From Okeania sp. SIO2C9 (lineage in GTDB: Bacteria > Cyanobacteriota > Cyanobacteriia > Cyanobacteriales > Microcoleaceae), in the NCBI RefSeq assembly GCF_010672455.1, contig NZ_JAAHGO010000029.1:1-64000 (forward strand): a DNA stretch of 64,000 bases, written 5' to 3'. Of this stretch, positions 1 through 64,000 are shown one piece after another. Numbering within the stretch: the stretch's first letter is position 1; the number at the start of each line of letters is the position of its first letter. Both the position numbers and the translations under genes were made by a program. The notes under the pieces are model-generated. The model was not told the DNA's origin and searched no databases. It saw only the letters and a list, made by a program, of their open reading frames with translations.

Positions 1-65
1 GTCCGAAGGCAATCGTTTGTGTAAAAGTTAGCGTGGATATCTACAGGATAATTTAAGTTTTTTTC

Positions 66-148
66 TTGCCTGTTGCCTGTTGCCTGTTGCCTGTTGCCTG
101 TTGCCTGTTGCCTGTTGCCTGTTGCCTGTTGCCTGTTGTCTGTTGCCT
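66..148. repeat. TTGCCTG heptamer tandem repeat
   Basis: About twelve head-to-tail copies of the 7-mer TTGCCTG with one variant copy (TTGTCTG) near the end. It lies in the non-coding stretch beside the 3' end of the histidine kinase gene. A partial inverted-repeat end (CCGGACATGATATA) follows at 172-185; it matches one end of the CATGTCCGG element family seen at 41.2, 46.1 and 58.4 kb. No gene is visible in 1-252. Confidence 0.9.
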
Positions 149-252
149 ATTTACTATACAATACCGATGCTACCGGACATGATATAACTGATAATTTTTA
201 TTGTTAATTAAGGGCAAAAAAATTGAAAAATTATCTGAATATTTCCATATTA

Positions 253-2907
253 TTAATAATTCAACCAATTCAAAACTTTCTCATATTCAAAATGATCACA
301 ATATTTTTGTATGGCTTCAGCTAGAGAATTATCTGATTGGCGAATTGTCGTGATTGTATTAGCAATTCCTGCTAAATTTCCCGTCAGTAAAGCATCTCTT
401 AACTGTACTTTTAATTCTTCAGATAATACACTCACTTTTTCTTGAATAGATTCCAGGGTTTCTTCCTTTTTCTTTTGTTGAGGTTTACTCTCAATCTCCT
501 CATACACATAGCGCACTCCTAAATATTCTTCCATCTTGTTCAAGATATCTGCTTCGCGAAATGGCTTTCTCATAAAATCATCGCACCCTGCTGATAAAAC
601 TACTACTTTTTCTTCTTCCAATACACTCGCTGTCAGAGCAATTATTGTTGTTGCTTGTCCTTTGGTTGTAGCTTTGATCTGTTTTGTGGCTTCATATCCA
701 TCCATCACTGGCATCCGCATATCCATCCAAATTAAGTTAGGTTGCCAATCATCCCATATTTCTATTGCTTGTTGACCATTAATAGCTTCTTTGAGTTCAA
801 ATCCAAGAGGAGAAAGCAGCTTAATTAATAATTGACGATTGAGAGGTTTATCATCCACGATTAAAATTCGATATTTTGGTTGATTTGGTTCCAGGGCAAT
901 AATACGACGTTGGGGAATTTGGGTCTCAACAACATCGCTTTCGCTGACAATGCTAGCTTTGATTTCAAAGGTAAATATCGTTCCTTTGTTAAGTCTGGAG
1001 CTAACATGAATGTCTCCCCCCATCAGTTGGACAAATTTACGAGAAATTGGTAATCCTAATCCCGTTCCTTCTTGAGCTTGTTTTCCTGTTTCAGTTTGAG
1101 TGAAGGCTTCAAAAAGTTTGTCTAACTCTTCTGCTGCAATTCCAGCTCCAGTATCTTCAACTTCAAAAATAATTTTGCTAGGATTAGATGGAGGAAATTT
1201 TTGAGCAACTCTGAGAGAAACTCCTCCGTCTGAAGTAAATTTAATCCCATTATTAATAATATTAATCAAAACCTGACGTAATTTCAGTTCATCGGTGCAA
1301 ATATATTGAGGAACATCATTAGTATGTTCGACTAAAAGTTGTAAGCCTTTTTCTTGTGCCTTCAGGTAGAGCATATCTTCAATATCATTGAGCAAGCGAT
1401 GGAGGTCAAAGTTTTTCTGATTGAGAGTAATGCGTCCGGCTTCAATTTTAGAAAGATCGAGGACATTGTTAATTAAAGTCAGAAGGTGTTCCCCACTGCG
1501 ACTAATAATACTAATATTTTCAATATGCTCTTGGGGAAGAGTTTGGGAACGAGTCATGATTTGAGCAAAACCGAGAATTGCATTTAAAGGAGAACGTAAC
1601 TCATGACTCATATTGGCAATAAAAGCACTTTTAGCATGGTTAGCTTGCTGGGCAGCTTTTTCAGCTTCTTTGTAACGGGTAATATCTTGAAAAATACCAA
1701 TAATTCCTATCACTCTACCCTGAACATCATAGAGTGGGACTTTACTCGTTTCCAACCAACCTTGTTTGCCATCCCCTTGTGTTATCGGTTCAACAATTCC
1801 CAATTCCGGTTTTCCAGAATCCATTACCCGGCGATCGCTCTTAATATAAAAGTCTGCTTCTTCCCTACTCCAGGACATTTCATCGTCGGTTTTGCCCACA
1901 ATCTCCTGACGTGTCATGCCAGCCACCGAGGCAAAACTCTGGTTACACCCCAGATAAACATTTTCTCGATCTTTCCAAAATATAGATTGGGGAATATTGT
2001 CGATCACCAGGTTAAGCAACTGTTGCGACTCTGATAATTCTTGAGTCCGCGCCTCTACTTTCTGCTCTAGGTTTTGAGAGTAGTCTTGCAATTCTTTAAA
2101 CGACGCTTGTAGCTGTAAAGCCATGTGGCTAAACGAGTCCGCTAACTGCCCCAATTCATCCCGGCGATTTGTAGGTAACGGTTCATCCCAGTGTCCGTCT
2201 GCCAAACGGTGAGCAACACGATTAAGATGTAATGTTGGTCGTACCACTACTGATTGGGCGAGCCACCAAACTAACGGTAAGGAAACTAGCAAAACAACTA
2301 GGAAAATTCCCCCCGCAACAGCTAATGCTCCCACTGCACTCTGAGTCACAGTAGTAGCATCCATCTCAATTACAAGAATACCGTCGGAACGCCCCAATTG
2401 ACTTTTAATGGGGGCATAACCATACAAAACAAATTGACCTACACCATTAGCACGGATAGTAGTTTCGGTAATTGGAGTCTGGATTTCTGTCTTCTGCTGT
2501 AAGCGTGGTGGCAAATCCTGTGGTACATCTCCAAACTTGGCAAGGGGTTGCTTGAGATGTTGAGAATTTGGTGCATAATTTAAAACGACTCTGTAACTTC
2601 CATCTCGAAAGCGCAGGGTATAAAGACGAACAATATCTGGGTCTGAGGCTTGAATTTCCTTGAGTCGCCGCTGATTAACAGTGTAGTAAGCTGTATCAAC
2701 ATCTTCGGGGTCGTTGATTAAACCATGATAATCGCTGTCAATTTGACGAGCGGCCAAACTGGTTATCCCCAAGAGGCGGTCTTGCAGTGCGACTTGCTGG
2801 GATATCCGCAGTTGCCAATAGATTGTGATCGAAAGTGCGCCTGCTGTGAGAGCAATTAATCCCGAATAAGCGATAACCAGTTTGCTACTAAGATTCCAAT
2901 AGTTCAT
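253..2907 (-). CDS. Hybrid sensor histidine kinase/response regulator (HAMP-PAS-HisKA-HATPase-REC)
   Basis: Membrane two-component sensor of 884 residues. Residues about 10-30 and 190-215 are hydrophobic and enclose a roughly 160-residue sensor region. They are followed by HAMP (about 216-270), a coiled coil, a PAS domain (about 293-415), the H-box (MSHELRSPLNAILGF), the N-box (INIINNGIKFT), the G boxes (DTGAGIA, GTGLGLPIS) and a receiver domain with phospho-acceptor Asp in IWMDMRMPVMDGYEA. The C-terminal 80 residues are helical and might be a degenerate HPt, but no phosphotransfer His motif is evident. No partner regulator or output gene is adjacent, so the input and target are unknown. The start at 2907 gives a complete first transmembrane helix. 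Domain order is seen directly; signalling role is from family knowledge. Confidence 0.93.
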   Translation of the reverse strand: MNYWNLSSKLVIAYSGLIALTAGALSITIYWQLRISQQVALQDRLLGITSLAARQIDSDYHGLINDPEDVDTAYYTVNQRRLKEIQASDPDIVRLYTLRFRDGSYRVVLNYAPNSQHLKQPLAKFGDVPQDLPPRLQQKTEIQTPITETTIRANGVGQFVLYGYAPIKSQLGRSDGILVIEMDATTVTQSAVGALAVAGGIFLVVLLVSLPLVWWLAQSVVVRPTLHLNRVAHRLADGHWDEPLPTNRRDELGQLADSFSHMALQLQASFKELQDYSQNLEQKVEARTQELSESQQLLNLVIDNIPQSIFWKDRENVYLGCNQSFASVAGMTRQEIVGKTDDEMSWSREEADFYIKSDRRVMDSGKPELGIVEPITQGDGKQGWLETSKVPLYDVQGRVIGIIGIFQDITRYKEAEKAAQQANHAKSAFIANMSHELRSPLNAILGFAQIMTRSQTLPQEHIENISIISRSGEHLLTLINNVLDLSKIEAGRITLNQKNFDLHRLLNDIEDMLYLKAQEKGLQLLVEHTNDVPQYICTDELKLRQVLINIINNGIKFTSDGGVSLRVAQKFPPSNPSKIIFEVEDTGAGIAAEELDKLFEAFTQTETGKQAQEGTGLGLPISRKFVQLMGGDIHVSSRLNKGTIFTFEIKASIVSESDVVETQIPQRRIIALEPNQPKYRILIVDDKPLNRQLLIKLLSPLGFELKEAINGQQAIEIWDDWQPNLIWMDMRMPVMDGYEATKQIKATTKGQATTIIALTASVLEEEKVVVLSAGCDDFMRKPFREADILNKMEEYLGVRYVYEEIESKPQQKKKEETLESIQEKVSVLSEELKVQLRDALLTGNLAGIANTITTIRQSDNSLAEAIQKYCDHFEYEKVLNWLNY

Positions 2908-2940
2908 AAAAATAGATATCTCTAGAAAATAGGGAATACT

Positions 2941-4754
2941 GACAATTTCTGTTCCGGTTTAGTAATTAGATTTTGGTGGAAGGCGGGAGGTAGAAGGTTT
3001 TCTACTCCAGAAAATAAGGAATAGGGTATAGGAGGAAATAATTGACAATTTCTGTTCCGGTTTAGTAATTAGATTTTGATGGAAGGCGGGAGGTAGAAGG
3101 TTTTCTACTCCAGAAAATAAGGAATAGGGTATAGGAGGAAATAATTGACAATTTCTGTTCCGGTTTAGTAATTAGATTTTGCTGGAAGGCGGGAGGTAGA
3201 AGGTTTTCTACTCCAGAAAATAAGGAATAGAGAATAGGGGGAAATAACTGACAATTTCTGTTCCGGTTTAGTAATTAGATTTTGATGGAAGGCGGGAGGT
3301 AGAAGGTTTTCTACTCCAGAAAATAAGGAATAGGGTATAGGAGGAAATAATTGACAATTTCTGTTCCGGTTTAATAATTAGATTTTGATGGAAGGCGGGA
3401 GTTAGAAGGTTTTCTACTCCAGAAAATAAGGAATAGGGTATAGAGGGAAATAACTGACAATTTCTGTTCCGGTTTAGTAATTAGATTTTGTTGGAAGGCG
3501 GGAGGTAGAAGATTTTCTACTCCAGAAAATAGGGTATAGGGTATAGAGGGAAATAACTGACAATTTCTGTTCCGGTTTAATAATTAGATTTTTATGGAAG
3601 GCGGGAGTAGAAGGTTTTCTCCTCCAGAAAATAGGGTATAGGGTATAGGGGGAAATAATTGACAATTTCTGTTCCGGTTTAATAATTAGATTTTTATGGA
3701 AGGCGGGAGTAGAAGGTTTTCTACTCCAGAAAATAGGGTATAGGGTATAGGGGGAAATAATTGACAATTTCTGTTCCGGTTTAATAATTAGATTTTTATG
3801 GAAGGCGGGAGTAGAAGGTTTTCTCCTCCAGAAAATAGGGTATAGGGTATAGGGGGAAATAATTGACAATTTCTGTTCCGGTTTAGTAATTAGATTTTGG
3901 TGGAAGGCGGGAGAGAAAATAAGGAATAGGGTATAGGGGGAAATAATTGACAATTTCTGTTCCGGTTTAATAATTAGATTTTTATGGAAGGCGGGAGTTA
4001 GAAGGTTTTCTACTCCAGAAAATAAGGAATAGGGTATAGAGGGAAATAACTGACAATTTCTGTTCCGGTTTAGTAATTAGATTTTGTTGGAAGGCGGGAG
4101 TAGAAGGTTTTCTCCTCCAGAAAATAGGGTATAGGGTATAGAGGGAAATAACTGACAATTTCTGTTCCGGTTTAGTAATTAGATTTTTATGGAAGGCGGG
4201 AGTAGAAGGTTTTCTCCTCCAGAAAATAGGGTATAGGGAATAGAGGGAAATAACTGACAATTTCTGTTCCGGTTTAATAATTAGATTTTTATGGAAGGCG
4301 GGAGGTAGAAGGTTTTCTCCTCCAGAAAATAGGGTATAGGGTATAGGGGGAAATAATTGACAATTTCTGTTCCGGTTTAGTAATTAGATTTTGATGGAAG
4401 GCGGGAGTAGAAGGTTTTCTCCTCCAGAAAATAGGGTATAGGGTATAGGGGGAAATAATTGACAATTTCTGTTCCGGTTTAGTAATTAGATTTTGATGGA
4501 AGGCGGGAGTAGAAGGTTTTCTCCTCCAGAAAATAGGGTATAGGGTATAGGGGGAAATAATTGACAATTTCTGTTCCGGTTTAGTAATTAGATTTTGATG
4601 GAAGGCGGGAGTAGAAGGTTTTCTCCTCCAGAAAATAGGGTATAGGGTATAGGGGGAAATAATTGACAATTTCTGTTCCGGTTTAGTAATTAGATTTTGG
4701 TGGAAGGCGGGAGAGAAAATAAGGAATAGGGTATAGGGGGAAATAATTGACAAT
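2941..4754. repeat. Tandem array of about 18 units of 102-103 bp
   Basis: Each unit starts with GACAATTTCTGTTCCGG. Unit starts are at 2941, 3044, 3147, 3250, 3353, 3456, 3559, 3661, 3763, 3865, 3949, 4052, 4154, 4256, 4359, 4461, 4563 and 4665, with a truncated end at 4749. The left half is mostly 103 bp and the right half mostly 102 bp. Two units (3865 and 4665) are 84 bp, share the same internal deletion and are exactly 800 bp apart, which suggests block duplication inside the array. The 102-bp units keep one minus-strand frame open, so repetitive ORFs of 92-159 codons appear. They have no ribosome-binding site and are broken by every 103-bp unit, so I do not call them genes. Confidence 0.95.
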
Positions 4755-4770
4755 ACATGATATTAGAGAT

Positions 4771-4831
4771 AACTTTTAACTTTTAACTTTTAACTTTTAA
4801 CTTTTAACTTTTACCTTTTAACTTTTAACTT
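4771..4831. repeat. TTTTAAC heptamer tandem repeat
   Basis: About eight copies of (A)CTTTTAA in tandem with one variant, between the 102-bp array and the 3' end of the solute-binding protein gene. Related A/T heptamer and octamer runs occur at 61130-61300. Confidence 0.85.
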
Positions 4832-4848
4832 GCGCGTAGCGCATAGCG

Positions 4849-6405
4849 CTAACGTTCCAATCCTAAACTCTTCTGGTAGAATGTTTTTTGGGAATCTCGT
4901 CCCATTTCATCGGTGAGATTCTCCCATTCCTGAGTAATCTTCGCCATAGCTTCATCCCGGTTAATCTTCCCCGCGAGAAAGTCTGAAACTGCTGCATCTA
5001 GTAGTTCTCTCTGATAATTGTAGTTTCTGGGAATAGTCAAATCCAACACCATATTGGGACTGTTGAGACTAGCGCCAATTGCCCCCAAGTAGGTGCTAGC
5101 CACTGCGGGGGTCATACCTGCTGCTATCCAGTTCTGAGAATCAGAAAACTGTGAAATACGATAGGGGTTCATACCCGATCGCCCATTTGTTACATCTATA
5201 TTGGAGCGATCAGGCTGGCTAATATAAGAAATAAAGGCTGCTGCTGCTGCTTGAACTTCGGGTTCTGCTGCCGTATTAATCGTTCCGACCCAACCAATGG
5301 CTGCTGTAAAAGGGGCATGGTTTACCCCATTAATTGCAAACGGACAGGTAAATTTATCGCATTGTACTAATTCTCCAGTCTCCCAATTGAGGACTTCGGT
5401 AGACCCTGGCATAATGGTAGTACCAAATTTATCTTTAACCTTTGACCCTGGTAAGAGTGCTAATGTCCCAATATCTCCATGATCCATAGATAAAGCACAG
5501 CGACCGGAAACAAAGGCTTGACGACCGTCGTTCAACCCCCACTCCATTTCATCAGGAGCGCCATACTCATTGGTTGCTTTGTAAATATCGAGAGCTTTAG
5601 CAAAGGCAACATTATTCGTCATGGGTTTCATGGTATTGGGGTCAAAGAAAACCCCTTGTTTGGTTCCTTGAGACTGCAAAAGAGAAGCTGCAATTGACCA
5701 CATTGCCCAGTAGGTAACGTTTCCCTGTTTTTTTGATAAGCAAGAACCATAGTCTGCTTCCCCGTCATCATTTAAGTCTTTACCATGAAAATACTTGGCA
5801 ATTTTGAGATAATCATCCCAAGTTCTGGGAGGCTCAAAACCTTCTTCAGTTAATAGATCGGCTCGATAATACATTAGATGATAGTTGCCATCAATGGGAA
5901 TTGCATAGATTTTGTTGGCATAAACAGGACCGTATTCCTGAAAAAATGGTGCAATATCGTTCCATGCCAAATTTGAATCTTCATTGACATATTCCGTTAG
6001 GTCTTTGAGGTAACCAGATTCAATATAGTCTGGCATCCAATTTGAGGTCATAATCATCACATCATATTGATTGGTACCTGTTGTCAGATCCTGCAAAATT
6101 GTTTGATATAGTTCAGAATAGCCAGCACTTTTAACCGTAATTTTTGCTCCTGTCAGTGCTTCAAATTCATCAGCACGTTTTTCAACAGTGGCAGCAACAG
6201 GTTTACTGAGGGAGATGACATTGATATTGACTCCAGCAAATTTATCAGATGGTGCGGAGGATACTTTTTCTTCTGTTGATGATGTTGTTTTACAGCTAAC
6301 AGCAAATACACTTAAAAAAAGTGTCGTTAAAAGCAGGGAGGAAATTTTAAAAATGGGCAACTTACTAAAGATTGCAGGAACCCAGAAAAGATGATTCTGA
6401 TTCAT
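4849..6405 (-). CDS. ABC transporter extracellular solute-binding lipoprotein (family 1)
   Basis: A 518-residue periplasmic binding protein of the sugar-type (family 1) class. The N-terminus has a hydrophobic segment ending in a lipobox (FAVSC, Cys about residue 38), so it is predicted to be membrane-anchored by lipid after signal peptidase II cleavage. The mature part has typical features: a conserved region after ITVKSAGYSELYQTILQDL, YAIPIDGNYHLMYYRADLL, an acidic DLNDDGEADYG loop, and a C-terminal FISYISQPDRS helix. No permease or ATPase gene is adjacent, so this is an orphan binding component and its partners must be elsewhere. Ligand cannot be told from sequence; a sugar or polyol is likely by family. 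Confidence 0.9.
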   Translation of the reverse strand: MNQNHLFWVPAIFSKLPIFKISSLLLTTLFLSVFAVSCKTTSSTEEKVSSAPSDKFAGVNINVISLSKPVAATVEKRADEFEALTGAKITVKSAGYSELYQTILQDLTTGTNQYDVMIMTSNWMPDYIESGYLKDLTEYVNEDSNLAWNDIAPFFQEYGPVYANKIYAIPIDGNYHLMYYRADLLTEEGFEPPRTWDDYLKIAKYFHGKDLNDDGEADYGSCLSKKQGNVTYWAMWSIAASLLQSQGTKQGVFFDPNTMKPMTNNVAFAKALDIYKATNEYGAPDEMEWGLNDGRQAFVSGRCALSMDHGDIGTLALLPGSKVKDKFGTTIMPGSTEVLNWETGELVQCDKFTCPFAINGVNHAPFTAAIGWVGTINTAAEPEVQAAAAAFISYISQPDRSNIDVTNGRSGMNPYRISQFSDSQNWIAAGMTPAVASTYLGAIGASLNSPNMVLDLTIPRNYNYQRELLDAAVSDFLAGKINRDEAMAKITQEWENLTDEMGRDSQKTFYQKSLGLER

Positions 6406-6674
6406 TATTATTCACCGAAAAATTAGATTTGAAGCCTTGTCCTGATAGGACTACTTTTTAACTTGTTTTTATTTGATAAATATAGTATTATAACTGTATA
6501 GTATCATAACTGTATAGTTGAGATTAAAATTATCAAAGCTAGATTTAATACCATGTCCGGATTCTAGTGTTAGCTCTTTAATTTCAACCTACGACCTAAC
6601 ACCTAATTCTGTGCAGCCTCACATAAAATTAGTATAATTGAATTATAGACAAGATAAACGCAAAAAGAGACACG

Positions 6675-6950
6675 ATGTCAAAATTAGCAATGAATATTAC
6701 TTTAAATTCAGAACAAATTGAGTTCATCCAACAAAAACTAAAAAGTGGTAGATATCAAGATGCCAATGAAGTCATTGTCGAAGCTTTTAGATTATTAGAA
6801 TAACGAGATATAACCTATCAAAAATGGATAGAAGAAACTCAAGAAAAAGTAGATATAGCTATTGAAGAAATCAGGCGAGGTGAAGGAATAGATGTAGAAA
6901 TTGTTGTTAATCAGTTGAAAGAAAAGTTACGTCAATCTCGTCAAAAATAA
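6675..6950 (+). pseudogene. ParD-like antitoxin with an in-frame stop
   Basis: Translation from ATG 6675 gives an RHH-type ParD/CC2985 antitoxin start (MSKLAMNITLNSEQIEFIQQ, then SGRYQDANEVIVEAFRLLE), followed by a TAA at 6801-6803. The same frame then continues with the family's usual helical C-terminus (WIEETQEKVDIAIEEIRRGE) to TAA 6948. One codon change therefore splits an otherwise normal 91-residue antitoxin. A truncated 42-residue DNA-binding half could still be made. The broken toxin gene follows 6 bp downstream, the normal operon order for parDE. Confidence 0.8.
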
Positions 6951-6956
6951 GTAAGT

Positions 6957-7439
6957 ATGAATCGTTAGGGATTTGCAACTTAATAAAGTACCGATTATTA
7001 CTGTAGAAAAAGTTCCGTGGCTGTCATTGCGAGGCGATAATATTAGACTCAACCCCAATCGGAAATAGTCAAGCCAGCCGAAGCAATCTCTACTCTATCA
7101 ATTAATTAGCTGGTAGTCTATTTTTTTGCTAGTCCCTTATATTATTGCTCCCTCCGCTAGTAAAGATTTAAACGAAATTATAGATTATTTTGCCGATTTC
7201 AATATTACCAGAGGGGAAAGTTTTATCGTAGCCTTTCAAAAAAATGTCAAAACTTAATTAATTTTCCGATGATGGGGCGCAGTTATGCAGAAATTAGACC
7301 GGGGTTAAGAGGTGTACCTTTAGATAAATATATTATCTTATATCAGGTTGCTGATAATACTTTAGAAATTCTACGAGTTGTGCATGGTTCTCGTTATTTA
7401 AAAAACTTGTTTCAGTCAGATGAAAATTCAGGGTACTAG
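6957..7439 (+). pseudogene. ParE/RelE-family toxin, split by an insertion and a frameshift
   Basis: ATG 6957 starts MNR and then hits TAG. The rest of a ParE-type toxin resumes at 7138 (YIIAPSASKDLNEIIDYF). Joining the two ends gives the normal start of the family, so about 170 bp have been inserted after codon 3. The insert carries a dispersed motif (GTCATTGCGAGGCG ... GAAGCAATCTC) that recurs near 43390. A second lesion is a 7-A run at 7238-7244: one more A would join FQKKCQ to NLINFPMMGRSYAEI and LEILRVVHGSRYLKNLF. Toxin and antitoxin are thus both inactivated. Confidence 0.8.
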
Positions 7440-7483
7440 CTCGTCTAGCTTGAAAATGTGGGTAAATTTTAGAAAATATAGAC

Positions 7484-7525
7484 CTCTCCCCCCCCCTTTC
7501 CAAGGGGGGTTGGGGGGGATCGTAG
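7484..7525. repeat. Palindromic GGGGGG/CCCCCC dispersed element
   Basis: An inverted repeat of a C-run and G-run around CCTTTCCAAGG, followed by GGGGGGGATC. Similar elements occur at about 14012-14050, 14435-14527 and 59929-60008. The rest of 7440-7755 holds no gene; it is the leader of rlmN. Confidence 0.75.
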
Positions 7526-7755
7526 CGTTGAGTTTTTCCCACAAATTTAGCCTAAACGCGCTAGTACGATCGTTAATTGTTTAGTAGTGGTACATTGTAT
7601 AGGGAGCCATCGAATTGGCGACGTACAGTCAGAAATAATCTCTGACGCTCGTTTGAGAATTTAGGAATGTCCTAAGCTTTGCTTCAACTGCTATAGTTGA
7701 AGAATAAAGGCATTCAACCGCTTATTTATAGAAATAAATGAATTACTAAACTGAA

Positions 7756-8808
7756 ATGACTCAATCTTTAATTACTCCTACCCAAACCCCTTTATTAGGC
7801 TTATCCTTACCTGAGTTAACAGAGTGGGTACAACAGCAAGGACAACCTGCTTATCGAGGCAAACAACTTTATCAATGGATATATCAAAAAGGGGCTAAGT
7901 CTCTGGCAGACATCACAGTATTTTCCAAACAATGGCGCGAGGAGATTAAGCATTTTTCCATAGGTCGATCTGCCATACATTACCGCTCTGTTGCTCCAGA
8001 CAAAACAGTTAAATATTTGCTACAACTATCAGATGGTAATATTATTGAAACTGTGGGCATTCCTAGTCATAAACGTCTAACTGTGTGTGTGTCTTCTCAG
8101 GTCGGTTGTCCAATGGCTTGTGATTTCTGTGCTACTGGAAAAGGAGGCTTTACGCGGAACCTAGAAGCACATGAAATTATCGACCAGGTGCTGACTGTGC
8201 AAGAAGATTTTGAGCGACGAGTTAGCCATATTGTGTTTATGGGAATGGGGGAACCGTTGCTGAATACTAAAAATGTCTTGGCTGCTGTTAGGTCCCTGAA
8301 TCAAGATGTGGGTATTGGACAACGTAATATAACTATCTCAACTGTGGGAATTCGCGATCGCATTCGTCAATTAGCCGAACATAAATTGCAAGTGACTCTC
8401 GCTGTTAGTCTTCATGCTTCTAATCAAAGATTGCGGGAACATCTGATTCCTAGTGCTAAATCTTATCCTTTGGGAGATTTAATAGCAGATTGTCGTGAAT
8501 ATGTCAACCTCACAAAGCGAAGAATTAGTTTTGAGTATGTGATGTTAACAGGTTTTAATGATTTACCAGACCATGCTAAAGAATTAGCTAAAAATCTGCG
8601 GGGGTTTCAGTGTCATGTTAATTTAATTCCCTATAATCCTATTAGTGAGGTTGACTATCAAAGACCAACAGGAGAAGATATCAACGCTTTTGTTAATGCT
8701 CTCGAAGAAAAACATATTGCAGTTAGCGTTCGTTATTCCCGTGGTTTAGAAGCTGATGCCGCTTGTGGGCAATTACGGGCGTCGCGGGTTAGTGGTGTAG
8801 GGGAGTAA
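7756..8808 (+). CDS. rlmN: 23S rRNA (adenine2503-C2)-methyltransferase, radical SAM
   Basis: Dual-specificity RNA methyltransferase that methylates C2 of A2503 in 23S rRNA (and A37 in some tRNAs) with a 4Fe-4S cluster and SAM. The 350-residue length is normal. Seen: the cluster motif [14 protein letters not shown] (CxxxCxxC), [10 protein letters not shown], the SVHAS-like [10 protein letters not shown], and the C-terminal catalytic Cys in [12 protein letters not shown] 7756 fits the family N-terminus. The last residues are odd: the protein ends SGVGE because its stop lies inside the GTGTGGGGAG simple repeat that starts here, so the natural end has probably been overwritten. Single-gene unit. 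Confidence 0.97.
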
Positions 8809-8931
8809 GGGAGTGTGGGAGGTGTGGGGAGTGTGGGGAGTGTGGGAGGTGTGGGAGGTGTGGGAGGTGTGAGAGGTGTGGGGAGTGTGGGAGGTGTGGG
8901 AGGTGTGGGGAGTGTGGGAGGTGTGGGTTAA
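8789..8931. repeat. GTGTGGGAG/GTGTGGGGAG simple repeat
   Basis: About twelve imperfect 9-10-bp units of GTGTGGGAG type, starting within the last codons of rlmN. The same repeat type occurs at 19175-19205, 20674-20720, 51543-51570 and (complement) 56760-56850. Confidence 0.85.
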
Positions 8932-8988
8932 GCGGCAGCACAACCCAACAAAAGCGAAAAATCTGACCAAAAAATGTAGACAGAGGTA

Positions 8989-9020
8989 CTGATAACTGAT
9001 AACTGATAACTGATAACTGA
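8989..9020. repeat. GATAACT heptamer repeat
   Basis: About four to five copies of GATAACT directly after the 3' end of the NACHT gene. The complementary version (TCAGTTATCAGTTATC) recurs at 21545, 53933, 57093 and 57371, usually followed by AGTACCTC. Confidence 0.85.
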
Positions 9021-9031
9021 AATAGCGTGGA

Positions 9032-12000
9032 CTAATTCTCTAATCGCTGCAATTTCTTTTTTGCCCACTCCCGCAGTTGTTCGTCTGGGTCATTTTCTGC
9101 TCTGTCTTTTAATAGTGGGAGAGTTTGCGGATGCTCTGGGTAATGTTTGACTATTGCTTTTAGTGCAATTTGTCGAGGGTTGTCTTCAATAGTTTGAAAT
9201 TCATTGCGGAGGCGATCGCGAATTAAATCATCTAGGTCATCATAAAAGGGACGATACTTAATGCTGCTAGAAATTACAGGGACAAATTTTCGGGGTCGAT
9301 CTTTAAGGTCATACTCAGGTTGAAAGGGGTCATTAAGGGCGCAATTACGAAATAATTCAAACATTTCTGGGTCAGGTCTCCAACCTTTTGCTATTTGTTG
9401 TACTGCTTCTAGTCGTATATTTGAATCATCATCAGACTGTGCTAGTTGTTTAAGTAATGGTAAAGTTTCTGGGTTATTTTTTCCCAGAGTAGCTAAGTGT
9501 TCCACGGCTTTTTGTCGTACATTTGAATCATCATCAGACTGTGCTAGTTGTTTAAGTATTGGTAAAGTTTCTGGGTAATGTTTCCAACCAGTTGCTAATT
9601 GTTCCATTGCTTCTTCTCTTAGATACTCATCAGAATCAAACTGTGCTATTTGTTTAATTATTAGTAAAGTTTCTGGGTCACGTTTCCAGTCAGTTGCTAA
9701 TTGTTTCATTGCTTCTCCCTTTAGATACTCATCATTAGACTGTACCAAGTGTTTCAGCATTGCTAAAGTTTCTGGTTTGCTTTTCCAACCAGTTGCTATT
9801 TGTTCCACTGCTTCTCGTCTCACATCTGAATCATCATTAGACTGTACCAAGTGCTTCAGTATCGCTAAAGTTTCTGGTTTGCTTTTCCAACCAGTTGCTA
9901 TTTGTTCCACTGCTTCTCGTCTCACACCTGAATCATCATTAGACTGTACCAAGTGCTTCAGTATCGCTAAAGTTTCTGGTTTGCTTTTCCAACCAGTTGC
10001 TAATTGTCGCACTGCTTCTCGTCTCACATCTGAATCATCATTAGACTGTACCAAGTGCTTCAGTATCGCTAAAGTTTCTGGTTTGCTTTTCCAACCAGTT
10101 GCTAATTGTCGCACTGCTTCTCGTCTCACATCTGAATCATCATTAGACTGTACCAAATGCTTCAGTATCGCTAAAGTTTCTGGTTTGCTTTTCCAACCAG
10201 TTGCTAATTGTCGCACTGCTTTTATCTTTAACTTATCATCATTAGACTCTACACAGCGTTTAATCATCGGTAAAATTTCTGGGTCATCTTTCCAACCAGT
10301 TGCTAATTGTTGCATTGCTTCACATCGCAAAATCAAATCATCATCAGACTGTAGCAGGTGTTTCAGCATGGGTAAGGTTTCTGGTTCATCTTTCCAAGCA
10401 GTTGCTAATTGTCGCACTGCTTCTAGTCGCACCTGCCAATTATTATTAGGATGTACCAAGTGTTTGAGCATGGGTAAAATTTCTGGTTCATCTTTCCAAC
10501 CAAGAACTAACCGTCGTACTGCTTCTCGTCGCAAAATCAAATCATCATCAGACTGTACCAGATGTTTTAGCATTGGTAGCGTTTCTGATTCATCTTTCCA
10601 ACCAGTTGCTAATTGCTGCATTGCGACAAGTCGCAAAACCGAATCATCATCAGACTTTACCAGGTGTTTCAGCATCAACAAAGTTTCCGGTTCATCTTTC
10701 CAACCAGTTGCTAAGTGTCGCACTACTTCAACCCGCAACTTATCATCAGAGTGCGCCAGGTATTTGAGCATGGTTAAAATTTCCGGTTCATCTTTCCAAC
10801 CAGTTGCTAAGTGTCGCACTGCTTCTTCTCGTACATCTTCATCATCATCAGACTGTAGCAGTTGTTTGAGCATGAGTAAAGTTTCTGGTTCATCCTTCCA
10901 ACCAGTTGCTAAGTGTCGCACTGCCTCTTGTCGGACCCAAGTATCATTGTCAGACTGTACTAGGTGTTTGAGCATGGGTAAAGTTTCTGGCTCATCTTTC
11001 CAACCAGCAACTATTTGGTCTATAGCTTCTTGTCGGACCCAAGTATTATCATCAGACTGTACTAGGTGCTTAAGTGTAGTTAACATTTCTGGCTCATCTT
11101 TCCAACCATCTGCTAACTGTCGCACTGCTTCTACTCTCACATCTTCATCATCATCAGACTGTACTAGGTGTTTGAGAATTGATAAAGTTTCTGGTTCATC
11201 CTTCCAACCAGTTGCTATTTGTTCCACTGCTTCTTGTCGGACCCAAGTATTATCATCAGACTGTACTAGGTGCTTAAGTATAGTTAACATTTCTGGCTCA
11301 TCTTTCCAACCATCTGCTAACTGTCGCACTGCTTCTCGTCGCACAAATCTATCATCATCAGACTGTACCAGGTGTTTGAGCATGGATAAAGTTTCTGGCT
11401 CGTCTTTCCAACCATCTGCTAACTGTCGCACTACTTCTTGTCGCACCTGCCAATCACCATCATATTGTGCCAATTGTTGGAGCATGGGTAAAGTTTCCGG
11501 TTTATCTTTCCAACCAATAATTATTTGTTGTATTGCTTCTCGTCGTACATCCTCATTAAAACCAAACTTAGCTGTTTGTTTCAGCCAAGTATAAGTTGAA
11601 TAATCATTCCAGGTTTCTGCTACGACTACCACAGCTTGAGTATTAATTTTACGAACTAAGGATTCATTTTTATGATCGCTTTCTAAACGAAGTTGTCTAG
11701 AATAATCGGTATAAGGTCCGTAATAATAGTTGTCATAATAATAGCCAACTTCATACCTCGTCAAATCTTTTAACTTTTCTAATAACCGAGATTCTATATT
11801 AGAAATACCATGACGAACCCTAACTTCAAACAACAACTTGCCAGCCAAAAATAAATTCATAAACTTTTCATATTCCCCCTCTTGCTCCATTAAATAACTA
11901 ATAATTTCTCCTACAAATCTAGCATCGATCATTCCAGCAATTAATCGCAAAACTTCATGCCATTTTTCATCCCGCCAATGCTTACCAAAAACATCCTCAA

Positions 12001-13903
12001 TTAACTCTTTTTTAGAAATTTTCTGTTCCTTTTCAAACTGCAAAACAAAACTCCAAGCACAAAAATATTCCAAAAAAGTTCGATGCACAAAAGCATAATA
12101 TTCAGCTCCAACAAAACACAAAACAAAATTCCGACTCCGCAACTGTTCCATCAACGCCCTAGCCACACCTCTAGCATCATTAATATCTACACTTTTTAGA
12201 TACTCCCAAATAATCCTTTCTAAATCATCTCCCAAAATCAAATTACCAGCTAAACCCGCAGTATTTCCCTGCATAAAAAAAGCTACTCGACGCAAAATTG
12301 CCTGTTTATCTTTATAGTCAATAGTAATCGGGTCAATTTTCGCATCAATTAATGCTCTTTCCATATCCCATTGATGTAACAAAACCCGCGAAGCTTGATT
12401 ATAAAGTTCAGCTCTATCTCTCGGCAATTCTTGATTTCGATTTAGAATAGCCATCATCGTTAATAACAGAGGATTTCCTGCCAACTCTTTAATAGATCGA
12501 GAATCCTTAATTGCCCGTTTCAACCTTTCTCTTTTCCTCTCTTTTTCCGCCTCATCTTGATAAGTCAAATTATGCCAACGTTGAATAAAATCCTCAATTT
12601 TTTCCGCTGACAAATCCTGCAACATAAAATGATAAAACTCAGCATCCCGGAGTTTTTGTGGCTTATAACCAATCACCCGCGAAGTAACAATAACCCGCAC
12701 ATTTTTATAGACATTAGTAAATCGATGAATATCAGTAATTATTTCCTCTCGTTTAGCAGGGTCGAAAACTTCATCCAATCCATCAAACATCACAATAGCA
12801 TCGCCATTATGTAATTTAGCATCGAGTTCCTGTTGAGGTAATTGACAAGTTATTCCGCTACCTTTTTCCAGAAAATCCAGAAAATTTTGGCATTTATTAG
12901 CATCATGGTTTCTAACATAAGTCCGCAGTTCAATTAATATAGGAATTGGCTGTAAATATAAATCTTTCCGAGATAATTCTGCCCATTGAAGAGCCATATA
13001 TTGTAATAAAGTAGACTTGCCAGAACCAGGGTTTCCCAGAATAACTAAATATTGATAATTGCTATTTTCTATTAATTCTAAAACCGAGCGAGTCTGCTGT
13101 TCAAAATATCTGCGTCTAAGACCTTCTAATCTTTCTTGAGAAAGTTCTTCCTCAAACTGTCCAGTCTCCTTTAATCGCTGCCGATATTCTTTAGGAATTT
13201 CATGTACTTGAGGCAGAAATTCCTGAGATTCCCGGACATTTTGAGGAATAAACATTCGCCATAATTTCAATTGATTATAAGCATAACCACTCGTATCTAA
13301 ACTTTCTAATTTCAGATTCCCATATTGTTCTCGGATTCCCTCCTGATATTTTTCTAGGTCAAAATCTGGTTTAATTTCCGTATTTTGATTTGCCAATTTA
13401 TCCAGATTTTCTGAATTTAAAATTTCCCGTAATTCATCCGACTCGCGAATAATCTTTTTCACCCTTCTCCGATATTGCTCCGCAACAAAATTCCAGTTAA
13501 ATTCATCTGGCAAACGTGGATTAATTTCATTCCCAATAGTAACTAATTTCTTAGTCTCCAAAAATTTTATATCATTATCAAAAGCACTAACCAAAACTTC
13601 TAAAACTGACTTATTTTCAATAAACTTTTTTAAAGGTTTAGTATATTTCTTTAACTCACCTTCACTCAATTCCGCATTTTCTAACTCTTGCTGTATCAAA
13701 TCTAAAAAATATTTAATAGCTTGTGCCGTAGCTTTTTGTAAAACTTTTCCATTTGTTATGCCACCAATAGCATCAGAAATACCTTGTTTAAAAAAATCTT
13801 TAACATAGTCTTCAGCAGTACCCTTAGCTAATTCTCCAATAACTTCCTGAGCAATAAATTTAACCGCTTCACTACCCCCCCAAGCAATTAACAATTCAAT
13901 CAT
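9032..13903 (-). CDS. NACHT-family STAND ATPase with C-terminal HEAT-repeat array
   Basis: A 1623-residue NLR-like protein. An N-terminal helical region (about 1-270) precedes a NACHT NTPase with Walker A GNPGSGKST (about residue 288) and Walker B IVMFDGLDEV (about 371), followed by the usual winged-helix/ARM region. Residues about 780-1520 are some twenty 37-residue HEAT repeats of the type REAVRQLATGWKSKPETL. The four or five units at 9760-10230 are almost identical at the DNA level (period 111 bp), so the array has expanded or been homogenised recently. Bacterial NACHT proteins of this architecture include antiphage sensors, in which the repeat part recognises the trigger; that role here is inference. 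No effector gene or partner is adjacent; an N-terminal effector domain is not recognised. Confidence 0.9.
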   Translation of the reverse strand: MIELLIAWGGSEAVKFIAQEVIGELAKGTAEDYVKDFFKQGISDAIGGITNGKVLQKATAQAIKYFLDLIQQELENAELSEGELKKYTKPLKKFIENKSVLEVLVSAFDNDIKFLETKKLVTIGNEINPRLPDEFNWNFVAEQYRRRVKKIIRESDELREILNSENLDKLANQNTEIKPDFDLEKYQEGIREQYGNLKLESLDTSGYAYNQLKLWRMFIPQNVRESQEFLPQVHEIPKEYRQRLKETGQFEEELSQERLEGLRRRYFEQQTRSVLELIENSNYQYLVILGNPGSGKSTLLQYMALQWAELSRKDLYLQPIPILIELRTYVRNHDANKCQNFLDFLEKGSGITCQLPQQELDAKLHNGDAIVMFDGLDEVFDPAKREEIITDIHRFTNVYKNVRVIVTSRVIGYKPQKLRDAEFYHFMLQDLSAEKIEDFIQRWHNLTYQDEAEKERKRERLKRAIKDSRSIKELAGNPLLLTMMAILNRNQELPRDRAELYNQASRVLLHQWDMERALIDAKIDPITIDYKDKQAILRRVAFFMQGNTAGLAGNLILGDDLERIIWEYLKSVDINDARGVARALMEQLRSRNFVLCFVGAEYYAFVHRTFLEYFCAWSFVLQFEKEQKISKKELIEDVFGKHWRDEKWHEVLRLIAGMIDARFVGEIISYLMEQEGEYEKFMNLFLAGKLLFEVRVRHGISNIESRLLEKLKDLTRYEVGYYYDNYYYGPYTDYSRQLRLESDHKNESLVRKINTQAVVVVAETWNDYSTYTWLKQTAKFGFNEDVRREAIQQIIIGWKDKPETLPMLQQLAQYDGDWQVRQEVVRQLADGWKDEPETLSMLKHLVQSDDDRFVRREAVRQLADGWKDEPEMLTILKHLVQSDDNTWVRQEAVEQIATGWKDEPETLSILKHLVQSDDDEDVRVEAVRQLADGWKDEPEMLTTLKHLVQSDDNTWVRQEAIDQIVAGWKDEPETLPMLKHLVQSDNDTWVRQEAVRHLATGWKDEPETLLMLKQLLQSDDDEDVREEAVRHLATGWKDEPEILTMLKYLAHSDDKLRVEVVRHLATGWKDEPETLLMLKHLVKSDDDSVLRLVAMQQLATGWKDESETLPMLKHLVQSDDDLILRREAVRRLVLGWKDEPEILPMLKHLVHPNNNWQVRLEAVRQLATAWKDEPETLPMLKHLLQSDDDLILRCEAMQQLATGWKDDPEILPMIKRCVESNDDKLKIKAVRQLATGWKSKPETLAILKHLVQSNDDSDVRREAVRQLATGWKSKPETLAILKHLVQSNDDSDVRREAVRQLATGWKSKPETLAILKHLVQSNDDSGVRREAVEQIATGWKSKPETLAILKHLVQSNDDSDVRREAVEQIATGWKSKPETLAMLKHLVQSNDEYLKGEAMKQLATDWKRDPETLLIIKQIAQFDSDEYLREEAMEQLATGWKHYPETLPILKQLAQSDDDSNVRQKAVEHLATLGKNNPETLPLLKQLAQSDDDSNIRLEAVQQIAKGWRPDPEMFELFRNCALNDPFQPEYDLKDRPRKFVPVISSSIKYRPFYDDLDDLIRDRLRNEFQTIEDNPRQIALKAIVKHYPEHPQTLPLLKDRAENDPDEQLREWAKKKLQRLEN

Positions 13904-14724
13904 AATTATTTCATCTGTTATGTGTTAGTTATTTTTCATTATAAAAAAATTAGGAAGAATTTATAGGAGTAAGATAAATATATAGCATTTCTCAAAAGGC
14001 GTGACATACAGTTTTAGATCCCCCCTAACCCCCCTTAATAAGGGGGGAACTGCTTATATCAAATCCGTTTAATTGAGTATAAAAAAATGTTCCATCTTCA
14101 ACCATTACCAAATATTTCTCGCTCCCCCCATCTCCCCATCTCCCCATCTAATTACACCGATGCTACCGGATTTGATATTAAAGGGAGGTTTCAAACTCCC
14201 CCTTTTTAAGCTATGCTTTATAAACATCTTTCTTAACATAAAAATTGACAAAATAGACGAGTTATGGATTAGTCTTGGTTCGGCTTTTTCGGGAGAAAAA
14301 ATGTACTTTTCCATACATTTATTTTGACTACTTCAGTAGTTTTACTTGGCTAAATTGATTTTTTCTCCTTTCTCCCCTGCTCCCTGCTCCCCTACTCCCC
14401 ACAACGGTTTCAAGACTTATGGGTAAGGGATAGCTTTTTAAGGGGGATTTAGGGCGATCATAGGGGAACCACTGAAAGGGAGATTTCTTCAAAGTCCCCC
14501 TTTTTAAGGGGGATTTAGGGGGATCATAAATTTACCTCACACCTTTTGAAAACCGCTATATCTTCGCATATTAGCAAGCAGGAAAACCCCAATCATTTTT
14601 TTCTCCGTACCTACTAATATCATGTCCGGATAAGAGCGCGATAGAACACCGCTCCGCGACTAAAAAACTTTCTCCTTCTTCCTTCTTCCCTCTTCCTTCT
14701 TCCTTCCCTACTGACTCCTCTAAA
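13904..14724. other. Intergenic region with several dispersed repeats, no gene seen
   Basis: Between two minus-strand genes. It holds a GGGGGG palindromic element (about 14012-14050), an inverted-repeat element ATATCAAATCCG...CGGATTTGATAT (14056-14178), two copies of an AAGGGGGATTTAGGG element (14435-14527), one end of a CATGTCCGG element (about 14618-14637) and a CTTCCTTCTTCCTTC run (14670-14708). Short ORFs here are frames through the repeats. Confidence 0.7.
14056..14178. mobile_element. MITE-like inverted-repeat element, family ATATCAAATCCG
   Basis: Terminal inverted repeats ATATCAAATCCG and CGGATTTGATAT flank about 100 bp of unrelated sequence; the right end has CACCGATGCTACCGG just inside. 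The same ends occur at 61012-61128 and, more diverged, at 43255-43375. No transposase is encoded. Confidence 0.7.
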
Positions 14725-16734
14725 TTAAGAAACCTTAAACCTCTCTAAATTTCCAGTAGGAATAGAGGCAATAAGTTGTCGCGTATACTCTCGTTGCGGT
14801 TGATTATAAACTTGTTCAGCAAGGCCAATTTCTTCAACTTTACCTTGATTCATTACCATAATTCGATCGCTCATAAATTTGACTACACTCAAATCATGGG
14901 AAATAAATATGTAAGTTAAACCAAACTCATCTTGCAACTCTTTAAACAAATTCAACACTTGCGCTTGCACCGATACATCTAAAGCTGAAACAGACTCATC
15001 ACAAATAATCAATTTAGGATTTAAAGCTAAAGCACGAGCAATACAAATTCGTTGACGTTGACCACCAGAAAAAGCATAAGGATAACGATTTAATGAATCA
15101 ACAGTTAATCCTACCCTTTCTAATAAATGTGCTGCGCGATCGCGTCTAATTTTGGAATTATTACCTACCCGATGAATTAACATTGGTTCCATTACTGCAT
15201 CGCCAACAGTGAAACGAGGGTCAAGAGAACTAAAGGGGTCTTGAAAAATAATTTGCAGATCCCGTCGCAACCTCCCCATCAATTTCTTAATTCCCGACTT
15301 ACCTCTATGGGAGTTTGTAATTTCTTGACCCTCAAAAAATACCTGCCCACTTGTAATCGGAATCAATTGTAATATTGCTCTAGCTAAGGTACTTTTACCA
15401 CAACCAGATTCTCCCACTAAACCCAAAGTTTCACCAGGAGCAACACTAAAAGAAACGTCATTAACTGCCATATATAAACGTTTAGTTTGACCAAACATTC
15501 CTTTTACTGGGAACCCTACTCGCAAATTATTAACTTGTAAAATTGGATTTTCCGTTGTTTGCGGAGCAGTTTGTTTTAGCAAATTTACATTTTGTTGTTT
15601 TGCTGCTGCTGTCTTTTTTTCGCGAATTTCAATTTCGCCATTTGAGTTTGTTACCTCTTCCATAAAATCAGAAACAGTAGGCAAGCGCAAAATTTTTCCA
15701 TGGAGGGGAGGACGACAAGCTAATAAACCTTTTGTGTAGGGATGTTGTGGTTGAGTAAATATTTGTCTGATATCGCCAGACTCAACTATTTTACCTTGAT
15801 ACATTACTGCTATAGTGTCCGCAACTTCAGCCATTACTCCTAAGTCGTGAGAGATAAATATGACTGACATTCCTCTGCGTTCTCCCAACTCCCGCAGTAA
15901 TTCTAAAATTCTCGCTTGCACTGTGACATCTAAAGCTGTTGTAGGTTCATCTGCAATTAATAAAGTGGGATTACAAGAAATCGCCATTGCTATCATCACT
16001 CTTTGCAATTGACCGCCAGAAAGTTCGTGGGGATAACGGTCTAACATGGCCAGCTTTTTTTTGTTGACTTGTAGCATAATTTCGCGATCGCTTGTGCCAC
16101 TACCTATTTGTGTTTGACTGACAAAAGGTTTACTAGAAGCATCTAATCTTTTTGCCTGATTTTGAGTCGCACCGCTTCTTCCTTCATCCTCCTTCCTTCT
16201 TACTTCATCCTTCTTCCTTCTTCCTTCTTCTGTTATTTCTTCTATACATTTTTCTCGCAACACTTCATCATTGGGCAAAAGTTTTACTTCTTGAAGTAGA
16301 GATGCTGCTTGACGTCGTGCTTCTGCTGGTGAAACATTTTGATGAAATCTAATAGCTTCTGTTAACTGAAATCCAATAGTATAAACAGGGTTAAGAGAAC
16401 TCATAGGTTCCTGAAAAATCATGGCTATTTTGCCACCCCGGTATTCTTGTTTTTGCTCTTCTGGTAACTGTAATAAATTTATTGGTTGAGAATTTTGTTC
16501 ATTTTTAGCAGAATTATTGAACCAAATTTCACCGCTAATTTGACAAGATTTTGTTAGTAATAAACCCATAATTGCCAGAGATGTAACAGATTTTCCGGAG
16601 CCCGATTCCCCTACAATTCCTAGAGTTTGTCCTCGTTTGACTGCAAAAGATATACCATCAACAGCTTTTAGTAGTTTTTCTTCTGTTGTAAATTTAACTT
16701 TAAGTTCGCGAACATCTAGTACAATATTACTCAT
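14725..16734 (-). CDS. Fused oligopeptide/dipeptide ABC transporter ATPase (two NBDs)
   Basis: A 669-residue protein joining two OppD/OppF-type ATPase domains, as in YejF or GsiA. NBD1: Walker A GESGSGKS, signature LSGGQLQRV, Walker B LLIADEPTTALD. NBD2: GESGCGKS, FSGGQRQRI, LIICDESVSALD. It should power import of peptides or similar solutes, but no permease or binding protein is adjacent. Residues about 165-215, between the Q-loop and signature of NBD1, are an extra low-complexity stretch (EEGRRKKDEVRRKEDEGR). Its DNA (about 16130-16250) is the same CTTCCTTCTTCC repeat found in the spacers, so an intergenic repeat has entered the gene in frame. The rest looks intact, so function may be kept. 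Confidence 0.93.
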   Translation of the reverse strand: MSNIVLDVRELKVKFTTEEKLLKAVDGISFAVKRGQTLGIVGESGSGKSVTSLAIMGLLLTKSCQISGEIWFNNSAKNEQNSQPINLLQLPEEQKQEYRGGKIAMIFQEPMSSLNPVYTIGFQLTEAIRFHQNVSPAEARRQAASLLQEVKLLPNDEVLREKCIEEITEEGRRKKDEVRRKEDEGRSGATQNQAKRLDASSKPFVSQTQIGSGTSDREIMLQVNKKKLAMLDRYPHELSGGQLQRVMIAMAISCNPTLLIADEPTTALDVTVQARILELLRELGERRGMSVIFISHDLGVMAEVADTIAVMYQGKIVESGDIRQIFTQPQHPYTKGLLACRPPLHGKILRLPTVSDFMEEVTNSNGEIEIREKKTAAAKQQNVNLLKQTAPQTTENPILQVNNLRVGFPVKGMFGQTKRLYMAVNDVSFSVAPGETLGLVGESGCGKSTLARAILQLIPITSGQVFFEGQEITNSHRGKSGIKKLMGRLRRDLQIIFQDPFSSLDPRFTVGDAVMEPMLIHRVGNNSKIRRDRAAHLLERVGLTVDSLNRYPYAFSGGQRQRICIARALALNPKLIICDESVSALDVSVQAQVLNLFKELQDEFGLTYIFISHDLSVVKFMSDRIMVMNQGKVEEIGLAEQVYNQPQREYTRQLIASIPTGNLERFKVS

Positions 16735-17059
16735 TATAAACTAAGTATTAATAATTAGGTTAATTTATATATAAGATTTTTTCAAATATTATATAACAAG
16801 ACTATGATTTTGTCAATTTTTTAATAGTTACAATATTATCTAGTTTTTAATTTGCCCAGTTAGAGACTCTACTAACAAGTATTTGGATCTAGAAAATTAT
16901 TAAGGTAAAATAGTTACCAACTATGACTTAGTAGATAATAATTACCTACTAGATAATAAATAACGTGAAAAAATCATCTTTTTTTAGATAATTTTACTGA
17001 AATATTTCAATGAATTTAGTTAAAGTAAATTACTAATTTAAGTGTATATACTTAAAATT
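16735..17059. other. AT-rich divergent intergenic region
   Basis: Separates the minus-strand ABC ATPase from the plus-strand diguanylate cyclase and must hold both promoters. It is strongly AT-rich; I see no clear -35/-10 pair, operator or repeat. Confidence 0.5.
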
Positions 17060-18826
17060 ATGGATAACAATAAATTTAAAGAATTTTTGGGTGATATCTT
17101 AGTAGTGGACGACCAACCTAATAATCTCCGAATTTTAGCTAAAATACTCTCTAAAAAAGGGTATCAAGTAAGGGAAGCCACCAATGGAGAAATGGCATTA
17201 ATAGCTATCCAATCACAAGTGCCAGATTTAATTTTATTAGATATTATGATGCCGGAAATAGATGGTTATAAAGTTTGTCAACACTTAAAAGCAAACCCTA
17301 AAACGAAAGATATTTCTATCATATTTGTTAGCTCTCTCAACGGTTCTGTAGATAAAGTAAAAGGATTTTGCATGGGAGGAGTAGATTATATTACTAAACC
17401 ACTAAAAATAGAAGAATTATTGGCTCGTGTAGAAAATCAAATGATGATGACTCAACAAAAACAAAAATTGAAACAAGAAAATACTAAACTCAAACAAGAG
17501 ATTTCAGAACATCAACAAACCGAGGAGGAATTACAATTATTACACAGAGCAATTGATGCTTGTCAAAATGGGATAATGATTACTGACTCTACTCAAACAG
17601 ATAATCCAATTGTTTATGTCAATCAAGGCTTTGAAACACTGACTGGTTATTCAAAAGCAGAAGTAATGGGAAAAAACCCGAGATTTTTACACAAAAACCA
17701 CCCAAATCAAACTGCTCTGATAGAAGTCTCCACAGCTCTGCAAGAACAAAGAAAATGTAATGTAATCTTAAAAAATACTCGTAAGAATAGCACAATATGG
17801 TGGAATCAACTATCTATTTCTCCAGTACCAGACGCTACTGGAATATTAACTCACTATATAGGCGTGCAAACTGATATAACTCAACGCCAAGAAATAGAGT
17901 TAGCGCTGCGATTATCTGAAGAAAAATTTGCCAAAGCATTTAGTACTAATCCAGCTCCAATGATGATTTGTACCCTCAGAGAAGGGCAGTTACTGGATGT
18001 AAATAATAGTTTTTGTAGCTTAAGTGGCTATAACAGAGAGGAATTACTTCGCCAAAGCACTATAGATTTAAGAATTTGGGTAGACTCAAAAGAACGCGGT
18101 CGCATTACTAAAATATTAACTTTAAAAGGAAAAGTAAAAAACCAAGAAGTTAATTTTCGCACCAAGTCAGGGAAAATTGTAACGACTCTCCTATCCGCAG
18201 AAGTTATTTACATAGATCGAGAAGCTTGTGTAGTAGGAGTAGGGAAAGATATCACAGATCGTAAACAGATGGAAACAGCTATGTCAAGAGCTAATCAAGA
18301 GCTGGAGCGCCTTGCTACTATAGATAGTTTAACCGCAGTAGCAAATCGTCGTGAATTCGATCAATATTTGCGTCAACAGTGGCAAATATTGAAACGGGAA
18401 CAGTTGCCCCTAACTATAATTATGTGCGATATAGATTATTTTAAAAGCTATAACGATACTTATGGCCATCAAACAGGAGACTATTGTTTAAGGCAAATTG
18501 CTCAAGCTATTAAGCTCTCGGTGAAACGTCCTGCTGATTTAGTGGCGCGTTATGGGGGCGAAGAATTTGCCATAATTTTACCTAATACCACAACTGAAGG
18601 GGGTATTCATGTAGCAGAAAGAATTCAGCAGCAAGTAAGACTATTAGAAATAGTACATCATTCATCTGATGTAAGTAGATATGTAACTGTCAGTATGGGG
18701 GTTGCTGGCATAGTTCCTAATCAACAATTGTCTCGTGAAGTTTTAATTGTTGCTGCCGATCGGGGGCTTTATAAAGCGAAAAAACAAGGAAAAAACATGA
18801 TTGTGAGGAATGACATATTATACTAA
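17060..18826 (+). CDS. Response regulator with two PAS domains and GGDEF diguanylate cyclase
   Basis: Makes the second messenger c-di-GMP when its receiver is phosphorylated (family knowledge). Order: REC (DILVVDDQPNNLR; phospho-acceptor in LILLDIMMPEIDGY), coiled coil, PAS (YVNQGFETLTGYSKAEVMGK), second PAS (LDVNNSFCSLSGYNREELL), then GGDEF with an intact active site (ARYGGEEFAIILP). The upstream GTG at 17042 would add six residues; ATG 17060 puts the start just before the receiver and is preferred. No sensor kinase is adjacent (the hybrid kinase at 0.3-2.9 kb is 14 kb away). An RxxD inhibitory site is not evident to me. Confidence 0.93.
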   Translation: MDNNKFKEFLGDILVVDDQPNNLRILAKILSKKGYQVREATNGEMALIAIQSQVPDLILLDIMMPEIDGYKVCQHLKANPKTKDISIIFVSSLNGSVDKVKGFCMGGVDYITKPLKIEELLARVENQMMMTQQKQKLKQENTKLKQEISEHQQTEEELQLLHRAIDACQNGIMITDSTQTDNPIVYVNQGFETLTGYSKAEVMGKNPRFLHKNHPNQTALIEVSTALQEQRKCNVILKNTRKNSTIWWNQLSISPVPDATGILTHYIGVQTDITQRQEIELALRLSEEKFAKAFSTNPAPMMICTLREGQLLDVNNSFCSLSGYNREELLRQSTIDLRIWVDSKERGRITKILTLKGKVKNQEVNFRTKSGKIVTTLLSAEVIYIDREACVVGVGKDITDRKQMETAMSRANQELERLATIDSLTAVANRREFDQYLRQQWQILKREQLPLTIIMCDIDYFKSYNDTYGHQTGDYCLRQIAQAIKLSVKRPADLVARYGGEEFAIILPNTTTEGGIHVAERIQQQVRLLEIVHHSSDVSRYVTVSMGVAGIVPNQQLSREVLIVAADRGLYKAKKQGKNMIVRNDILY

Positions 18827-19666
18827 ATTCGATTTATAGAGTATCCTTTTATGTCGATGGGGAGACAGGGTATAGAGGCAGCGGCTTTGTCACTCTTCGG
18901 GTCTCCTCGTCATATCCAATCGACCAACAGAGCGGTCAGATCCCGCGTCCACCTCAGACGCAAGCAGTCGGAACCCAGCGAGGTCTCCTAGCCATGGGAA
19001 TGCTGACCAAGAGAGGGAATGCGCACCAAGCAGGTTGAAAAATACTCCCCATCTTCCTAACTTTCCATCTCTTTTTAAATATATCTCAAATGGGTTCTAT
19101 AAGTAGAATTCCCAATTGGCCTACAGCTATTATACCATTTCTCAAAAAGAATGCTATATATGATTGGGTGGGGAAGTGTGGGAAGTGTGGGAGGTGTGGG
19201 GAGAGGTAGGGACGTTGCATAAGGGCGTCCGTACGAAAAATCTATACTAACCGACTAATAATTGTCAAAAACAGACTTTTAATCTTAGTAACTATTGAGG
19301 TGTTGAAGTATAGCTGAAGTATAGCATTACTTTTGGTAATTGGTATTACATATCCCAGAGCTTTGGGTCATCAAATTTATTGATTTTCAGTATTGAGCAT
19401 AATAATTAGTAAAATATTTTACTAACTTATTTTAAGTATTTAAGCAGGAGAATGAAAAACTAAATATTGAAAATATACCTATTGAATAAAATATCTAGCT
19501 CCTAAAAATTACAAATTCTTGGATAAAACACAGATGATGTGCTGTATTATAAATAACTTTAATTTTTCCACTTTCATTAGATACTCTTAAGTAATTAGGA
19601 ACTTTATCGGACTAAAATAATTCGTAAGTATTTAGATAGTTTAATTTTTATTCGTTATCACAGATT
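18827..19666. other. Intergenic region with dispersed repeat, no gene seen
   Basis: Contains a degraded copy of a dispersed element with the string CATATCCAATCGACC (about 18890-18990; other copies at 24652, 43529 and 60847), a short GTGTGGGAG run (19175-19205) and AT-rich DNA upstream of the DUF4168 gene. No ORF with coding character. Confidence 0.6.
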
Positions 19667-20221
19667 ATGAAGATTAAAGCTTTATTTCGTACTGTTCAAC
19701 TATATCCCCATAGACTAATATCCCAATCTTTATCAGCAGTAACTCTATCTATATTAGGCTTAATGATGGGTGTAATACCTACTAGGTTATCTAACTCATT
19801 ATTTCCTGTATTTGATAGAGCTGTCTACGCTCAGGAATCTTTTACAGATACAGAAGAAGAACAAGAAGCAAACTTTACAGATGAAGAAATAACTAAATAT
19901 AGCAAAGCAGTTTTACAAATTGAAGACTTAAGAATAGGAGTTTATCAAGAAATTCAAAATGAATTTCAAAAACAAAGTCCCGGAGACTCTATTCCTCCAA
20001 TTATTTGCAATGAGAAAAAAACTGTTAACGATCTACCACGAAATATTAAAGTAATTGCCGTGAATTACTGCAATCAAGCTAAAAAAATTATTGATAGTAA
20101 TGATATGACCGTTACTCTGTTTAATCAGATTACAATGGCTCAAAAGATTAATCAAACCTTACGAGAAAGAATTCAAACTGAATTGCTCCGTCTTCAACAA
20201 GAGCGAACAAGTAGTCAATAA
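19667..20221 (+). CDS. Exported DUF4168-type protein
   Basis: A 184-residue protein with a long N-terminal segment ending in a hydrophobic stretch (LSAVTLSILGLMMGVIP) and AYAQE-like VYAQES, so it is probably exported or periplasmic. The mature part matches the DUF4168 pattern: FTDEEITKYSKAVLQIEDLR, then VNYCNQAKKIID, then FNQITMAQKINQTLRERIQ. Two Cys residues (ICNEKK, NYCNQ) are present in the mature domain. Function of the family is unknown. It precedes ureE by 14 bp, but a role in urease maturation is not implied by the family. Confidence 0.75.
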   Translation: MKIKALFRTVQLYPHRLISQSLSAVTLSILGLMMGVIPTRLSNSLFPVFDRAVYAQESFTDTEEEQEANFTDEEITKYSKAVLQIEDLRIGVYQEIQNEFQKQSPGDSIPPIICNEKKTVNDLPRNIKVIAVNYCNQAKKIIDSNDMTVTLFNQITMAQKINQTLRERIQTELLRLQQERTSSQ

Positions 20222-20235
20222 ACCCATGACTGACA

Positions 20236-20673
20236 ATGGTAATTTTAACCCAACGTTTAGCTGCTGACCAAAATGCAGTAGTTTGTTTGACCTTACCTCT
20301 GACTGCAGTACAACGGACCAGGAGTCGCTATCGTTTTGATACAGAGACTGGGGAAATTTTACATCTGCGTTTGTCTAGAGGAACAGTGCTGCGCGATCGC
20401 GACTTACTGGCCAATGAGACAGGTGAGTTTATAGTCAGAATAATTGCTAAACCAGAACCCATCCTGATAATAACAGGGAAAACTCCCTTAGATTTACTCA
20501 GGGCAACCTATCATTTAGGTAATAGACATATACCAATAGAAATTACTCCTACCAATTTAAAGTTATCTCCAGACCCAGTGTTAAAAGCTATGCTGGAACA
20601 ATTAGGTATGGAAATTATAGAAGAAATCTCTCCATTTCAACCAGAAATAGGAGCTTATGGTCATGGTCATTAG
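20236..20673 (+). CDS. ureE: Urease accessory protein UreE (nickel metallochaperone)
   Basis: Delivers nickel to the UreG-UreF-UreD complex during urease activation. The 145-residue length is normal. Seen: N-terminal UreE fold (LTLPLTAVQRTRSRYRFDTETG), GTVLRDRDLL, the metal-binding region YHLGNRHIPIEI, and a short His-rich C-terminus (GHGH) typical of cyanobacterial UreE. An earlier ATG (20226) stops after four codons, so 20236 is the start. A GTGGGGAG simple repeat begins right after the stop. Structural ureABC and ureD are not in this window. Confidence 0.95.
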   Translation: MVILTQRLAADQNAVVCLTLPLTAVQRTRSRYRFDTETGEILHLRLSRGTVLRDRDLLANETGEFIVRIIAKPEPILIITGKTPLDLLRATYHLGNRHIPIEITPTNLKLSPDPVLKAMLEQLGMEIIEEISPFQPEIGAYGHGH

Positions 20674-20829
20674 AGGTGGGGAGAGTGGGGAGTGTGGGAA
20701 GGGTGGGGAGATGGTGAGATCGAGAAAGATATGATAATGGCGCTCAGAAGGAACATTTTTTTATATCGAATTAGGTGGATTTGATATTAGCAGGAAACAA
20801 TTATCAGTCTGTTTTATAAACCGCAAATA

Positions 20830-21543
20830 ATGCACTATCAAAACCAGGGAGAAAATCAACTTTTATGTCTTTTACAGTTAGCAAGTCCGGCATTACCTGT
20901 AGGAGCTTACAGTTATTCAGAAGGTATTGAATTATTAGTAACTACAGGAAAAATTTCCGATTATGATAGTCTCAAAAATTGGTTGATAGATTCTCTCAAA
21001 TTTGGAAGTATTCGATTAGAAGCAGCATTAATAGTTAGAGCTTATTTGGAAACGAATTCAGGAAATTTACCGCTTTTAAATAATTGGAATAATTGGGCAA
21101 CTGCAGTCAAAGAGACAGAAGAATTGCGTCTGCAAAGTTTACAAATGGGTCGAACTTTGATTCGTTTATTTATGAATATTCAGCCAGATGTATCAACAGA
21201 ATTAATGAGTTTTGTCCAAAAAAAGCTCGAAACAGAAACAGATTTTTGTAACTTTGCGATCGCTTATGGTCTAATTTCTGCTAGCTGGCAAATTGAGATT
21301 GAAACTGCAATTTTAGGTTATCTACATAGTTGGGCAACTAATCTAGTTAATGCTGGTGTCAAATTAATTCCTCTAGGTCAAACAGTAGGACAAAAGTTAT
21401 TATGGGAATTGCAAAATCAAATCGTTTTGAGTGCCAAAGAAATCCTCAAATTAAAAGATGATGAGTTAAACAGTTGTAGTTGGGGATTATCTCTAGCAAG
21501 TATGGCTCACGAAGTTCAATATACTAGATTATTTAGAAGTTAG
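20830..21543 (+). CDS. ureF: Urease accessory protein UreF
   Basis: Component of the UreDFG activation complex, where it couples UreG GTP hydrolysis to nickel insertion. The 237-residue length is normal. Seen: LLQLASPALPVGAYSYSEGIE, the family's best conserved block, then LRLQSLQMGRTLIRL, FAIAYGLISASW, and VKLIPLGQTVGQKLL. It lies 157 bp after ureE and 280 bp before ureG; both gaps hold dispersed repeats, so an original ureEFG operon has been loosened by repeat insertion. Confidence 0.96.
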   Translation: MHYQNQGENQLLCLLQLASPALPVGAYSYSEGIELLVTTGKISDYDSLKNWLIDSLKFGSIRLEAALIVRAYLETNSGNLPLLNNWNNWATAVKETEELRLQSLQMGRTLIRLFMNIQPDVSTELMSFVQKKLETETDFCNFAIAYGLISASWQIEIETAILGYLHSWATNLVNAGVKLIPLGQTVGQKLLWELQNQIVLSAKEILKLKDDELNSCSWGLSLASMAHEVQYTRLFRS

Positions 21544-21544
21544 G

Positions 21545-21670
21545 TTATTTCAGTTATCAGTTATCAGTTATCAGTACCTCTGCAATAAGGAGGCTTGAAA
21601 TCTGAAATATTCTCTTTTTTTATACTCTTAAAAGGGAAGGCTTTAGACCACGATTTTTCGGTAAACTATT
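21545..21670. repeat. Dispersed element TCAGTTATCAGTTATCAGTACCTC
   Basis: Between ureF and ureG. Starts with TTTCAGTTATCAGTTATC and AGTACCTC, followed by a region ending in TTTTTCGGTAAACTA. Related copies occur at 53933-54050, 57093-57165 and 57371-57440, and reversed at 43600-43676 and 8980-9020. Confidence 0.65.
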
Positions 21671-21822
21671 GTTTGATAAGTTTACCTATTATAATTATAG
21701 CCGTCGAAAGAAAGGGCGTGGAAAGTTCAAAAGTTTAAAACTCAGACAAAGTAAGGCTTTTCCTTCTTCCTTCTTCCTTCTTTCTTGTTCCTTCTGCTAT
21801 ACCCATTAACAATTAGTAATTT

Positions 21823-22425
21823 ATGAATGTTTTTCGGATTGGAATAGCTGGCCCAGTAGGCTCAGGTAAAACAGCTCTAGTTGATGCCTTATGTAAGTCA
21901 ATGCGACAAGAATATAATATTGCAGTTGTCACCAATGATATTTATACCCAAGAAGATGCCCAATTTTTGGTGCGAAGCCAAGCATTAGATAGTTCTCGTA
22001 TAATAGGAGTAGAAACAGGTGGTTGTCCTCATACAGCTATCAGGGAAGATGCTTCTATTAATCTCATTGCTATTGAGCAGTTAGAAAATAAATTTACCGA
22101 TCTAGACTTAGTATTTGTCGAAAGTGGCGGTGATAACTTAGCAGCAACTTTTAGCCCCGAGCTAGTTGATTTAACAATCTATGTAATTGATGTAGCTGCC
22201 GGTGATAAAATTCCAAGAAAAGGAGGTCCAGGTATTACTAAATCCGATCTGCTTGTGATTAATAAAATTGACCTTGCTCCCCATGTAGGAGCAGACCTGA
22301 ATATTATGGAAAAAGATACTAAAAATATGCGAGGCGATCGCCCTTTTGTCTTGACTAATCTCAAAACAAAAGTTGGTTTAGAAGCAGTTTTAAACTTTAT
22401 CCACAAGTATCTAATTGTAGATTAA
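21823..22425 (+). CDS. ureG: Urease accessory GTPase UreG
   Basis: SIMIBI-class GTPase that carries nickel and powers urease activation. The 200-residue length is normal. Seen: P-loop [30 protein letters not shown], the metal-binding [11 protein letters not shown] (CPH motif), [17 protein letters not shown], and the guanine-specificity motif [12 protein letters not shown]. The gene is intact. A small membrane-protein gene follows 31 bp downstream and may be co-transcribed. Confidence 0.98.
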
Positions 22426-22456
22426 CTCAATTTTCCTAACTCTATCAACTTAAAAC

Positions 22457-22879
22457 ATGAATAATAATATTTGGCAACGTTTAAAAAGTTTACCTTGGCG
22501 AGAACTATTTTTAGTAAGTTTCATTGCTATTTTGGCAGTTGTAGCAACAGAAGTATTATTAATCTTAAGCTTCACTTATTTTGTTGTTATCCTAAAACCA
22601 TTGAGTATGCTATTTTCCTCTCCAATTTTTGGGGTATTAATACCTGTAGGAGCAGCAGTAGGAATGGGAGCTTTAGCAGTTTATTTATTAGAATTCTGGC
22701 AAAAGCAGTGGTTACTGAATAATTCTAGTCTTTGGACGCTAGTTTTATGTTTATTTATCGGATTATTATTCAAGTCTTTATTTCCTCTGCCTCCTGTATT
22801 AGTTAGTGCATCTAGAGCTTCATTAATAAGTCTAGCTATAGGAGTTTTCTGGAAAGGGCGACCTTATTGGCAACGTTAA
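22457..22879 (+). CDS. Four-helix membrane protein of unknown function
   Basis: A 140-residue protein with about four hydrophobic segments (FLVSFIAILAVVATEVLLIL; FGVLIPVGAAVGMGALAVYL; LWTLVLCLFIGLLFKSLF; ASLISLAIGVFW). I do not recognise the family. It starts 31 bp after ureG, which might suggest a nickel or urea link, but nothing in the sequence (no His-rich loop, no transporter motif) shows that. An inverted-repeat element begins 10 bp after the stop. Confidence 0.7.
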   Translation: MNNNIWQRLKSLPWRELFLVSFIAILAVVATEVLLILSFTYFVVILKPLSMLFSSPIFGVLIPVGAAVGMGALAVYLLEFWQKQWLLNNSSLWTLVLCLFIGLLFKSLFPLPPVLVSASRASLISLAIGVFWKGRPYWQR

Positions 22880-22888
22880 AAAAAAATT

Positions 22889-23086
22889 GCGTTGCTGAAG
22901 CACGTGTATGATATTAGCCTTAATTACTTAGGAGTCAACCCACCCCTAACCCCTCCCAGGAGGGTAACTCAGGAGGACTGAGTCAGGAGAGAAGAAAGAA
23001 GAAGAAAGTTTTGTGGTTGCATAAGCGGAACGGAGTTCTATCGCGCTCTTATCGAGACATGATATCATACCTCAAATCACTAACGC
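22889..23086. mobile_element. MITE-like element, family GCGTTGCTGAA
   Basis: Ends GCGTTGCTGAAG...GTATGATATT and ATATCATACCTCAAATCAC...AACGC are inverted repeats. The interior has AGGAGTCA and GAAGAAAG runs and the string AAGCGGAACGGAGTTCTATCGC. A close copy lies at 45832-46021 and a shorter one at 58077-58219; a single end is at about 47969. No protein is encoded. Confidence 0.75.
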
Positions 23087-23107
23087 AAAATTATGGAAAT
23101 ATAATCG

Positions 23108-23623
23108 ATGAAAATACTTACAAATTGGGGTTTTACCAGAGATGGGTGGCGCAGTGGCAAACATGGCGAATATTTGGTATTAATTCAAGGCTTATTACTG
23201 GTAGGATTTATTTTTTTGCCTACATATCACCTACCAGGAATTAGTTTAGAATTGCCAAAATTAATATACTCTTGTTGGATCATAGCAGCGCTTTTTAGTG
23301 TCGCTGCATTAGTTTTTATTGTGAAAGGATTATTAGATTTAGGCAAAAATCTGACACCTTTGCCCTATCCAAGGGCAGATGGTGAGCTAGTGCAAACTGG
23401 AATTTATGGCATTGTCAGACATCCTTTGTATAGCGGTTTAATTTTCTTGACTCTCGGTTGGAGCATTTTTCAACTTAGTTTGTCTCATTTTGTAGGTGTT
23501 ATTGTGATTTTTTTGTTTCTTGACCTGAAAGCAAGGCGAGAAGAAACTTGGTTAAGTGAAAAATATCCAGAATATTCAGATTATCAACAACGGGTGAAAA
23601 AATTAATTCCAAGGATTTATTAA
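23108..23623 (+). CDS. ICMT/PEMT-like membrane methyltransferase
   Basis: A 171-residue integral membrane protein of the isoprenylcysteine carboxyl methyltransferase-like family. Three or more transmembrane helices precede the conserved C-terminal half: GELVQTGIYGIVRHPLYSG, a helix, then LFLDLKARREETWLSEKYPE and YQQRVKKLIPRIY. That RHPxY...EE(x)WL...YP...Y...KLIP pattern is the SAM-binding signature of the family. The substrate in bacteria is mostly unknown (isoprenoid quinones, phospholipids or lipid intermediates are options). The sequence just upstream is the end of a MITE-like element, so its promoter may have been altered. Confidence 0.85.
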   Translation: MKILTNWGFTRDGWRSGKHGEYLVLIQGLLLVGFIFLPTYHLPGISLELPKLIYSCWIIAALFSVAALVFIVKGLLDLGKNLTPLPYPRADGELVQTGIYGIVRHPLYSGLIFLTLGWSIFQLSLSHFVGVIVIFLFLDLKARREETWLSEKYPEYSDYQQRVKKLIPRIY

Positions 23624-24023
23624 TTAGATATTAATTCACGATATTTGGCTCGAGGTCAATATATTTATTCGGAAGTAATGAGATAATAAAATCAGTATAT
23701 TAGATAACAATTTATCAAAAATTTATGATTTCCATAACTATTTTTTAACGTAATTCTACTGAATATTCTGCTAAACTGTGAATAACAGTAATTTTTTGAG
23801 CTTCAATGATTTGATTTTTGGAATAACAAATTTTGGCGATAAAAGCTAGTTATTTTAAACAAATATCAACAGATTTCATCTAATCTTCACAATACTAGGA
23901 TAAAAATTAAAGTAATTGTGAAAGTTTGCAAAATCAGGCCAAATTGACTATACAAGTAAATGAGATCAAAGTTAGACTGAAAATATATTGACAGAGTTAG
24001 TTTATATATCGGACGATCTAATT
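23624..24023. other. AT-rich intergenic region, no feature recognised
   Basis: Leader of the following Mo-dependent nitrogenase-domain gene. AT-rich, no ORF of coding character and no clear repeat. An in-frame TTG at 23988 could extend the next gene by 12 residues but ATG 24024 is preferred. Confidence 0.5.
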
Positions 24024-24338
24024 ATGAGTTCTATTACAGGTATTTCACACCAAGCCGCGCAACCAAACCATCACTACCTAGATAAACTACTGCAACCAAT
24101 TCGCGAATATCTCGATCGTGTAGAAATAAATAATCAAAAAATGGCACATTTGCTGTGTCAATTGATCCCGGCTCAATGTCCTTTTGAGAGAGACGTGAAA
24201 CTATTCGGACATCTACTGTTTCATATTCCTGCAATGTGTAAATTGAATCCTTTGTATGACCAATTGATCGGCTTACGATTTCGTGCTTTAACTTTTCTAG
24301 CGGATGTTTGTGGAGAAGATATTACGAGTTATTGTTAA
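24024..24338 (+). CDS. Mo-dependent nitrogenase C-terminal domain protein
   Basis: A 104-residue protein matching the small cyanobacterial family named after a domain annotated as Mo-dependent nitrogenase C-terminal. Seen: LLQPIREYLDRVEINNQKMA, IPAQCPFERDVKLFGH, IPAMCKLNPLYDQLIGLRFRAL, FLADVCGED. Conserved Cys residues occur in each block. Despite the name the family is found in non-fixing cyanobacteria and has no proven role. Start chosen at ATG 24024, where the conserved region begins. No nif gene is nearby. Confidence 0.85.
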   Translation: MSSITGISHQAAQPNHHYLDKLLQPIREYLDRVEINNQKMAHLLCQLIPAQCPFERDVKLFGHLLFHIPAMCKLNPLYDQLIGLRFRALTFLADVCGEDITSYC

Positions 24339-25027
24339 AATATAGCAATCTTATTCGAGTTGTGAGATATTGTAGATTTTTAGGGAACAGGGAACAGGAA
24401 ACAGGAAACACCAAAGTAATAAAATTATCACATCTGATTCGGTGATTGCTATATATTTTTTGATTTTAAATACTTGCTTCTAACATTTTGTCTTAGAGTA
24501 GCTAAATGATATTTAGATTATACTACTAGTAGCTTAGTTTTTCTATGAAACTAAGCTCTTTATCATTGTCGGATGCGATCGCTTCAAGATAATTATATCA
24601 TCAGTACTTACCGAAAAATTGTGGGTATGCGCCTCCCCTTTTAAGGAGATAATAAGCGGTCGTTTGCGCAGCATTCCGTAGGATGGGATGGCGAGGTCTC
24701 GGAGCCATATCCAATCGACTCCTGTGAAGAAAAATTTTCATCTCTTTGTCAATCCTCTTCTTTTCAAGGAGAGGTAATTATTCATTATTCATTATTCATT
24801 ATTCATTATTCATTGTTGAAGCATAACTAACACTTATTGTAGGGGTTAACAGCTGTTAACCCCTACAAATGCTGTATAATTTCGTCTTTTGCACAATTCC
24901 CGATCGTGTCTAGTCAAGTTATCAGAATAAAAAATCTAGGACTTCAGCAAATATGCTACACACAAACATGATAAAATGTAATATGCAAATTTTTTTCCTT
25001 CCTACTTCTGTCTTCCATCTTTAACTA
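24339..25027. other. Intergenic region with dispersed repeats, no gene seen
   Basis: Contains GGAACAGG-type direct repeats (24380-24410), a copy of the GCGGTCGTTTGCGCAGC...CATATCCAATCGAC element (24652-24719), an ATTCATT tandem run (24778-24816) and a perfect 28-bp palindrome (24839-24866). Confidence 0.7.
24839..24866. repeat. Perfect 28-bp palindrome GTAGGGGTTAACAG/CTGTTAACCCCTAC
   Basis: Each 14-base half is the exact complement of the other. Related GTAGGG palindromes with different centres occur at 29604-29631, 47469-47492, 56596-56622 and 61050-61083, so the outer GTAGGG(G/A) and the symmetry are conserved while the inner bases vary. Confidence 0.85.
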
Positions 25028-26044
25028 ATGGCAAAATCCCTAAAACCTGACGCATTTTTCCAAACACCAGGAGTCATTCTTGATGTTCGTAGTCCCGGCG
25101 AATATGCTCAAGGTCATATTCCTGGAGCTGTTAATTTTCCTCTATTTAATAATGATGAACGCGCCTTGGTGGGAACTTGCTATAAACAAAAAGGTAAAGA
25201 TGAAGCAGTAGAATTAGGGTTAGCGATCGTCGGTCCGAAATTAGCTAATTTTGTTGCCCGTGCTAAGGTATTAGCTCCAGACCGTCAAGTTAGAATTCAC
25301 TGTTGGCGAGGTGGAATGCGTAGCGCTTCAGTTGCTTGGTTACTGGAAACAGCAGGATTTAATGTTGCTCTACTTATTGGCGGTTATAAAGGGTTTCGAC
25401 GTTGGGCGCTTTCTCTGTTTTCAGTTCCCCAAAAAATGATTATTCTGGGGGGAATGACTGGCAGTGGTAAAACTGAGATATTGTCTGCTCTGGGTTCTAT
25501 GGGAGAACAAGTGTTAGACTTGGAAGCTCTTGCTAACCATCGGGGTAGTAGTTTTGGTGCTTTGGGGCAGTTGCCTCAACCCACTAATGAACAATTTTGG
25601 AATGCGATCGCAATGGAATGGGCAAAGTTCGACCGGAGTCAAGTTTTATGGGTTGAAGCGGAGAGTAAGCGTATTGGAATGTGTTGTATTCCCCAGGAAA
25701 TTTTTGAGCAAATGGAAAGGGCGAAAGTTATTGAAATAAGTCGCAGTCGTCAGGAAAGAGTAGCATTTTTGGTGGAAATTTATGGAGAAGCGGATATTAA
25801 TGATTTAATTGCTTCGACCGAACGCATTAGGAGGCGTTTAGGAGGTCTACGGACGCAACAAGCGATTAATTTTCTGAGGGAGGGAAATTTGGCAGCAGCT
25901 TCAGATTTAATTCTCCACTATTATGACAAAACCTATACTTATGATTTGGAAAAAAGAGGAGTTAGTATTCAGAAAGTAGATATTTCTGGTTTGTCGGCGG
26001 TTGATACTGCCGTTTTGGTGCGGGAAAAAAGTCAACAGATATAG
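25028..26044 (+). CDS. mnmH: tRNA 2-selenouridine/geranyl-2-thiouridine synthase
   Basis: MnmH (SelU/YbbB) converts 2-thiouridine at wobble position 34 of certain tRNAs to 2-selenouridine through a geranylated intermediate. The 338-residue length is usual. An N-terminal rhodanese domain (VILDVRSPGEYAQGHIPGA; catalytic Cys in HCWRGGMRSASVAWLL, residue about 97) is followed by a P-loop domain (GGMTGSGKTEIL; NHRGSSFGALG; EAESKRIG). All key motifs are intact. selD, which supplies selenophosphate, is not in the window, so selenation cannot be confirmed. Single-gene unit. Confidence 0.95.
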   Translation: MAKSLKPDAFFQTPGVILDVRSPGEYAQGHIPGAVNFPLFNNDERALVGTCYKQKGKDEAVELGLAIVGPKLANFVARAKVLAPDRQVRIHCWRGGMRSASVAWLLETAGFNVALLIGGYKGFRRWALSLFSVPQKMIILGGMTGSGKTEILSALGSMGEQVLDLEALANHRGSSFGALGQLPQPTNEQFWNAIAMEWAKFDRSQVLWVEAESKRIGMCCIPQEIFEQMERAKVIEISRSRQERVAFLVEIYGEADINDLIASTERIRRRLGGLRTQQAINFLREGNLAAASDLILHYYDKTYTYDLEKRGVSIQKVDISGLSAVDTAVLVREKSQQI

Positions 26045-26367
26045 TGGCGATCGCCAGATAGTATTGCCAGGAACAGGGAACAACTACGTTATTCTGTAGG
26101 GTGCGTTGTTACGCATCTATAGGTATATTAGGGTTTGCTGATTAATTTTCAAAGTATTGACTGCTATTGGCTTGAGCGTTTTTTTGTTGAAAAAAGTAAC
26201 AGCTTTTCGGTGGCAAAAACTGCATAAAGCTAGTATTTTGGGATGATTATGACAGGAAAATTTAGGGACAATTTTTACTTCTACCTCCTCTAAATTCCCA
26301 TTTCTCCTGTCTCCTGTCTCCTACCCCTAAGCCCTAGATTAGTTGCCTAATCTCAAATCCGATAGTC
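26045..26367. other. Convergent intergenic region, no gene seen
   Basis: Lies between the 3' ends of mnmH (plus) and the metallopeptidase (minus). It has a HIP1-related GCGATCGC, CTCCTGT direct repeats (26299-26322) and no ORF or clear terminator hairpin. Confidence 0.45.
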
Positions 26368-26826
26368 CTAAAATTGTGATATTAAATAATTTGTTTCTAT
26401 TGCCCATAAGTCAAAGGCTGTAGGAAATAAGTATAGAGAATTTAGGTCAATGACTTCCGACACAACAGAATCTTGCCTGACAGTATGGTTTAAACCGATA
26501 GCGTGTACTACTTCGTGAGATACCACATACTGTTGTAAATATTGATTTTCAACATATAGCAATTCATCAGATAAGAAAATATCGCTGTTGATTGGACTAT
26601 CTCCAGGGAAGTAAGCATAGCCAAGATAAGGAGTATTTGAATCTATACTAATTTTTATCTCTGCTGTATTGTAATCTACTTGTTGAAAGTCTAAATAGGT
26701 TCTGTTTTCTATGTAGTTGAAAGTATTATTAAATAAGGCTTGAACTTCTGGTGTAATACTACTGTCATAGCCATAAGTTGCATTTGGACTTAAAGCAAGT
26801 CCAGTGAGAATATCGTAATGGTACAT
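26368..26826 (-). CDS. Matrixin-like zinc metallopeptidase, copy 1
   Basis: A 152-residue metallopeptidase core without signal peptide. The zinc site HEVVHAIGLNH (HExxHxxGLxH, residues about 103-113) is that of metzincins such as matrixins and serralysins; the upstream sequence TPEVQALFNNTFNYIENRTYLDF is the family's N-terminal helix region. A Met-turn Met is not evident after the site, so the domain may be minimal. A second copy at 46376-46840 is over 90 percent identical, in the same orientation, about 20 kb away. It sits at the edge of the accessory region with other predicted hydrolases. Target unknown; an effector or bacteriolytic role is inference. Confidence 0.8.
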   Translation of the reverse strand: MYHYDILTGLALSPNATYGYDSSITPEVQALFNNTFNYIENRTYLDFQQVDYNTAEIKISIDSNTPYLGYAYFPGDSPINSDIFLSDELLYVENQYLQQYVVSHEVVHAIGLNHTVRQDSVVSEVIDLNSLYLFPTAFDLWAIETNYLISQF

Positions 26827-26861
26827 AACTAATTTTAAAGAGTAGAAAAAAAGAAAGTAGT

Positions 26862-26975
26862 GATGCTACTTTTATTTACATCAAGCTAGTAATTTCTATA
26901 GTTAGAAATAGCATCCTACTCATTTAGGTGTTATTTGATGTCCAATTGAATACTTACAACCGGTATTTCACAGCT
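26862..26975. repeat. Direct repeat flanking the C2-like gene, left copy
   Basis: AGTGATGCTACTT...TATTTACATCAA...TAGTTAGAAATAGCATCC...TTAGGTGTTATTTGATGTCC...ATACTTACAACC recurs in the same order and orientation at 27946-28055. The copies lie upstream of the metallopeptidase and of the C2-like gene respectively, consistent with duplication of a gene-plus-leader unit. The inner TTCTATAGTTAGAAATAGCATC is itself partly self-complementary to GATGCTACTT. Confidence 0.8.
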
Positions 26976-27102
26976 AAAGCTGGTAGCGATCGCTCAGTTC
27001 TCAGATTTGGAAAGGTTGAGTCTTACTGTAGCAACCCAACCTATAACCTAACAATTGACAAAGTGCAGTGAGCTATGACTAAAGCACTCTACCAGTTATC
27101 TT

Positions 27103-27651
27103 TTAGGAGCGAGTAATGTGATACCTAACGCTGTAATCCCAGGTAGAAAAACCCAAACCTTTTTCACTCATTTTCCACTCTCGTGTTTCATTAGCTGGTC
27201 CTGTAGCAGAAATTTCTAATTCGGTAGAACCTAGTAAGTCGTCTTTATCAAGACTAGCGAGTATACCTATCCCTTTCGTAGCTACTTTAAGAATCGTTGC
27301 CGCAGTAGCTCCTTGTGGACCTGTCGCTGCTAAAGCACCTGAAACAGTATTAGTAATACTATTAACTGTATCAGCGTAACCATTATTCCAGTCTTTGGCA
27401 GCATCTTCGTCATAAGCTTGTAATCCGCCTTTGATACTTTCCCCTGATTGGATTTCTCCTTCAAATAAAAGGGTATCTTCTGGGCGAAAACTTTTTCTTT
27501 GCTTATCATTAATTTTGATAGGGTGCGTCAGGATTGGTTTTGTAATTCCCCCACCAACTAAAGAACCAACAAGATAAAAATCGTCAGCTCCGGTTACATC
27601 TTCAGTATCTGCACAATAAACGTCAATCAATTCCACTTTGAGTTTGACCAT
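27103..27651 (-). CDS. C2-like beta-sandwich protein of unknown function
   Basis: A 182-residue protein with no signal peptide. The N-terminal part (VKLKVELIDVYCADTEDVTG, then DDFYLVGSLVGGG) and the C-terminal part (KDDLLGSTELEISATG, WDYSVRYHI) look like strands of a C2 or C2-like domain. They are separated by a glycine- and alanine-rich stretch (GALAATGPQGATAATILKVA, about residues 104-125) that could insert into a membrane. The family is not recognised with certainty. RBS AGGAG is six bases before ATG 27651. Two copies of the CAGAAA/CGTC promoter lie upstream (27704-27741 and 27880-27917), so it belongs to the regulon of this island. A membrane-binding or pore-forming role is inference. Confidence 0.6.
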   Translation of the reverse strand: MVKLKVELIDVYCADTEDVTGADDFYLVGSLVGGGITKPILTHPIKINDKQRKSFRPEDTLLFEGEIQSGESIKGGLQAYDEDAAKDWNNGYADTVNSITNTVSGALAATGPQGATAATILKVATKGIGILASLDKDDLLGSTELEISATGPANETREWKMSEKGLGFSTWDYSVRYHITRS

Positions 27652-27703
27652 TTTTTCTCCTATGTATTTTGTGTGTGATCGCTCAGGAACATATTTGGTA
27701 GTT

Positions 27704-27741
27704 CCATTATTAAGACGATCTACGATGTCAATTTCTGAATT
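27704..27741 (-). promoter_or_regulatory. Island promoter motif (CAGAAA-20-CGTC), proximal copy of C2-like gene
   Basis: On the minus strand AATTCAGAAATTGA is followed by CGTCTTAATAATGG. The C of CAGAAA is at 27737 and the C of CGTC at 27717, the same 20-nt period as all other copies. The -10-like block lies about 60 bases before the start at 27651. Confidence 0.75.
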
Positions 27742-27780
27742 TTTTTGAGAAAAATCTGACTTTGGCTTTTCTATCTAATA

Positions 27781-27884
27781 CAGGACTTACGCTGAAACCG
27801 GGTTTCTTTGCGGCAACTTTGTCGTTTGCACAACAATATCACGGCAATAAACCCGGTTTCTTGGTAGGGATTGCGTAAGTCCTG
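27781..27884. mobile_element. MITE-like element, family CAGGACTTACGC
   Basis: Starts CAGGACTTACGC and ends GCGTAAGTCCTG, 104 bp, with an inner inverted repeat GAAACCGGGTTTCTT / AAACCCGGTTTCTT. It lies between the two promoter copies of the C2-like gene. Other members: 40736-40850 and 56569-56650. No coding capacity; must be moved by a transposase elsewhere if still mobile. Confidence 0.8.
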
Positions 27885-27917
27885 TAATAGATGTTTCCCA
27901 GAAGTAATTTCTGAATT
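27880..27917 (-). promoter_or_regulatory. Island promoter motif, distal copy of C2-like gene
   Basis: Minus strand AATTCAGAAATTACTTCTGG followed by CATCTATTA; the CGTC block is changed to CATC. Same 20-nt period (27913 to 27893). The spacer ACTTCTGGGAA is shared with the copies at 35023 and 39125, so these three are a sub-lineage. It is now separated from the gene by the MITE-like element. Confidence 0.6.
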
Positions 27918-27945
27918 TTCAGCCCACTGTTTTTGCTTGAGCGTA

Positions 27946-28055
27946 GTGATGCTACTTGTATTTACATCAAACTAATAATTTCTATAGTTAGAAATAGCAT
28001 CCTGCTCGTTTAGGTGTTATTTGATGTCCCCTGAAATACTTACAACCTAGATTTC
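27946..28055. repeat. Direct repeat flanking the C2-like gene, right copy
   Basis: Second copy of the roughly 110-bp sequence at 26862-26975, same orientation, about 90 percent identical by eye. The two copies enclose the C2-like gene and its promoters (about 1.08 kb). Confidence 0.8.
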
Positions 28056-28238
28056 ACAGGTCAAGTTTTTTGTTGCCAAAAAATGTTCAAGTAGTCGTAC
28101 AAAATTAATTATACAGGACTGGCGCAGTAACTCCACCTGTAGGGAGTGTTGCAAGACAACCTTATAATAGGTATAACGCTGGAATTTGGCGTGAGTTATA
28201 TTGATAAAAAACACACCTCAAAACATGGTGGCGATCGC

Positions 28239-29267
28239 TTAATTATCAGTTGGATAACATTTTTTCAACCATTGGTTTATATTTCTAGAACAGTCATTCA
28301 GGAAATCTTTGTCTGTCTCCGAGTCAACCCTCTGTTTCAAATTAGCAATGAAAAAGTAGAAAGGTATTTGAGCGAGTAGACCTTCACGTTGATAATAATG
28401 ATAGACTTTTTCAAGACTATCCAAGAAAGAGGCTTGACCTTGTGGATCGTACATTATCACATTGTCGTCGATCGTTGTTACTGCGCCTTCTAAAGGTAAG
28501 CGGGCAGGTATATCTTGCTGCCATCCCTGAATGATATTTGTCAAATCACCCTCTCCTGAGTGACTGAGTAAGAAACTGATAAAGTTTGTTTGTGCGCCAT
28601 GCCTCACCAAGGAGTAGGGTGACTCGAATGCTCGTCCTGATTGGGAATTAAATTTATCCTTCCGGTTCGATGGGCAGGCATCTATCATTCTTAAGGCAAG
28701 TATATCGAGATCGTGCCTTTCATCAACTGACGACAGCACCCTTTGCTTATTTCTGAAAAGGTCATGCAAATCGTAATCTCCAGTGAAGTAACGTGTCTGT
28801 TGATTTGGATCTACAGAATCAATCTGTTTTTTATCTGATTTGCCATTATCGTCCAGATACCAGAGACCTAAAAGGTAGGGTGGGTTTGCTTCGTCTTTCT
28901 TGTCTCTGTATCCTACTAACCCCTTGTAATTTTCTAAATCTATACTTGAAGGTGCTTTATATGTCCAATTTCTTCCTTTCTGTTTGATTGACTTATCCAT
29001 GATGTCATGGCCTTTGCAGGGGTTGCCATTTTTGATCCTGTCTAAGCTGTCTTCACCAGCCGCTCTAAAGGATATATGACAGTTGTATTGTTGACAGAAT
29101 TTGCGTACAACTGCTGAATGTTGTTCTAGCAAAAAGTTGTGGTCTTCAACACTTGCATCGTTAAGTCGAGCGATATTTGGAGTGGTTCCTCCATAAACTT
29201 CATCCATCATAGAAGGGATTTTTGTTTTCATTTCCTTGAATGTTATTCGTCTATCCACACTATTCAC
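28239..29267 (-). CDS. Edema-factor/ExoY-like nucleotidyl cyclase toxin domain protein
   Basis: A 342-residue protein carrying the active-site pattern of class II (anthrax edema factor, CyaA, ExoY) nucleotidyl cyclases. Seen: R68, K85 and K92 (SFRAAGE; CKGHDIMDKS), the same R-x16-K-x6-K spacing as R329, K346 and K353 of edema factor. Also D164 and D166 in TGDYDLHDLF (the metal-binding DYDL motif), H223 and N228 in VRHGAQTN (the catalytic H and N region), and DDNVIMYDPQGQ, like the family's EIFIINPEGEF. In host-targeting relatives this domain makes cAMP, cGMP or cUMP after activation by a eukaryotic cofactor (calmodulin or F-actin). It has no signal peptide. GTG start at 29267 has AGGAG eight bases upstream. 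An island promoter copy lies upstream at 29346. Product nucleotide, activator and delivery route are unknown. Confidence 0.78.
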   Translation of the reverse strand: MNSVDRRITFKEMKTKIPSMMDEVYGGTTPNIARLNDASVEDHNFLLEQHSAVVRKFCQQYNCHISFRAAGEDSLDRIKNGNPCKGHDIMDKSIKQKGRNWTYKAPSSIDLENYKGLVGYRDKKDEANPPYLLGLWYLDDNGKSDKKQIDSVDPNQQTRYFTGDYDLHDLFRNKQRVLSSVDERHDLDILALRMIDACPSNRKDKFNSQSGRAFESPYSLVRHGAQTNFISFLLSHSGEGDLTNIIQGWQQDIPARLPLEGAVTTIDDNVIMYDPQGQASFLDSLEKVYHYYQREGLLAQIPFYFFIANLKQRVDSETDKDFLNDCSRNINQWLKKCYPTDN

Positions 29268-29345
29268 AACACAGTCTCCTATTGGTTATCTTTTTTCTAA
29301 CTAGATGCTATGCAACCTAGTTTTCTGAATCAGTTTTGTTCAGTT

Positions 29346-29383
29346 CTATTTATAAGACGATTCTAGAGAGAAATTTCTGAATT
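29346..29383 (-). promoter_or_regulatory. Island promoter motif upstream of the cyclase
   Basis: Minus strand AATTCAGAAATTTC then CGTCTTATAAATAGAA. C of CAGAAA at 29379 and C of CGTC at 29359 (20 nt). About 90 bases before the GTG start. Confidence 0.8.
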
Positions 29384-29449
29384 TTTTTTGAAGGATTTGA
29401 GAATTAACTACACCCCAGAACTTTTTTATGGCTCAGACAACAGTTAAAT

Positions 29450-29546
29450 AAACATCTCCAGAAAAGAGGGAGCAGGGAGCAAGGAGAGAGGATTGATAAT
29501 TTCTGTAGGATAATTGATTTTATTTTTGATTCTTGGAGATATCTAA
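29450..29546. mobile_element. MITE-like element, family AGACATCTCCA
   Basis: Ends AACATCTCCAGAAAAG and TGATTCTTGGAGATATCT are imperfect inverted repeats; the interior has GAGGGAGCAGGGAGCAAGG. Better preserved members are at 32481-32622 and 35712-35808. Confidence 0.65.
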
Positions 29547-29603
29547 TCAAACGATTACAGGAGTTTTCAGGTTTGTTCACCACGTTATCACAACCAAAAA
29601 CAA

Positions 29604-29631
29604 GTAGGGACGTTCCATGGAACGTCCCTAC
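29604..29631. repeat. Perfect 28-bp palindrome GTAGGGACGTTCCA/TGGAACGTCCCTAC
   Basis: Fully self-complementary 14-base halves. Lies in the divergent-free stretch between the cyclase leader and the precursor gene at 29.9 kb. Short plus-strand ORFs across it are not supported. Confidence 0.85.
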
Positions 29632-29825
29632 TGCTGTTTACCTAAATGAAAACTGCTATAAACTTGTAAAAATAACACAATCCTCATTCCTGATACCATT
29701 GATCAACAGTAATGCTACAGTTGGAAATTGCGAGAATAACAAATATTATTTTCGATGTTGGTTACGCTGTCTTAAAGAGTTTCGAGGGATTGGTAAAATC
29801 ATTTTGCTTGGATGAAAACAAACTT

Positions 29826-29874
29826 GGGAGAATTGATTCATACTAGAAATCGGACAAATCTAGACAATTCTCCC
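29826..29874. repeat. Hairpin element GGGAGAATTG...CAATTCTCCC, copy 1
   Basis: Outer stem GGGAGAATTG/CAATTCTCCC, inner stem CTAGA/TCTAG. Nearly the same sequence, including loop bases ATTCATACTAGA, lies at 36003-36050 upstream of the patatin. Here it is 39 bases after the stop of the minus-strand precursor gene, so it could act as its 3' end structure. Confidence 0.75.
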
Positions 29875-29912
29875 AACATTTATTTTGGAAGTAATTCTGT
29901 CGAATTTAGCTT

Positions 29913-30149
29913 CTAAACAATGCCACAAGTAGCAAAGCACATTGCCCTTGACAGCCCGGAAAATATCCGACACCCACAATCAACTTGCTCTGAAAATTTA
30001 ACGGGATCGTTTAGATTCACATTAGAACCCCGCACAAAACTATATTTTTGTTGCAAATTGCCTTTACTGTCTCGAAACTTTACTAAGCTCATTTCAGGCT
30101 CTAGGATTTCTCTCCTGTTTACGGGTAAAGATTGGTTGGGAAGTTTCAT
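29913..30149 (-). CDS. Cys-rich RiPP-type precursor peptide (LPNQSLPVNR leader)
   Basis: A 78-residue peptide starting MKLPNQSLPVNRREIL; AGGAG lies five bases before ATG 30149, which decides the start against an upstream in-frame ATG. The N-terminus shares the leader LPxQSxPVxR with the other three peptides of the locus. The C-terminal part, CGCRIFSGLSRAMCFATCGI, has five Cys and resembles the end of the peptide at 32248 (CYKLTGMARNMCMAAY): C-x3-G-(L/M)-(S/A)-R-x-M-C. No GVEAS site is present. Last gene of the minus-strand locus, 117 bp after the methyltransferase. Product unknown; thiol modification or disulfides are plausible. Confidence 0.7.
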   Translation of the reverse strand: MKLPNQSLPVNRREILEPEMSLVKFRDSKGNLQQKYSFVRGSNVNLNDPVKFSEQVDCGCRIFSGLSRAMCFATCGIV

Positions 30150-30266
30150 AACTACTCCTTTTGTTGAGGATACTAATACAATATCAAAGGTTGTATTCAT
30201 CGACAAAGTGACACTAAATCATTCCAGTATTTTTGGCGACGATTTATCTTAGTCTTGACTTTCAAT

Positions 30267-31124
30267 TTAGTGGCGCTTTAGTAAAATAAAGCCAGACATC
30301 CTCCGCCACATTTCCCAATGCTCCGGCGTTTGTAATTGAGCCAGCAGCGATTTTGGCAAGACTTCCCGATGTAAGCGCTGACCTTCTTCCAGCAGCGATC
30401 GAAATTCAACGCTCTTCCAACCATATTGCCTAAAGAACTCAGTGCCTTCTTCAGGAGCGAATTGCAAAGTTGCTTCACCGGAATTAAGCGAACTATTTAC
30501 GCTTTTCTGGAAATATCGCAACGCACTTGGCGAGGCAAGATCCGTTAACCACCACTGAAACTGCGGCTGTGCATACAAGTCAGTCGCCAGTGTAGCAACT
30601 TGTTCTACAGTCATATAAATCAGCAGCCCTTCCGTAAACACCAGTCCTCGTTTTGCTGCCATACCGACACTCTTAAAGAAAATATGGCGGGCAATAATGT
30701 CAGTAATATCTAAAGCAACTGATTGCAGAATACACCGCGACAGCAGACCAGCGAGTTTGTCAATTTTGTAAGCAAGGACAACATCCAGATCGCATTCGTA
30801 CCACCGTAGGGAAGTCGGTAGAGGCAGTCGATAAGGTCTTGTATCGAAACCCGCTCCTAAACTCAGCACTGTATCAACGCTATTTTCTTCAACAGTCCGC
30901 AGAATCAACTCATCCATCACGCAAGTACGCACCGCACAGCCTGCTGCTCCTGCTTTTCCTCCTGGCATTGCCTCTACAAGCTTTTTGCCCCGCTCCCCAG
31001 CTAAAATTTGGGCGTAGGCATCCTGGAATAGAGAATCTGGACGCTCAGTTTCCAAGGCGCGATAGGTTGCTGTCAAGAAGGCTGTATCAGAAATAGATTC
31101 AACAGGTAAAGAAGTCAGATTCAT
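30267..31124 (-). CDS. PPM1/LCM-family class I SAM methyltransferase
   Basis: A 285-residue methyltransferase of the leucine carboxyl methyltransferase (PPM1/Tcmp) family. Seen: ALETERPDSLFQDAYAQILAG, MDELILRTV, SAM-binding motif I VLSLGAGFDTRPYRL, WYECDLDVVL, LVFTEGLLIYMTVEQV. Members methylate carboxyl groups (C-terminal Leu of PP2A, polyketide intermediates). Its position inside the precursor-protease locus, all on the minus strand, makes it the likely tailoring enzyme, perhaps methylating a peptide carboxylate. That is inference; a carboxyl methyltransferase is known in linear cyanobactin clusters (as part of a methyltransferase-prenyltransferase fusion). No SAM-radical or YcaO gene accompanies it. 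Confidence 0.85.
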   Translation of the reverse strand: MNLTSLPVESISDTAFLTATYRALETERPDSLFQDAYAQILAGERGKKLVEAMPGGKAGAAGCAVRTCVMDELILRTVEENSVDTVLSLGAGFDTRPYRLPLPTSLRWYECDLDVVLAYKIDKLAGLLSRCILQSVALDITDIIARHIFFKSVGMAAKRGLVFTEGLLIYMTVEQVATLATDLYAQPQFQWWLTDLASPSALRYFQKSVNSSLNSGEATLQFAPEEGTEFFRQYGWKSVEFRSLLEEGQRLHREVLPKSLLAQLQTPEHWEMWRRMSGFILLKRH

Positions 31125-31382
31125 TGTGCGGTTTTTAGTACGAGTTCATTCAGGGATTGACTAGGCATTCCGGGTTCTGCAACTTTTGTAGAAATGCTCG
31201 ATGTTTGTTTTCTATACAACCACCGAGGAAGTTATTTAGTTGCAGTTTCCTATTGATATAGGATAAGATGGTTTTGATTAATGCTTTGGGGACTGGCTTG
31301 GTAGTTGTTTTGCATACCACCACCGAGCCAACCATAGGGCTACTGTTTGCTAGCAACCTAGACTAGGTTGCTTTGCTCAGAG

Positions 31383-31550
31383 TTAGATCAGAGAAGTGAG
31401 AATTGGAGCAGCAATTGGAGCTACATGCTTGGCAATATCCAGAGCTGTGTTATACCAAGCGCTGGCTTCAACACCATTTTGCTCTGAAATTGCACCCGGA
31501 GTTAGAGTTAGATTCCGTTCGACGGGTGTAGATTGTTTGGGCAGGTTCAT
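31383..31550 (-). CDS. Cyanobactin-like precursor peptide with GVEAS site, peptide A
   Basis: A 55-residue peptide too short for default gene finders. Leader MNLPKQSTPVERNL matches the cyanobactin-type LPxQxxPVxR motif. It is followed by ISEQNGVEAS, where GVEAS is the exact recognition sequence that PatA-type proteases cut after in cyanobactin precursors (family knowledge). The predicted core starts AWYNTALDIAKHVAP and runs 25 residues to the C-terminus; it is hydrophobic and helix-like, has no Cys, and lacks the follower (AYD/SYD) needed for PatG macrocyclisation. RBS AAGG nine bases before ATG 31550. Its closest relative is the peptide at 31909. Confidence 0.78.
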   Translation of the reverse strand: MNLPKQSTPVERNLTLTPGAISEQNGVEASAWYNTALDIAKHVAPIAAPILTSLI

Positions 31551-31584
31551 AATTTTGCCTTTTTATCCTTAATGTTTTTAGAAG

Positions 31585-31616
31585 TTGTTCGGTAGTTGTT
31601 GACAACCACCGAACAA
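31585..31616. repeat. Inverted repeat TTGTTCGGTAGTTGT/ACAACCACCGAACAA
   Basis: A near-perfect 15-bp stem with a two-base loop between precursor genes. Two related hairpins with CGGTGGTTG arms lie at about 31200-31240 and 31296-31330, between peptide A and the methyltransferase. They may be processing or attenuation structures in the operon, or terminators (no T-run follows on the minus strand). Confidence 0.6.
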
Positions 31617-31678
31617 GGAATGTTGTTACCGCTGTTTAGCTAGGCTGATCTTAAATCCGCCTGCAACGGAAGTGTTAT

Positions 31679-31866
31679 CAGAAACCGGGTTTGTGGGAGG
31701 TAGATGTTTACATTGTAGCATCTAAAACCAACCCGGTTTCTGGGTTTCTGGCAGTATTAGGTACTACCGGTGTTGTAAGAAACCGGGTTTTTGGGAGTTA
31801 GATGTTATAAATTGTGGCATCTAAAACTAACCCGGTTTCTGGGTTGCTGGCAGTATTAGATACTAC
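31679..31866. repeat. Tandem pair of AAACCGGGTTT...AACCCGGTTTCT hairpin units
   Basis: Two direct copies of about 95-100 bp, each opening with AGAAACCGGGTTT and closing with AACCCGGTTTCTGGG, then CTGGCAGTATTAG(G/A)TACTACC. They lie between two precursor genes. The same GAAACCGGGTTTCTT string occurs inside the element at 27781. Confidence 0.8.
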
Positions 31867-31908
31867 CAGATTTGATATGTTTAGCTAGGCTGATTAGCGA
31901 TCGCTGAA

Positions 31909-32100
31909 TTACAGATGACTCACAACGTTAGCAGCAATAGGAAGTGCTGTCTTAATACCAGATATAATGTGATCGTACCAAGCACTGGCTTCAATACCAC
32001 TTTGGTCAGAAATTGCAGCTGGAGCTAGACTCCTTTCCACAGGGGCAACTTGCTTAGGAAAGTTAATCATTTTAGGCGTAACTTGTTTGGAAATGTCCAT
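31909..32100 (-). CDS. Cyanobactin-like precursor peptide with GIEAS site, peptide B
   Basis: A 63-residue peptide. The leader motif is present twice in diverged form: SKQVTPKM then NFPKQVAPVERSL. It is followed by ISDQSGIEAS, again the PatA-type cleavage site, and a predicted 24-residue core beginning AWYDHIISGIKTALP, amphipathic and without Cys. Alignment with peptide A is continuous (P-V-E-R, A-I-S-(D/E)-Q, G-(V/I)-E-A-S-A-W-Y), so the two are paralogues with variable cores. AAGGAA lies shortly before ATG 32100. Follows peptide C by about 150 bp on the same strand. Confidence 0.78.
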   Translation of the reverse strand: MDISKQVTPKMINFPKQVAPVERSLAPAAISDQSGIEASAWYDHIISGIKTALPIAANVVSHL

Positions 32101-32247
32101 TACTTTTCCTTGTTTTTTCTTGAGTGTTTACTTGTTTTGTGCATCCGGATACTTACCACTGGTAACGTGGTACGTGTCCGGCTTGGATTGGAACTTTCAT
32201 CGTGGTTTCTCCTGTTTGAGTAATTTTTAATCGGTAATCACTGATTT

Positions 32248-32436
32248 CTAATAGGCAGCCATACACATATTCCTAGCCATACCTGTTAGCTTATAACAGT
32301 CATTAAAGTCAGAACTGCTGACACCTGAACTATCTAATAAGGGGGATGTATGGTTTAAATTCCGAAGTACGGGCTGAGATTGCTTAGGCAGATTATTCAT
32401 CAGTATGGGCTGGGATTGCTTGGGCAGACTATTCAT
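32248..32436 (-). CDS. Cys-containing RiPP precursor with duplicated leader motif, peptide C
   Basis: A 62-residue peptide; AGGAGG nine bases before ATG 32436 fixes the start. The leader LPKQSQP occurs twice in tandem (residues 4-10 and 16-22; MNSLPKQSQPILM, MNNLPKQSQPVLRN). A GVSSS stretch stands where peptides A and B have GVEAS or GIEAS. The C-terminal core NDCYKLTGMARNMCMAAY has two Cys and resembles the end of the peptide at 29913. The first gene after the protease, from which it is now parted by a MITE-like element (32481-32622). Confidence 0.78.
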   Translation of the reverse strand: MNSLPKQSQPILMNNLPKQSQPVLRNLNHTSPLLDSSGVSSSDFNDCYKLTGMARNMCMAAY

Positions 32437-32480
32437 ATCAATACTCCTCCTAATTTGGCAAATTTTTACAAGATTTTTAA

Positions 32481-32622
32481 TAGACATCTCCAAAAATCAA
32501 AAATAAAATCAATTATTACCCAGAAATTATCAATTATTCCCCTCCCAGGAGGGGAGGGGCTAGGGGTGGGTTCCCTGTTCCCTGTTCCCTGTTCCCTGTT
32601 CCCTCTTTTCTGGAGATGTCTA
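32481..32622. mobile_element. MITE-like element inside the RiPP operon, family AGACATCTCCA
   Basis: TAGACATCTCCA and TGGAGATGTCTA are perfect inverted ends; the interior has an AGGAGGGGAGGGG stretch and five GTTCCCT repeats. It lies between the protease stop and peptide C, so an operon transcript would have to read through it. Confidence 0.8.
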
Positions 32623-32643
32623 ATAAGATTATGCAGGATATTT

Positions 32644-34665
32644 TTAGTTAGACATAGACCAAGTACGCATCTGACCAATCGTGACAGGCATCAGATCGCT
32701 CACATCCACAGTAAATCGAAATATTTTTTTTGCCCGGCGATCGTTCTCTGGATCGAAAAACTTTAGTTTTACATCCCAACAATCTGAATCCATCCGACAG
32801 ATTGGGCTTTTTTCTGTCTCAATGCTGGCGAGCTGCATTCCCTGACCAGTTGCCTCAGTTAGTGCTTGTGCTGCTTGGAATGCATTTGTCGCTGCGAAAT
32901 TGAGGGCGCGCTCATTGGATGTTTGACCCAGATTCCGAAATTCGTAGTACATCCGATTGAGAAATTCCTTCAGAGAAGCTCGCGTAGCTTCCTCGTGCTG
33001 ATTAGCTGTTTGTGGTGTAGCTGTTGGTGGTGTAGCTGTTTTTGCTGCCTCAACCGCCATTGATACCAATTGGTTAACATTCCACTCGTACATCCCGCGA
33101 ACTTCTGGAACGATTACAGGAACAACTTGTCCGGAAAATAACCTGACGCTCTTACCTGTCAAGACCCCTGGAATTGAAACCCGGGAAACATATTCAGGAT
33201 CGTCTTCTGGTTTTATCTGCCCCTTGAGAGCTGAAATCAAGTTGTGATAAGCTTGCTCGGTAAAAGCTCCACCAGGTTCAATTGCGTAAATGGGTGTTAG
33301 CTCTAGGTTTAACGTCCAAATCAGTGATTTTGCTTCGTAGGAATTTTGTTCGAGATAATCCACCATCTGGCTAAGAACGTATGGATTTGGCGGGAAAGGT
33401 GGCTCCCCTGCAACATAAGGCATTAGCTGTTTAAAGCTATCTCGACGAGCCTCTGTGCCAAAATCGTAACTAACTGTTCCCATCACATAAGCTAGGGATT
33501 TTGCACCGGCACCGTTACATCCACAGTCTTCAGAAGCTACCACACCACTAGGGGTGACAGCAGGTGTTGCTAGTTGGCTAGGCGTTACAGTCATTGTATT
33601 CTCCAAATTACTTACAGTTTCTGAGACAAGTTCAGATGTTATGACTTCTGCCACTATCTCGCCTGTATCTGCTAGCTGGTTGGCGGATGCCTCAAGATTG
33701 AGGTCAGTCGCCTCACTAGGTTGAATCATTTCTTGCTCTAATTTTTCCTCAGACAATTCTTTTGTTCCTCCTTGTGATATTAAGGCATAAGCCTCTGGAA
33801 TATTTAGACTTCCGACCAAAAAGCGACGGCAATCTGAACCCGCTTCTGGGGTGCAAGGTGAAGCACTCTTAAGAATAGCCTCGCGGACGGCATTGGGGTC
33901 TGGCTTTTCACCCCGTTGTACCTGCACGCTCAGTAGCAGCGCCACAATTCCAGATACAATGGGAGTTGCAAAGCTGGTGCCGCTTTTGAGAGCAGTACCG
34001 CCCCCCGATGCCGCACCCAAGATGTTTTCACCAGGAGCGAGAATGCCTTGGGTTTGATATGTTTCCCCCCAATTACTGAAATCGAAGGGTAATCCCTGTG
34101 CATTCATTGCACCCACAGCTAGAACTGAAGGTAAGGCAGCTGGAACGTGAAGACACTGACACCCATCATTTCCTGCTGCAGCAACAATCATAACGTTACT
34201 GTCGTTGCAGAATTTGACCGCTTTCGCCAGCATTGGGTCTGCCTCTGTCGCTTGAGCAAGTTGACCCCCACTAATGTTAATTACATGGGCACCTGCTTCA
34301 ACCGCTTGATTGATAGCGCGTGCCAGATCTAGCTGGGAAAGGGAACCTCTGCGATTATCGGAAAACACTGGCACAATGATTCCGCGACAGCTAGGAGCAA
34401 TACCGGGAACGTTACTGCCATGCTGACCGAAGATGATGCTGGTAATGTGCGTTCCGTGACTCGACATCCGCCCAACTGTAGCGTTCTCGGAAATTGTGGT
34501 TTTAACTCTGGTGAGGTTAGCACCGTCAAAGCAGGGATGAGATTGGTCTACTGGACCGTCAAGAATGGCTACACAGATTTGGGAGTCGCCTTTGGTCTCA
34601 GACCACAGTTGTTTGAGTCCCGGTAATTCTGAAATATCAGTAACGTTTGTTTGTGTAGCTGCCAT
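32644..34665 (-). CDS. PatA/PatG-type cyanobactin maturation protease (subtilisin S8)
   Basis: A 673-residue protein. N-terminal S8 domain with intact triad: D36 (ILDGPVDQSHP), H70 (SSHGTHITS), S231 (LKSGTSFATPIVSG). After a linker rich in Glu, Thr and Ser comes the C-terminal domain typical of PatA and PatG: SYDFGTEARRDSFKQLMPYV, SLIWTLNLELTPIYAIEP, RVSIPGVLTGKSVRLFSGQ, NRMYYEFRNLGQTSNERALN, EKSPICRMDSDCWDVKLKFF, and FRFTVDVSDLMPVTIGQ. PatA removes the leader at G(L/V)E(A/P)S; PatG macrocyclises. Insertions that mark PatG's macrocyclase are not recognised, and the neighbouring precursors have GVEAS/GIEAS and no follower, so a leader-removing role is favoured. Cytoplasmic, no signal peptide. 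Two promoter copies lie upstream. Confidence 0.92.
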   Translation of the reverse strand: MAATQTNVTDISELPGLKQLWSETKGDSQICVAILDGPVDQSHPCFDGANLTRVKTTISENATVGRMSSHGTHITSIIFGQHGSNVPGIAPSCRGIIVPVFSDNRRGSLSQLDLARAINQAVEAGAHVINISGGQLAQATEADPMLAKAVKFCNDSNVMIVAAAGNDGCQCLHVPAALPSVLAVGAMNAQGLPFDFSNWGETYQTQGILAPGENILGAASGGGTALKSGTSFATPIVSGIVALLLSVQVQRGEKPDPNAVREAILKSASPCTPEAGSDCRRFLVGSLNIPEAYALISQGGTKELSEEKLEQEMIQPSEATDLNLEASANQLADTGEIVAEVITSELVSETVSNLENTMTVTPSQLATPAVTPSGVVASEDCGCNGAGAKSLAYVMGTVSYDFGTEARRDSFKQLMPYVAGEPPFPPNPYVLSQMVDYLEQNSYEAKSLIWTLNLELTPIYAIEPGGAFTEQAYHNLISALKGQIKPEDDPEYVSRVSIPGVLTGKSVRLFSGQVVPVIVPEVRGMYEWNVNQLVSMAVEAAKTATPPTATPQTANQHEEATRASLKEFLNRMYYEFRNLGQTSNERALNFAATNAFQAAQALTEATGQGMQLASIETEKSPICRMDSDCWDVKLKFFDPENDRRAKKIFRFTVDVSDLMPVTIGQMRTWSMSN

Positions 34666-34753
34666 GCTTGAACCTCATAATTTTGTCAGTTGCCGAAAGT
34701 TTTCTGTCGGTCTTGGACCGGAGACAAGGTTGAATTTTTCTTTTTCCTGTCTT

Positions 34754-34791
34754 CTACTAATAAGACGATTTTGCTCTTCACTTTCTGAATT
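34754..34791 (-). promoter_or_regulatory. Island promoter motif, proximal copy of the RiPP operon
   Basis: Minus strand AATTCAGAAAGTGA then CGTCTTATTAGTAGAA; C of CAGAAA at 34787, C of CGTC at 34767 (20 nt). About 100 bases before the protease start at 34665. Confidence 0.8.
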
Positions 34792-35022
34792 TTTCGAGTA
34801 GATTTTTTTCTTAACTCGATGCACACAAGGAAAAACATATCTTACACTTGCTAATAACTCAATTGGAATAGTTGATAATTGACTACATCAAGTCCCTACC
34901 AAGGTTGTAGTTTTGACTGTGTAGTTAACCGCTCTCAAAAGTGTTATGAGTGTAAGCCTCAAAATGTGCGACCTTAAAAAGAAAGGGACTTAGATAGAAA
35001 AATTTCCTGTCTTTTTTACCTT

Positions 35023-35060
35023 CCACTTATATGACGTTTCCCAGTAGTAATTTCTGAATT
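35023..35060 (-). promoter_or_regulatory. Island promoter motif, distal copy of the RiPP operon
   Basis: Minus strand AATTCAGAAATTACTACTGG then CGTCATATAAG; 35056 to 35036 (20 nt). Same sub-type as 27880 and 39125 (spacer ACTWCTGGGAA). Tandem arrangement with 34754 mirrors the pair at the C2-like gene. Confidence 0.7.
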
Positions 35061-35192
35061 TTTAATCGACTATTTTGATAAAGTTTTCATTGAGATTATT
35101 GCTATAAGTCTTTCTATATCTATTTTTTAGCTTCCATATCAGCCTATAAGTTTTATTTGATAAAATTTTTCTCCTTAAAATCTCACTCAAAA

Positions 35193-35229
35193 AATTCAGA
35201 AATTGATAAGCATGATCGTCTTATTAGTA
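35193..35229 (+). promoter_or_regulatory. Island promoter motif upstream of the secreted repeat protein
   Basis: AATTCAGAAATTGATAAGC then CGTCTTATTAGTAGAA; C of CAGAAA at 35197, C of CGTC at 35217 (20 nt). The start codon at 35278 is 58 bases after the -10-like block. Confidence 0.82.
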
Positions 35230-35277
35230 GAACAACAACATTCTGATTGACAAACTTGATTCGGAGGAAGTCCAAAA

Positions 35278-35577
35278 ATGAAATCAGTAATTCGCATGGC
35301 TCTTGTTTTGCTACTGGTTATTGGTAGCTGGTCTGGTTTTTTCACCGATAATGCTCGGGCAGGTATGAACGACTACATTGCTCAGGCTTACCAAAGAACA
35401 GAGGCAGGCACAAACCCTAAAGAAAACAGCAATAAAAAGGAAGAAACAAACGCTAGTAATGGTAGTAATGTTAGTAACGTTAATGTTCGGGCAGGTATGA
35501 ACAACTACATTGCTCAGGCTTACCAAAGAACAAACGCAGACACAAATGCTAAAGAAAACAGCAATAAAAAGAAATAA
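35278..35577 (+). CDS. Small exported protein with a duplicated RAGMNxYIAQAYQRT unit
   Basis: A 99-residue protein with a clear signal peptide (MALVLLLVIGSWSGFF, cleavage after NARA). The mature part is two copies of RAGMN(D/N)YIAQAYQRT, each followed by a Lys/Asn-rich tail (TN(P/A)KENSNKK), joined by an SNGSNVSNVN linker. It is therefore exported, small and basic. RBS GGAGG lies ten bases before ATG. One island promoter copy precedes it. A further decayed piece of the linker sequence (AGTAATGGTAGTAACG) follows the stop, so the unit may once have been present more times. Family not recognised; an immunity protein, toxin or surface peptide are all possible. Confidence 0.75.
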   Translation: MKSVIRMALVLLLVIGSWSGFFTDNARAGMNDYIAQAYQRTEAGTNPKENSNKKEETNASNGSNVSNVNVRAGMNNYIAQAYQRTNADTNAKENSNKKK

Positions 35578-35711
35578 ACAAAAGATAGTAATGGTAGTAA
35601 CGTTAGTAATGTTGCTTTGCGTAACATTAATTCTATTCATGAATAATATAGAATCCGGTTATATAGTACATGTATATGTATGTGACCAGGAATGAGCAGG
35701 CATCAAAGCAA

Positions 35712-35808
35712 TAGACTTCTTGCAGAAGTCAGGGAATAGGGAACAGGGAATGAAATTGTTGATTCCATATCTTGAATTGATTTCATTTTTTATTTTTGGA
35801 GAAGTCTA
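35712..35808. mobile_element. MITE-like element, family AGACTTCTCCA
   Basis: TAGACTTCT...AGAAGTC at the left and TTGGAGAAGTCTA at the right; interior has GGGAACAGGGAA and TTGATTTCATTTTTTATTTT, matching the AATCAAAAATAAAATCAA of the member at 32481. Confidence 0.65.
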
Positions 35809-36002
35809 AAAGCAATTAGGCATTGGTAAATGATTGTATGATTTTTAATAGTCAGTAGTCAGTAGTTAAAACAGCTTTTTTCCTGACTGTCAATCTTGGT
35901 CTGATACAAATTTCATACCTGATTTTACCAATGCTGCGATTATTTTTAAATTCAAAAATTAATCGTTTTTTTTCCTTGCATTGACAAAATATTAACAACC
36001 TT

Positions 36003-36050
36003 GGGAGAATTGATTCATACTAGAGAACGCACAAATCTAGACAACTCTCC
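36003..36050. repeat. Hairpin element GGGAGAATTG...CAACTCTCC, copy 2, before the patatin
   Basis: Same sequence and stems as 29826-29874 (GGGAGAATTGATTCATACTA; TCTAGACAA). It ends 26 bases before the patatin start, so it would fold in the 5' untranslated region close to the ribosome-binding site. Confidence 0.75.
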
Positions 36051-36075
36051 TATTAGCTATATGGAGAAAAAAATT

Positions 36076-37212
36076 ATGAGTTTTAAGATTCTTTGTCTAG
36101 ATGGTGGAGGTATCCGGGGAGTTTTATCAGCTAAACTTCTGCAAGAGGTTGAAACCACTGTCAAAGAAAAAAAAGGACAAGAATTACACGAATATTTCGA
36201 CTTAATTTCTGGTACATCCACTGGCTCTATTCTGGCTGCGGGCGTTGTCTGTCAGATGAAAGCTAAAGACATGATTGACATCTACCTAGAAGAGGGAAAA
36301 AATATCTTTTTAGAGTCAGTACGTCAGCAGCGAAACTCTTTTCGACCTTCTACTATAATGCGAAAAATGATCGGGAGTTATGCCTTATATCCCCACGAAC
36401 AGGGAGAGCAGGGTTTGGCTAAAATCTTGCAGAAAAAATTGATTCACCAGGAGTTGGGTTCTCCAAAGATTAGCGAGATAACGCGACCCCATATTCTGAT
36501 TCCTGCTTATGACGTTTATTCCCGAAATACAACGTGGTTTACTAATAACCCCCCGAATTCAGGAGTATGGTATGACAATATCGAACTATGGAAAATCTGC
36601 ACTGCCTCAGCTTCTGCTCCTACCTTTTTTCCCCCTTATGAACTACCCTATAACGAAGAGGAAAGTCTGCCTCATATTGATGGAGGAGTATCGGCCAATA
36701 ATCCTGTTTTAGTGGCGATCGCTCATGCCTTATGGATTCAAAAAAACAATGGATTAAAATTGAGCGATATTGCGGTACTTTCTATCGGTACTGGCAATAC
36801 AACTTGTCCCTACAGTTATGAAGAAATCAAAGAGTGGGGATTACTGGGTTGGGTGCAGCACATACCGGACATTTTTCTGAATCCTTCTGCGAAAAATTCT
36901 GAAGATATCTGTAACCAAATTCTGGACAGTGTAGGGGGCGATATCCTCCGTTTGGATTTCGATCTTAATGACCGTTTAGCAAGGGAAAAACAGCCTGGTA
37001 GAGTCAGAAAGCTACTAGAAAAGCCTCATAACAGATATATTAGGGATAAAAGAAACCACTATCAAGAAATAAATGAAGATATCGACGATCCGGATAATTG
37101 TCAAGACCTGATCGATGCTGCTGAATGTTATCTTGACTGTGGGGATGTTTATTATGAGAAGCCAAGGGTTCCAGTGCGAGAGGCAATTCAAAAGTTTATC
37201 GGATCTCATTAA
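36076..37212 (+). CDS. Patatin-like phospholipase
   Basis: A 378-residue patatin domain protein (lipid acyl hydrolase, phospholipase A2-like). Seen: oxyanion loop CLDGGGIRGVLSAKLL, nucleophile S48 in SGTSTGS, and catalytic Asp in HIDGGVSANNP. All catalytic elements are intact. ATG 36076 is preceded by GGAG at nine bases; an upstream in-frame TTG (36001) lies in the repeat element and would add 25 unrelated residues. No signal peptide. Patatins of this type serve as interbacterial effectors and as CBASS effectors, but no cyclic-nucleotide synthase of the CD-NTase family is adjacent (the cyclase at 28.2 kb is of another class). Role here unknown. Confidence 0.9.
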   Translation: MSFKILCLDGGGIRGVLSAKLLQEVETTVKEKKGQELHEYFDLISGTSTGSILAAGVVCQMKAKDMIDIYLEEGKNIFLESVRQQRNSFRPSTIMRKMIGSYALYPHEQGEQGLAKILQKKLIHQELGSPKISEITRPHILIPAYDVYSRNTTWFTNNPPNSGVWYDNIELWKICTASASAPTFFPPYELPYNEEESLPHIDGGVSANNPVLVAIAHALWIQKNNGLKLSDIAVLSIGTGNTTCPYSYEEIKEWGLLGWVQHIPDIFLNPSAKNSEDICNQILDSVGGDILRLDFDLNDRLAREKQPGRVRKLLEKPHNRYIRDKRNHYQEINEDIDDPDNCQDLIDAAECYLDCGDVYYEKPRVPVREAIQKFIGSH

Positions 37213-37437
37213 GCATTTAGATAGTTTTTTCTAAGGAATAAGAATTAAATAAAGTCCAAATTTTTTTTCAGAACTCAGACGTTATGGAAATTAGGCAATT
37301 TAACTTCTGTAGATAATAAAATTCTCGGTAGTGGTGCATTGTAATTTTTTCGGTAACGGTATAGCAAGCATTTCAGCCACCATTCACCATTACTATACAG
37401 GACTACCAAATTTTTTCTTTAAAATTTAACTCAAAAA

Positions 37438-37474
37438 ATTCAGAAATTGACAAGTATAAACGTCTTATTAATAG
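37438..37474 (+). promoter_or_regulatory. Island promoter motif upstream of the alpha/beta hydrolase
   Basis: AATTCAGAAATTGACAAG then CGTCTTATTAATAGAA; 37441 to 37461 (20 nt). The sequence from AAAATTTAACTC through ATAGAAAC also matches 35180-35232 outside the core. Confidence 0.82.
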
Positions 37475-37659
37475 AAACGAGAAAGGAACTCAATCAATCT
37501 CTGTTTTGAAATACTGAAAGTTAAGGACGGAAAAGTTTTTCCAGAAATACCCCTCTTTAAAATAAGTAATTTCTGCACATAGCGATCGTACTACCAAATA
37601 CGACTCGCTGTTGCTTTTTGGGCATCAAATCACAATCACAAATTGACACGGAGAATAAC

Positions 37660-38805
37660 ATGGCTGATAACCTTCTTATTGTTTTTGGTGGAACAACACA
37701 ATCAGAACCCCAAACTGTATTTACATTTCAAGACTTGTCAACTGCTTCAGTTGACGTCTTACAAATTAATCTACTCACGATAAATCCTAATGTTAGTTTT
37801 ATTTCAATTAATAATAAAGACAAGGAATATCTGTCTAAACTAGATGGAAACTGGTTAGAAGGCACCCCGACTGGCACTTTGCGAAATTTACAAGTCAAAT
37901 TACTATTGCAAGAAAACGATGTTTTAAAAGCACTTAAAACAAAAATTGAAAAAGTAAACTGGAGCCACGCCAACTACACTAAGGATTCAGATGCAAGAGG
38001 AATGCAGAAAGAAACTTTTTATAGTTTTTCACAAGTTTCACAACAACTCATTGTAGATTTTTTGGAATGGACAAAAAAACAAGGCAATGATTATAAAAAT
38101 GTATTTATTTTGGCACATAGTCGAGGTTGTGCCTTGGCAATCCAGTCCCTATCAAAATCAAATGTAACAGAATTATCTGATAATTTATTAACACAAAAAC
38201 TCAAACGTATCGTCTTGCTAGATCCAGTCTCAAAAAATGCTGATAATAATCTGAGTTGGTTTTCTAGCAAGGAAAGTGTAGATGAAAAAATTATTACTGC
38301 AAATGCGAAAATCGTCGAACTCCTAAGCAAAAAAAACAAGGAGATACACATTATTGTCAAGTCGGTGAAAAAAACGATTAACTATAAGTGTTATGCAGAT
38401 CGTTTAGTTGGTACGAAACAAGGTTACTTGATTAACAATCCCGATTCTCCCGATCCTAAGATGGAAAATGTCTATGTGCATATTGCTGCTATGGCGCACG
38501 AGGGAATGCTGGGAAAAGATTTTCGCAATAACTTCAAAAACTACCGAAAAATAATATCCAATGACAATTGGAACGAAATTTTTTGGAATGATAAAATAGT
38601 AGATTTAACAAAAATGAAAAACTCAGATGCTTTAACCCAATACAGAGATAGCAAGAAGAGTGTAAGCAAAATAGTTAAAGAAGTATCCTCAAGCACCAAT
38701 GATTATTTCAAGAATTTTAATGCATTTTCTAACAATGAAGCATTGTTGGATCGCCAAAGAGCTTTTGTACATTGTGTAGGCAAAAAAGTTGATATGCTTT
38801 CCTAA
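37660..38805 (+). CDS. Alpha/beta-hydrolase-like protein (lipase/esterase type)
   Basis: A 381-residue protein. The N-terminus MADNLLIVFGG is a first beta strand with an oxyanion-type GG; the nucleophile elbow is ILAHSRGCALA (S154, HSRG, as in many esterases); candidate acid is Asp in RIVLLDPVSKN and candidate His in VHIAAMAHEG. No signal peptide. GGAG seven bases before ATG 37660 decides the start over an upstream TTG (37618). An island promoter copy lies 190 bases upstream. Family and substrate are not recognised; a lipase or thioesterase effector fits the neighbourhood (patatin, cyclase, peptidases). Confidence 0.72.
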   Translation: MADNLLIVFGGTTQSEPQTVFTFQDLSTASVDVLQINLLTINPNVSFISINNKDKEYLSKLDGNWLEGTPTGTLRNLQVKLLLQENDVLKALKTKIEKVNWSHANYTKDSDARGMQKETFYSFSQVSQQLIVDFLEWTKKQGNDYKNVFILAHSRGCALAIQSLSKSNVTELSDNLLTQKLKRIVLLDPVSKNADNNLSWFSSKESVDEKIITANAKIVELLSKKNKEIHIIVKSVKKTINYKCYADRLVGTKQGYLINNPDSPDPKMENVYVHIAAMAHEGMLGKDFRNNFKNYRKIISNDNWNEIFWNDKIVDLTKMKNSDALTQYRDSKKSVSKIVKEVSSSTNDYFKNFNAFSNNEALLDRQRAFVHCVGKKVDMLS

Positions 38806-38819
38806 AGCTTGAGATAATT

Positions 38820-39060
38820 CTTGACATACTCCCGCCGTTGCCCTTACGGGACAACGCGGGATTCTTCAGTCTGGGAAACCCTGACCGCTGTTTAGACAGA
38901 GGTGATGTCCTCCCCCTGTGTTGTGCCTTATAATAACAAAATGTACCTAGCTTGTCAAGGGCATATGAACGTTTAGCTTATGAAGGTATCCGAATCTTGG
39001 CCCTGGCTTTCCCATACGACGCTCCCCTGCGGGAGAGCGCGGGACTTCCCGCCAGGGAAG
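38820..39060. mobile_element. IS200/IS605-like palindromic-end remnant (no transposase)
   Basis: One hairpin at 38831-38860 (CCCGCCGTTGCCC...ACAACGCGGG), preceded by CTTGACATACT and followed by ATTCTTCAGTCTGG, and one at about 39003-39058 (CCCTGGC...CGCTCCCCTGCGGGAGAGCG...GCCAGGG). Paired subterminal hairpins with no ORF between them are the layout of palindrome-associated elements moved by a TnpA from elsewhere. A TnpB fragment of the same superfamily lies at 53.3 kb. Confidence 0.55.
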
Positions 39061-39092
39061 TTAAAAGCTGATCGCCCCAACATATCCAGAAC

Positions 39093-39119
39093 AAAAGGGG
39101 GCGATCGCTCCTTTTTTTT
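39093..39119 (+). terminator. Rho-independent terminator with HIP1 stem, copy 1
   Basis: AAAGGGGGCGATCGCTCC folds into a stem centred on the HIP1 octamer and is followed by eight T. On the plus strand it could end transcripts from the hydrolase gene. Confidence 0.75.
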
Positions 39120-39124
39120 GTATT

Positions 39125-39162
39125 TTTTTATTCAGAAGCTTCCCAGAAGTAATTTCTGAATT
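39125..39162 (-). promoter_or_regulatory. Orphan island promoter motif between twin terminators
   Basis: Minus strand AATTCAGAAATTACTTCTGG followed by CTTCTGAAT at the same 20-nt period (39158 to 39138); the CGTC block is degraded. No minus-strand gene lies downstream, so it is probably a duplicated fragment. Confidence 0.45.
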
Positions 39163-39189
39163 TTTGGACTGCTGTTTTTACTCCAGCAA

Positions 39190-39219
39190 CAAAAGGGGGC
39201 GATCGCTCCTTTTTTTTGT
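39190..39219 (+). terminator. Rho-independent terminator with HIP1 stem, copy 2
   Basis: Repeats 39091-39121 almost exactly (AACAAAAGGGGGCGATCGCT, then CC and eight T), 98 bp further on. The two copies bracket the orphan promoter motif. Confidence 0.75.
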
Positions 39220-39423
39220 ATTCCTTCATTCAGTCCCATCCATCAACCTAGAAAAAACTACCGCTAACAGATACATCACCACATTTTGGACTTCCATGGG
39301 TTCGTTTTCGTCCCAAAAATTAAATTATCAATGAAATATTAAGTTTTTTAAAATAACTACTATTAGCAGCTAATTAGAGCTTATTCTAATTTTTAGTTCT
39401 ATATGACAGTCGAATAGTGTATA

Positions 39424-39882
39424 ATGATGGATAGCAATAGAAAAACAAGGTCTGAAAAAATATCTGTCACTATATCCGCAGGAACCTATAGGCAGCTAGA
39501 GGAAAGAGCTTTACAAGAAGAACGAACTTTGGTTAGCCTGGCCTTGTTTTACATAGAGAGTGGATTAGCTAGGAGCAGAGAATATGATATTCTGCATGAA
39601 TTAAGTTTTGACTATAAAAAGGCTTTAGCAGAACAACAAGCAAGAATAAAAGCTCTTGAAGCCAAAATTGATAACTCTGATCCTCCTTTGGACAATTTTG
39701 TCAGAAAGGCAATCATTAAATCAATTTCAGGTCAAGCCTTAAATAATGTAGATATCAGCCTTATATGCGAGTACCTTGATTACGATCAGGAATTACTACC
39801 CGATCGAATCTATGCAGATAACGTCCTAGAGAAGAATACAGATGATGAAGAAAAACAAAGGCAATCAGAGTCTATTCCTTGA
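39424..39882 (+). CDS. Ribbon-helix-helix protein with C-terminal coiled coil
   Basis: A 152-residue protein. Residues about 10-50 (SEKISVTISAGTYRQLEERA, TLVSLALFYIESGL) look like an RHH DNA-binding domain. A coiled coil follows (YKKALAEQQARIKALEAKID), then an acidic C-terminus. Likely a transcriptional regulator or antitoxin-like protein. The next gene starts inside its last 41 bases (ATGATG at 39842), so the two are translationally coupled. Targets unknown. Confidence 0.65.
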   Translation: MMDSNRKTRSEKISVTISAGTYRQLEERALQEERTLVSLALFYIESGLARSREYDILHELSFDYKKALAEQQARIKALEAKIDNSDPPLDNFVRKAIIKSISGQALNNVDISLICEYLDYDQELLPDRIYADNVLEKNTDDEEKQRQSESIP

Positions 39883-40426
39883 TGGATGGACTGAAGCCGT
39901 ATTTGAACAGGGCATCGTCTTCATTGCTCCTATTTACTATAGAAAAGAAGACGTGATTGTCATCTACAATCAATATCAAGGTTGGTTTAATTTAGTGGCT
40001 ACTAAGTGGGGTGAGGTTCGCCTCATCTGGAATGGAGCAAGACGAGGTATCAGAATTATAGGGAAAAAAATAATGCTCAAAGAACTAGGTAAAAGTCTGA
40101 TTGATATTTACGGCGAGGTTAACCCGCAATTTATCACTGATATGAATACTAACGAGGTGATTTGGATGAATCAAGCCGCCATTATTGCTAATAGTAACCA
40201 ACCAATGAATAAGATTGTTGGTCAACAAGCTAAGGATTTATGGCAACCTGGTGAATTGAATAAAATGCTTGATTTCTTGGATAATGATCTTTATCTTCCT
40301 CAATTTGAGGTTAAAGGTTATAGACTTCTTCCCGATGGAGAAAAGGAAAAATATACTACGTTGAACGAGTACAGAATTATCAATGCTTTTGGCAAAAGAT
40401 GTCGATGGTCTAAAGTTAATGTTTAG
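39842..40426 (+). CDS. PAS-like domain protein coupled to the RHH gene
   Basis: A 194-residue protein whose second half (NPQFITDMNTNEVIWMNQAA, NKIVGQQAKDLWQP, then GYRLLPDGEKEKYTTLNEYR) has PAS-domain character. The first half (EAVFEQGIVFIAPIYYRKED, YNQYQGWFNLVATKWGE) is not recognised. No output domain. Overlaps the RHH gene by 41 bases in another frame, a strong sign of joint function; a ligand-sensing partner of that regulator is inference. Confidence 0.6.
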   Translation: MMKKNKGNQSLFLDGWTEAVFEQGIVFIAPIYYRKEDVIVIYNQYQGWFNLVATKWGEVRLIWNGARRGIRIIGKKIMLKELGKSLIDIYGEVNPQFITDMNTNEVIWMNQAAIIANSNQPMNKIVGQQAKDLWQPGELNKMLDFLDNDLYLPQFEVKGYRLLPDGEKEKYTTLNEYRIINAFGKRCRWSKVNV

Positions 40427-40443
40427 ACATTTTAGTCTTATTA

Positions 40444-40596
40444 ATGTTGCTTGAGGATCTGGAACCTCAGAAGGTACTCAGTTACTTAGGGGAATACAGT
40501 CAAAATAAGTGGACATCGCATATCTGTGAAAATTTGAAAACTAACCAGCAGATTTACAGAGTGTGGAATGCTCAATCGTATGATACAGAATGGTAA
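40444..40596 (+). CDS. Possible 50-residue protein after the PAS-like gene
   Basis: ATG 40444 opens MLLEDLEPQKVLSYLGEYSQ and ends NAQSYDTEW at TAA 40594. It begins 17 bases after the preceding stop and has similar composition to it. It could be a small gene or a frameshifted or displaced end of the PAS-like protein. No strong ribosome-binding site. Confidence 0.3.
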   Translation: MLLEDLEPQKVLSYLGEYSQNKWTSHICENLKTNQQIYRVWNAQSYDTEW

Positions 40597-40735
40597 GTCG
40601 GAAAGCTGGAAAGTCGAATTATAGTTGATTTATCCAGTAATACCAGAAATAAAAAAAGAAGACTACAAAAAGGTGCATCTACATCAGAGATATTTAAAAA
40701 AAGCTTCTCCAATTCATTTTATAAAGCGATATCTA

Positions 40736-40850
40736 CAGGACTTACGCAGAGACTCTACATATAGCAATAGCGCCATTCGGATCTTTGCGGAACGCAAATA
40801 GCATTTGCCCCTACAGATGTTGGTTTGAAAGTCAATTTGCGTAAGTCCTG
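40736..40850. mobile_element. MITE-like element, family CAGGACTTACGC, copy 2
   Basis: CAGGACTTACGCAGA at the left and TTGCGTAAGTCCTG at the right; the interior (TTGCGGAACGCAAATAGCAT) differs from that of copy 1. The stretch 40597-41472 otherwise has this element, the 41239 element and AT-rich DNA, and no gene. Confidence 0.8.
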
Positions 40851-41238
40851 ACCTATAAATTTTTCGCTTTTTTTATTCAATATTCATTCCCTAGAATTTG
40901 TAACAAGCATTGATTGGTGCTTGGTATAAAGAGTTTTACTAATATTGAGCAAATTAGCGCTCAAAGTAGACAATAGTAATCTGCTCAATTAACCTGACTA
41001 TAAAGTCGTTAAAAGCGTTTATTGGGATATTACTCACAAGATCGTAGAATAGAAATAAAGTTATTCAGCGCTCTGTAGTAACAGAACAAAAAAGTAAGCT
41101 AAAATTACGATTAGTACTGAGAATAAATTAAATAAATTAGGTTTTCTCAGATATTTCACAGTTCGTAAACTTCTGCTGGCAATATCTAGGAATCAATCAG
41201 TGTTTTGGAAATGATTAAATAATCCAACTCAGATTTAA

Positions 41239-41386
41239 TATCATGTCCGGATAATTAGTGATAAAAAACTTTCTCCTTCTTCTCCTGTTCTTCTTCTTCC
41301 TTCCCTCTTTCCTCTTTCCTCTTTCCTCTTTCCTCCTGACTCCTCCGTCGTTATTTATTTATCACTGTTCAACCGGACATGATATA
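41239..41386. mobile_element. MITE-like element, family TATCATGTCCGG
   Basis: TATCATGTCCGGATAATTAGTGATAAA at the left and TTTATCACTGTTCAACCGGACATGATA at the right are inverted repeats of about 25 bp; the interior is CTTTCCTC-type simple repeat. Other members: 46059-46166, 58379-58515, single ends near 172 and 14618. Confidence 0.8.
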
Positions 41387-41472
41387 ACACACAATTCCTA
41401 CGAATGCTGTCTGCTACCTTGAAATTATCGTTCGCCTCCAAAATTTATAGATTTCCTTAAGGTTTGACTATT

Positions 41473-42084
41473 ATGGTATCAAGTTTTCTCAAAGTAGTTT
41501 CAGTTCCTACTTTAGCTCTCAACTGTGCTGAAAAAACAGAGCAAGAGTTTTGGCAGCAATGGCTGAAGCATCAAGATTATCTTTATTTTTGCTGTGTCAA
41601 GTGGATGGGTGGAAACTTGACTGATGCTGAAGACGCACTTAGTCGGGCAATGATTAAAGCTTGGGAAAAGGTGCAAAAGAATCCAACAAAAATTGATAAT
41701 TTTAAGGCATGGCTGACAAAACTCACTTATAACCTCTGTGTAGATATTCATCGAGAACACATTCGGGGTGCGAATAGAGTTGATAATATCGAAGATTACA
41801 CATTTGCTGAGGAGCAAGAATTGGTTTTAGTTCAACAAAGGCCAGATTCTGCTATAGAAGAACAAGAGAAAAGGATTGTGATTCGTCATGCTATTGATAA
41901 TTTGCCGATCAGACTGCGTGAGACCTTTATCCTGCATTTTTGTCAGCAACTGTCTCATCAAGAGATTGCCGAACAACAAAATATTTCTTACGATAATGTC
42001 TGTAAGCGCATTTCTCAGGCACGGAAGATTTTACAAAAGGAGTTGAGGGAATATTTTATCGGGGCTTGGTGGCCAAGAAGATGA
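41473..42084 (+). CDS. ECF-type RNA polymerase sigma-70 family factor
   Basis: A 203-residue group 4 (ECF) sigma factor. Region 2 (FCCVKWMGGNLTDAEDALSR, AMIKAWEKVQKN, FKAWLTKLTYNLCVD) and region 4 (LPIRLRETFILHFCQQLSHQ, EIAEQQNISYDNVCKRISQA) are complete and no region 3 is present. An N-terminal 30 residues precede region 2. ATG 41473 is chosen over TTG 41464. No anti-sigma gene is adjacent; the following gene is a 57-codon ORF with an island promoter. It is the only sigma factor seen in the window and lies within the region where the nine CAGAAA-20-CGTC sites cluster; a CGTC -10 is typical of ECF sigma promoters. That it drives these promoters is inference. Confidence 0.87.
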   Translation: MVSSFLKVVSVPTLALNCAEKTEQEFWQQWLKHQDYLYFCCVKWMGGNLTDAEDALSRAMIKAWEKVQKNPTKIDNFKAWLTKLTYNLCVDIHREHIRGANRVDNIEDYTFAEEQELVLVQQRPDSAIEEQEKRIVIRHAIDNLPIRLRETFILHFCQQLSHQEIAEQQNISYDNVCKRISQARKILQKELREYFIGAWWPRR

Positions 42085-42217
42085 AAAAAAATATTTCCAC
42101 TTGCTGTAATAGAGCGGTTGATAGGAAATGTCCTGGGTGAGACAATGATCTCAAAAGTTGCTTTTTTTCAGAATACAACATCTAGGAAAAGTTTCTTTGA
42201 ATTTTCGGAAAAAAATA

Positions 42218-42254
42218 ATTCAGAAATTTGCTTCCCCAAGCGTCTAATTAATGA
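42218..42254 (+). promoter_or_regulatory. Island promoter motif upstream of the small ORF and C39 peptidase
   Basis: AATTCAGAAATTTGCTTCC then CGTCTAATTAATGAAAG; 42221 to 42241 (20 nt). The small ORF starts 64 bases further on. Confidence 0.8.
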
Positions 42255-42308
42255 AAGCAATTACAAGTCTTGTAATTGAAGTAACGAAATTCAAAGAGGA
42301 TAAACAAA

Positions 42309-42482
42309 ATGGCACATATCACACAAAAAGGAATACTAAACAAAAATAGTAATCCTGTTACAGATGCTGATGTCATTATGACTGCTGCCATAATAGGGCA
42401 TTCGTATAAAAGACTTATTAACAATAAACCCTGTATGTACGATTTAGAAGTTGAAATCAACGAACAAGGAAGCAATATCTAA
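42309..42482 (+). CDS. Small 57-residue protein of unknown function
   Basis: MAHITQKGILNKNSNPVTDA continues with DVIMTAAIIGHSYKRLINNK and ends VEINEQGSNI. RBS GAGG lies ten bases before ATG. It is below usual gene-length limits but has its own island promoter and is followed 27 bp later by the C39-like peptidase, so it is probably co-expressed with it. Candidate roles are immunity protein, peptide substrate or inhibitor of that peptidase; nothing in its sequence decides. Confidence 0.6.
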   Translation: MAHITQKGILNKNSNPVTDADVIMTAAIIGHSYKRLINNKPCMYDLEVEINEQGSNI

Positions 42483-42509
42483 AAGCGGAGGGTTGCTTCA
42501 TACCTCACA

Positions 42510-43181
42510 ATGACAACTGTTCAACTGGATTTGATACCAAATTTAACTATTTCGTACACAACCCTAATTTCTCAAATGACACAGACAAAAGAACGATTCA
42601 AAAAACTCGAAGTTCCCTATTTCTCTCAGTTGGATAACGATACGGCCTATCACGGACCTGGTTACAGACAATGTAATCTAACTTCTTGTTCGATGTTTTT
42701 AGCCTTCCTCAGACCCGATCTTGTTGAAAAAGCCAAATCAGAGGGTTATCGTGAATTTGAAAGTATGTACGGGAAGACACTAGATAAGTATGGCGATACT
42801 ACGGATCATCAAGCAAATACTCGTGCTTTAAGAGATTTTGAAGTAGATACCTATTTTTCCTATACACTTTCAATTGAAGATTTAATCCTGTGCTTGCAAG
42901 CAGGATATCCAGTAGTTATGGGTATGGCATATAAAGGTAGCGGACATATGGTGGTAGCTACGGGATTCGATCTAGACAAACAGAAAATTTTCATACACGA
43001 TCCTTATGGTATTAGAGATGGAGCGGGCAATACTTACCAGGTAGGGGTAAAAGCAGCTTACGATCCTTGCAGTTTCGATCTTTTAAAACAAATTTGGGTC
43101 GATCAGGGAAAAGAAGCAGGATGGGGTCGAGTCACTGTTTCTGTTAAAGGAAAACCAACAGGATTACCTCAAAATTTGTAG
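42510..43181 (+). CDS. C39-like cysteine peptidase domain protein
   Basis: A 223-residue papain-like fold protein of the peptidase C39-like family 2 type. Seen: VPYFSQLDNDTAYHGPGYRQ, the nucleophile Cys in RQCNLTSCSM, catalytic His in YKGSGHMVVATGFD, and Asp in FIHDPYGIRDG. Members cleave peptides or peptidoglycan cross-links. No signal peptide and no ABC domain, so it is not a classic bacteriocin exporter. ATG 42510 has no close ribosome-binding site; the internal Met at MTQTKERFKKLEVPYF is a possible alternative start. It is in the same transcription unit as the small ORF upstream and precedes a GH19 hydrolase gene, which suggests a cell-wall attack set (inference). Confidence 0.82.
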   Translation: MTTVQLDLIPNLTISYTTLISQMTQTKERFKKLEVPYFSQLDNDTAYHGPGYRQCNLTSCSMFLAFLRPDLVEKAKSEGYREFESMYGKTLDKYGDTTDHQANTRALRDFEVDTYFSYTLSIEDLILCLQAGYPVVMGMAYKGSGHMVVATGFDLDKQKIFIHDPYGIRDGAGNTYQVGVKAAYDPCSFDLLKQIWVDQGKEAGWGRVTVSVKGKPTGLPQNL

Positions 43182-43705
43182 ATTCTACTATGCTGTCTTT
43201 GCCTGTTCTCTCCTACAGGCAATGGTGGAAAAACATTAAGATTTATGCTTAATTATACCAAATTCGATGATGAAAAGGTACTTTTTCCAAATTCTCTCTA
43301 ACCTTTTTGCCATCTGTAATCTGCCCTTTGCCTTACTTCACTAATAAAGTTCCTATCTAAACCGGATTTGGTATTAAATATCACTAGGTCATTGCGACTG
43401 GAACGGAGTGGAGAGAAGCAATCTCTAATGCCCTAAGATTGCTTTCTAATGGAATTGCTTTGTCAACTTTCCACTCCCTTGCTCCTTTACCGAAAAATCA
43501 AGGTATAAAGCCTCTTTAAGGGGATGAAAAAGCGGTCGTTAGCGCAGCTTCCCGTAGGGTGGGATGGCGAGGTTTCCTCGCCATATCCAATCGACCAAGA
43601 GAATATTCAATTCAGTATTTCAAGCCTCCGAATTTAGTCGGAGGTACTGATAACTGATAACTGATAACTGAAATGACCTTTACAAAAATATCAAGACTAT
43701 AAAAA
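43182..43705. other. Intergenic region with three dispersed repeats
   Basis: Holds an inverted-repeat element (43255-43375; ATACCAAATTCG...CCGGATTTGGTAT), a GTCATTGCGA...GAAGCAATCTCT stretch (43390-43425), the GCGGTCGTTAGCGCAGC...CATATCCAATCGACC element (43529-43598) and a GGAGGTACTGATAACTGATA run (43637-43672). No gene and no copy of the island promoter before the GH19 gene. Confidence 0.7.
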
Positions 43706-44488
43706 ATGGAAACTATCAAAGCAATTAGTCAAACTGTTCTCAAAAAAGCAGTAGCTCAAGCTTCTCAACTTCCTGAGAGTCAAAAAACATCTGTTGCTCA
43801 AGGAAAAACTTATGAAGTTCTCAATTATTCTCCAGCAGAACAGGGACATTACCAAATTGAACTCAATAATAATGCTGGAACCTGGTATATTTTCTCCGAT
43901 CATTGGGAGCTATCCTGGGAAAATCAGGCAGAAATTATAGAATCTAATAACTCAGATTTATTGACTGCTGAAAATCTGAAAGCAATTATGCCCGATGCTT
44001 CTGATGATGATATTCATAGATATGTCGCTCCTCTCAATCAAGTTATACATGATTTTGATTTAGCAACAACAACTAGAGCTTGTGCATTTATTGCTCAAAT
44101 TGCCCATGAAAGCGGTTCTTTCTATTATAAAGAAGAATTAGCTAGTGGTGCAGATTATGAGGGACGAGAGGATTTAGGTAATACCCAACCAGGAGACGGC
44201 AAACGATATAAAGGAAGGGGTCTGATTCAACTTACTGGTAGAGCTAATTATCGTGAATGTGGTCAAGCATTAGATTTGCCTTTAGAAGACAACCCGGAAA
44301 TGGCTGTTCAAGACCCTTATACGAATGCAGCGGTGGCAGCTTGGTATTGGGAAAGTCGCGATATTAACGAGTATGCAGACCAAGGAGATTTTGAAAAAGT
44401 CACCCGTCTGATAAATGGTGGTCTGAATGGTTATAGCGATCGCCTGCAATTTTGGGAAAGAGCTAAAAGAGTTTTTGGTATTGATTAA
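43706..44488 (+). CDS. GH19 chitinase/endolysin-like glycoside hydrolase
   Basis: A 260-residue protein. Residues about 1-75 are a small N-terminal domain (LNYSPAEQGHYQIELNNNAG, TWYIFSDHWEL) of the type attached to cyanobacterial cell-wall hydrolases. The remainder is a GH19 catalytic domain: CAFIAQIAHESGSFYYKEE (catalytic Glu), RYKGRGLIQLTGRANYRECG, NAAVAAWYWESR, TRLINGGLNGYSDRL. This arrangement is common in phage endolysins and secreted lysozyme-like enzymes that cut chitin or peptidoglycan. No signal peptide, so release would need a holin, a secretion device or lysis. It lies 525 bp after the C39-like peptidase. Confidence 0.9.
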   Translation: METIKAISQTVLKKAVAQASQLPESQKTSVAQGKTYEVLNYSPAEQGHYQIELNNNAGTWYIFSDHWELSWENQAEIIESNNSDLLTAENLKAIMPDASDDDIHRYVAPLNQVIHDFDLATTTRACAFIAQIAHESGSFYYKEELASGADYEGREDLGNTQPGDGKRYKGRGLIQLTGRANYRECGQALDLPLEDNPEMAVQDPYTNAAVAAWYWESRDINEYADQGDFEKVTRLINGGLNGYSDRLQFWERAKRVFGID

Positions 44489-44813
44489 GAAAGGAACAGC
44501 CCATTTTGACTCCTTCTTAGAAAAGTTAATTTAGTGCAGGTAAACCTCAAAATGTTCGCCTTTGTTAAGTGTTAGTCTTAAGGCAACTTATCTATTAGCA
44601 AATCTTATCTGAAGGATCAACCCAACATTGATATTTTGTTGGGTTACTCTTGCGGGAAGCAAGCTAAATTCTTCAACCCAAACTATCCCCATGGGATTAA
44701 CTCTTATTTCTCTATAATAGAAGTTTTCATAAAAATAATCATAAATATAATACAGAGATTTTGGCTTGAAGGCAGAAGTTTTGTAGTTTACCTTTGTTAA
44801 AACCGCTATAAGT
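44489..44813. other. Intergenic region, no feature recognised
   Basis: AT-rich leader between the GH19 and membrane protein genes. Contains an imperfect pair of CAACCCAA and TTGGGTT stretches (about 44618-44683) that could form a hairpin; no ORF. Confidence 0.45.
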
Positions 44814-45815
44814 ATGCAGCCTCAAAATGATTTTGATAATTCTGATTTCAATTCCCTCGAAAACAAGCAAATGTCTGAGGAACAAAATTCTATTCCGGTT
44901 ATTGATGAAATAGATACTAAAGTTTATGATTTATTGGCCCAAATAAACGAGGTAATTACTGACTATAATTTCCTCCAGGAATTAAGCGAAGAAAATCAAG
45001 AAGAAGTTTCCAAATTTTTGATGTTACTATCAGACATTAAAACTCTATATCTATCTGGAAAATTAACTAAAAATAGTTACCAAAAATCAGAAGTTGCTAA
45101 TTTAGTATTTAATCTTAGTATTGCCATTCAATCTTTTCAGCATAACCCCCAAAAACGGCTGATTGAAAAACTGCGAATTGATGGAGAATTTAGAATCAGA
45201 AGAATTAAAAACTTTTGGCTAGCTTTACCTATTAATTTTTATCGAAAATTTACCTCGAAGATTATTCTGAAAATTTTACTAGGGTTAATTTTAGGACTTC
45301 CATTATACATAGTAGTTCCCCTGGGCTTATCATCAGGAAGCAATAACTTAGAACAAGCTCTACAGTCAAAAGGAATTATTTCCTCAGATATTTCTAGTAG
45401 GACTAATGACACACCGGATATGTATATAAAAGATTTTCAAATGACAGTTTGGCTAGGAAATTTGTGTTTTACTGCTGGCGCTCTTGGCAGCATAATTAGT
45501 ATCTTATCTCGACTTAGTAATTATCAACAATCTGAAGAGGAGCACCAATATCAAGATTCAATAATTCCTATCTTAGTTGGTTTTTATAAGCCTCTGATTG
45601 GCGGAACATTTGGCATTTTAATCTTTGCTATTTTACAGGGGGGAATTATTCCTATTACCTTTGGTGAAATTAATAACGAAAAGAGGCAAGATCAAAGATG
45701 GATGTCTCTATTTTCTTTGTCTTTTGTTGTGGGATTTAGCGAGCGATTAGCAAAAGATATTATTAATACGACAGAAAAACATTTTGATTCAGAGAAATTA
45801 GGAAATGATAGATAG
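44814..45815 (+). CDS. Membrane protein with long cytosolic N-terminal domain, unknown function
   Basis: A 333-residue protein. Residues 1-150 are soluble, acidic and helical (EIDTKVYDLLAQINEVITDY). Then come about four hydrophobic segments: IILKILLGLILGLPLYIVVP, NLCFTAGALGSIISILSRL, ILVGFYKPLIGGTFGILIFA, and MSLFSLSFVVGFSERLAKDI. The stretch FYKPLIGGTFGI...F...VGFSERL resembles a conserved block of cyanobacterial membrane proteins, but I cannot name the family. Next to the GH19 enzyme it might be a holin-like or immunity factor; only position suggests this. Confidence 0.6.
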   Translation: MQPQNDFDNSDFNSLENKQMSEEQNSIPVIDEIDTKVYDLLAQINEVITDYNFLQELSEENQEEVSKFLMLLSDIKTLYLSGKLTKNSYQKSEVANLVFNLSIAIQSFQHNPQKRLIEKLRIDGEFRIRRIKNFWLALPINFYRKFTSKIILKILLGLILGLPLYIVVPLGLSSGSNNLEQALQSKGIISSDISSRTNDTPDMYIKDFQMTVWLGNLCFTAGALGSIISILSRLSNYQQSEEEHQYQDSIIPILVGFYKPLIGGTFGILIFAILQGGIIPITFGEINNEKRQDQRWMSLFSLSFVVGFSERLAKDIINTTEKHFDSEKLGNDR

Positions 45816-45831
45816 ATGGACAAAAATGTTG

Positions 45832-46021
45832 GGCGTTGCTGAATTAGGGTATGATATTAATCTTAATTACTTAGGAGTCAGGAGTCAGGAGTAAGGAGTC
45901 AGGAGGGAAGAAATAAGAAGAAACCCCAAGTATAAGGAGAAAGTTTTTTTGTGGGGTAAGCGGAACGGAGTTCTATCGCACTCTGATCCAGACAAATATC
46001 ATACCTTAAATCACCAACGCC
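45832..46021. mobile_element. MITE-like element, family GGCGTTGCTGAA, copy 2
   Basis: GGCGTTGCTGAATTAGGGTATGATATT at the left end and AATATCATACCTTAAATCACCAACGCC at the right end are inverted repeats. Interior shares AAGCGGAACGGAGTTCTATCGC with the copy at 22889. Confidence 0.8.
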
Positions 46022-46058
46022 AAATGTTGAAAGGTAATTACTTAATAACTGAAGTGTT

Positions 46059-46166
46059 ATATCATGTCTGGATAATCAGTGATAAAAAAACTTTATCTCT
46101 TTTAATCTTTTATTCCCTTCTGTCTTACTTCCTCCAAAGTGTAAGTATTTAACCGGACATGATATA
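46059..46166. mobile_element. MITE-like element, family TATCATGTCCGG, copy 2
   Basis: TATATCATGTCTGGATAATC at the left, AACCGGACATGATATA at the right; interior retains ACTTTATCTC. Directly follows the element at 45832. Confidence 0.75.
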
Positions 46167-46375
46167 AATAATTTGTATTTGTTCTCCTTCTTTAGCTGTT
46201 ATTGATTAAACGCTTTTCAAGTTCGGAAACTGTTTCATTAATTTTGACTTTTAAGAGAGGAAGCATAAATACAAGAGCGTTAGAGGAGGGTGGCATCAGC
46301 TGTATCGCTCTCTAGTTTTCTTCACTATTATATCTGATTAACTTATATTAAGCACAGCTTCATAGAGAATTGGTA

Positions 46376-46840
46376 TCAATATTGTGAGATTAAATAATTT
46401 GTTTCTATTGCCCATAAATCAAATGCAGTGGGCAATAAGTGTAGAGAATTTACGTCATCAACTACTTCCGATACAACAGAATCTTGCCCGACAGTATGGT
46501 TTAAACCGATAGCGTGTACTACTTCGTGAGATACCACATACTGTTGTAAATATTGATTTTCAACATATAGCAATTCATCAGATAAGAAAATATCGCTGTT
46601 GATTTGATGCTCTCCAGGAAAGTAAGCATAGCCAAGATAAGGAGTATTTGAATCTATACTAATTTTTATTTCTGCTGTATTGTAGTCTACTTGTTGAAAG
46701 TCTAAATAAGTTCTGTTTTCTATGTAGTCGAAAGTATTGTTAAATAAGGCTTGAACTTCTGGTGTAATACTACTGTCATAGCCATAAGTTGCATCTGGAC
46801 TTAAAGCAAGTCCAGTCAGAATATCATAATTATCAGACAT
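46376..46840 (-). CDS. Matrixin-like zinc metallopeptidase, copy 2
   Basis: A 154-residue near-copy of the peptidase at 26368-26826, with the same zinc site (HEVVHAIGLNH) and only scattered substitutions; a two-residue difference lies near the C-terminus (EVVDDVNS against EVIDLNS) and the first residues differ (MSDNYDIL against MYHYDIL). GAGG ten bases before ATG 46840 supports this start, better than in copy 1. The upstream regions of the two copies are unrelated, so the duplication covered little more than the gene. No signal peptide. Confidence 0.8.
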   Translation of the reverse strand: MSDNYDILTGLALSPDATYGYDSSITPEVQALFNNTFDYIENRTYLDFQQVDYNTAEIKISIDSNTPYLGYAYFPGEHQINSDIFLSDELLYVENQYLQQYVVSHEVVHAIGLNHTVGQDSVVSEVVDDVNSLHLLPTAFDLWAIETNYLISQY

Positions 46841-47342
46841 AATTTCTTACCTCATCTACAATTTTGAACAATTCAATTAAAAAAAACGTTTAAAAAGCTT
46901 CACCCTTATTAATAAATCATCTTATTTAAATGATTAATAATCCGCAACCCTTCCAAAAAAAATTTTACTGATTCTTCATGAAACTAGATTTTTTTATGTT
47001 TTTACCGTGATTATACCTAGTTTTTATTCTTTTTATTATATGGTATATTTTTTTGACTACTTTATTTAACCATTTTTTTAGTTAAGAAAAACTTGATATA
47101 TATAGATTATAGTTAACTTGAATGTGGTCTTTAATACCGGATAAAATTTAGCGATAGTCCTCTAAAAAACTTGGACAAAAAGTTTACATCTCTATACCAA
47201 TGCTAAGTAGAACATGGTAAATTTGGTAGTGCATCAAGAAAGTGTGGGAATGGTAATATAACTATTGTCCCTAAATACTTTTAACTCTTAAGTAAATGCT
47301 TACGGATAATGTAGTTTTTTTCAAATTAAAAGGTAAGAAATA
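46841..47342. other. AT-rich intergenic region, no feature recognised
   Basis: Upstream of both a minus-strand and a plus-strand gene. Very AT-rich, with no clear repeat, ORF or copy of the island promoter. Confidence 0.5.
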
Positions 47343-47678
47343 ATGTTTGTTAAGAATGCAAAATTTTGTGCTGCTTTTCCTTTGGGAATAGCAATGGCAA
47401 TATCCTCTCCTCTGTCTGTTCAAGCTGCTGTATTATCTTACAGCGGTTTTCATTTCGATAGACCACAGTAGGGGCGAACGGCCGCCCCTACAAGGTTTTG
47501 GTTATGACGATGTGGTTCATCCATCTGAAAAGCGCTGTATGAAATAGGATTTGAAGATAGAAGAATAGATGAAACTGCATTACAGATGGAACTGAGTGCT
47601 GAGGATCTGAATAATGATGGAAAAATCACCATAGAAGAAGTTTTTGAACTAGAGATAGAAGAGGAATGGGAATTATAG
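47343..47678 (+). pseudogene. Small exported EF-hand-like protein, split by a MITE
   Basis: ATG 47343 gives a signal peptide (MFVKNAKFCAAFPLGIAMAI...SVQAA) and then, after AVLS, runs into a 97-bp inverted-repeat element and a stop. Taking out the element and one TA copy joins codon TCT (47436-47438) to TAT-GAA-ATA. The frame then continues EIGFEDRRIDETALQMELSA and EDLNNDGKITIEEVFELE to TAG 47676. The restored protein is about 78 residues, exported, acidic, with one EF-hand-like DxNxDGxIxxEE loop. Function unknown; the disruption appears recent because the downstream frame has no other lesion. Confidence 0.82.
47441..47537. mobile_element. 97-bp MITE inserted at TA, family CAGCGCTTTTCA
   Basis: Ends CAGCGGTTTTCA and TGAAAAGCGCTG, flanked on both sides by TA (47439-47440 and 47538-47539), the target duplication typical of IS630/Tc1-type elements. 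Inside are ATAGACCACA/TGTGGTTCATCCATC and the palindrome GTAGGGGCGAAC...GCCCCTAC. Relatives: 57930-58070 and, more distantly, 58225-58338. Confidence 0.85.
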
Positions 47679-48567
47679 AGGAGGTAGGAGTCAGAATTTA
47701 CCCTTGGTTTTTCTGCCGTTGTCTGTCGAAAATGCTAACTTTTTGAGACTGATCGAGGGAAAATCTCGTACTTTTTTAGATTCAAAAAGGCTAAAACTTT
47801 TATATGTCAATGCTTTGATGATTATTCAGCGAGCCCTAATTATTTTTGTTATCAGACATGGCAGTGGGAGCATCTTGCTCCCATACTAGGCATTCCGACG
47901 TTGCTGATTCTGGGTATGATTTGATAATTTTGTATTTGGGATTTTGTATTTTGGATGGTTTAAACTACGGCGTTGCTGAATTGAAGTATGAATGCGCGAT
48001 TTGTGAGAAATGCGGGACTATGTAGGAGGTATACAACAAAGCCGCTGAGTAATGCTATCTATTATTTTGTAAGCATTCAGCCGTCAGCTATCAGCTATCA
48101 GCTATTCGTGTTAGTTTACAATAAAAACTTTATTAATTATCTTACTAGAAAAGTTGCCTCCCTTTCCCTTAAATTCTATTTTAATTTAAACACTGTCTTT
48201 AAGTAAGCATTCAGCCGTCAGCTATCAGCTATCAGCTATTGCTTTTGATGTGGCTTTAAAGCTGTATTAATTGAGCTAAAATTAATCTTACTACAAAAAT
48301 CGTTAAAGTCTATATTCATTTACACTATGTCCTTAAAAGCAGAGTCTTATTGCTGAGAGCTGACTGCTAATAGCTGTTTGCGCAGCATTCCGTAGGAAAT
48401 GCTTACGTCTTTAACAAGAGGGTCTTGCTGCTGTTTGCGCAGCATTCCGCAGGAAAAGCTGACTGCTAATAGCTGTTTGCGCAGCATTCCGTAGGAAATG
48501 CTTACATTATTTTTATTCACTATTGCTCTCCAATTCCCAATTCCCGACTCCTAAATTTCCTGTTTCT
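47679..48567. other. Intergenic region with dispersed repeats, no intact gene
   Basis: Contains one end of a GGCGTTGCTGAA element (about 47969-47990), two GCATTCAGCCGTCAGCTATC blocks (48073 and 48209) and three GCTGTTTGCGCAGCATTCCG units (about 48377, 48430 and 48473), the last related to the elements at 24652 and 43529. Short ORFs here cross the repeats and are not supported. Confidence 0.65.
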
Positions 48568-49905
48568 TTAAGCATAATGAAACGCATTATCCCAAATATA
48601 ATCTATTAATTGTTTAGCATCATCTAAAGGTAATACTCGACAACAACCATTTTCATCATAGGTTAATAATGGTATATCTGAAATCTCATCCTCATCTTCA
48701 TCATCTCTGACAATTTTGCCCTGAATTTTTGTGAGATTATTCAATGGTCCATTAATATCAAAATCAATTTTTGTATCAAAATTTTGCTCCATCCAGGCTT
48801 CAATTTTTTTATCCAATTGTTCTGGAGTTAGATATGTATTGCTTGCTAATAAGTGATAATAAACTAAAATAATTTCCTTACATTCTTCTTCTTCTGCATC
48901 ATCAATTAAAGTTTGAAATACACCTGCATTATTAGCAATATTATTAAAAAATAAAGTGTCTGTTACCTGTTTTTGAAACTTAATCTGTTTAGTTTTATAT
49001 TTACTATACTGCTTGAAACAAAATCCTCCTAAAGTTATTAATAGAGATGATGAAGCCAATAAAACTCCTGTCATATTCCTCACATCTTCCGGATTAGCTC
49101 TCAAGTTCAATTTTTCTACATAAGACGGACCGAAAACTAGAAAAACAATTACACCGATAATTAGTAAAAGTTGCGGTACAATTCTCAGGACAATAGGTAC
49201 TGCTGCACCAATAGCAGGTACTACTAGGATTAGACGGTCTTTCAAAGTCATACTAACTTTGACATTAGGAAATAGAAATTCTATATCATTTTTAGGAATA
49301 TTTTTATAGAGAGAAATATAAATTTTTTTAGGACTCAGATGAGATTCCTCCCCTTCGTTTTCCGAACCATCAGTATCTTCTGTATTTTGGCACTTAATTA
49401 ATAAAGCAACCCTTTCAAAAATATCAATTTTCTTTTCAATTTTGCGGAAAAAAAAATTCTTAACTTTTATTGTCTTATATATATCTCCTCGACAGTAACA
49501 TATTATCTCTTCAAAATCATCAAAATTGAGTTCTGTCTTCAGTTCAATTAGCGAAGTTTGCTGAAAAGCACGTTCTAAACTAGCTCGAGATATAGGAAAA
49601 AAATTTCCTTGCTCTAGAATTTTCTCAAAACTCTGAACAACTTTAGTTTTCATCATTGTTAGTTGTGATTCAGAGTGAGAGGCAATATATTTAGTATTAG
49701 CATCTGGATTAAATGGAGCATAATTTTCCTTTAATATCTCCAGTGTTTTATGTAATTTAAAATGATAATAAGCCAGCAGAATAGAACAAAAATCTCTAAA
49801 CTTTTGTAAAGAACCTTCTGGTAACTTACCATCTTTAATACAAAGTTCTATAATATCTTTTCTAGAATAAGGAATAAATGCTTCCCTGTCTTGATAAACT
49901 GCCAT
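48568..49905 (-). CDS. DUF3754-like membrane protein
   Basis: A 445-residue protein. The N-terminal part includes FEEIICYCRGDIYKTIKVKN and FERVALLIKCQ. It is followed by LYKNIPKNDIEFLFPNVKVS and LKDRLILVVPAIGAAVPIVL, the block I associate with DUF3754 (TMEM143-like) proteins. Two or three transmembrane helices follow (LRIVPQLLLIIGVIVFLVFG; VLLASSSLLITLGGFCFKQY). The C-terminal domain is acidic (VRDDEDEDEISDIPLLTYDE). Function unknown. The gene is divergent from the DICT/HD gene, sharing a 176-bp promoter region. Confidence 0.7.
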   Translation of the reverse strand: MAVYQDREAFIPYSRKDIIELCIKDGKLPEGSLQKFRDFCSILLAYYHFKLHKTLEILKENYAPFNPDANTKYIASHSESQLTMMKTKVVQSFEKILEQGNFFPISRASLERAFQQTSLIELKTELNFDDFEEIICYCRGDIYKTIKVKNFFFRKIEKKIDIFERVALLIKCQNTEDTDGSENEGEESHLSPKKIYISLYKNIPKNDIEFLFPNVKVSMTLKDRLILVVPAIGAAVPIVLRIVPQLLLIIGVIVFLVFGPSYVEKLNLRANPEDVRNMTGVLLASSSLLITLGGFCFKQYSKYKTKQIKFQKQVTDTLFFNNIANNAGVFQTLIDDAEEEECKEIILVYYHLLASNTYLTPEQLDKKIEAWMEQNFDTKIDFDINGPLNNLTKIQGKIVRDDEDEDEISDIPLLTYDENGCCRVLPLDDAKQLIDYIWDNAFHYA

Positions 49906-50081
49906 AGTTGTATACCTCGATTATATGAGGATATATCTTAACACTTTTTTCGCCCCATAAAGACGCGATAATACTTGACAAAATTATCATAGTATGTATA
50001 AATACAAGAAGCGATCACCTTGATAATAAAGGTAGCTAAAAGATAAAATACAAACATATAAAATAATCATCATTTAATAAA

Positions 50082-51482
50082 ATGAATCCAGAAGCAACTT
50101 TAAATCAACTTAAAGAAGCTAGTCCGGAAGGAAAACTTCCATCTAGTTATGGAGTTTATTTCAAAAATACATTGGTGGCTCTATGCCATGCATTAGAAGA
50201 CCACATATTACAAACTAGCACTAAACATTCTGAAGAAAAACCATTAGTTTTGGTAACCTTTCAACAAGGTAAATGGTATTTACAAGAAGCAGATCGTTAT
50301 CAAGAAATAGCACAATCTAGTCGTCACGTTGTTATTAGCGCAGTACCAGATAGTGGGTTATCCAAACATCCTACAAGTCAGCTAGAAAATGTCTCTTTAG
50401 TTAATTTGGAAACGAAGGATAGTTTAGTTAATGAATGGAATCTAATTATACTAGCTCCAAGTTACAGAGCTATGGTACTTTGCCATGAACTATCAGAAGA
50501 TGAATATGTACTCAATGGTCGGCCTGCTGTAGATGTGGAAAGAAAATTTTACGGTTTATGGACTTTCGACCGAACTTTAGTAGCTACAGCCGCAGAAATT
50601 CTCATAGAAAGATGTCGCCCCTACGATCCTGCCTTAGCAGACACCATTCAGAAACAACATCAAGAAATTCTAACTATCAAAGATGTACCACCTACAGATA
50701 TGACTAACGTGGTATCTCGAATAGTTTCTTATCTGCAAACTTCCCAACAGCAGATGATTGCGATGAATCGTCAAACTAGAGAACTTTGGGAGTTAGAAGG
50801 TCAAGCATTACGAGTTAGTCGCAACCTAAATGCTAATAAATTGCAAGCATTTTTACGAATGGCGCAGAAAGTAGATGAACGCGACCAGACTAACCCTATT
50901 GCCTCTTTGCAAGTAGCAGCTTTATCTGAGACTCTTGGTCAAATGTTAGATTTGCCTACTTTGCAGTTACGACGTTTGCGGTTAGCAGGATTATTGTTTC
51001 GAGTGGGGTTAGCATCAGCGCCAAACGAAGTATTTACTCAAACACCAGATGAATTAGATGATGCAACTTTAACTTTTTGGCAGGAAAGGAGCGTACTTGG
51101 TGCCCAATTATTAACAGCAATGCCAGAGTTAGCGCCTATAACTAAAATTGTGGCTCATCATTTAGAATATTGGGATGGTAGTGGTAAACCAGACGGTCTC
51201 AGAGAAGAGGAAATACCCATAGAATCTCGAATTCTGGGGTTAATTTCTTACTTCCAAGAGTTAATACAAGCACGAGGTAAACGAATAGCTCTTAGTTTGG
51301 GAGAAGCTTTAGAAAAATGTATCAATCACAGTGGCACATATTTTGAGCCTATTCTTGTAGAATCTCTCAGCAACGTGATTCGTTTAACAGAAATGGGTTT
51401 GATGCAATTACCTCAAAGGCCAAGTCAACTGCCCAACGTTTGGTTAGAGGAAGCAGTTACATCAAAGACATCAGTCAATTAA
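50082..51482 (+). CDS. DICT-domain sensory protein with C-terminal HD/HD-GYP-like domain
   Basis: A 466-residue signalling protein. Residues about 15-190 are a DICT domain (SYGVYFKNTLVALCHALEDH, NLIILAPSYRAMVLCHELSE, ERKFYGLWTFDRTLV), found with GGDEF and two-component proteins. Residues about 255-445 are an HD domain of HD-GYP type: RRLRLAGLLFRVGLA, ERSVLGAQLL, IVAHHLEYWDGSGKPDGLRE, EIPIESRILGLISYFQELIQ. The first HD pair and the GYP triad are changed (FRVG where HDIG is usual; GKP for GYP), so phosphodiesterase activity is doubtful and it may bind c-di-GMP or a partner instead. Confidence 0.88.
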   Translation: MNPEATLNQLKEASPEGKLPSSYGVYFKNTLVALCHALEDHILQTSTKHSEEKPLVLVTFQQGKWYLQEADRYQEIAQSSRHVVISAVPDSGLSKHPTSQLENVSLVNLETKDSLVNEWNLIILAPSYRAMVLCHELSEDEYVLNGRPAVDVERKFYGLWTFDRTLVATAAEILIERCRPYDPALADTIQKQHQEILTIKDVPPTDMTNVVSRIVSYLQTSQQQMIAMNRQTRELWELEGQALRVSRNLNANKLQAFLRMAQKVDERDQTNPIASLQVAALSETLGQMLDLPTLQLRRLRLAGLLFRVGLASAPNEVFTQTPDELDDATLTFWQERSVLGAQLLTAMPELAPITKIVAHHLEYWDGSGKPDGLREEEIPIESRILGLISYFQELIQARGKRIALSLGEALEKCINHSGTYFEPILVESLSNVIRLTEMGLMQLPQRPSQLPNVWLEEAVTSKTSVN

Positions 51483-51708
51483 TATCTTTAAAAATACCTC
51501 GATCTTTTCTTGACTTTGGATGTAGGAGCTTTTCTATTTCTTGAGTGGGGGAGTAGGGGAGTGGGGGAGAAGTAAACATCAGAATAATTAATACGCTAGT
51601 GGCGTGCTCATTCAAAAATGTCATTGCGCCTGTGTTAATTACTTAATAATTGAAGTTTCACCTCACAAAAGCATTTTTTTTTCACCCTAACACCTAAGAC
51701 CAATTTTT

Positions 51709-52329
51709 ATGTATATGAATCAATCAACATCCCTAGATATTTCGGCCATTCGAGTTGGCAAAATCAAACTTTTAGCCAGTGCTAATCTCCCTGGTGCAGA
51801 TTTAGCAGGAACCCAACTTTCAGAAGCAGACTTCTACCAAGCTAACTTGGTTGGAGTTAATTTTGCTGGGGCTAATCTACTGAAAGCTACTCTGAGAGCT
51901 AACCTGCGTGGAGCTGACTTCACTGGTGCTGATTTGAGAGGGGCAGACTTTCGTAATGCTGACCTACGGGGTACTATTTTTATGGATGCCCAAGTTAGAG
52001 GAACTAGCTTTGCAGGTGCTTTCTTGAATGGATCTGTACTGAATAATTTGGACTTGAGTGGAGTTGATTTTCGTGGTGCTGACTTACGAGGTGTGAATTT
52101 CACTAGAACTATTTTATTTCAAGCAGAATTTAGTAGTGCTAATCTAGCTGGTGCAGATTTATCCCAAGCAGATTTAGAAGAAGCTAATTTTACTGGGGCT
52201 ATACTCCGGGGCACAAATTTACAACGGGCTAATTTGCTCTGTGCTATAGTCGATCGGGCTGACTTCAATGGTGCTCTACTCACAGATGCTTGTCTGCAAG
52301 GTACACCACTTGATTCAGTCAATTCCTAA
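51709..52329 (+). CDS. Pentapeptide-repeat protein
   Basis: A 206-residue protein made almost wholly of A(D/N)LxG(A/T) pentapeptides (for example LRGADFTGADLRGADFRNAD), predicting a right-handed quadrilateral beta helix of about seven coils. A short non-repeat N-terminus (MYMNQSTSLDISAIRVGKIK) precedes it; the second ATG (51715) is an alternative start. Cyanobacteria have many such proteins and most have no known role. No neighbour points to a DNA-gyrase-protecting function. Confidence 0.92.
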   Translation: MYMNQSTSLDISAIRVGKIKLLASANLPGADLAGTQLSEADFYQANLVGVNFAGANLLKATLRANLRGADFTGADLRGADFRNADLRGTIFMDAQVRGTSFAGAFLNGSVLNNLDLSGVDFRGADLRGVNFTRTILFQAEFSSANLAGADLSQADLEEANFTGAILRGTNLQRANLLCAIVDRADFNGALLTDACLQGTPLDSVNS

Positions 52330-52472
52330 AAGTTTGATTTGCGTAGGCTATGTCTTCTCTGAAATTGATAAGTAGATGCAAAGTAATGCTTATTAAGTAC
52401 ATAAGTACAAGTAAACTTTACAATTCTTTATCAAACTGTTAGGATATCAGTGAAGGCAAACATTGAAAAATT

Positions 52473-53234
52473 ATGGTGACTGCGTTGTTTACCAATGTAC
52501 CAATGCAAAATCAAAGTGGCGATCGCCTAGTGAGCAAGGCAGCAGGAGCGGCAATTGCAGCTCTGTTTAAAAGCTCTGATAAAGTCGAAGCCAATGTCCG
52601 TGCAGAGCCAGTGGCCAAACTTTTACAGGGTAGTCTGGATGGGTTTGATTTCATTGGCAAAGGAATGCGGATGTACAATGGCCTTCGGATTGAAGTTATG
52701 GAGCTTTACCTGCAAGCTGTCTCAATAGACTTTAGTGCAATTTTTACTGGTAAAGTCAAATTAAGGCAGCCTATTCAGGCCACTCTGAGGACTGTATTAA
52801 CTGAGTCTGACTTGACCACATCTTTCAATACACCATTTGTGGTAGAGAAACTGCAAAGGCTCAAATATCAGGGACAATCCCTACATTTCCAAAATACTCA
52901 AATGACTATCACTGAAGATCGAGCCCTTAGACTTAAAACTCAAATCGGGGTAGGAAATCCAAATCAACCTATAGATGTTGATTTCACTGCTAACGTTGAA
53001 GTGGAAGATAGGCGTAAAATCAAATTTGTTAATGTAAAATATAATGGCGATCAAGAGTCTGTAGATTTAGGTAAATCTTTAATAGACCATGTTAATAATT
53101 TACTAGATTTAGATAAATTTGCTTTAGAAAATACTCAACTGCGAGTAGACCGACTACGGGTAGGAAGGGATGACATTACATTCTATGGTATAGCTAAGAT
53201 TGAACAGTTTCCTAGTGGGATTAAGAATAAATAG
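52473..53234 (+). CDS. DUF2993 (LmeA-like) protein
   Basis: A 253-residue protein of the DUF2993 family (related to actinobacterial LmeA lipid-binding phosphatases). Seen: SKAAGAAIAALFKSSDKVEA, KLLQGSLDGFDFIGKGMRMY, GLRIEVMELYLQAVSIDFSA, KLRQPIQATLRTVLTESDLT, FNTPFVVEKLQ. Cyanobacterial members are usually single-copy and uncharacterised; a beta-rich lipid-binding fold is expected. No clear signal peptide. Ends 65 bp before the TnpB remnant. Confidence 0.85.
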   Translation: MVTALFTNVPMQNQSGDRLVSKAAGAAIAALFKSSDKVEANVRAEPVAKLLQGSLDGFDFIGKGMRMYNGLRIEVMELYLQAVSIDFSAIFTGKVKLRQPIQATLRTVLTESDLTTSFNTPFVVEKLQRLKYQGQSLHFQNTQMTITEDRALRLKTQIGVGNPNQPIDVDFTANVEVEDRRKIKFVNVKYNGDQESVDLGKSLIDHVNNLLDLDKFALENTQLRVDRLRVGRDDITFYGIAKIEQFPSGIKNK

Positions 53235-53299
53235 TTGTTAATCTTTCTAGAATATTATCCTACTAATTAGCATTAGTGTATTTTAAACCTCAATCGCTA

Positions 53300-53600
53300 A
53301 TGAAATATACTTACCAATATCGTATATATCAAGAAAGTAGCCAGAAGTTGACACTAAATAACTGGCTCAGTATTTGTCGATATTGGTACAACAGAATGTT
53401 AGGAGAACGCTTTAACTGTTGGGAGCAAAACAGATTTCCTGTCAATGCTTACCCTCTGATTTCTCATTTACCTAAATTAAAAGACCAACCAAATTACTAC
53501 AACCAGAAAAAGCAATTACCAGAGTTGAAAAAGCTCTAGTAGAAGTAGAACATTCAGGTTCTCAGAAAGTTATGACCGTCTTTAAAAGACATTAAGACCC
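53300..53600 (+). pseudogene. TnpB (IS200/IS605 OrfB) N-terminal remnant
   Basis: MKYTYQYRIYQESSQKLTLN, then NWLSICRYWYNRMLGERFNC, is the N-terminal helix-turn-helix part of IS200/IS605-family TnpB. The frame ends at TAG 53537; another frame continues briefly with VEKALVEVEHSGSQ, like the start of the RuvC part, then stops. The whole RuvC nuclease, zinc finger and any TnpA are gone. A dead fragment, 79 residues at most. It could share an origin with the palindromic-end element at 38820, but no sequence link between them was established. Confidence 0.8.
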
Positions 53601-53668
53601 TACACAGAAAGCTAATGGCTCTGTGTAGGTAAGCCAAAGTAGCTTCTAATCTTCAGTAAATTATGCTT

Positions 53669-53836
53669 TTAGCTATCTTTATCGTCATTAACTTTAGGAA
53701 TGTAGTCTGGACGTTGGGCATCTTCCCAACCAGGAGGACGCTTGGAATTATACCAAGCAATAGAACCTATACTAACTGCTGCAACAAAGCCTACCACAAC
53801 AACTGCTATTGGCAGCCATATATTACCCTGGGCCAT
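53669..53836 (-). CDS. Small single-span membrane protein (55 residues)
   Basis: MAQGNIWLPIAVVVVGFVAA begins a single transmembrane helix, followed by WYNSKRPPGWEDAQRPDYIP and a polar end. Too short for default gene finders. The NSKRPPGWE motif and layout look like a conserved cyanobacterial small membrane protein, but I cannot name it. Upstream on the minus strand is GGAGATATAATT before ATG 53836, a usable ribosome-binding site. Location presumably thylakoid or plasma membrane. A plus-strand ORF over the same bases is its shadow. Confidence 0.75.
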   Translation of the reverse strand: MAQGNIWLPIAVVVVGFVAAVSIGSIAWYNSKRPPGWEDAQRPDYIPKVNDDKDS

Positions 53837-53932
53837 AATTATATCTCCAAGTTATTTCTATAATTTAGAAATATTATCTCACGGCCTGGATTGAGTTAAA
53901 ATAAAATCAACCATTATCGCTAGACTGGGTCA

Positions 53933-54050
53933 TTTCAGTTATCAGTTATCTGTACCTCTAGCTGAATCAAGAGGGTATCGGTTGAAATACGGAATCTTCT
54001 TTTTTTTATCCTCTTAAAAGAGGAAGATTCAGACCCAAATTTCTCGGTCA
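53933..54050. repeat. Dispersed element TTTCAGTTATCAGTTATC...CTCGGTCAAAG
   Basis: Copy of the element at 21545: CATTTCAGTTATCAGTTATC, GTACCTCTAGC, then a CCTCTTAAAAGAGG inverted repeat and TTTCTCGGTC. Lies between the small membrane protein and the MoaD-like gene. Confidence 0.65.
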
Positions 54051-54148
54051 AAGTAAGAAACAATCTAGAATCTGAATTTGATATATTTTTTGGCTGGTGC
54101 GATCGCGGAGTGTAGTTTGAGCCGTATAGCTAATTTCACCACACCTAT

Positions 54149-54424
54149 TTAACCACCAGCAACAGCAGGAACAATGCTCACTTCATCTCCATCTTGTAGA
54201 GATGTTTTTGTTCCTTCTAAAAATCGGATATCTTCGCTGTTGACGTAGAAGTTTAAAAATCTTCGAGGTTCTCCTTGGTCATCACAGAGACTTTTTTTGA
54301 TACCAGGAAAATTTGTTTCTAGAGAATCTATTAGTTCGGAAATATTGCCACCGCCACATTCAATTTTTGCTTTGCTCTCGGTGAACTTTTGTAAGGGAGT
54401 AGGAATTAAAACTGTAACTGCCAT
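54149..54424 (-). CDS. MoaD/ThiS-family sulfur-carrier protein (CysO-like)
   Basis: A 91-residue ubiquitin-fold protein ending in the required VPAVAGG. Seen: [73 protein letters not shown]. The pairing with threonine synthase directly upstream (197 bp, same strand) is typical of cyanobacteria, and the FVN(x)EDIR...T.L..GDEV pattern is closer to CysO-type carriers than to molybdopterin MoaD. A sulfur donor for cysteine or thio-cofactor synthesis is likely. The C-terminal Gly-Gly is free, unlike the second MoaD in this window. Confidence 0.85.
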
Positions 54425-54620
54425 AATTGAGTAATCTACATTATATAGCTAATACTTTTTTGCAAATTTCTATTATAATGCTGGTCTAAGAAAAACTGTA
54501 AATTTTTAAGAAAAAAATTATTTTTCCTAACCCAATATTAATGTTTGGAAGATATGTATTAGGAGTTCTTTGATCGAACCCCTAACCTAAAAACATTTTC
54601 TTTCTTTACGGTGAGGTGAG

Positions 54621-55934
54621 TTAAACTAAAACTTGCTCCCAATCAAGACGTTCTAATGTTTGAGCGCGTTCCCAAGCTCGCTCGAAACTGTCTAATTTTG
54701 CATCTATTGTGAGAGGTTCGCCGATATAACCTTGTACTGCTTCTTGTGTCTTTAACCCGTTACCTGTAATGTAGGCAACCGTGGTTTCTTCAGGATCGAT
54801 TTTGCCTGCTTCTGCTAATTTTTTCAAGACGGCAATAGTTGTACCACCTGCTGTTTCTGTGAAGATTCCTTCTGTTTCTGCCAATAACTTCATGCCTTCA
54901 ATAACTTCAGCATCGGTGACAGACTCGATATTACCGTTTGTTTTGCGAGCTACTTCTAATGCGTAGATACCATCTGCGGGGTTGCCGATCGCGATTGATT
55001 TAGCAATAGTATTAGGTTTAACTGGCTTGATAAAATCACGATCTTCTTTGAATGCTTGAGCTACTGGGGAACAACCTTCAGCTTGCGCTCCACTAAAACG
55101 AACTGCTTTATCTTCTACTAAACCGACCTTCACAAATTCTTGGAATCCTTTGTAAATTTTTGTGTAGAGAGAACCGGAGGCGATGGGAGCAACTATATGG
55201 TCTGGTAGTTGCCATCCTAGTTGTTCGGCGACTTCAAAACCTAGAGTTTTTGAACCTTCAGAGTAATAGGGACGGAGGTTAATATTTACAAATCCCCAAC
55301 CGTAGGTATTAGCAACTTCGCAACAGAGGCGGTTTACTTGGTCGTAGTTGCCTTTAACTGCCATAACTGTTGGATTGTATATTAGGGTACCGAGAATTTT
55401 GCCTGCTTCTAGGTCAGCGGGGATAAATACACAACACTCTAATCCTGCTTTAGCTGCGATCGCTGCGGTGGAGTTTGCTAGGTTGCCTGTACTGGCGCAG
55501 GATACTGTGGAGAAACCTAATTCTCTGGCCCGACTCAGGGCTACTGATACTACCCTATCCTTGAAGCTGAGGGTAGGCATATTTACTGCGTCATTTTTGA
55601 TGTAGAGATTTTTCAGACCCAGGCGACGGGCTAAACGTTCTGATTTTAGTAGGGGGGTCATACCTGTTCCTACGTCTATTACGTTATCTGTTTTTACTGG
55701 TAGGAATTGACGATAACGCCATATAGAGTTAGGACCTGCTTCGATTGTTGCCCGGCTCACTGTTTGACGGATCTTTTCATAGTCATACTTTACTTCTAGG
55801 GGACCAAAGCATACGTCTTCGCATATATGTTTGGCTTCTAGTGGGTATTCTTCACCACATTCTTTACACTTGAGCGTTTCTATCGCTGTATTTTGACTGT
55901 GGATTTGACTATCGATATTTGTAGCCTGGGTCAT
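54621..55934 (-). CDS. thrC: Threonine synthase
   Basis: PLP enzyme turning O-phosphohomoserine into threonine. The 437-residue form is of the cyanobacterial/plant type. An N-terminal Cys motif (CKECGEEYPLEAKHICEDVC) precedes the fold-type II core: GTGMTPLL, PLP-Lys in TLSFKDRVVSVALSRA, SCASTGNLANSTAA, the phosphate loop IASGSLYTKIYKG, SIAIGNPADGIYAL, ETAGGTTIAVLKKL. All catalytic motifs are intact. Followed by the CysO-like gene. The leader (55935-56837) holds a hairpin and repeats. Confidence 0.96.
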   Translation of the reverse strand: MTQATNIDSQIHSQNTAIETLKCKECGEEYPLEAKHICEDVCFGPLEVKYDYEKIRQTVSRATIEAGPNSIWRYRQFLPVKTDNVIDVGTGMTPLLKSERLARRLGLKNLYIKNDAVNMPTLSFKDRVVSVALSRARELGFSTVSCASTGNLANSTAAIAAKAGLECCVFIPADLEAGKILGTLIYNPTVMAVKGNYDQVNRLCCEVANTYGWGFVNINLRPYYSEGSKTLGFEVAEQLGWQLPDHIVAPIASGSLYTKIYKGFQEFVKVGLVEDKAVRFSGAQAEGCSPVAQAFKEDRDFIKPVKPNTIAKSIAIGNPADGIYALEVARKTNGNIESVTDAEVIEGMKLLAETEGIFTETAGGTTIAVLKKLAEAGKIDPEETTVAYITGNGLKTQEAVQGYIGEPLTIDAKLDSFERAWERAQTLERLDWEQVLV

Positions 55935-56022
55935 ATTCTTTACTCCCTACTTCTAACTAAGAACTATTAACTATAATCTGCACTTTCTGAAATACTAGCA
56001 TGGGTAAAAATTACCGTCAACT

Positions 56023-56047
56023 ATACCCGACTAAAATAGTCGGGTAT
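56023..56047. promoter_or_regulatory. Hairpin upstream of thrC
   Basis: Eleven-base perfect stem (ATACCCGACTA / TAGTCGGGTAT) with a three-base loop, followed on the plus strand by AATTTTATTCTGTTTTTT. It could be a terminator for plus-strand transcription or an operator or leader structure for thrC on the minus strand; no gene to terminate is visible on the plus strand. Confidence 0.5.
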
Positions 56048-56568
56048 AATTTTATTCTGTTTTTTCATTATTGATTGCAACATATATCTATTCTGTTTTG
56101 GCAGTTAATTTTAATAATTTAGTAGTTATTTTTAATGTGGCTATTTGAGGAGTATTATCAATGAGTTATTTATTATGATTAAACTAAAAATAAGTTGCTT
56201 TTACAAAAATTCAATTGAATTTATTATTTTTTTTAAGCAAGTATTGATTAATATTTTAGTTGTTAATATTACTAATTTTCAGAATAAGTTTGTTTTTAGT
56301 ATGTCAATTTTTTTTGATTTAATTTAGTATAAAATGTTAATAATGTGATTTGATTTATTTGAATAAATGTAGCATTTTATAGTAAAAAAGTTTCTAGCGG
56401 TAAGTGGTTTAATACCATATACTAAAGAAATTATATTTTCTAAAAAAAATATCTAAAATCTAAAATGGTTGGCAGTTCTGCAACCGTAACGGTATTGATG
56501 AAATTTGGGACAAATTACCTAATAATGTCACCTATTATGACCTCAGTTCCAATTAAAACTGGACTTAC

Positions 56569-56650
56569 GCAAAATACGAAATTACACATCATTTGTAGGG
56601 GTTAACGGCTGTTAACCTTTACTATCTGTGGTGGTTATGCGTAATTCCTG
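56569..56650. mobile_element. MITE-like element, family CAGGACTTACGC, copy 3
   Basis: CTGGACTTACGCAAAA and TTATGCGTAATTCCTG are slightly decayed ends; the centre is the palindrome GTAGGGGTTAACGG/CTGTTAACC, the same core as at 24839. Confidence 0.7.
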
Positions 56651-56837
56651 TAAAAGAAAGAGGATGTATTTCGGTTTCTTTCCTACTCCCCTACTCCCCC
56701 AGGGCTAATTCTTTGTCGTAGCGAGAATATTTACAACCCTATATTTTTTTAAGATCCTGTGCTTCCCACACTCCCCACACTCCCCACACTCCCCACCCCC
56801 CTCCTTTTTTCTCTGGTGACAATAAATTGACCCTGCC

Positions 56838-57092
56838 CTACTCCCCTACTCCTCCACTAACTGGGGGAATGAGGACTACTTCATCGCCGTCTTGAAGGAC
56901 GGTTTCGGGTGGAGCAAAGTTGAAGTTAATGCCAAATTTGGTGACTTTTCGCCACTGCTCTAGTTCGGGGTGTTGAGTGACGATCTGTTCTAAAAGTTGG
57001 GAGGCGGTAGTTCCTGGGGAAAGGGTGAGTTGAAGTTCGGAGACTCCATAGGCTTCTTGGTAAGCTGCGAATAGTTTGAGGGTAATGGTCAT
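56838..57092 (-). CDS. moaD: Molybdopterin synthase small subunit MoaD with capped C-terminus
   Basis: An 84-residue MoaD: MTITLKLFAAYQEAYGVSEL, SQLLEQIVTQHPELEQW, VLQDGDEVVLIPPVSGG. In the family the protein must end in Gly-Gly, which becomes the thiocarboxylate that delivers sulfur to molybdopterin. Here the GG is followed by VGE and a stop; those codons (GTA GGG GAG TAG) belong to a GGAGTAGGGGAGTAGGG simple repeat that continues downstream, so the original stop has been replaced. Unless the tail is trimmed the protein should be inactive. moaE and other molybdenum cofactor genes are not in the window. Confidence 0.85.
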   Translation of the reverse strand: MTITLKLFAAYQEAYGVSELQLTLSPGTTASQLLEQIVTQHPELEQWRKVTKFGINFNFAPPETVLQDGDEVVLIPPVSGGVGE

Positions 57093-57587
57093 TTCAGTTA
57101 TCAGTTATCAGTACTTCCTGCAATAGAGAGGCTTTAAACCTAATTTTCTGGTCATATTTATGTTATGGGAAGAGGCGAATCAGCTTCTACTTCTTTATTT
57201 TTTGCGTTGAATAAAAAGTCATGCGTAGGGGCGAACAACCCCTTATACATCTTATAATCTTCAGAATATCAGAGTTTTTGTTTGAATGCAACTATTTCCA
57301 AGGATAGGCTGGAGTTCGGAGACTCCATAGGCTTCTTGGTAGGCTGCGAATAGTTTAAGGGTGATGGCGATTTCAGTTATCAGTTATCAGTACTTTCTAC
57401 AATAGAGAGGCTTTAAACCTAATTTTCTGGTCATATTTATGTTATGGGAAGAGGCGAATCAGCTTCTACTTCTTTATTTTTTGCGTTGAATAAAAAGTCA
57501 TGCGTAGGGGCGAACAACCCCTTATACATCTTATAATCTTCAGAATATCAGAGTTTTTGTTTAAACGCAACTATTTCCCTGGCATTT
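57030..57587. repeat. 279-bp tandem duplication including the start of moaD
   Basis: 57030-57308 is repeated at 57309-57587 (offset 279 bp). The first unit holds the first 20 or so codons of moaD and its leader; in the second the start codon has become ATC (minus strand), so it is a dead copy of the gene's 5' end. Both units contain the TCAGTTATCAGTTATCAGTA string and a GCGTAGGGGCGAACAACCCC stretch. Confidence 0.85.
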
Positions 57588-57890
57588 TTTTCGAGAGCTT
57601 TTGAAGGCGAATCAGCTTCTACTTCTTTATTTTTTGCGTTGAATAAAAAGTCATGCGTAGGGGCGAACAACCCCTTATACATCTTATAATCTTCAGAATA
57701 TCAGAGTTTTTGTTTAAACGCAACTATTTCCCTGGCATTTTTTTCGAGAGCTTTTGAAGGCGAATCAGCTTCTACTTCTTTATTTTTTGCGTTGAATAAA
57801 AAGTCATGCGTAGGGGCGAACAACCCCTTATACATTTTATAATCTTCAGAATATCAGAGTTTTTGTTTAAACGCAATTTTTTCGAGAGCT
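57448..57890. repeat. 155-bp tandem repeat
   Basis: The block GGCGAATCAGCTTCTACTTC ... GTTTAAACGCAACTATTTCC ... TTTTTTCGAGAGCTTTTG is repeated with a 155-bp period (starts about 57449, 57605 and 57759); another copy of its first 130 bp lies in the 279-bp unit at 57175. No coding capacity. Confidence 0.85.
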
Positions 57891-57929
57891 TTTGAGGATG
57901 AGAATGATTGATAATTTAATTTATTACTT

Positions 57930-58070
57930 TACAGCGCTTTTCACTGGAATAGACCACAAAGTCAGCTATCTATTGTGGAATTCGCAGCCCTCGTTTCGCT
58001 TAACCACCTAACACCTACCACCTACCACCTAATTTTTTAACTGTGGTTTACCCATCTAAAAACTGCTGTA
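57930..58070. mobile_element. MITE-like element, family CAGCGCTTTTCA, copy 2
   Basis: TACAGCGCTTTTCACTGGAA and ATAGACCACA at the left; TGTGGTTTACCCATC and AAAACTGCTGTA at the right. Flanked by TA like the copy in the split gene at 47.4 kb. Interior CACCTAACACCTACCACC differs. Confidence 0.8.
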
Positions 58071-58076
58071 AATAGG

Positions 58077-58219
58077 GGCGTTGTTGAATAAATGTATGAT
58101 TTCACAGGAGTCAGTAGGTAGAAAGGAGTTTTTCGGTGACTAAATAGGTATAATTTGCACTATTGTTTTAGCTTAAAATTTACTCAAAGTTGAATTTCAT
58201 ACCTCAAATCAGCAACGCC
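58077..58219. mobile_element. MITE-like element, family GGCGTTGCTGAA, copy 3
   Basis: GGCGTTGTTGAATAAATGTA and TCATACCTCAAATCAGCAAC are the inverted ends; starts seven bases after the previous element ends. Confidence 0.75.
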
Positions 58220-58224
58220 AAATT

Positions 58225-58338
58225 TACAGCAGTTTTGGAGTTGATGAGGTACAAAATTTTAGGACTTTAGGGAGTAGGGAGTAGGGAAAAAAAGATTAAT
58301 TTTAAAACTGTACCTCACGCTTCCTAAAAAGTGCTGTA
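58225..58338. mobile_element. MITE-like element with CAGCAGTTTT ends
   Basis: TACAGCAGTTTTGGAG...GAGGTACA and TGTACCTC...AAAAAGTGCTGTA are inverted ends. Outer bases match the CAGCGCTTTTCA family; inner bases differ. Also flanked by TA. Confidence 0.7.
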
Positions 58339-58378
58339 ATAATTCTGTTCAGTCTCACATAAAACCTAAGATTATGCC

Positions 58379-58515
58379 ATATTATGTCCGGTTGAATACT
58401 GATAAATAAACGACGGAGGAGTCAGGAGTCAGAAGTCAGGAGGGAAGAAAGAAGCAAGAAGAAGAGGAGGAAAAGGAGAAAGTTTTTTGATCACTAATTA
58501 TCCGGACATGATATA
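58379..58515. mobile_element. MITE-like element, family TATCATGTCCGG, copy 3
   Basis: TTATGTCCGGTTGAATACTG with AAACGACGGAGGAG inside the left end; TCACTAATTATCCGGACATG at the right. The orientation is opposite to the member at 41239. Fourth element in a row in 57.9-58.5 kb. Confidence 0.8.
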
Positions 58516-58581
58516 AGACGTTAACACCTAACAGCTAACATAAAATTATTATCAAAGTTAACCATTTACAATCTAATTAAA

Positions 58582-59913
58582 ATGCTCAAAATTCAAAACT
58601 TAGTTCTCACTAGCGGCTGTTTTTACCTCTACTTTTCAACTTATTGTTTAGCAAAAACTCCTGAATTTTCCGAATATACTCTCAGAAACAATGGCGTAAA
58701 TATTATCTCTCAACGTCAAACAGATGCAGAACAAGAATTAGAATCTCCCAATAAATTTTCCCCTAACCCTTTAGAAAGCACCGAATCAGACCCACTCTTA
58801 CCAGAACCCCCGACTACAGGAACCGTTACCGGGGACAAACGAGAAGAACTATCTCAAGAACTCGACCGACTTAACGCTGAAGCTTCAGAATTATTCGCGG
58901 CGGGAGAAACAATTAAAGCTTTTGATACCTGGAATAGAGAACTTCGTTTGCGACGTTATCTGGGTCAAGCAGAAGAGTTAGCAGCTTTGGAACGAGTGGC
59001 AGAAATAGCATGGAATAATAGTCAAAAATTACAGGTGCAGTGGATAACAAAACGACTGGAAACCCTACAACCAGAGATTCAAGAACAAGAACCTGTGAAT
59101 ATAGAATTGTTGCAAGCATTAGGTTCTGCATTTAATACTGTTAGAGCAAAAGATCCAGCAATTGTAGTTTATCAACAAGTTATTGCTCAAGCAAGAGAAC
59201 AAGAGGATGTTGCTACTCTGAAACTAGCTTTGACAGCTATGGGGGAAATATATTTGAATTGGCTAGATTATGATAATGCAGCGATCGCTTATGAAGAATT
59301 ATTGGAGGTTCAGCAGCAGAATGACTTAGAAACATCTACTAATGAAGAAACAACAGATCCTTCTTTAACTACTAATTTTGAAAAAGTAGATACTATCGAA
59401 AAATTAGCTTTCATTTATAATCAAGCGGGAAAACCTTTACAAGCAATTACTGCTAAAGAAAGATTGGTCAATTTTTACGAAGGTCAACAAATTATCACAG
59501 AAGTTCCAGATATAAAAATATCTATTGCTGGAGATTATGAGGAGCTTGGAAAACTTAGTCTTGCCAGTCAATACTATCAAGAAGCTTATGATATTGCTCA
59601 ATCAATTCAACGATTTATAAGTGCGAGTGATGCTTTGGAAAAATTGGCAGCGCTCTATATTTCTCAGGATGAAAAAGAGGCGGCAATTGAAATATATAAA
59701 GTGCAATTATTGATGGATCAACAGTTTGTTAATGTTTATGGGATGATGGAAACTTATGACCGTATGGGACAAGTTTATGCACAGTTAAAGGCTTTTCCTT
59801 TGGCAATGTCATCTTTTCAAAAAGGTTTAGAATTATCGAGACAGTTGGGGGGATATCGAGAAAATTATTTTCTACAAAAGCTTGATAAATTGAATAGAAA
59901 TAAGAATAATTGA
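58582..59913 (+). CDS. Exported TPR-repeat protein
   Basis: A 443-residue protein with an N-terminal hydrophobic signal (LVLTSGCFYLYFSTYCLA) and a proline- and glutamate-rich linker (about 45-90). At least six TPR-like helix pairs follow, for example LKLALTAMGEIYLNWLDYDN, IEKLAFIYNQAGKPLQAITA, YEELGKLSLASQYYQEAYDI and YDRMGQVYAQLKAFPLAMSS. TPR proteins are adaptors; the export signal suggests an envelope or periplasmic scaffold. No family name and no functionally linked neighbour. Its promoter region is packed with four inverted-repeat elements. Confidence 0.85.
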   Translation: MLKIQNLVLTSGCFYLYFSTYCLAKTPEFSEYTLRNNGVNIISQRQTDAEQELESPNKFSPNPLESTESDPLLPEPPTTGTVTGDKREELSQELDRLNAEASELFAAGETIKAFDTWNRELRLRRYLGQAEELAALERVAEIAWNNSQKLQVQWITKRLETLQPEIQEQEPVNIELLQALGSAFNTVRAKDPAIVVYQQVIAQAREQEDVATLKLALTAMGEIYLNWLDYDNAAIAYEELLEVQQQNDLETSTNEETTDPSLTTNFEKVDTIEKLAFIYNQAGKPLQAITAKERLVNFYEGQQIITEVPDIKISIAGDYEELGKLSLASQYYQEAYDIAQSIQRFISASDALEKLAALYISQDEKEAAIEIYKVQLLMDQQFVNVYGMMETYDRMGQVYAQLKAFPLAMSSFQKGLELSRQLGGYRENYFLQKLDKLNRNKNN

Positions 59914-59928
59914 AGAACCGCAAAGCCC

Positions 59929-60008
59929 CCTAAATCCCCCAAAATTGGGGGACTTTTACCAGCTAATGGATTCTTGTTCCCCCCATAATTGGGGGGCTAG
60001 GGGGGCAA
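59929..60008. repeat. Palindromic CCCCC/GGGGG dispersed element
   Basis: CCCCCTAAATCCCCCAAAATTGGGGGACTT and CCCCCCATAATTGGGGGGCTAGGGGGGC, two stem units just after the TPR gene. Same class as 7484, 14012 and 14435. Confidence 0.75.
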
Positions 60009-60114
60009 AATTCAGTATTAAACAACTTTTCAGATATCCTCTAAGTCCTCTTAAGTAAGCATTTCCTACGGAATGCTAATAGCTGAATGCTTACACACTT
60101 CTATCTTTGTCAGA

Positions 60115-60268
60115 TTATCCTATCGAAGAGAAGCAATATCAAAATTTGATTTTGAATAATTTACAAAATCCAAAAACAGAAGCAGAAGAAGAAACTTGGA
60201 ATCATTTTATAGAGGAAATTCCAATGGATTCAGAAAAACATTTTATGTGGCGTACATTACTAGAATAA
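60115..60268 (+). pseudogene. C-terminal gene fragment, family unknown
   Basis: An open frame without start: SDYPIEEKQYQNLILNNLQN, PKTEAEEETWNHFIEEIPMD, then SEKHFMWRTLLE and TAA. It reads like the end of a real protein, but the upstream part is a repeat (GCATTTCCTACGGAATGC) with no frame. Possibly the end of a small hypothetical or antitoxin-type gene truncated by repeat insertion. Confidence 0.35.
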
Positions 60269-60370
60269 ATTTTGAGGAAACCTGCTGTTTATAGTAGTTC
60301 AGTATTAAGTATAGCAATGGAAAGATACCTTGAAATTGTTGGTAAGAGTTAAATTTATTAACCAATACCA

Positions 60371-60465
60371 TTATTTATTCCTTAATCTAGCTTGTAACTG
60401 CTCAAAAACTAATTCACCATCTGTCACATTGTCTGCCAAAATTTAGAAGTAGTTTGAGAATTCAT
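60371..60465 (-). pseudogene. Remnant of a gene coupled to the antitoxin-like ORF
   Basis: ATG (60463-60465) overlaps the stop of the preceding ORF as TGATG, the usual coupling in toxin-antitoxin pairs. It reads MNSQTTSKFWQTM and stops. Another frame then gives DNVTDGELVFEQLQARLRNK to TAA 60371. This looks like a toxin gene reduced by an internal deletion and frameshift, but the family cannot be fixed from so little. Confidence 0.35.
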
Positions 60466-60674
60466 CAGAAGTTTAAAGGTTTAGTTTTACCTTGTTTGAA
60501 CTCAGCGATCGCTTCCTCAGCAAGTTGAGCGAGTTGGTCTTGAGAGTTAGCAAAATTTTCTGCCCATCTTTTTTCGTCTTCTATTTCTGCTAGGATGAGA
60601 TAAGCTATAGCTTCTTGTTGGTTTTCTGGTAGTTGAGAGAGTTTTGTTAGTGCTTGTTCTAGAACGTTAGTCAT
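60465..60674 (-). CDS. Antitoxin-like small protein
   Basis: A 69-residue protein: MTNVLEQALTKLSQLPENQQ, AIAYLILAEIEDEKRWAENF, then AEEAIAEFKQGKTKPLNF. The pattern xxLPxxxQxAIAxxILxE...DE..W...F, and the acidic helical end, are typical of antitoxins paired with RelE/ParE or VapC-type toxins. ATG 60674 is chosen because upstream codons lie in repeat DNA. The expected toxin gene directly downstream overlaps it but is degenerate, so this is a lone antitoxin. Confidence 0.65.
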   Translation of the reverse strand: MTNVLEQALTKLSQLPENQQEAIAYLILAEIEDEKRWAENFANSQDQLAQLAEEAIAEFKQGKTKPLNF

Positions 60675-60846
60675 AGTTTTTTTCTGGTGATTATTTCTTA
60701 TTAGTTTAGTGGAGAAACAAAAATGATATAATATCCAATCTTTAAAGAAAGTATATGCTTTCAATAATTGATAATTGATAATTGATAATTGATAATTACT
60801 TCTCCCTAAAAGGAAGAGGATTGAATAAAAGGAAAATTTTTTCTCT

Positions 60847-60917
60847 CTTGGTCGATTGGATATGGCGCAGGAAACCTGCGCCATCCCACCCTACGGGAAG
60901 CTCCGCTAACGACCGCT
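60847..60917. repeat. Dispersed element GGTCGATTGGATATGG...GCTAACGACCGCT
   Basis: Reverse-strand copy of the element at 43529-43598, with the central CCATCCCACCCTACGGGAAG intact. Short inverted GGCGCAGG/CCTGCGCC inside. Other copies at 24652 and about 18890. Confidence 0.75.
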
Positions 60918-61011
60918 TGTTTCTCCTTTAAAAGAGAGGATTTAAACCTTAATTATTCGGTAAGCTATAACTTTTGACTTTTGACTTGATAATGACTTTT
61001 GATATCAAATC

Positions 61012-61128
61012 CGTTGGCTTCGGAGTAATATAATTCTGTTGATCGTCATACAATGTGTAAGGGCGAATGGCCATTCGCCCCTACAGTTCTTTAATACTGA
61101 ATAACACCGATGCTACCGGATTTGATAT
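61012..61128. mobile_element. MITE-like element, family ATATCAAATCCG, copy 2
   Basis: Perfect 12-base ends ATATCAAATCCG and CGGATTTGATAT; centre is a GGGCGAATGGCCATTCGCCC palindrome. Followed by TTCCAACTTCTAAC-type repeats to about 61300. Confidence 0.8.
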
Positions 61129-61129
61129 G

Positions 61130-61292
61130 ACTTCCAACTTCTAACTTCCAACTTCTAACTTTTGACTTAATAATGACTTTTAACTTTCTAATAACTTCCA
61201 ACTTCTAACTTCCAACTTCTAACTTTTGACTTAATAATGACTTTTAACTTTCTAATAACTTCCAACTTCTAACTTTTGAGTTTTAACTTTTA
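61130..61292. repeat. ACTTCCAACTTCTAACTT simple repeats
   Basis: Imperfect tandem copies of ACTTCCAACTTCTA and TTTGACTTAATAATGACTTT, running to the recR stop codon. Confidence 0.8.
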
Positions 61293-61886
61293 ACTTTCTA
61301 ATTCCCGCCGCCCCTCCAACGCACGTGCCAAAGTCACCTGGTCAGCATATTCTAAATCTCCTCCCATAGGCAAACCAAAAGCAATGCGCGTCACTTTTGT
61401 AAAAGGTCTCAACAACTGACCAACATATAAAGTAGTAGTCTCTCCTTCCACACTCGGACTAATAGCAATAATCACTTCCTGAATATTTCCCTGACTAACT
61501 CGCCGCACCAAAGCTTGAATAGTCAACTGTTCTGGACCAATACCATCCATCGGCGAAATGACCCCCCCCAGGACATGATATTCACCTTTATATTCCCGTG
61601 TTTTCTCCAAAGCAATAAGGTCGCGGGAGTCCGAGACCACACAAATAACTTCCTTATCTCGCTGAGGGTTACGACAAATTTCACAAATAGGTTCAGCAGA
61701 TAAATGGAAACATTTCTCACATAGACCTACTTTTTTCCTCGCATCAACCAATGCTTGAGCTAAAGCTTGAATTTCCGCTTCGGGGCGCTTAATAATATGT
61801 AGTGCCAGACGTTGTGCTGTCTTAGGACCAACTCCAGGCAACTGTTGTAATTGTTCAATTAATCTGGCTAAAGGTCGAGTATAAAT
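61290..61886 (-). CDS. recR: Recombination mediator RecR, apparent ATT start
   Basis: RecR forms a DNA clamp with RecO and helps load RecA in gap repair. Starting at ATT (61884-61886) the protein is 198 residues, the normal length, and begins with the family N-terminus ([18 protein letters not shown]), then Hh[17 protein letters not shown], a C4 zinc finger ([16 protein letters not shown]) and a Toprim domain ([30 protein letters not shown]). GGAGG lies nine bases before the ATT. No in-frame ATG, GTG or TTG exists between the upstream stop TGA and this point; the next usable codon is TTG 61841, which would delete 15 conserved residues. Either a non-standard AUU start or a start-codon mutation. 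Confidence 0.9.
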
Positions 61887-61999
61887 TTTGGATGGCCTCC
61901 AAAGTCAAAAACTACTATCTGATTTTAACTTATACAGAGCTTTAATCCTTAAAACCTTTATTCAACAATGCTTTTGAGGCACTTGTCGCCCGGTGAGAG

Positions 62000-64000
62000 C
62001 TACCACTCTACATATAAAATGTTATTCATCCAGGGTAGTTTGACAACTTGTATGCTCCAAGGAATTCTATCTAGTAAGATATCGTAGGTTTCACGTTCAA
62101 CCTGTAGCAGATAGGTACCATCACGAATTTTCAAAATACCCTTTCGTTGCAAAAAAGCTTTTCTAAATCCTTCTATAGATGTATTTTTTAAAATTGACCA
62201 ATTTTGAATTACAGCAGATAGCAAATATTCGCATTCTGCTATTTCTTGTTTAGTGATTTCTAAATTTGTTTCTATCGGTTCTAATAAATCTATGCCACAA
62301 AGTATTTTATTAAGAGGTAAAATATATTCAGGTATTTCTGTTGAATTATCGACTATATACTGCAGTAAAGTAGCTGCCCTTTCAGCAGATGTGATGTTAA
62401 TAAAAAGATTTTCTTGTACCAGTCCTATTTTGAGCAAAAAACGCTTGAGGAATGGCCATAACAAAATTAATCCTGCATTGCGAATATATATTTCATCGGA
62501 GTCACTAAAGTTATTAACAGAATCTAGAAATTTAGTTTGACTTAACTTTTTCCCAGATTCTAAGAATTCTTTTTCTTTAGAGTCCCCAGTCATATTTTCT
62601 CTGCTTGAGTTAGAAGTTTCCCGACTTTCATTGATTCCTAAATTTGATTTATTCTCTACTAGAGGAGAATTTTTGATTTCCTGCAATAAATTTTCTATTT
62701 GACGATTAAGTTGTTGAATCTGCTGTTGATATCTCTGTAATATCTGTCGATTTTGACTTAACTTTTGACCAGATTGTAAGAATTCCTTTTCTTGAGAGTC
62801 CCTGGTAATATTTTCTGTAGCAGAGACAGAACTTTTCAGATTTTCTAGAGTTTCTGCATTTAATTGATTCTCTACTAGAGGAGAATTTTTGATTTCCTGC
62901 AATAAATTTTCTATTTGACGATTAAGTTGTTGAATCTGCTGTTGATATCTCTGTAATATCTGTCGATTTTGACTTAACTTTTGACCAGATTGTAAGAATT
63001 CCTTTTCTTGAGAGTCCCTGGTAATATTTTCTGTAGCAGAGACAGAACTTTTCAGATTTTCCAAGATTTCTGGAAGTGTGCTTTTAAATTCTCTTCCTTC
63101 TGCAAGTAGATGCTCTATTTTAGTAACAAGACTATTGAACAACTCAGTATAATTAATCCCATTACTGGTTGCTATAAGTAATAAATTTGCTTCGATTAAC
63201 TTGAGCTTATTTACTTTAGTATTATCCCTAAGAGAAAGACTCAATAATATTCCTTCCCATCTCTGAAATCTTAATTTTGCTGTAGGAATATTTCTCGTCT
63301 GCTCTAGTTCTTCAAATATAGACTTAATATCTGTATTATAATTAGCAATAAACTTAACTAAATCCCCAGCAAACAAACTTACTATTTTTAAGAGTATTAC
63401 ATCAGAAAATTGGTAAATCAAACGTTGTAACTTCTTCGTATTTTTTAAGCTTTCCTCAATAATATACTTGACCTGAATAGGTGAATCTGTAATCAGGCGA
63501 TCGCAAGATTTTTCTAACTCCTGTTTACTAAAATTTTCCGTCCACCAGGGGAGTATTCCCGTTTCTAGGAAGTAGCTAAAAATTTCTAGTTGCGATCGCC
63601 TCTTATTCTCAATCTCAAATTTCTGTAAATTTTTAAACTTACGGTCTTGTTGAAGAGCAGAAGAATTACTGCTATCGACATTTTTTTTACCAGATTCAGA
63701 TATATTTGTTTGTTTAACAGAAGAACTAAATTCCACCTCCAGTTCCTGTTGAATTTGTTCTAGAATTTTCTCAATCAAATCCTGTTCTAGATTATTGATA
63801 TCAATATTTCCTAAATTAATCTCTAGGGTATTAATTCGATGTATTGTGTCTGGAGATATCGACTGACTTAATAAGTTATCAATTAGAGGAACAACTTTTT
63901 GACGATATATTCTACTTACCTCATTTTGTAATGCAAAAGCATCTCGTTGTGAACTTAAATTAAGTTCTATCACCTGTTTTTTGATAATATGTCGTTGTTG
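62000..64000 (-). CDS. Contractile injection system tape measure protein (Afp14/Pvc14-like), 5' end outside window
   Basis: An eCIS/tCIS CIS_TMP-family protein. N-terminal conserved block HIIKKQVIELNLSSQRDAFA...LQNEVSRIYRQKVVPLIDNL...INTLEINLGNI and C-terminal block AGLILLWPFLKRFLLKIGLV, LPLNKILCGIDLLEPIE, IAECEYLLSAVIQNWSILKN, GFRKAFLQRKGILK, LDRIPWSIQVVKLPWMNNIL are both present. The frame stays open to the window end at 64000; GTG 63973 is not the true start because the conserved HIIKKQV lies before it. The middle holds a coiled-coil segment (ENLKSSVSATENITRDSQEK ... QQIQQLNRQIENLLQEIKNS) that is duplicated almost exactly in tandem (DNA about 62664-62867 and 62868-63065), with a third partial relative. 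By family it sets sheath and tube length, so this duplication could change particle length. Other CIS genes should lie beyond 64000. Confidence 0.92.
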   Translation of the reverse strand, partial: QQRHIIKKQVIELNLSSQRDAFALQNEVSRIYRQKVVPLIDNLLSQSISPDTIHRINTLEINLGNIDINNLEQDLIEKILEQIQQELEVEFSSSVKQTNISESGKKNVDSSNSSALQQDRKFKNLQKFEIENKRRSQLEIFSYFLETGILPWWTENFSKQELEKSCDRLITDSPIQVKYIIEESLKNTKKLQRLIYQFSDVILLKIVSLFAGDLVKFIANYNTDIKSIFEELEQTRNIPTAKLRFQRWEGILLSLSLRDNTKVNKLKLIEANLLLIATSNGINYTELFNSLVTKIEHLLAEGREFKSTLPEILENLKSSVSATENITRDSQEKEFLQSGQKLSQNRQILQRYQQQIQQLNRQIENLLQEIKNSPLVENQLNAETLENLKSSVSATENITRDSQEKEFLQSGQKLSQNRQILQRYQQQIQQLNRQIENLLQEIKNSPLVENKSNLGINESRETSNSSRENMTGDSKEKEFLESGKKLSQTKFLDSVNNFSDSDEIYIRNAGLILLWPFLKRFLLKIGLVQENLFINITSAERAATLLQYIVDNSTEIPEYILPLNKILCGIDLLEPIETNLEITKQEIAECEYLLSAVIQNWSILKNTSIEGFRKAFLQRKGILKIRDGTYLLQVERETYDILLDRIPWSIQVVKLPWMNNILYVEW

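Follow-up and report, generated by a model that had tools for sequence, protein, structure and literature searches.

The minus strand of the window analysed here, a 64,000-nucleotide stretch of Okeania sp. SIO2C9 DNA, probably carries a RiPP cassette drawn from the cyanobactin toolkit, in which a protease without a macrocyclase releases paired linear helical peptides. The locus is made up of a PatA-type protease, three precursors (D, C and B), a methyltransferase of the LCM family and a PatB-like protein, A. The gene set was found in the same order in six further genomes (seven with the window); one of the six has only one helical precursor. The ORFs of the locus are under purifying selection (pooled pN/pS 0.23–0.49 across seven ORFs, from pairwise values that are mutually non-independent) and, as the order is also conserved in six further genomes, the cassette is more than a chance arrangement. 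A patatin-like phospholipase gene on the plus strand (36001..37212, PF01734 E 2.4e-28) is a conserved neighbour, with a homologue of at least 71% near the cassette in five of the six other loci, in either orientation; its place in the system is uncertain.

The protease is of the PatA type

The sole protease of the cassette (32644..34665, minus strand, 673 aa) had been read from the sequence alone as carrying a PatA/PatG C-terminal domain, and this was confirmed by profile search, which gave 827 bits against TIGR03895 (cut-off 421) and the Pfam domains S8, PatG_D and PatG_C. Among PDB chains it scored 399 bits to 4h6w (titled 'N-terminal cyanobactin protease') and 369 bits to 4h6v, which we take to be PatA, compared with 206 bits to 4h6x and 4aks (titled thiazoline oxidase/subtilisin-like), presumably the PatG macrocyclase. 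The D-to-H spacing is 35 and the insertion of PatG-type macrocyclases is absent. The enzyme is of the PatA type, closer to PatA-type than to PatG-type chains.

A midpoint-rooted tree of 43 proteases was divided by a split supported at 100/100, with 11 PatG-type and nine canonical PatA-type rows on one side and, on the other, 23 rows with no partner protease in the fetched DNA, including a clade of seven with the window (100/100). Group labels were assigned by hand according to score, spacing and gene neighbourhood; L082 contributed two protease fragments that were left out, and one long N-terminal extension was trimmed. No PatG-type macrocyclase was present in the flanking DNA fetched for the 23 protease-only proteases. 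Loci beyond the seven were hand-picked, many of them among the order-level matches listed, and neither the 23 proteases nor the 74 ORFs described below represent frequencies.

Precursors and protein A

B (31383..31550) and C (31909..32100), both on the minus strand, carry the LPxQxxPVxR leader followed by a cleavage motif, GVEAS in B and GIEAS in C. As had been read from the sequence, the motif directly precedes cores that begin with AWY and reach the stop codon, AWYNTALDIAKHVAPIAAPILTSLI in B (25 aa) and AWYDHIISGIKTALPIAANVVSHL in C (24 aa). The motifs are matched by the PatA site consensus G(L/V)E(A/P)S given in the available portion of PMC10885120, C having Ile at the Leu/Val position. A possible second start of C lies at 32070. 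D (32248..32436, minus strand) shares its leader with B and C, in the form of a doubled LPKQSQPV, followed by GVSSS and a 20-residue tail with two Cys, DFNDCYKLTGMARNMCMAAY; the D leader matched TIGR03678 below cut-off (E 5e-4), pN/pS was 0.30 over seven loci, and its cleavage site is a guess. Pooled pN/pS for B was 0.40.

The cores of B and C are amphipathic helices of 24–25 residues ending at the stop codon, with hydrophobic moments (muH) of 0.35 (p 0.0018) and 0.40 (p 0.0006), respectively. The helical hydrophobic moment exceeded that of shuffled sequences (p < 0.012) in 18 of 20 hand-chosen helical cores from 13 loci; outside this test lie at least seven like peptides in L065, L066, L072, L073, L074 and L078, as well as an Okeania B core identical to that of the window. 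Net side-chain charge in the 20 cores ranged from −3 to +1, with five at +1, and such little or no net positive charge is unusual for antibacterial helices. A PDB search with one core returned no match, and a plasmid search with B gave nothing useful.

The sequence-only reading had counted four LPxQxxPVxR precursors; three of these stand (D, C and B), and the fourth, A (29913..30149, minus strand), was rejected as a precursor on its similarity to TIGR04220 (E 9e-4, below cut-off) and its alignment with the PatB-type proteins of canonical loci, to which it adds a Cys-rich tail, CGCRIFSGLSRAMCFATCGIV.

Follower sequences and ring chemistry

A follower was found in none of 74 leader-motif ORFs near the 23 protease-only proteases, a set to which three of the 23 loci contributed no ORF and which includes PatB-like and a few spurious ORFs, the regular expressions for follower and cleavage site being our own, and one ORF interrupted by Ns. 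At the canonical loci (n = 11) a follower was present in six of ten motif ORFs, and three of the remaining four were PatB-type.

In four of the seven cassette genomes (G157, G213, G426 and G471) no YcaO was detected at E ≤ 1e-10, and each gave one TIGR03895 match at E ≤ 1e-80; the same held for G569, which has a related locus. The four cassette genomes thus lack both YcaO and any further protease of the PatA/PatG family, which excludes in-trans ring chemistry for them. The cyclodehydratase gene that had been reported missing is indeed absent from the locus, but the genome of the window encodes three YcaO genes elsewhere, together with two more PatA/PatG proteases, among which both canonical types are represented. 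Action in trans is possible in that genome because canonical PatA, PatG and YcaO genes are encoded there. The absence of YcaO was dropped as a special trait, since anacyclamide- and piricyclamide-type cyanobactins also lack it according to the accessible part of PMC4663559; what sets the locus apart is the lack of a macrocyclase and of a follower. The expectation of linear, helix-like peptides without a follower, released by a cyanobactin-type protease, was supported: the protease is PatA-like without the PatG-type insertion, four cassette genomes have neither YcaO nor another protease of the family, and most of the chosen cores have helical hydrophobic moments above those of shuffles.

A mini-ORF and an overlapping hairpin precede C

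Between D and C lies a mini-ORF of 15 codons (32153..32200, minus strand), MKVPIQAGHVPRYQW, with the signature MxVPIQAGHVPR, an AGGAG ribosome-binding site and a stop 52 nt before C. An RNA hairpin (32145..32181, minus strand) overlaps its 3′ half. The two form a new, previously undescribed element, which was located in 19 of 388 genomes (22 copies), 18 times before leader-motif precursors and three times before an endolysin gene. Over codons 4–12 of 14 aligned copies, the same letter occurred in at least 13 rows at 15 of 18 first and second positions and at none of nine third positions (Fisher p 4.7e-5). AGGAG was present upstream in 11 of 12 copies inspected, and in both Roseofilum loci the mini-ORF overlaps the start of the next precursor by 4 nt.

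The hairpin has 13 pairs, with 87.4% of cells paired. In an alignment of 14 related sequences, seven of them from one protease clade, 18 cells were changed on both sides, compared with 5.7 in shuffles (0/500), and covariation was 0.352 against at most 0.086 when the alignment was slid; the number of pairs with change on both sides was five, compared with 3.1 in shuffles (53/500). Rfam 15 gave two matches at E ≤ 1 in 29500–35500; these scored under the gathering threshold and lay off the element. A second hairpin (31585..31616, minus strand) lies upstream of B without a mini-ORF, and folding there was stable (z −5.94, 0/200 shuffles as low); stable upstream folding is not limited to precursors, as it also precedes the methyltransferase in three of six loci. 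The sequence-only reading had overlooked the mini-ORF and hairpin, the division of the protease family into two sides and the connection with genes for cell-wall hydrolases.

The methyltransferase

The gene at 30267..31124 (minus strand, 285 aa) encodes, as proposed earlier and now by profile, a SAM methyltransferase of the leucine carboxyl methyltransferase (LCM) family (PF04072 E 1.6e-25, 90.6 bits, cut-off 22.3; TIGR00027 104 bits over cut-off); the closest solved chain is ML2640 (2ckd). Orthologues of at least 60% were found in 11 of 388 genomes; in ten, the gene adjoins helical precursors and a protease from the protease-only side of the tree. In the flanks fetched for nine more distant homologues (41–49%), neither a PatA protease nor motif peptides occurred. 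In G437, from the genus of Roseofilum, the block from protease through D, mini-ORF and C to B is replaced by other genes, with the methyltransferase, A and the patatin gene left in place; its retention there suggests that the enzyme may have another substrate.

Proposed mechanism and alternatives

In the proposed model, the LPxQxxPVxR leader would be recognised by the PatA-type protease, which would cut after G(V/I)EAS to release two linear amphipathic helices, from B and C, with C-termini set by the stop codon. By analogy, D would also be cut, yielding a peptide of ~20 residues that likely has one disulfide. With neither macrocyclase nor follower, nothing is expected to be cyclised. The methyltransferase probably masks a carboxylate that would otherwise be free, the likeliest being the one on the C-terminal Ile/Leu of B and C, which would lower the negative charge of the helix; A would be an accessory protein. 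The mini-ORF and the hairpin that overlaps it, both in the 5′ leader of C, probably tune the expression of C, and the occurrence of the same element before an endolysin gene in one genus suggests that the element controls products that could harm the producer. Membranes of competitors or of the producer's own kin are the most likely target of the peptides.

That B and C instead feed an ordinary cyanobactin pathway, to be made into heterocycles or macrocycles by a cyclodehydratase and macrocyclase encoded elsewhere, is very improbable. The leader and cleavage motif are those of cyanobactins and the window genome holds the necessary genes, but the PatG follower is missing throughout the motif ORFs, the 24–25-residue cores of the window contain no Cys, and four of the seven genomes bearing the locus have no such enzymes; for these four the explanation was rejected, unless assemblies that are 95–99% complete miss both genes each time. 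It is a good deal more plausible, if still somewhat doubtful, that the methyltransferase is a hitch-hiking neighbour that does not act on the peptides, a reading compatible with the other partial alternatives. Its persistence without the peptides in G437 favours this, as do L065, L072 and L078, where helical precursors with GVDPS or GVEAS occur and no methyltransferase was seen in the fetched DNA; against it, ten of the 11 close orthologues adjoin helical GVEAS precursors, the eleventh occupies the corresponding site, where other genes have taken the place of the cassette, and the nine distant homologues lie elsewhere.

A third alternative, distinctly unlikely, holds that the mini-ORF makes no functional peptide, the hairpin alone being of importance or the ORF being a truncated precursor leader that a duplication left behind. 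Its sequence is leader-like (VPIQAGHVPR beside LPIQAxPVxR), half of it lies within the covarying stem, and degenerate versions occur in G312 and G237 and as the third copy in G496; the codon periodicity, however, extends to codons 4–6 outside the stem, and the conserved ribosome-binding site and the 4-nt Roseofilum overlaps likewise point to translation. The peptides may also act in or on the producer, in programmed lysis, kin signalling or membrane stress, which we consider unlikely though compatible with the other partial alternatives. No ABC transporter was found among the window proteins scanned at 26–47 kb and no dedicated exporter is visible, the cores have little or no positive charge, the leader element is common to precursors and an endolysin gene, and the window, L050 and L052 all have endolysin-like genes in the vicinity of the locus. 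In contrast, the cores of C change fast (pN/pS 0.69, compared with 0.28 in the leader), which is more typical of antagonistic or recognition peptides than of housekeeping ones. The contractile injection system encoded on this contig was considered as a constant partner of the cassette, and the idea was dropped; a sheath match was obtained in seven of nine other genomes (G213, G426, G437, G455, G471, G496 and G590) and not in G157 or G569, and it was never on the contig of the cassette or its remnant.

Relation to known systems

Daptides are linear and helical, with several per cluster. Like the peptides proposed here, they are RiPPs with an enzymatically modified C-terminus (PMC12338566, in part). 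The daptide enzymes for decarboxylation, transamination and dimethylation (oxidative decarboxylase, aminotransferase, N-methyltransferase) are absent from this locus, which consists of the S8 protease, the LCM methyltransferase and small ORFs, and the C-terminal modification in this case would be an esterification. Two-peptide class II bacteriocins consist of two amphipathic peptides of similar size encoded in tandem, with a double-Gly leader and a peptidase-ABC exporter. B and C are likewise tandem, amphipathic and similar in size, but the site is EAS and the cluster has neither a double-Gly leader nor a peptidase-containing ABC transporter.

With the cyanobactins (patellamide, anacyclamide, piricyclamide), the locus shares the PatA-type protease, the leader, the cleavage site and, tentatively, a PatB-like protein, YcaO being optional in that family (PMC4663559, in part). 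It differs in lacking a PatG macrocyclase and a follower, in its longer cores (24–25 residues, against up to 20), in the presence of several dissimilar precursors at each locus, and in the LCM methyltransferase and the mini-ORF/hairpin leader. The linear cyanobactins aeruginosamides and viridisamide are closer in that their product is also linear and, by analogy, methylated at the C-terminus; in the same excerpt they are described as prenylated, thiazole-bearing peptides of three to five residues from clusters with a bimodular methyltransferase/prenyltransferase.

In a cyanobactin A-gene phylogeny, one sequence from Oscillatoria sp. PCC 10802 stands alone as a 'loner', with which no precursors or protease-only system are described in the available part of that paper (PMC3877893). 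This strain carries the cassette (L049) and has five TIGR03895 matches, and the loner is possibly the L049 protease. The available parts of PMC4558948 and PMC3610870 hold nothing on this system, and the motif strings of the locus were not found in the literature, the PatE-type leader string excepted.

A broader proposal is tentative, and a shade less probable than its opposite: that protease-only PatA enzymes define a separate, recurrent RiPP family of linear peptides lacking a follower, with amphipathic helical and Cys-rich cores. In this family a conserved QAGHVPR mini-peptide, translated across the covarying hairpin, would coordinate the expression of the precursors, joined in one genus or more by a cell-wall hydrolase, as an undescribed regulon of antagonism or self-lysis. 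PatB, reported as non-essential in the portion of PMC4663559 at hand, would be recast as a leader-bearing relative of the precursors. The mini-ORF/hairpin element provides a searchable marker for cyanobacterial peptide and lysin genes and raises a testable question, the regulation of potentially self-harmful small peptides. If the model is true, cyanobactin-type processing would no longer be confined to small macrocycles but would also cover linear helices the size of bacteriocins and peptides rich in cysteine, and the PatA family would have a branch of its own that does not need PatG. It would also provide a leader-dependent protease that apparently tolerates a wide range of cores.

Organization of the cassette and its surroundings

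The cassette lies entirely on the minus strand and is transcribed in the order protease (34665-32644), precursor D (32436-32248), a mini-ORF of 15 codons (32200-32153), precursor C (32100-31909), precursor B (31550-31383), a methyltransferase of the LCM family (31124-30267) and a PatB-like protein, A (30149-29913). The protease scored 827 bits with the TIGR03895 profile (PatA/PatG family; cut-off 421) and has S8, PatG_D and PatG_C domains. The sequence-only reading had placed G(V/I)EAS directly before cores running to the stop codon, and this was seen in both ORFs, GIEAS preceding a 24-residue core in C and GVEAS a 25-residue core in B. It had also counted four precursors, which holds for B, C and D; A is weakly related to PatB (TIGR04220, E 9e-4, below the cut-off) and aligns with PatB-type proteins of canonical cyanobactin loci, keeping the leader-like start and central N-x-P region and adding a CGC...C...C tail, and three precursors are therefore counted. 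Both the window and Okeania sp. SIO3B5 have D and C leaders that look doubled.

Effector-like genes surround the cassette (26368-26826, 36001-37212, 37618-38805, 42510-43181, 43706-44488 and 46376-46840); these include two very similar matrixin-type peptidases, a patatin, a weak alpha/beta hydrolase match, a C39-like peptidase and a GH19 endolysin. ORFs of repeated units (SIISPYTLYPIFWRRKPSTPAFHKN) at 3474-4753 (minus strand) appear to be tandem DNA repeats. A contractile injection system occupies 62000-63973 (minus strand) and the contig beyond (L140, L141), with genes for a tape measure protein (PF19268, 387 bits), spike tip (PF19267), tube, baseplate and four sheath-like proteins. No link between this system and the cassette was visible, and sheath matches were on contigs other than the cassette's in seven of nine other genomes.

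A PatA-type protease on a separate branch

Compared with PDB chains, the window protease matched PatA-type chains best (399 and 369 bits) and PatG-type chains far less well (206 bits), whereas the pattern was reversed (338 versus 255 bits) for a PatG-type protease encoded at another site of this genome. Where both motifs were found, the catalytic Asp-to-His spacing was 33-36 residues in PatA-type proteases, including that of the window, and 72-86 in PatG-type proteases, an extra stretch consistent with the macrocyclase insertion.

A PatA/PatG family member was found at E <= 1e-120 in 109 of the 388 genomes of the order. A tree of 43 rows (45 family members minus two fragments) placed 11 PatG-type and nine canonical PatA-type rows on one side of a split (100/100), and on the other 23 proteases with no PatG partner in the fetched DNA, termed protease-only; these loci were hand-chosen from the scan, some with short flanks, and their counts are not frequencies. 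The window clade of seven is nested within the protease-only side (100/100).

Evidence for linear products

The prediction of linear, follower-less peptides was supported; no follower ending was detected in any of 74 leader-motif ORFs near the 23 protease-only proteases, a set that includes PatB-like and a few spurious ORFs and to which three of the 23 loci contributed none. At 11 canonical loci six of 10 leader-motif ORFs had such an ending, and three of the other four were PatB-type.

The reported lack of a cyclodehydratase was correct for the locus but not for its own genome, which contains three YcaO genes and two further PatA/PatG proteases elsewhere. Of the seven genomes with the cassette, four (G157, G213, G426 and G471) gave no YcaO match at E <= 1e-10, and the cassette's protease is their only TIGR03895 protein at E <= 1e-80. 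The same was true, at the same thresholds, of G569, which has a related locus. These five genomes are 95-100% complete, and ring chemistry acting in trans is therefore excluded for them. A YcaO gene does lie some 9 kb or less from one protease-only locus, L071.

Contigs 112 and 285 of the window's genome carry, at separate sites, canonical PatA- and PatG-type proteases, the two some 74 kb from each other on a single contig, and, on the other contig, a YcaO that shares 61-81% identity with its counterparts at canonical loci. Apart from a PatB-type ORF, no leader-motif precursor was found in the fetched flanks of these sites.

Conservation and selection

The order of the cassette is kept in Okeania sp. 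SIO3B5 (L053), Oscillatoria sp. PCC 10802 (L049), Cyanobacteria bacterium UBA2566 (L050), Roseofilum halophilum (L051), Roseofilum acuticapitatum (L052, the same as L045) and G157 (L044), a member of the window's family. Across these six loci identity is 73-95% for the protease and 69-94% for the methyltransferase. R. halophilum has a single helical precursor with a C leader and a B-type core (L051, 3991-4152), fused as if by deletion between tandem precursors.

Pooled pN/pS was 0.23 for the protease, 0.28 for the methyltransferase, 0.30 for D, 0.36 for A, 0.39 for the mini-ORF, 0.40 for B and 0.49 for C. The leader of C is conserved and its core fast (0.28 and 0.69); the values for B were 0.35 and 0.46. 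Between the window and Okeania sp. SIO3B5, C reached 1.21.

A search with precursor C gave matches at E <= 1 in 66 of 386 genomes of the phylum. Matches at E <= 1e-10 were confined to G157, G213 and the window's own genome, all as tandem pairs, the second copy in the own genome being B (1.2e-10). The remainder, at E 0.02 or worse, look for the most part like chance matches, although one (G030) turned out to be a real leader-motif precursor.

Peptide cores

In a chosen set of 20 helical cores from 13 loci the helical hydrophobic moment exceeded that of shuffles at p < 0.012 in 18; one core from G496 (p 0.05) and that of G608 (p 0.25) missed this level. Best angles were 91-100 degrees and side-chain charges -3 to +1. 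The window cores have monoisotopic masses of 2661.489 Da (B) and 2588.411 Da (C) and recall, in our estimation, short amphibian membrane peptides; a PDB search with one core gave no match. For Oscillatoria sp. PCC 10802 the masses calculated for unmethylated linear peptides are 2668.509 Da (B) and 2558.436 Da (C), and for D, if cleaved ahead of its DY, 2269.033 Da (2267.017 Da with a disulfide). Further helical-looking precursors were present at protease-only loci L065, L066, L072, L073, L074, L078 and L091, and cysteine-rich precursors at L067, L071, L075, L132 and L134 as well as L072, L073 and L078. In L067, L071, L132 and L134 the cysteine-rich cores are in tandem, with six Cys per about 22-26 residues in L067 and L132, and are possibly disulfide-rich peptides cut by the same kind of protease.

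A mini-ORF with an overlapping hairpin

In an alignment of 14 copies of the mini-ORF region, codons 4-12 had the same letter in at least 13 rows at 15 of 18 first and second positions and at none of nine third positions (Fisher p 4.7e-5), and AGGAG lay upstream in 11 of 12 printed copies. The commonest mini-peptide is M-x-(V/I/L)-P-I-Q-A-G-H-(V/I)-P-R plus a variable tail; UBA2566, Roseofilum, G439 and G429 depart from this form. The two Roseofilum loci show a four-base overlap between the mini-ORF and the start that follows it.

The 3' half of the mini-ORF forms a hairpin of 13 pairs, with 87.4% of cells paired. Two-sided changes were counted in 18 cells, where shuffles averaged 5.7 (0/500 shuffles), and the covariation of 0.352 fell to 0.086 or below on sliding. 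Counted by pair, double changes (five pairs) were not unusual (53/500 shuffles). Folding upstream of 13 precursors behind the element (mini-ORF plus hairpin) had a mean z of -2.75 relative to shuffles, two of the 13 being no more stable. A further 12 precursors with the leader motif and a site of the G-x-E/D-A/P-S type had a mean of -3.15, three of them above -0.5, with G439 counted here despite having the element. The effect was smaller for the methyltransferase (-2.20, n=6, strong in three) and for A (-1.12, n=10); D showed no excess (-0.25, n=8). Stable folding ahead of genes is thus widespread in the operon, B having a hairpin of its own with no mini-ORF; what sets the element apart is the covarying hairpin in its mini-ORF.

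A covariance model, run on 388 genomes with filters that may miss weak copies, detected the element 22 times at E <= 0.01, in 19 of the genomes; the window's genome has one good copy. Eighteen precede a leader-motif precursor and three a phage-type lysozyme (G529, G552 and G496, all of one genus), and in G496 this copy shares a region with the peptide cassette. The element is directly 5' of the lysozyme gene in L131, L135 and L074 (8930-9850), the last copy being degenerate. The remaining copy (L133, near 9800, minus strand; contig 89 of R. halophilum G471) has no motif precursor downstream, and is followed by a very short ORF and an ABC transporter starting about 420 bases on. Eight copies came from outside the model-building set (four before precursors, three before lysozyme and the one on G471 contig 89); three of these (G312, G237 and the G496 lysozyme copy) scored only 32-37 bits and have a degenerate mini-peptide. 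At E <= 1 the element was absent from all 11 canonical loci searched and from protease-only loci L066, L067, L076, L083 and L105. It had no match in Rfam.

The methyltransferase

The closest solved chain to the methyltransferase is ML2640. Orthologues of at least 60% identity were found in 11 of the 388 genomes, and in 10 of these the neighbours are a protease-only protease and helical precursors with GVEAS. The eleventh genome, G437, retains the methyltransferase, A and patatin, with other genes in place of the protease, D, mini-ORF, C and B of UBA2566. This block (L090, 10462-13281, versus L050, 8426-12876) was swapped as a unit between flanks 90-97% identical, and the inserted genes include a 355-residue ORF in which a GHSRG motif resembles that of serine hydrolases and for which Pfam gave no match. 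Around nine remoter homologues (41-49%), the fetched DNA contained neither a PatA protease nor motif peptides. As known LCM-family enzymes methylate carboxylates, the natural guess is that the methyltransferase would cap the free C-terminus of the peptides; G437 and the helical loci with no methyltransferase gene (L065, L072 and L078) speak for caution.

Relation to cyanobactins and a proposed mechanism

The cassette is built from cyanobactin parts, yet the two defining features, macrocyclase and follower, are both missing, and it should therefore not be filed as a cyanobactin. In earlier reports, absence of YcaO is already known among cyanobactin clusters (PMC4663559), and A and G proteases are stated to be features of all clusters, with an Oscillatoria sp. 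PCC 10802 A gene described as a 'loner sequence' (PMC3877893). This strain carries the cassette but has five family matches, so the cassette protease is only one candidate for the loner. A search of the open-access literature found no description of such a system.

In the mechanism proposed here the protease would bind the leader and then cut after G(V/I)EAS, the C-terminus of the peptide would be fixed by the stop codon, and the methyltransferase may modify that end. The position of the element at the translation start of C, with the four-base overlap in Roseofilum, makes translational coupling or attenuation of C the simplest guess. The peptides may be aimed at competitors or at the producer's own filament. 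In the window, L050 and L052 the cassette has endolysin-like genes some 10 kb away or closer, and this proximity, with the element being shared with an endolysin gene, suggests that the products of cassette and endolysin genes form a set that needs to be kept in check.
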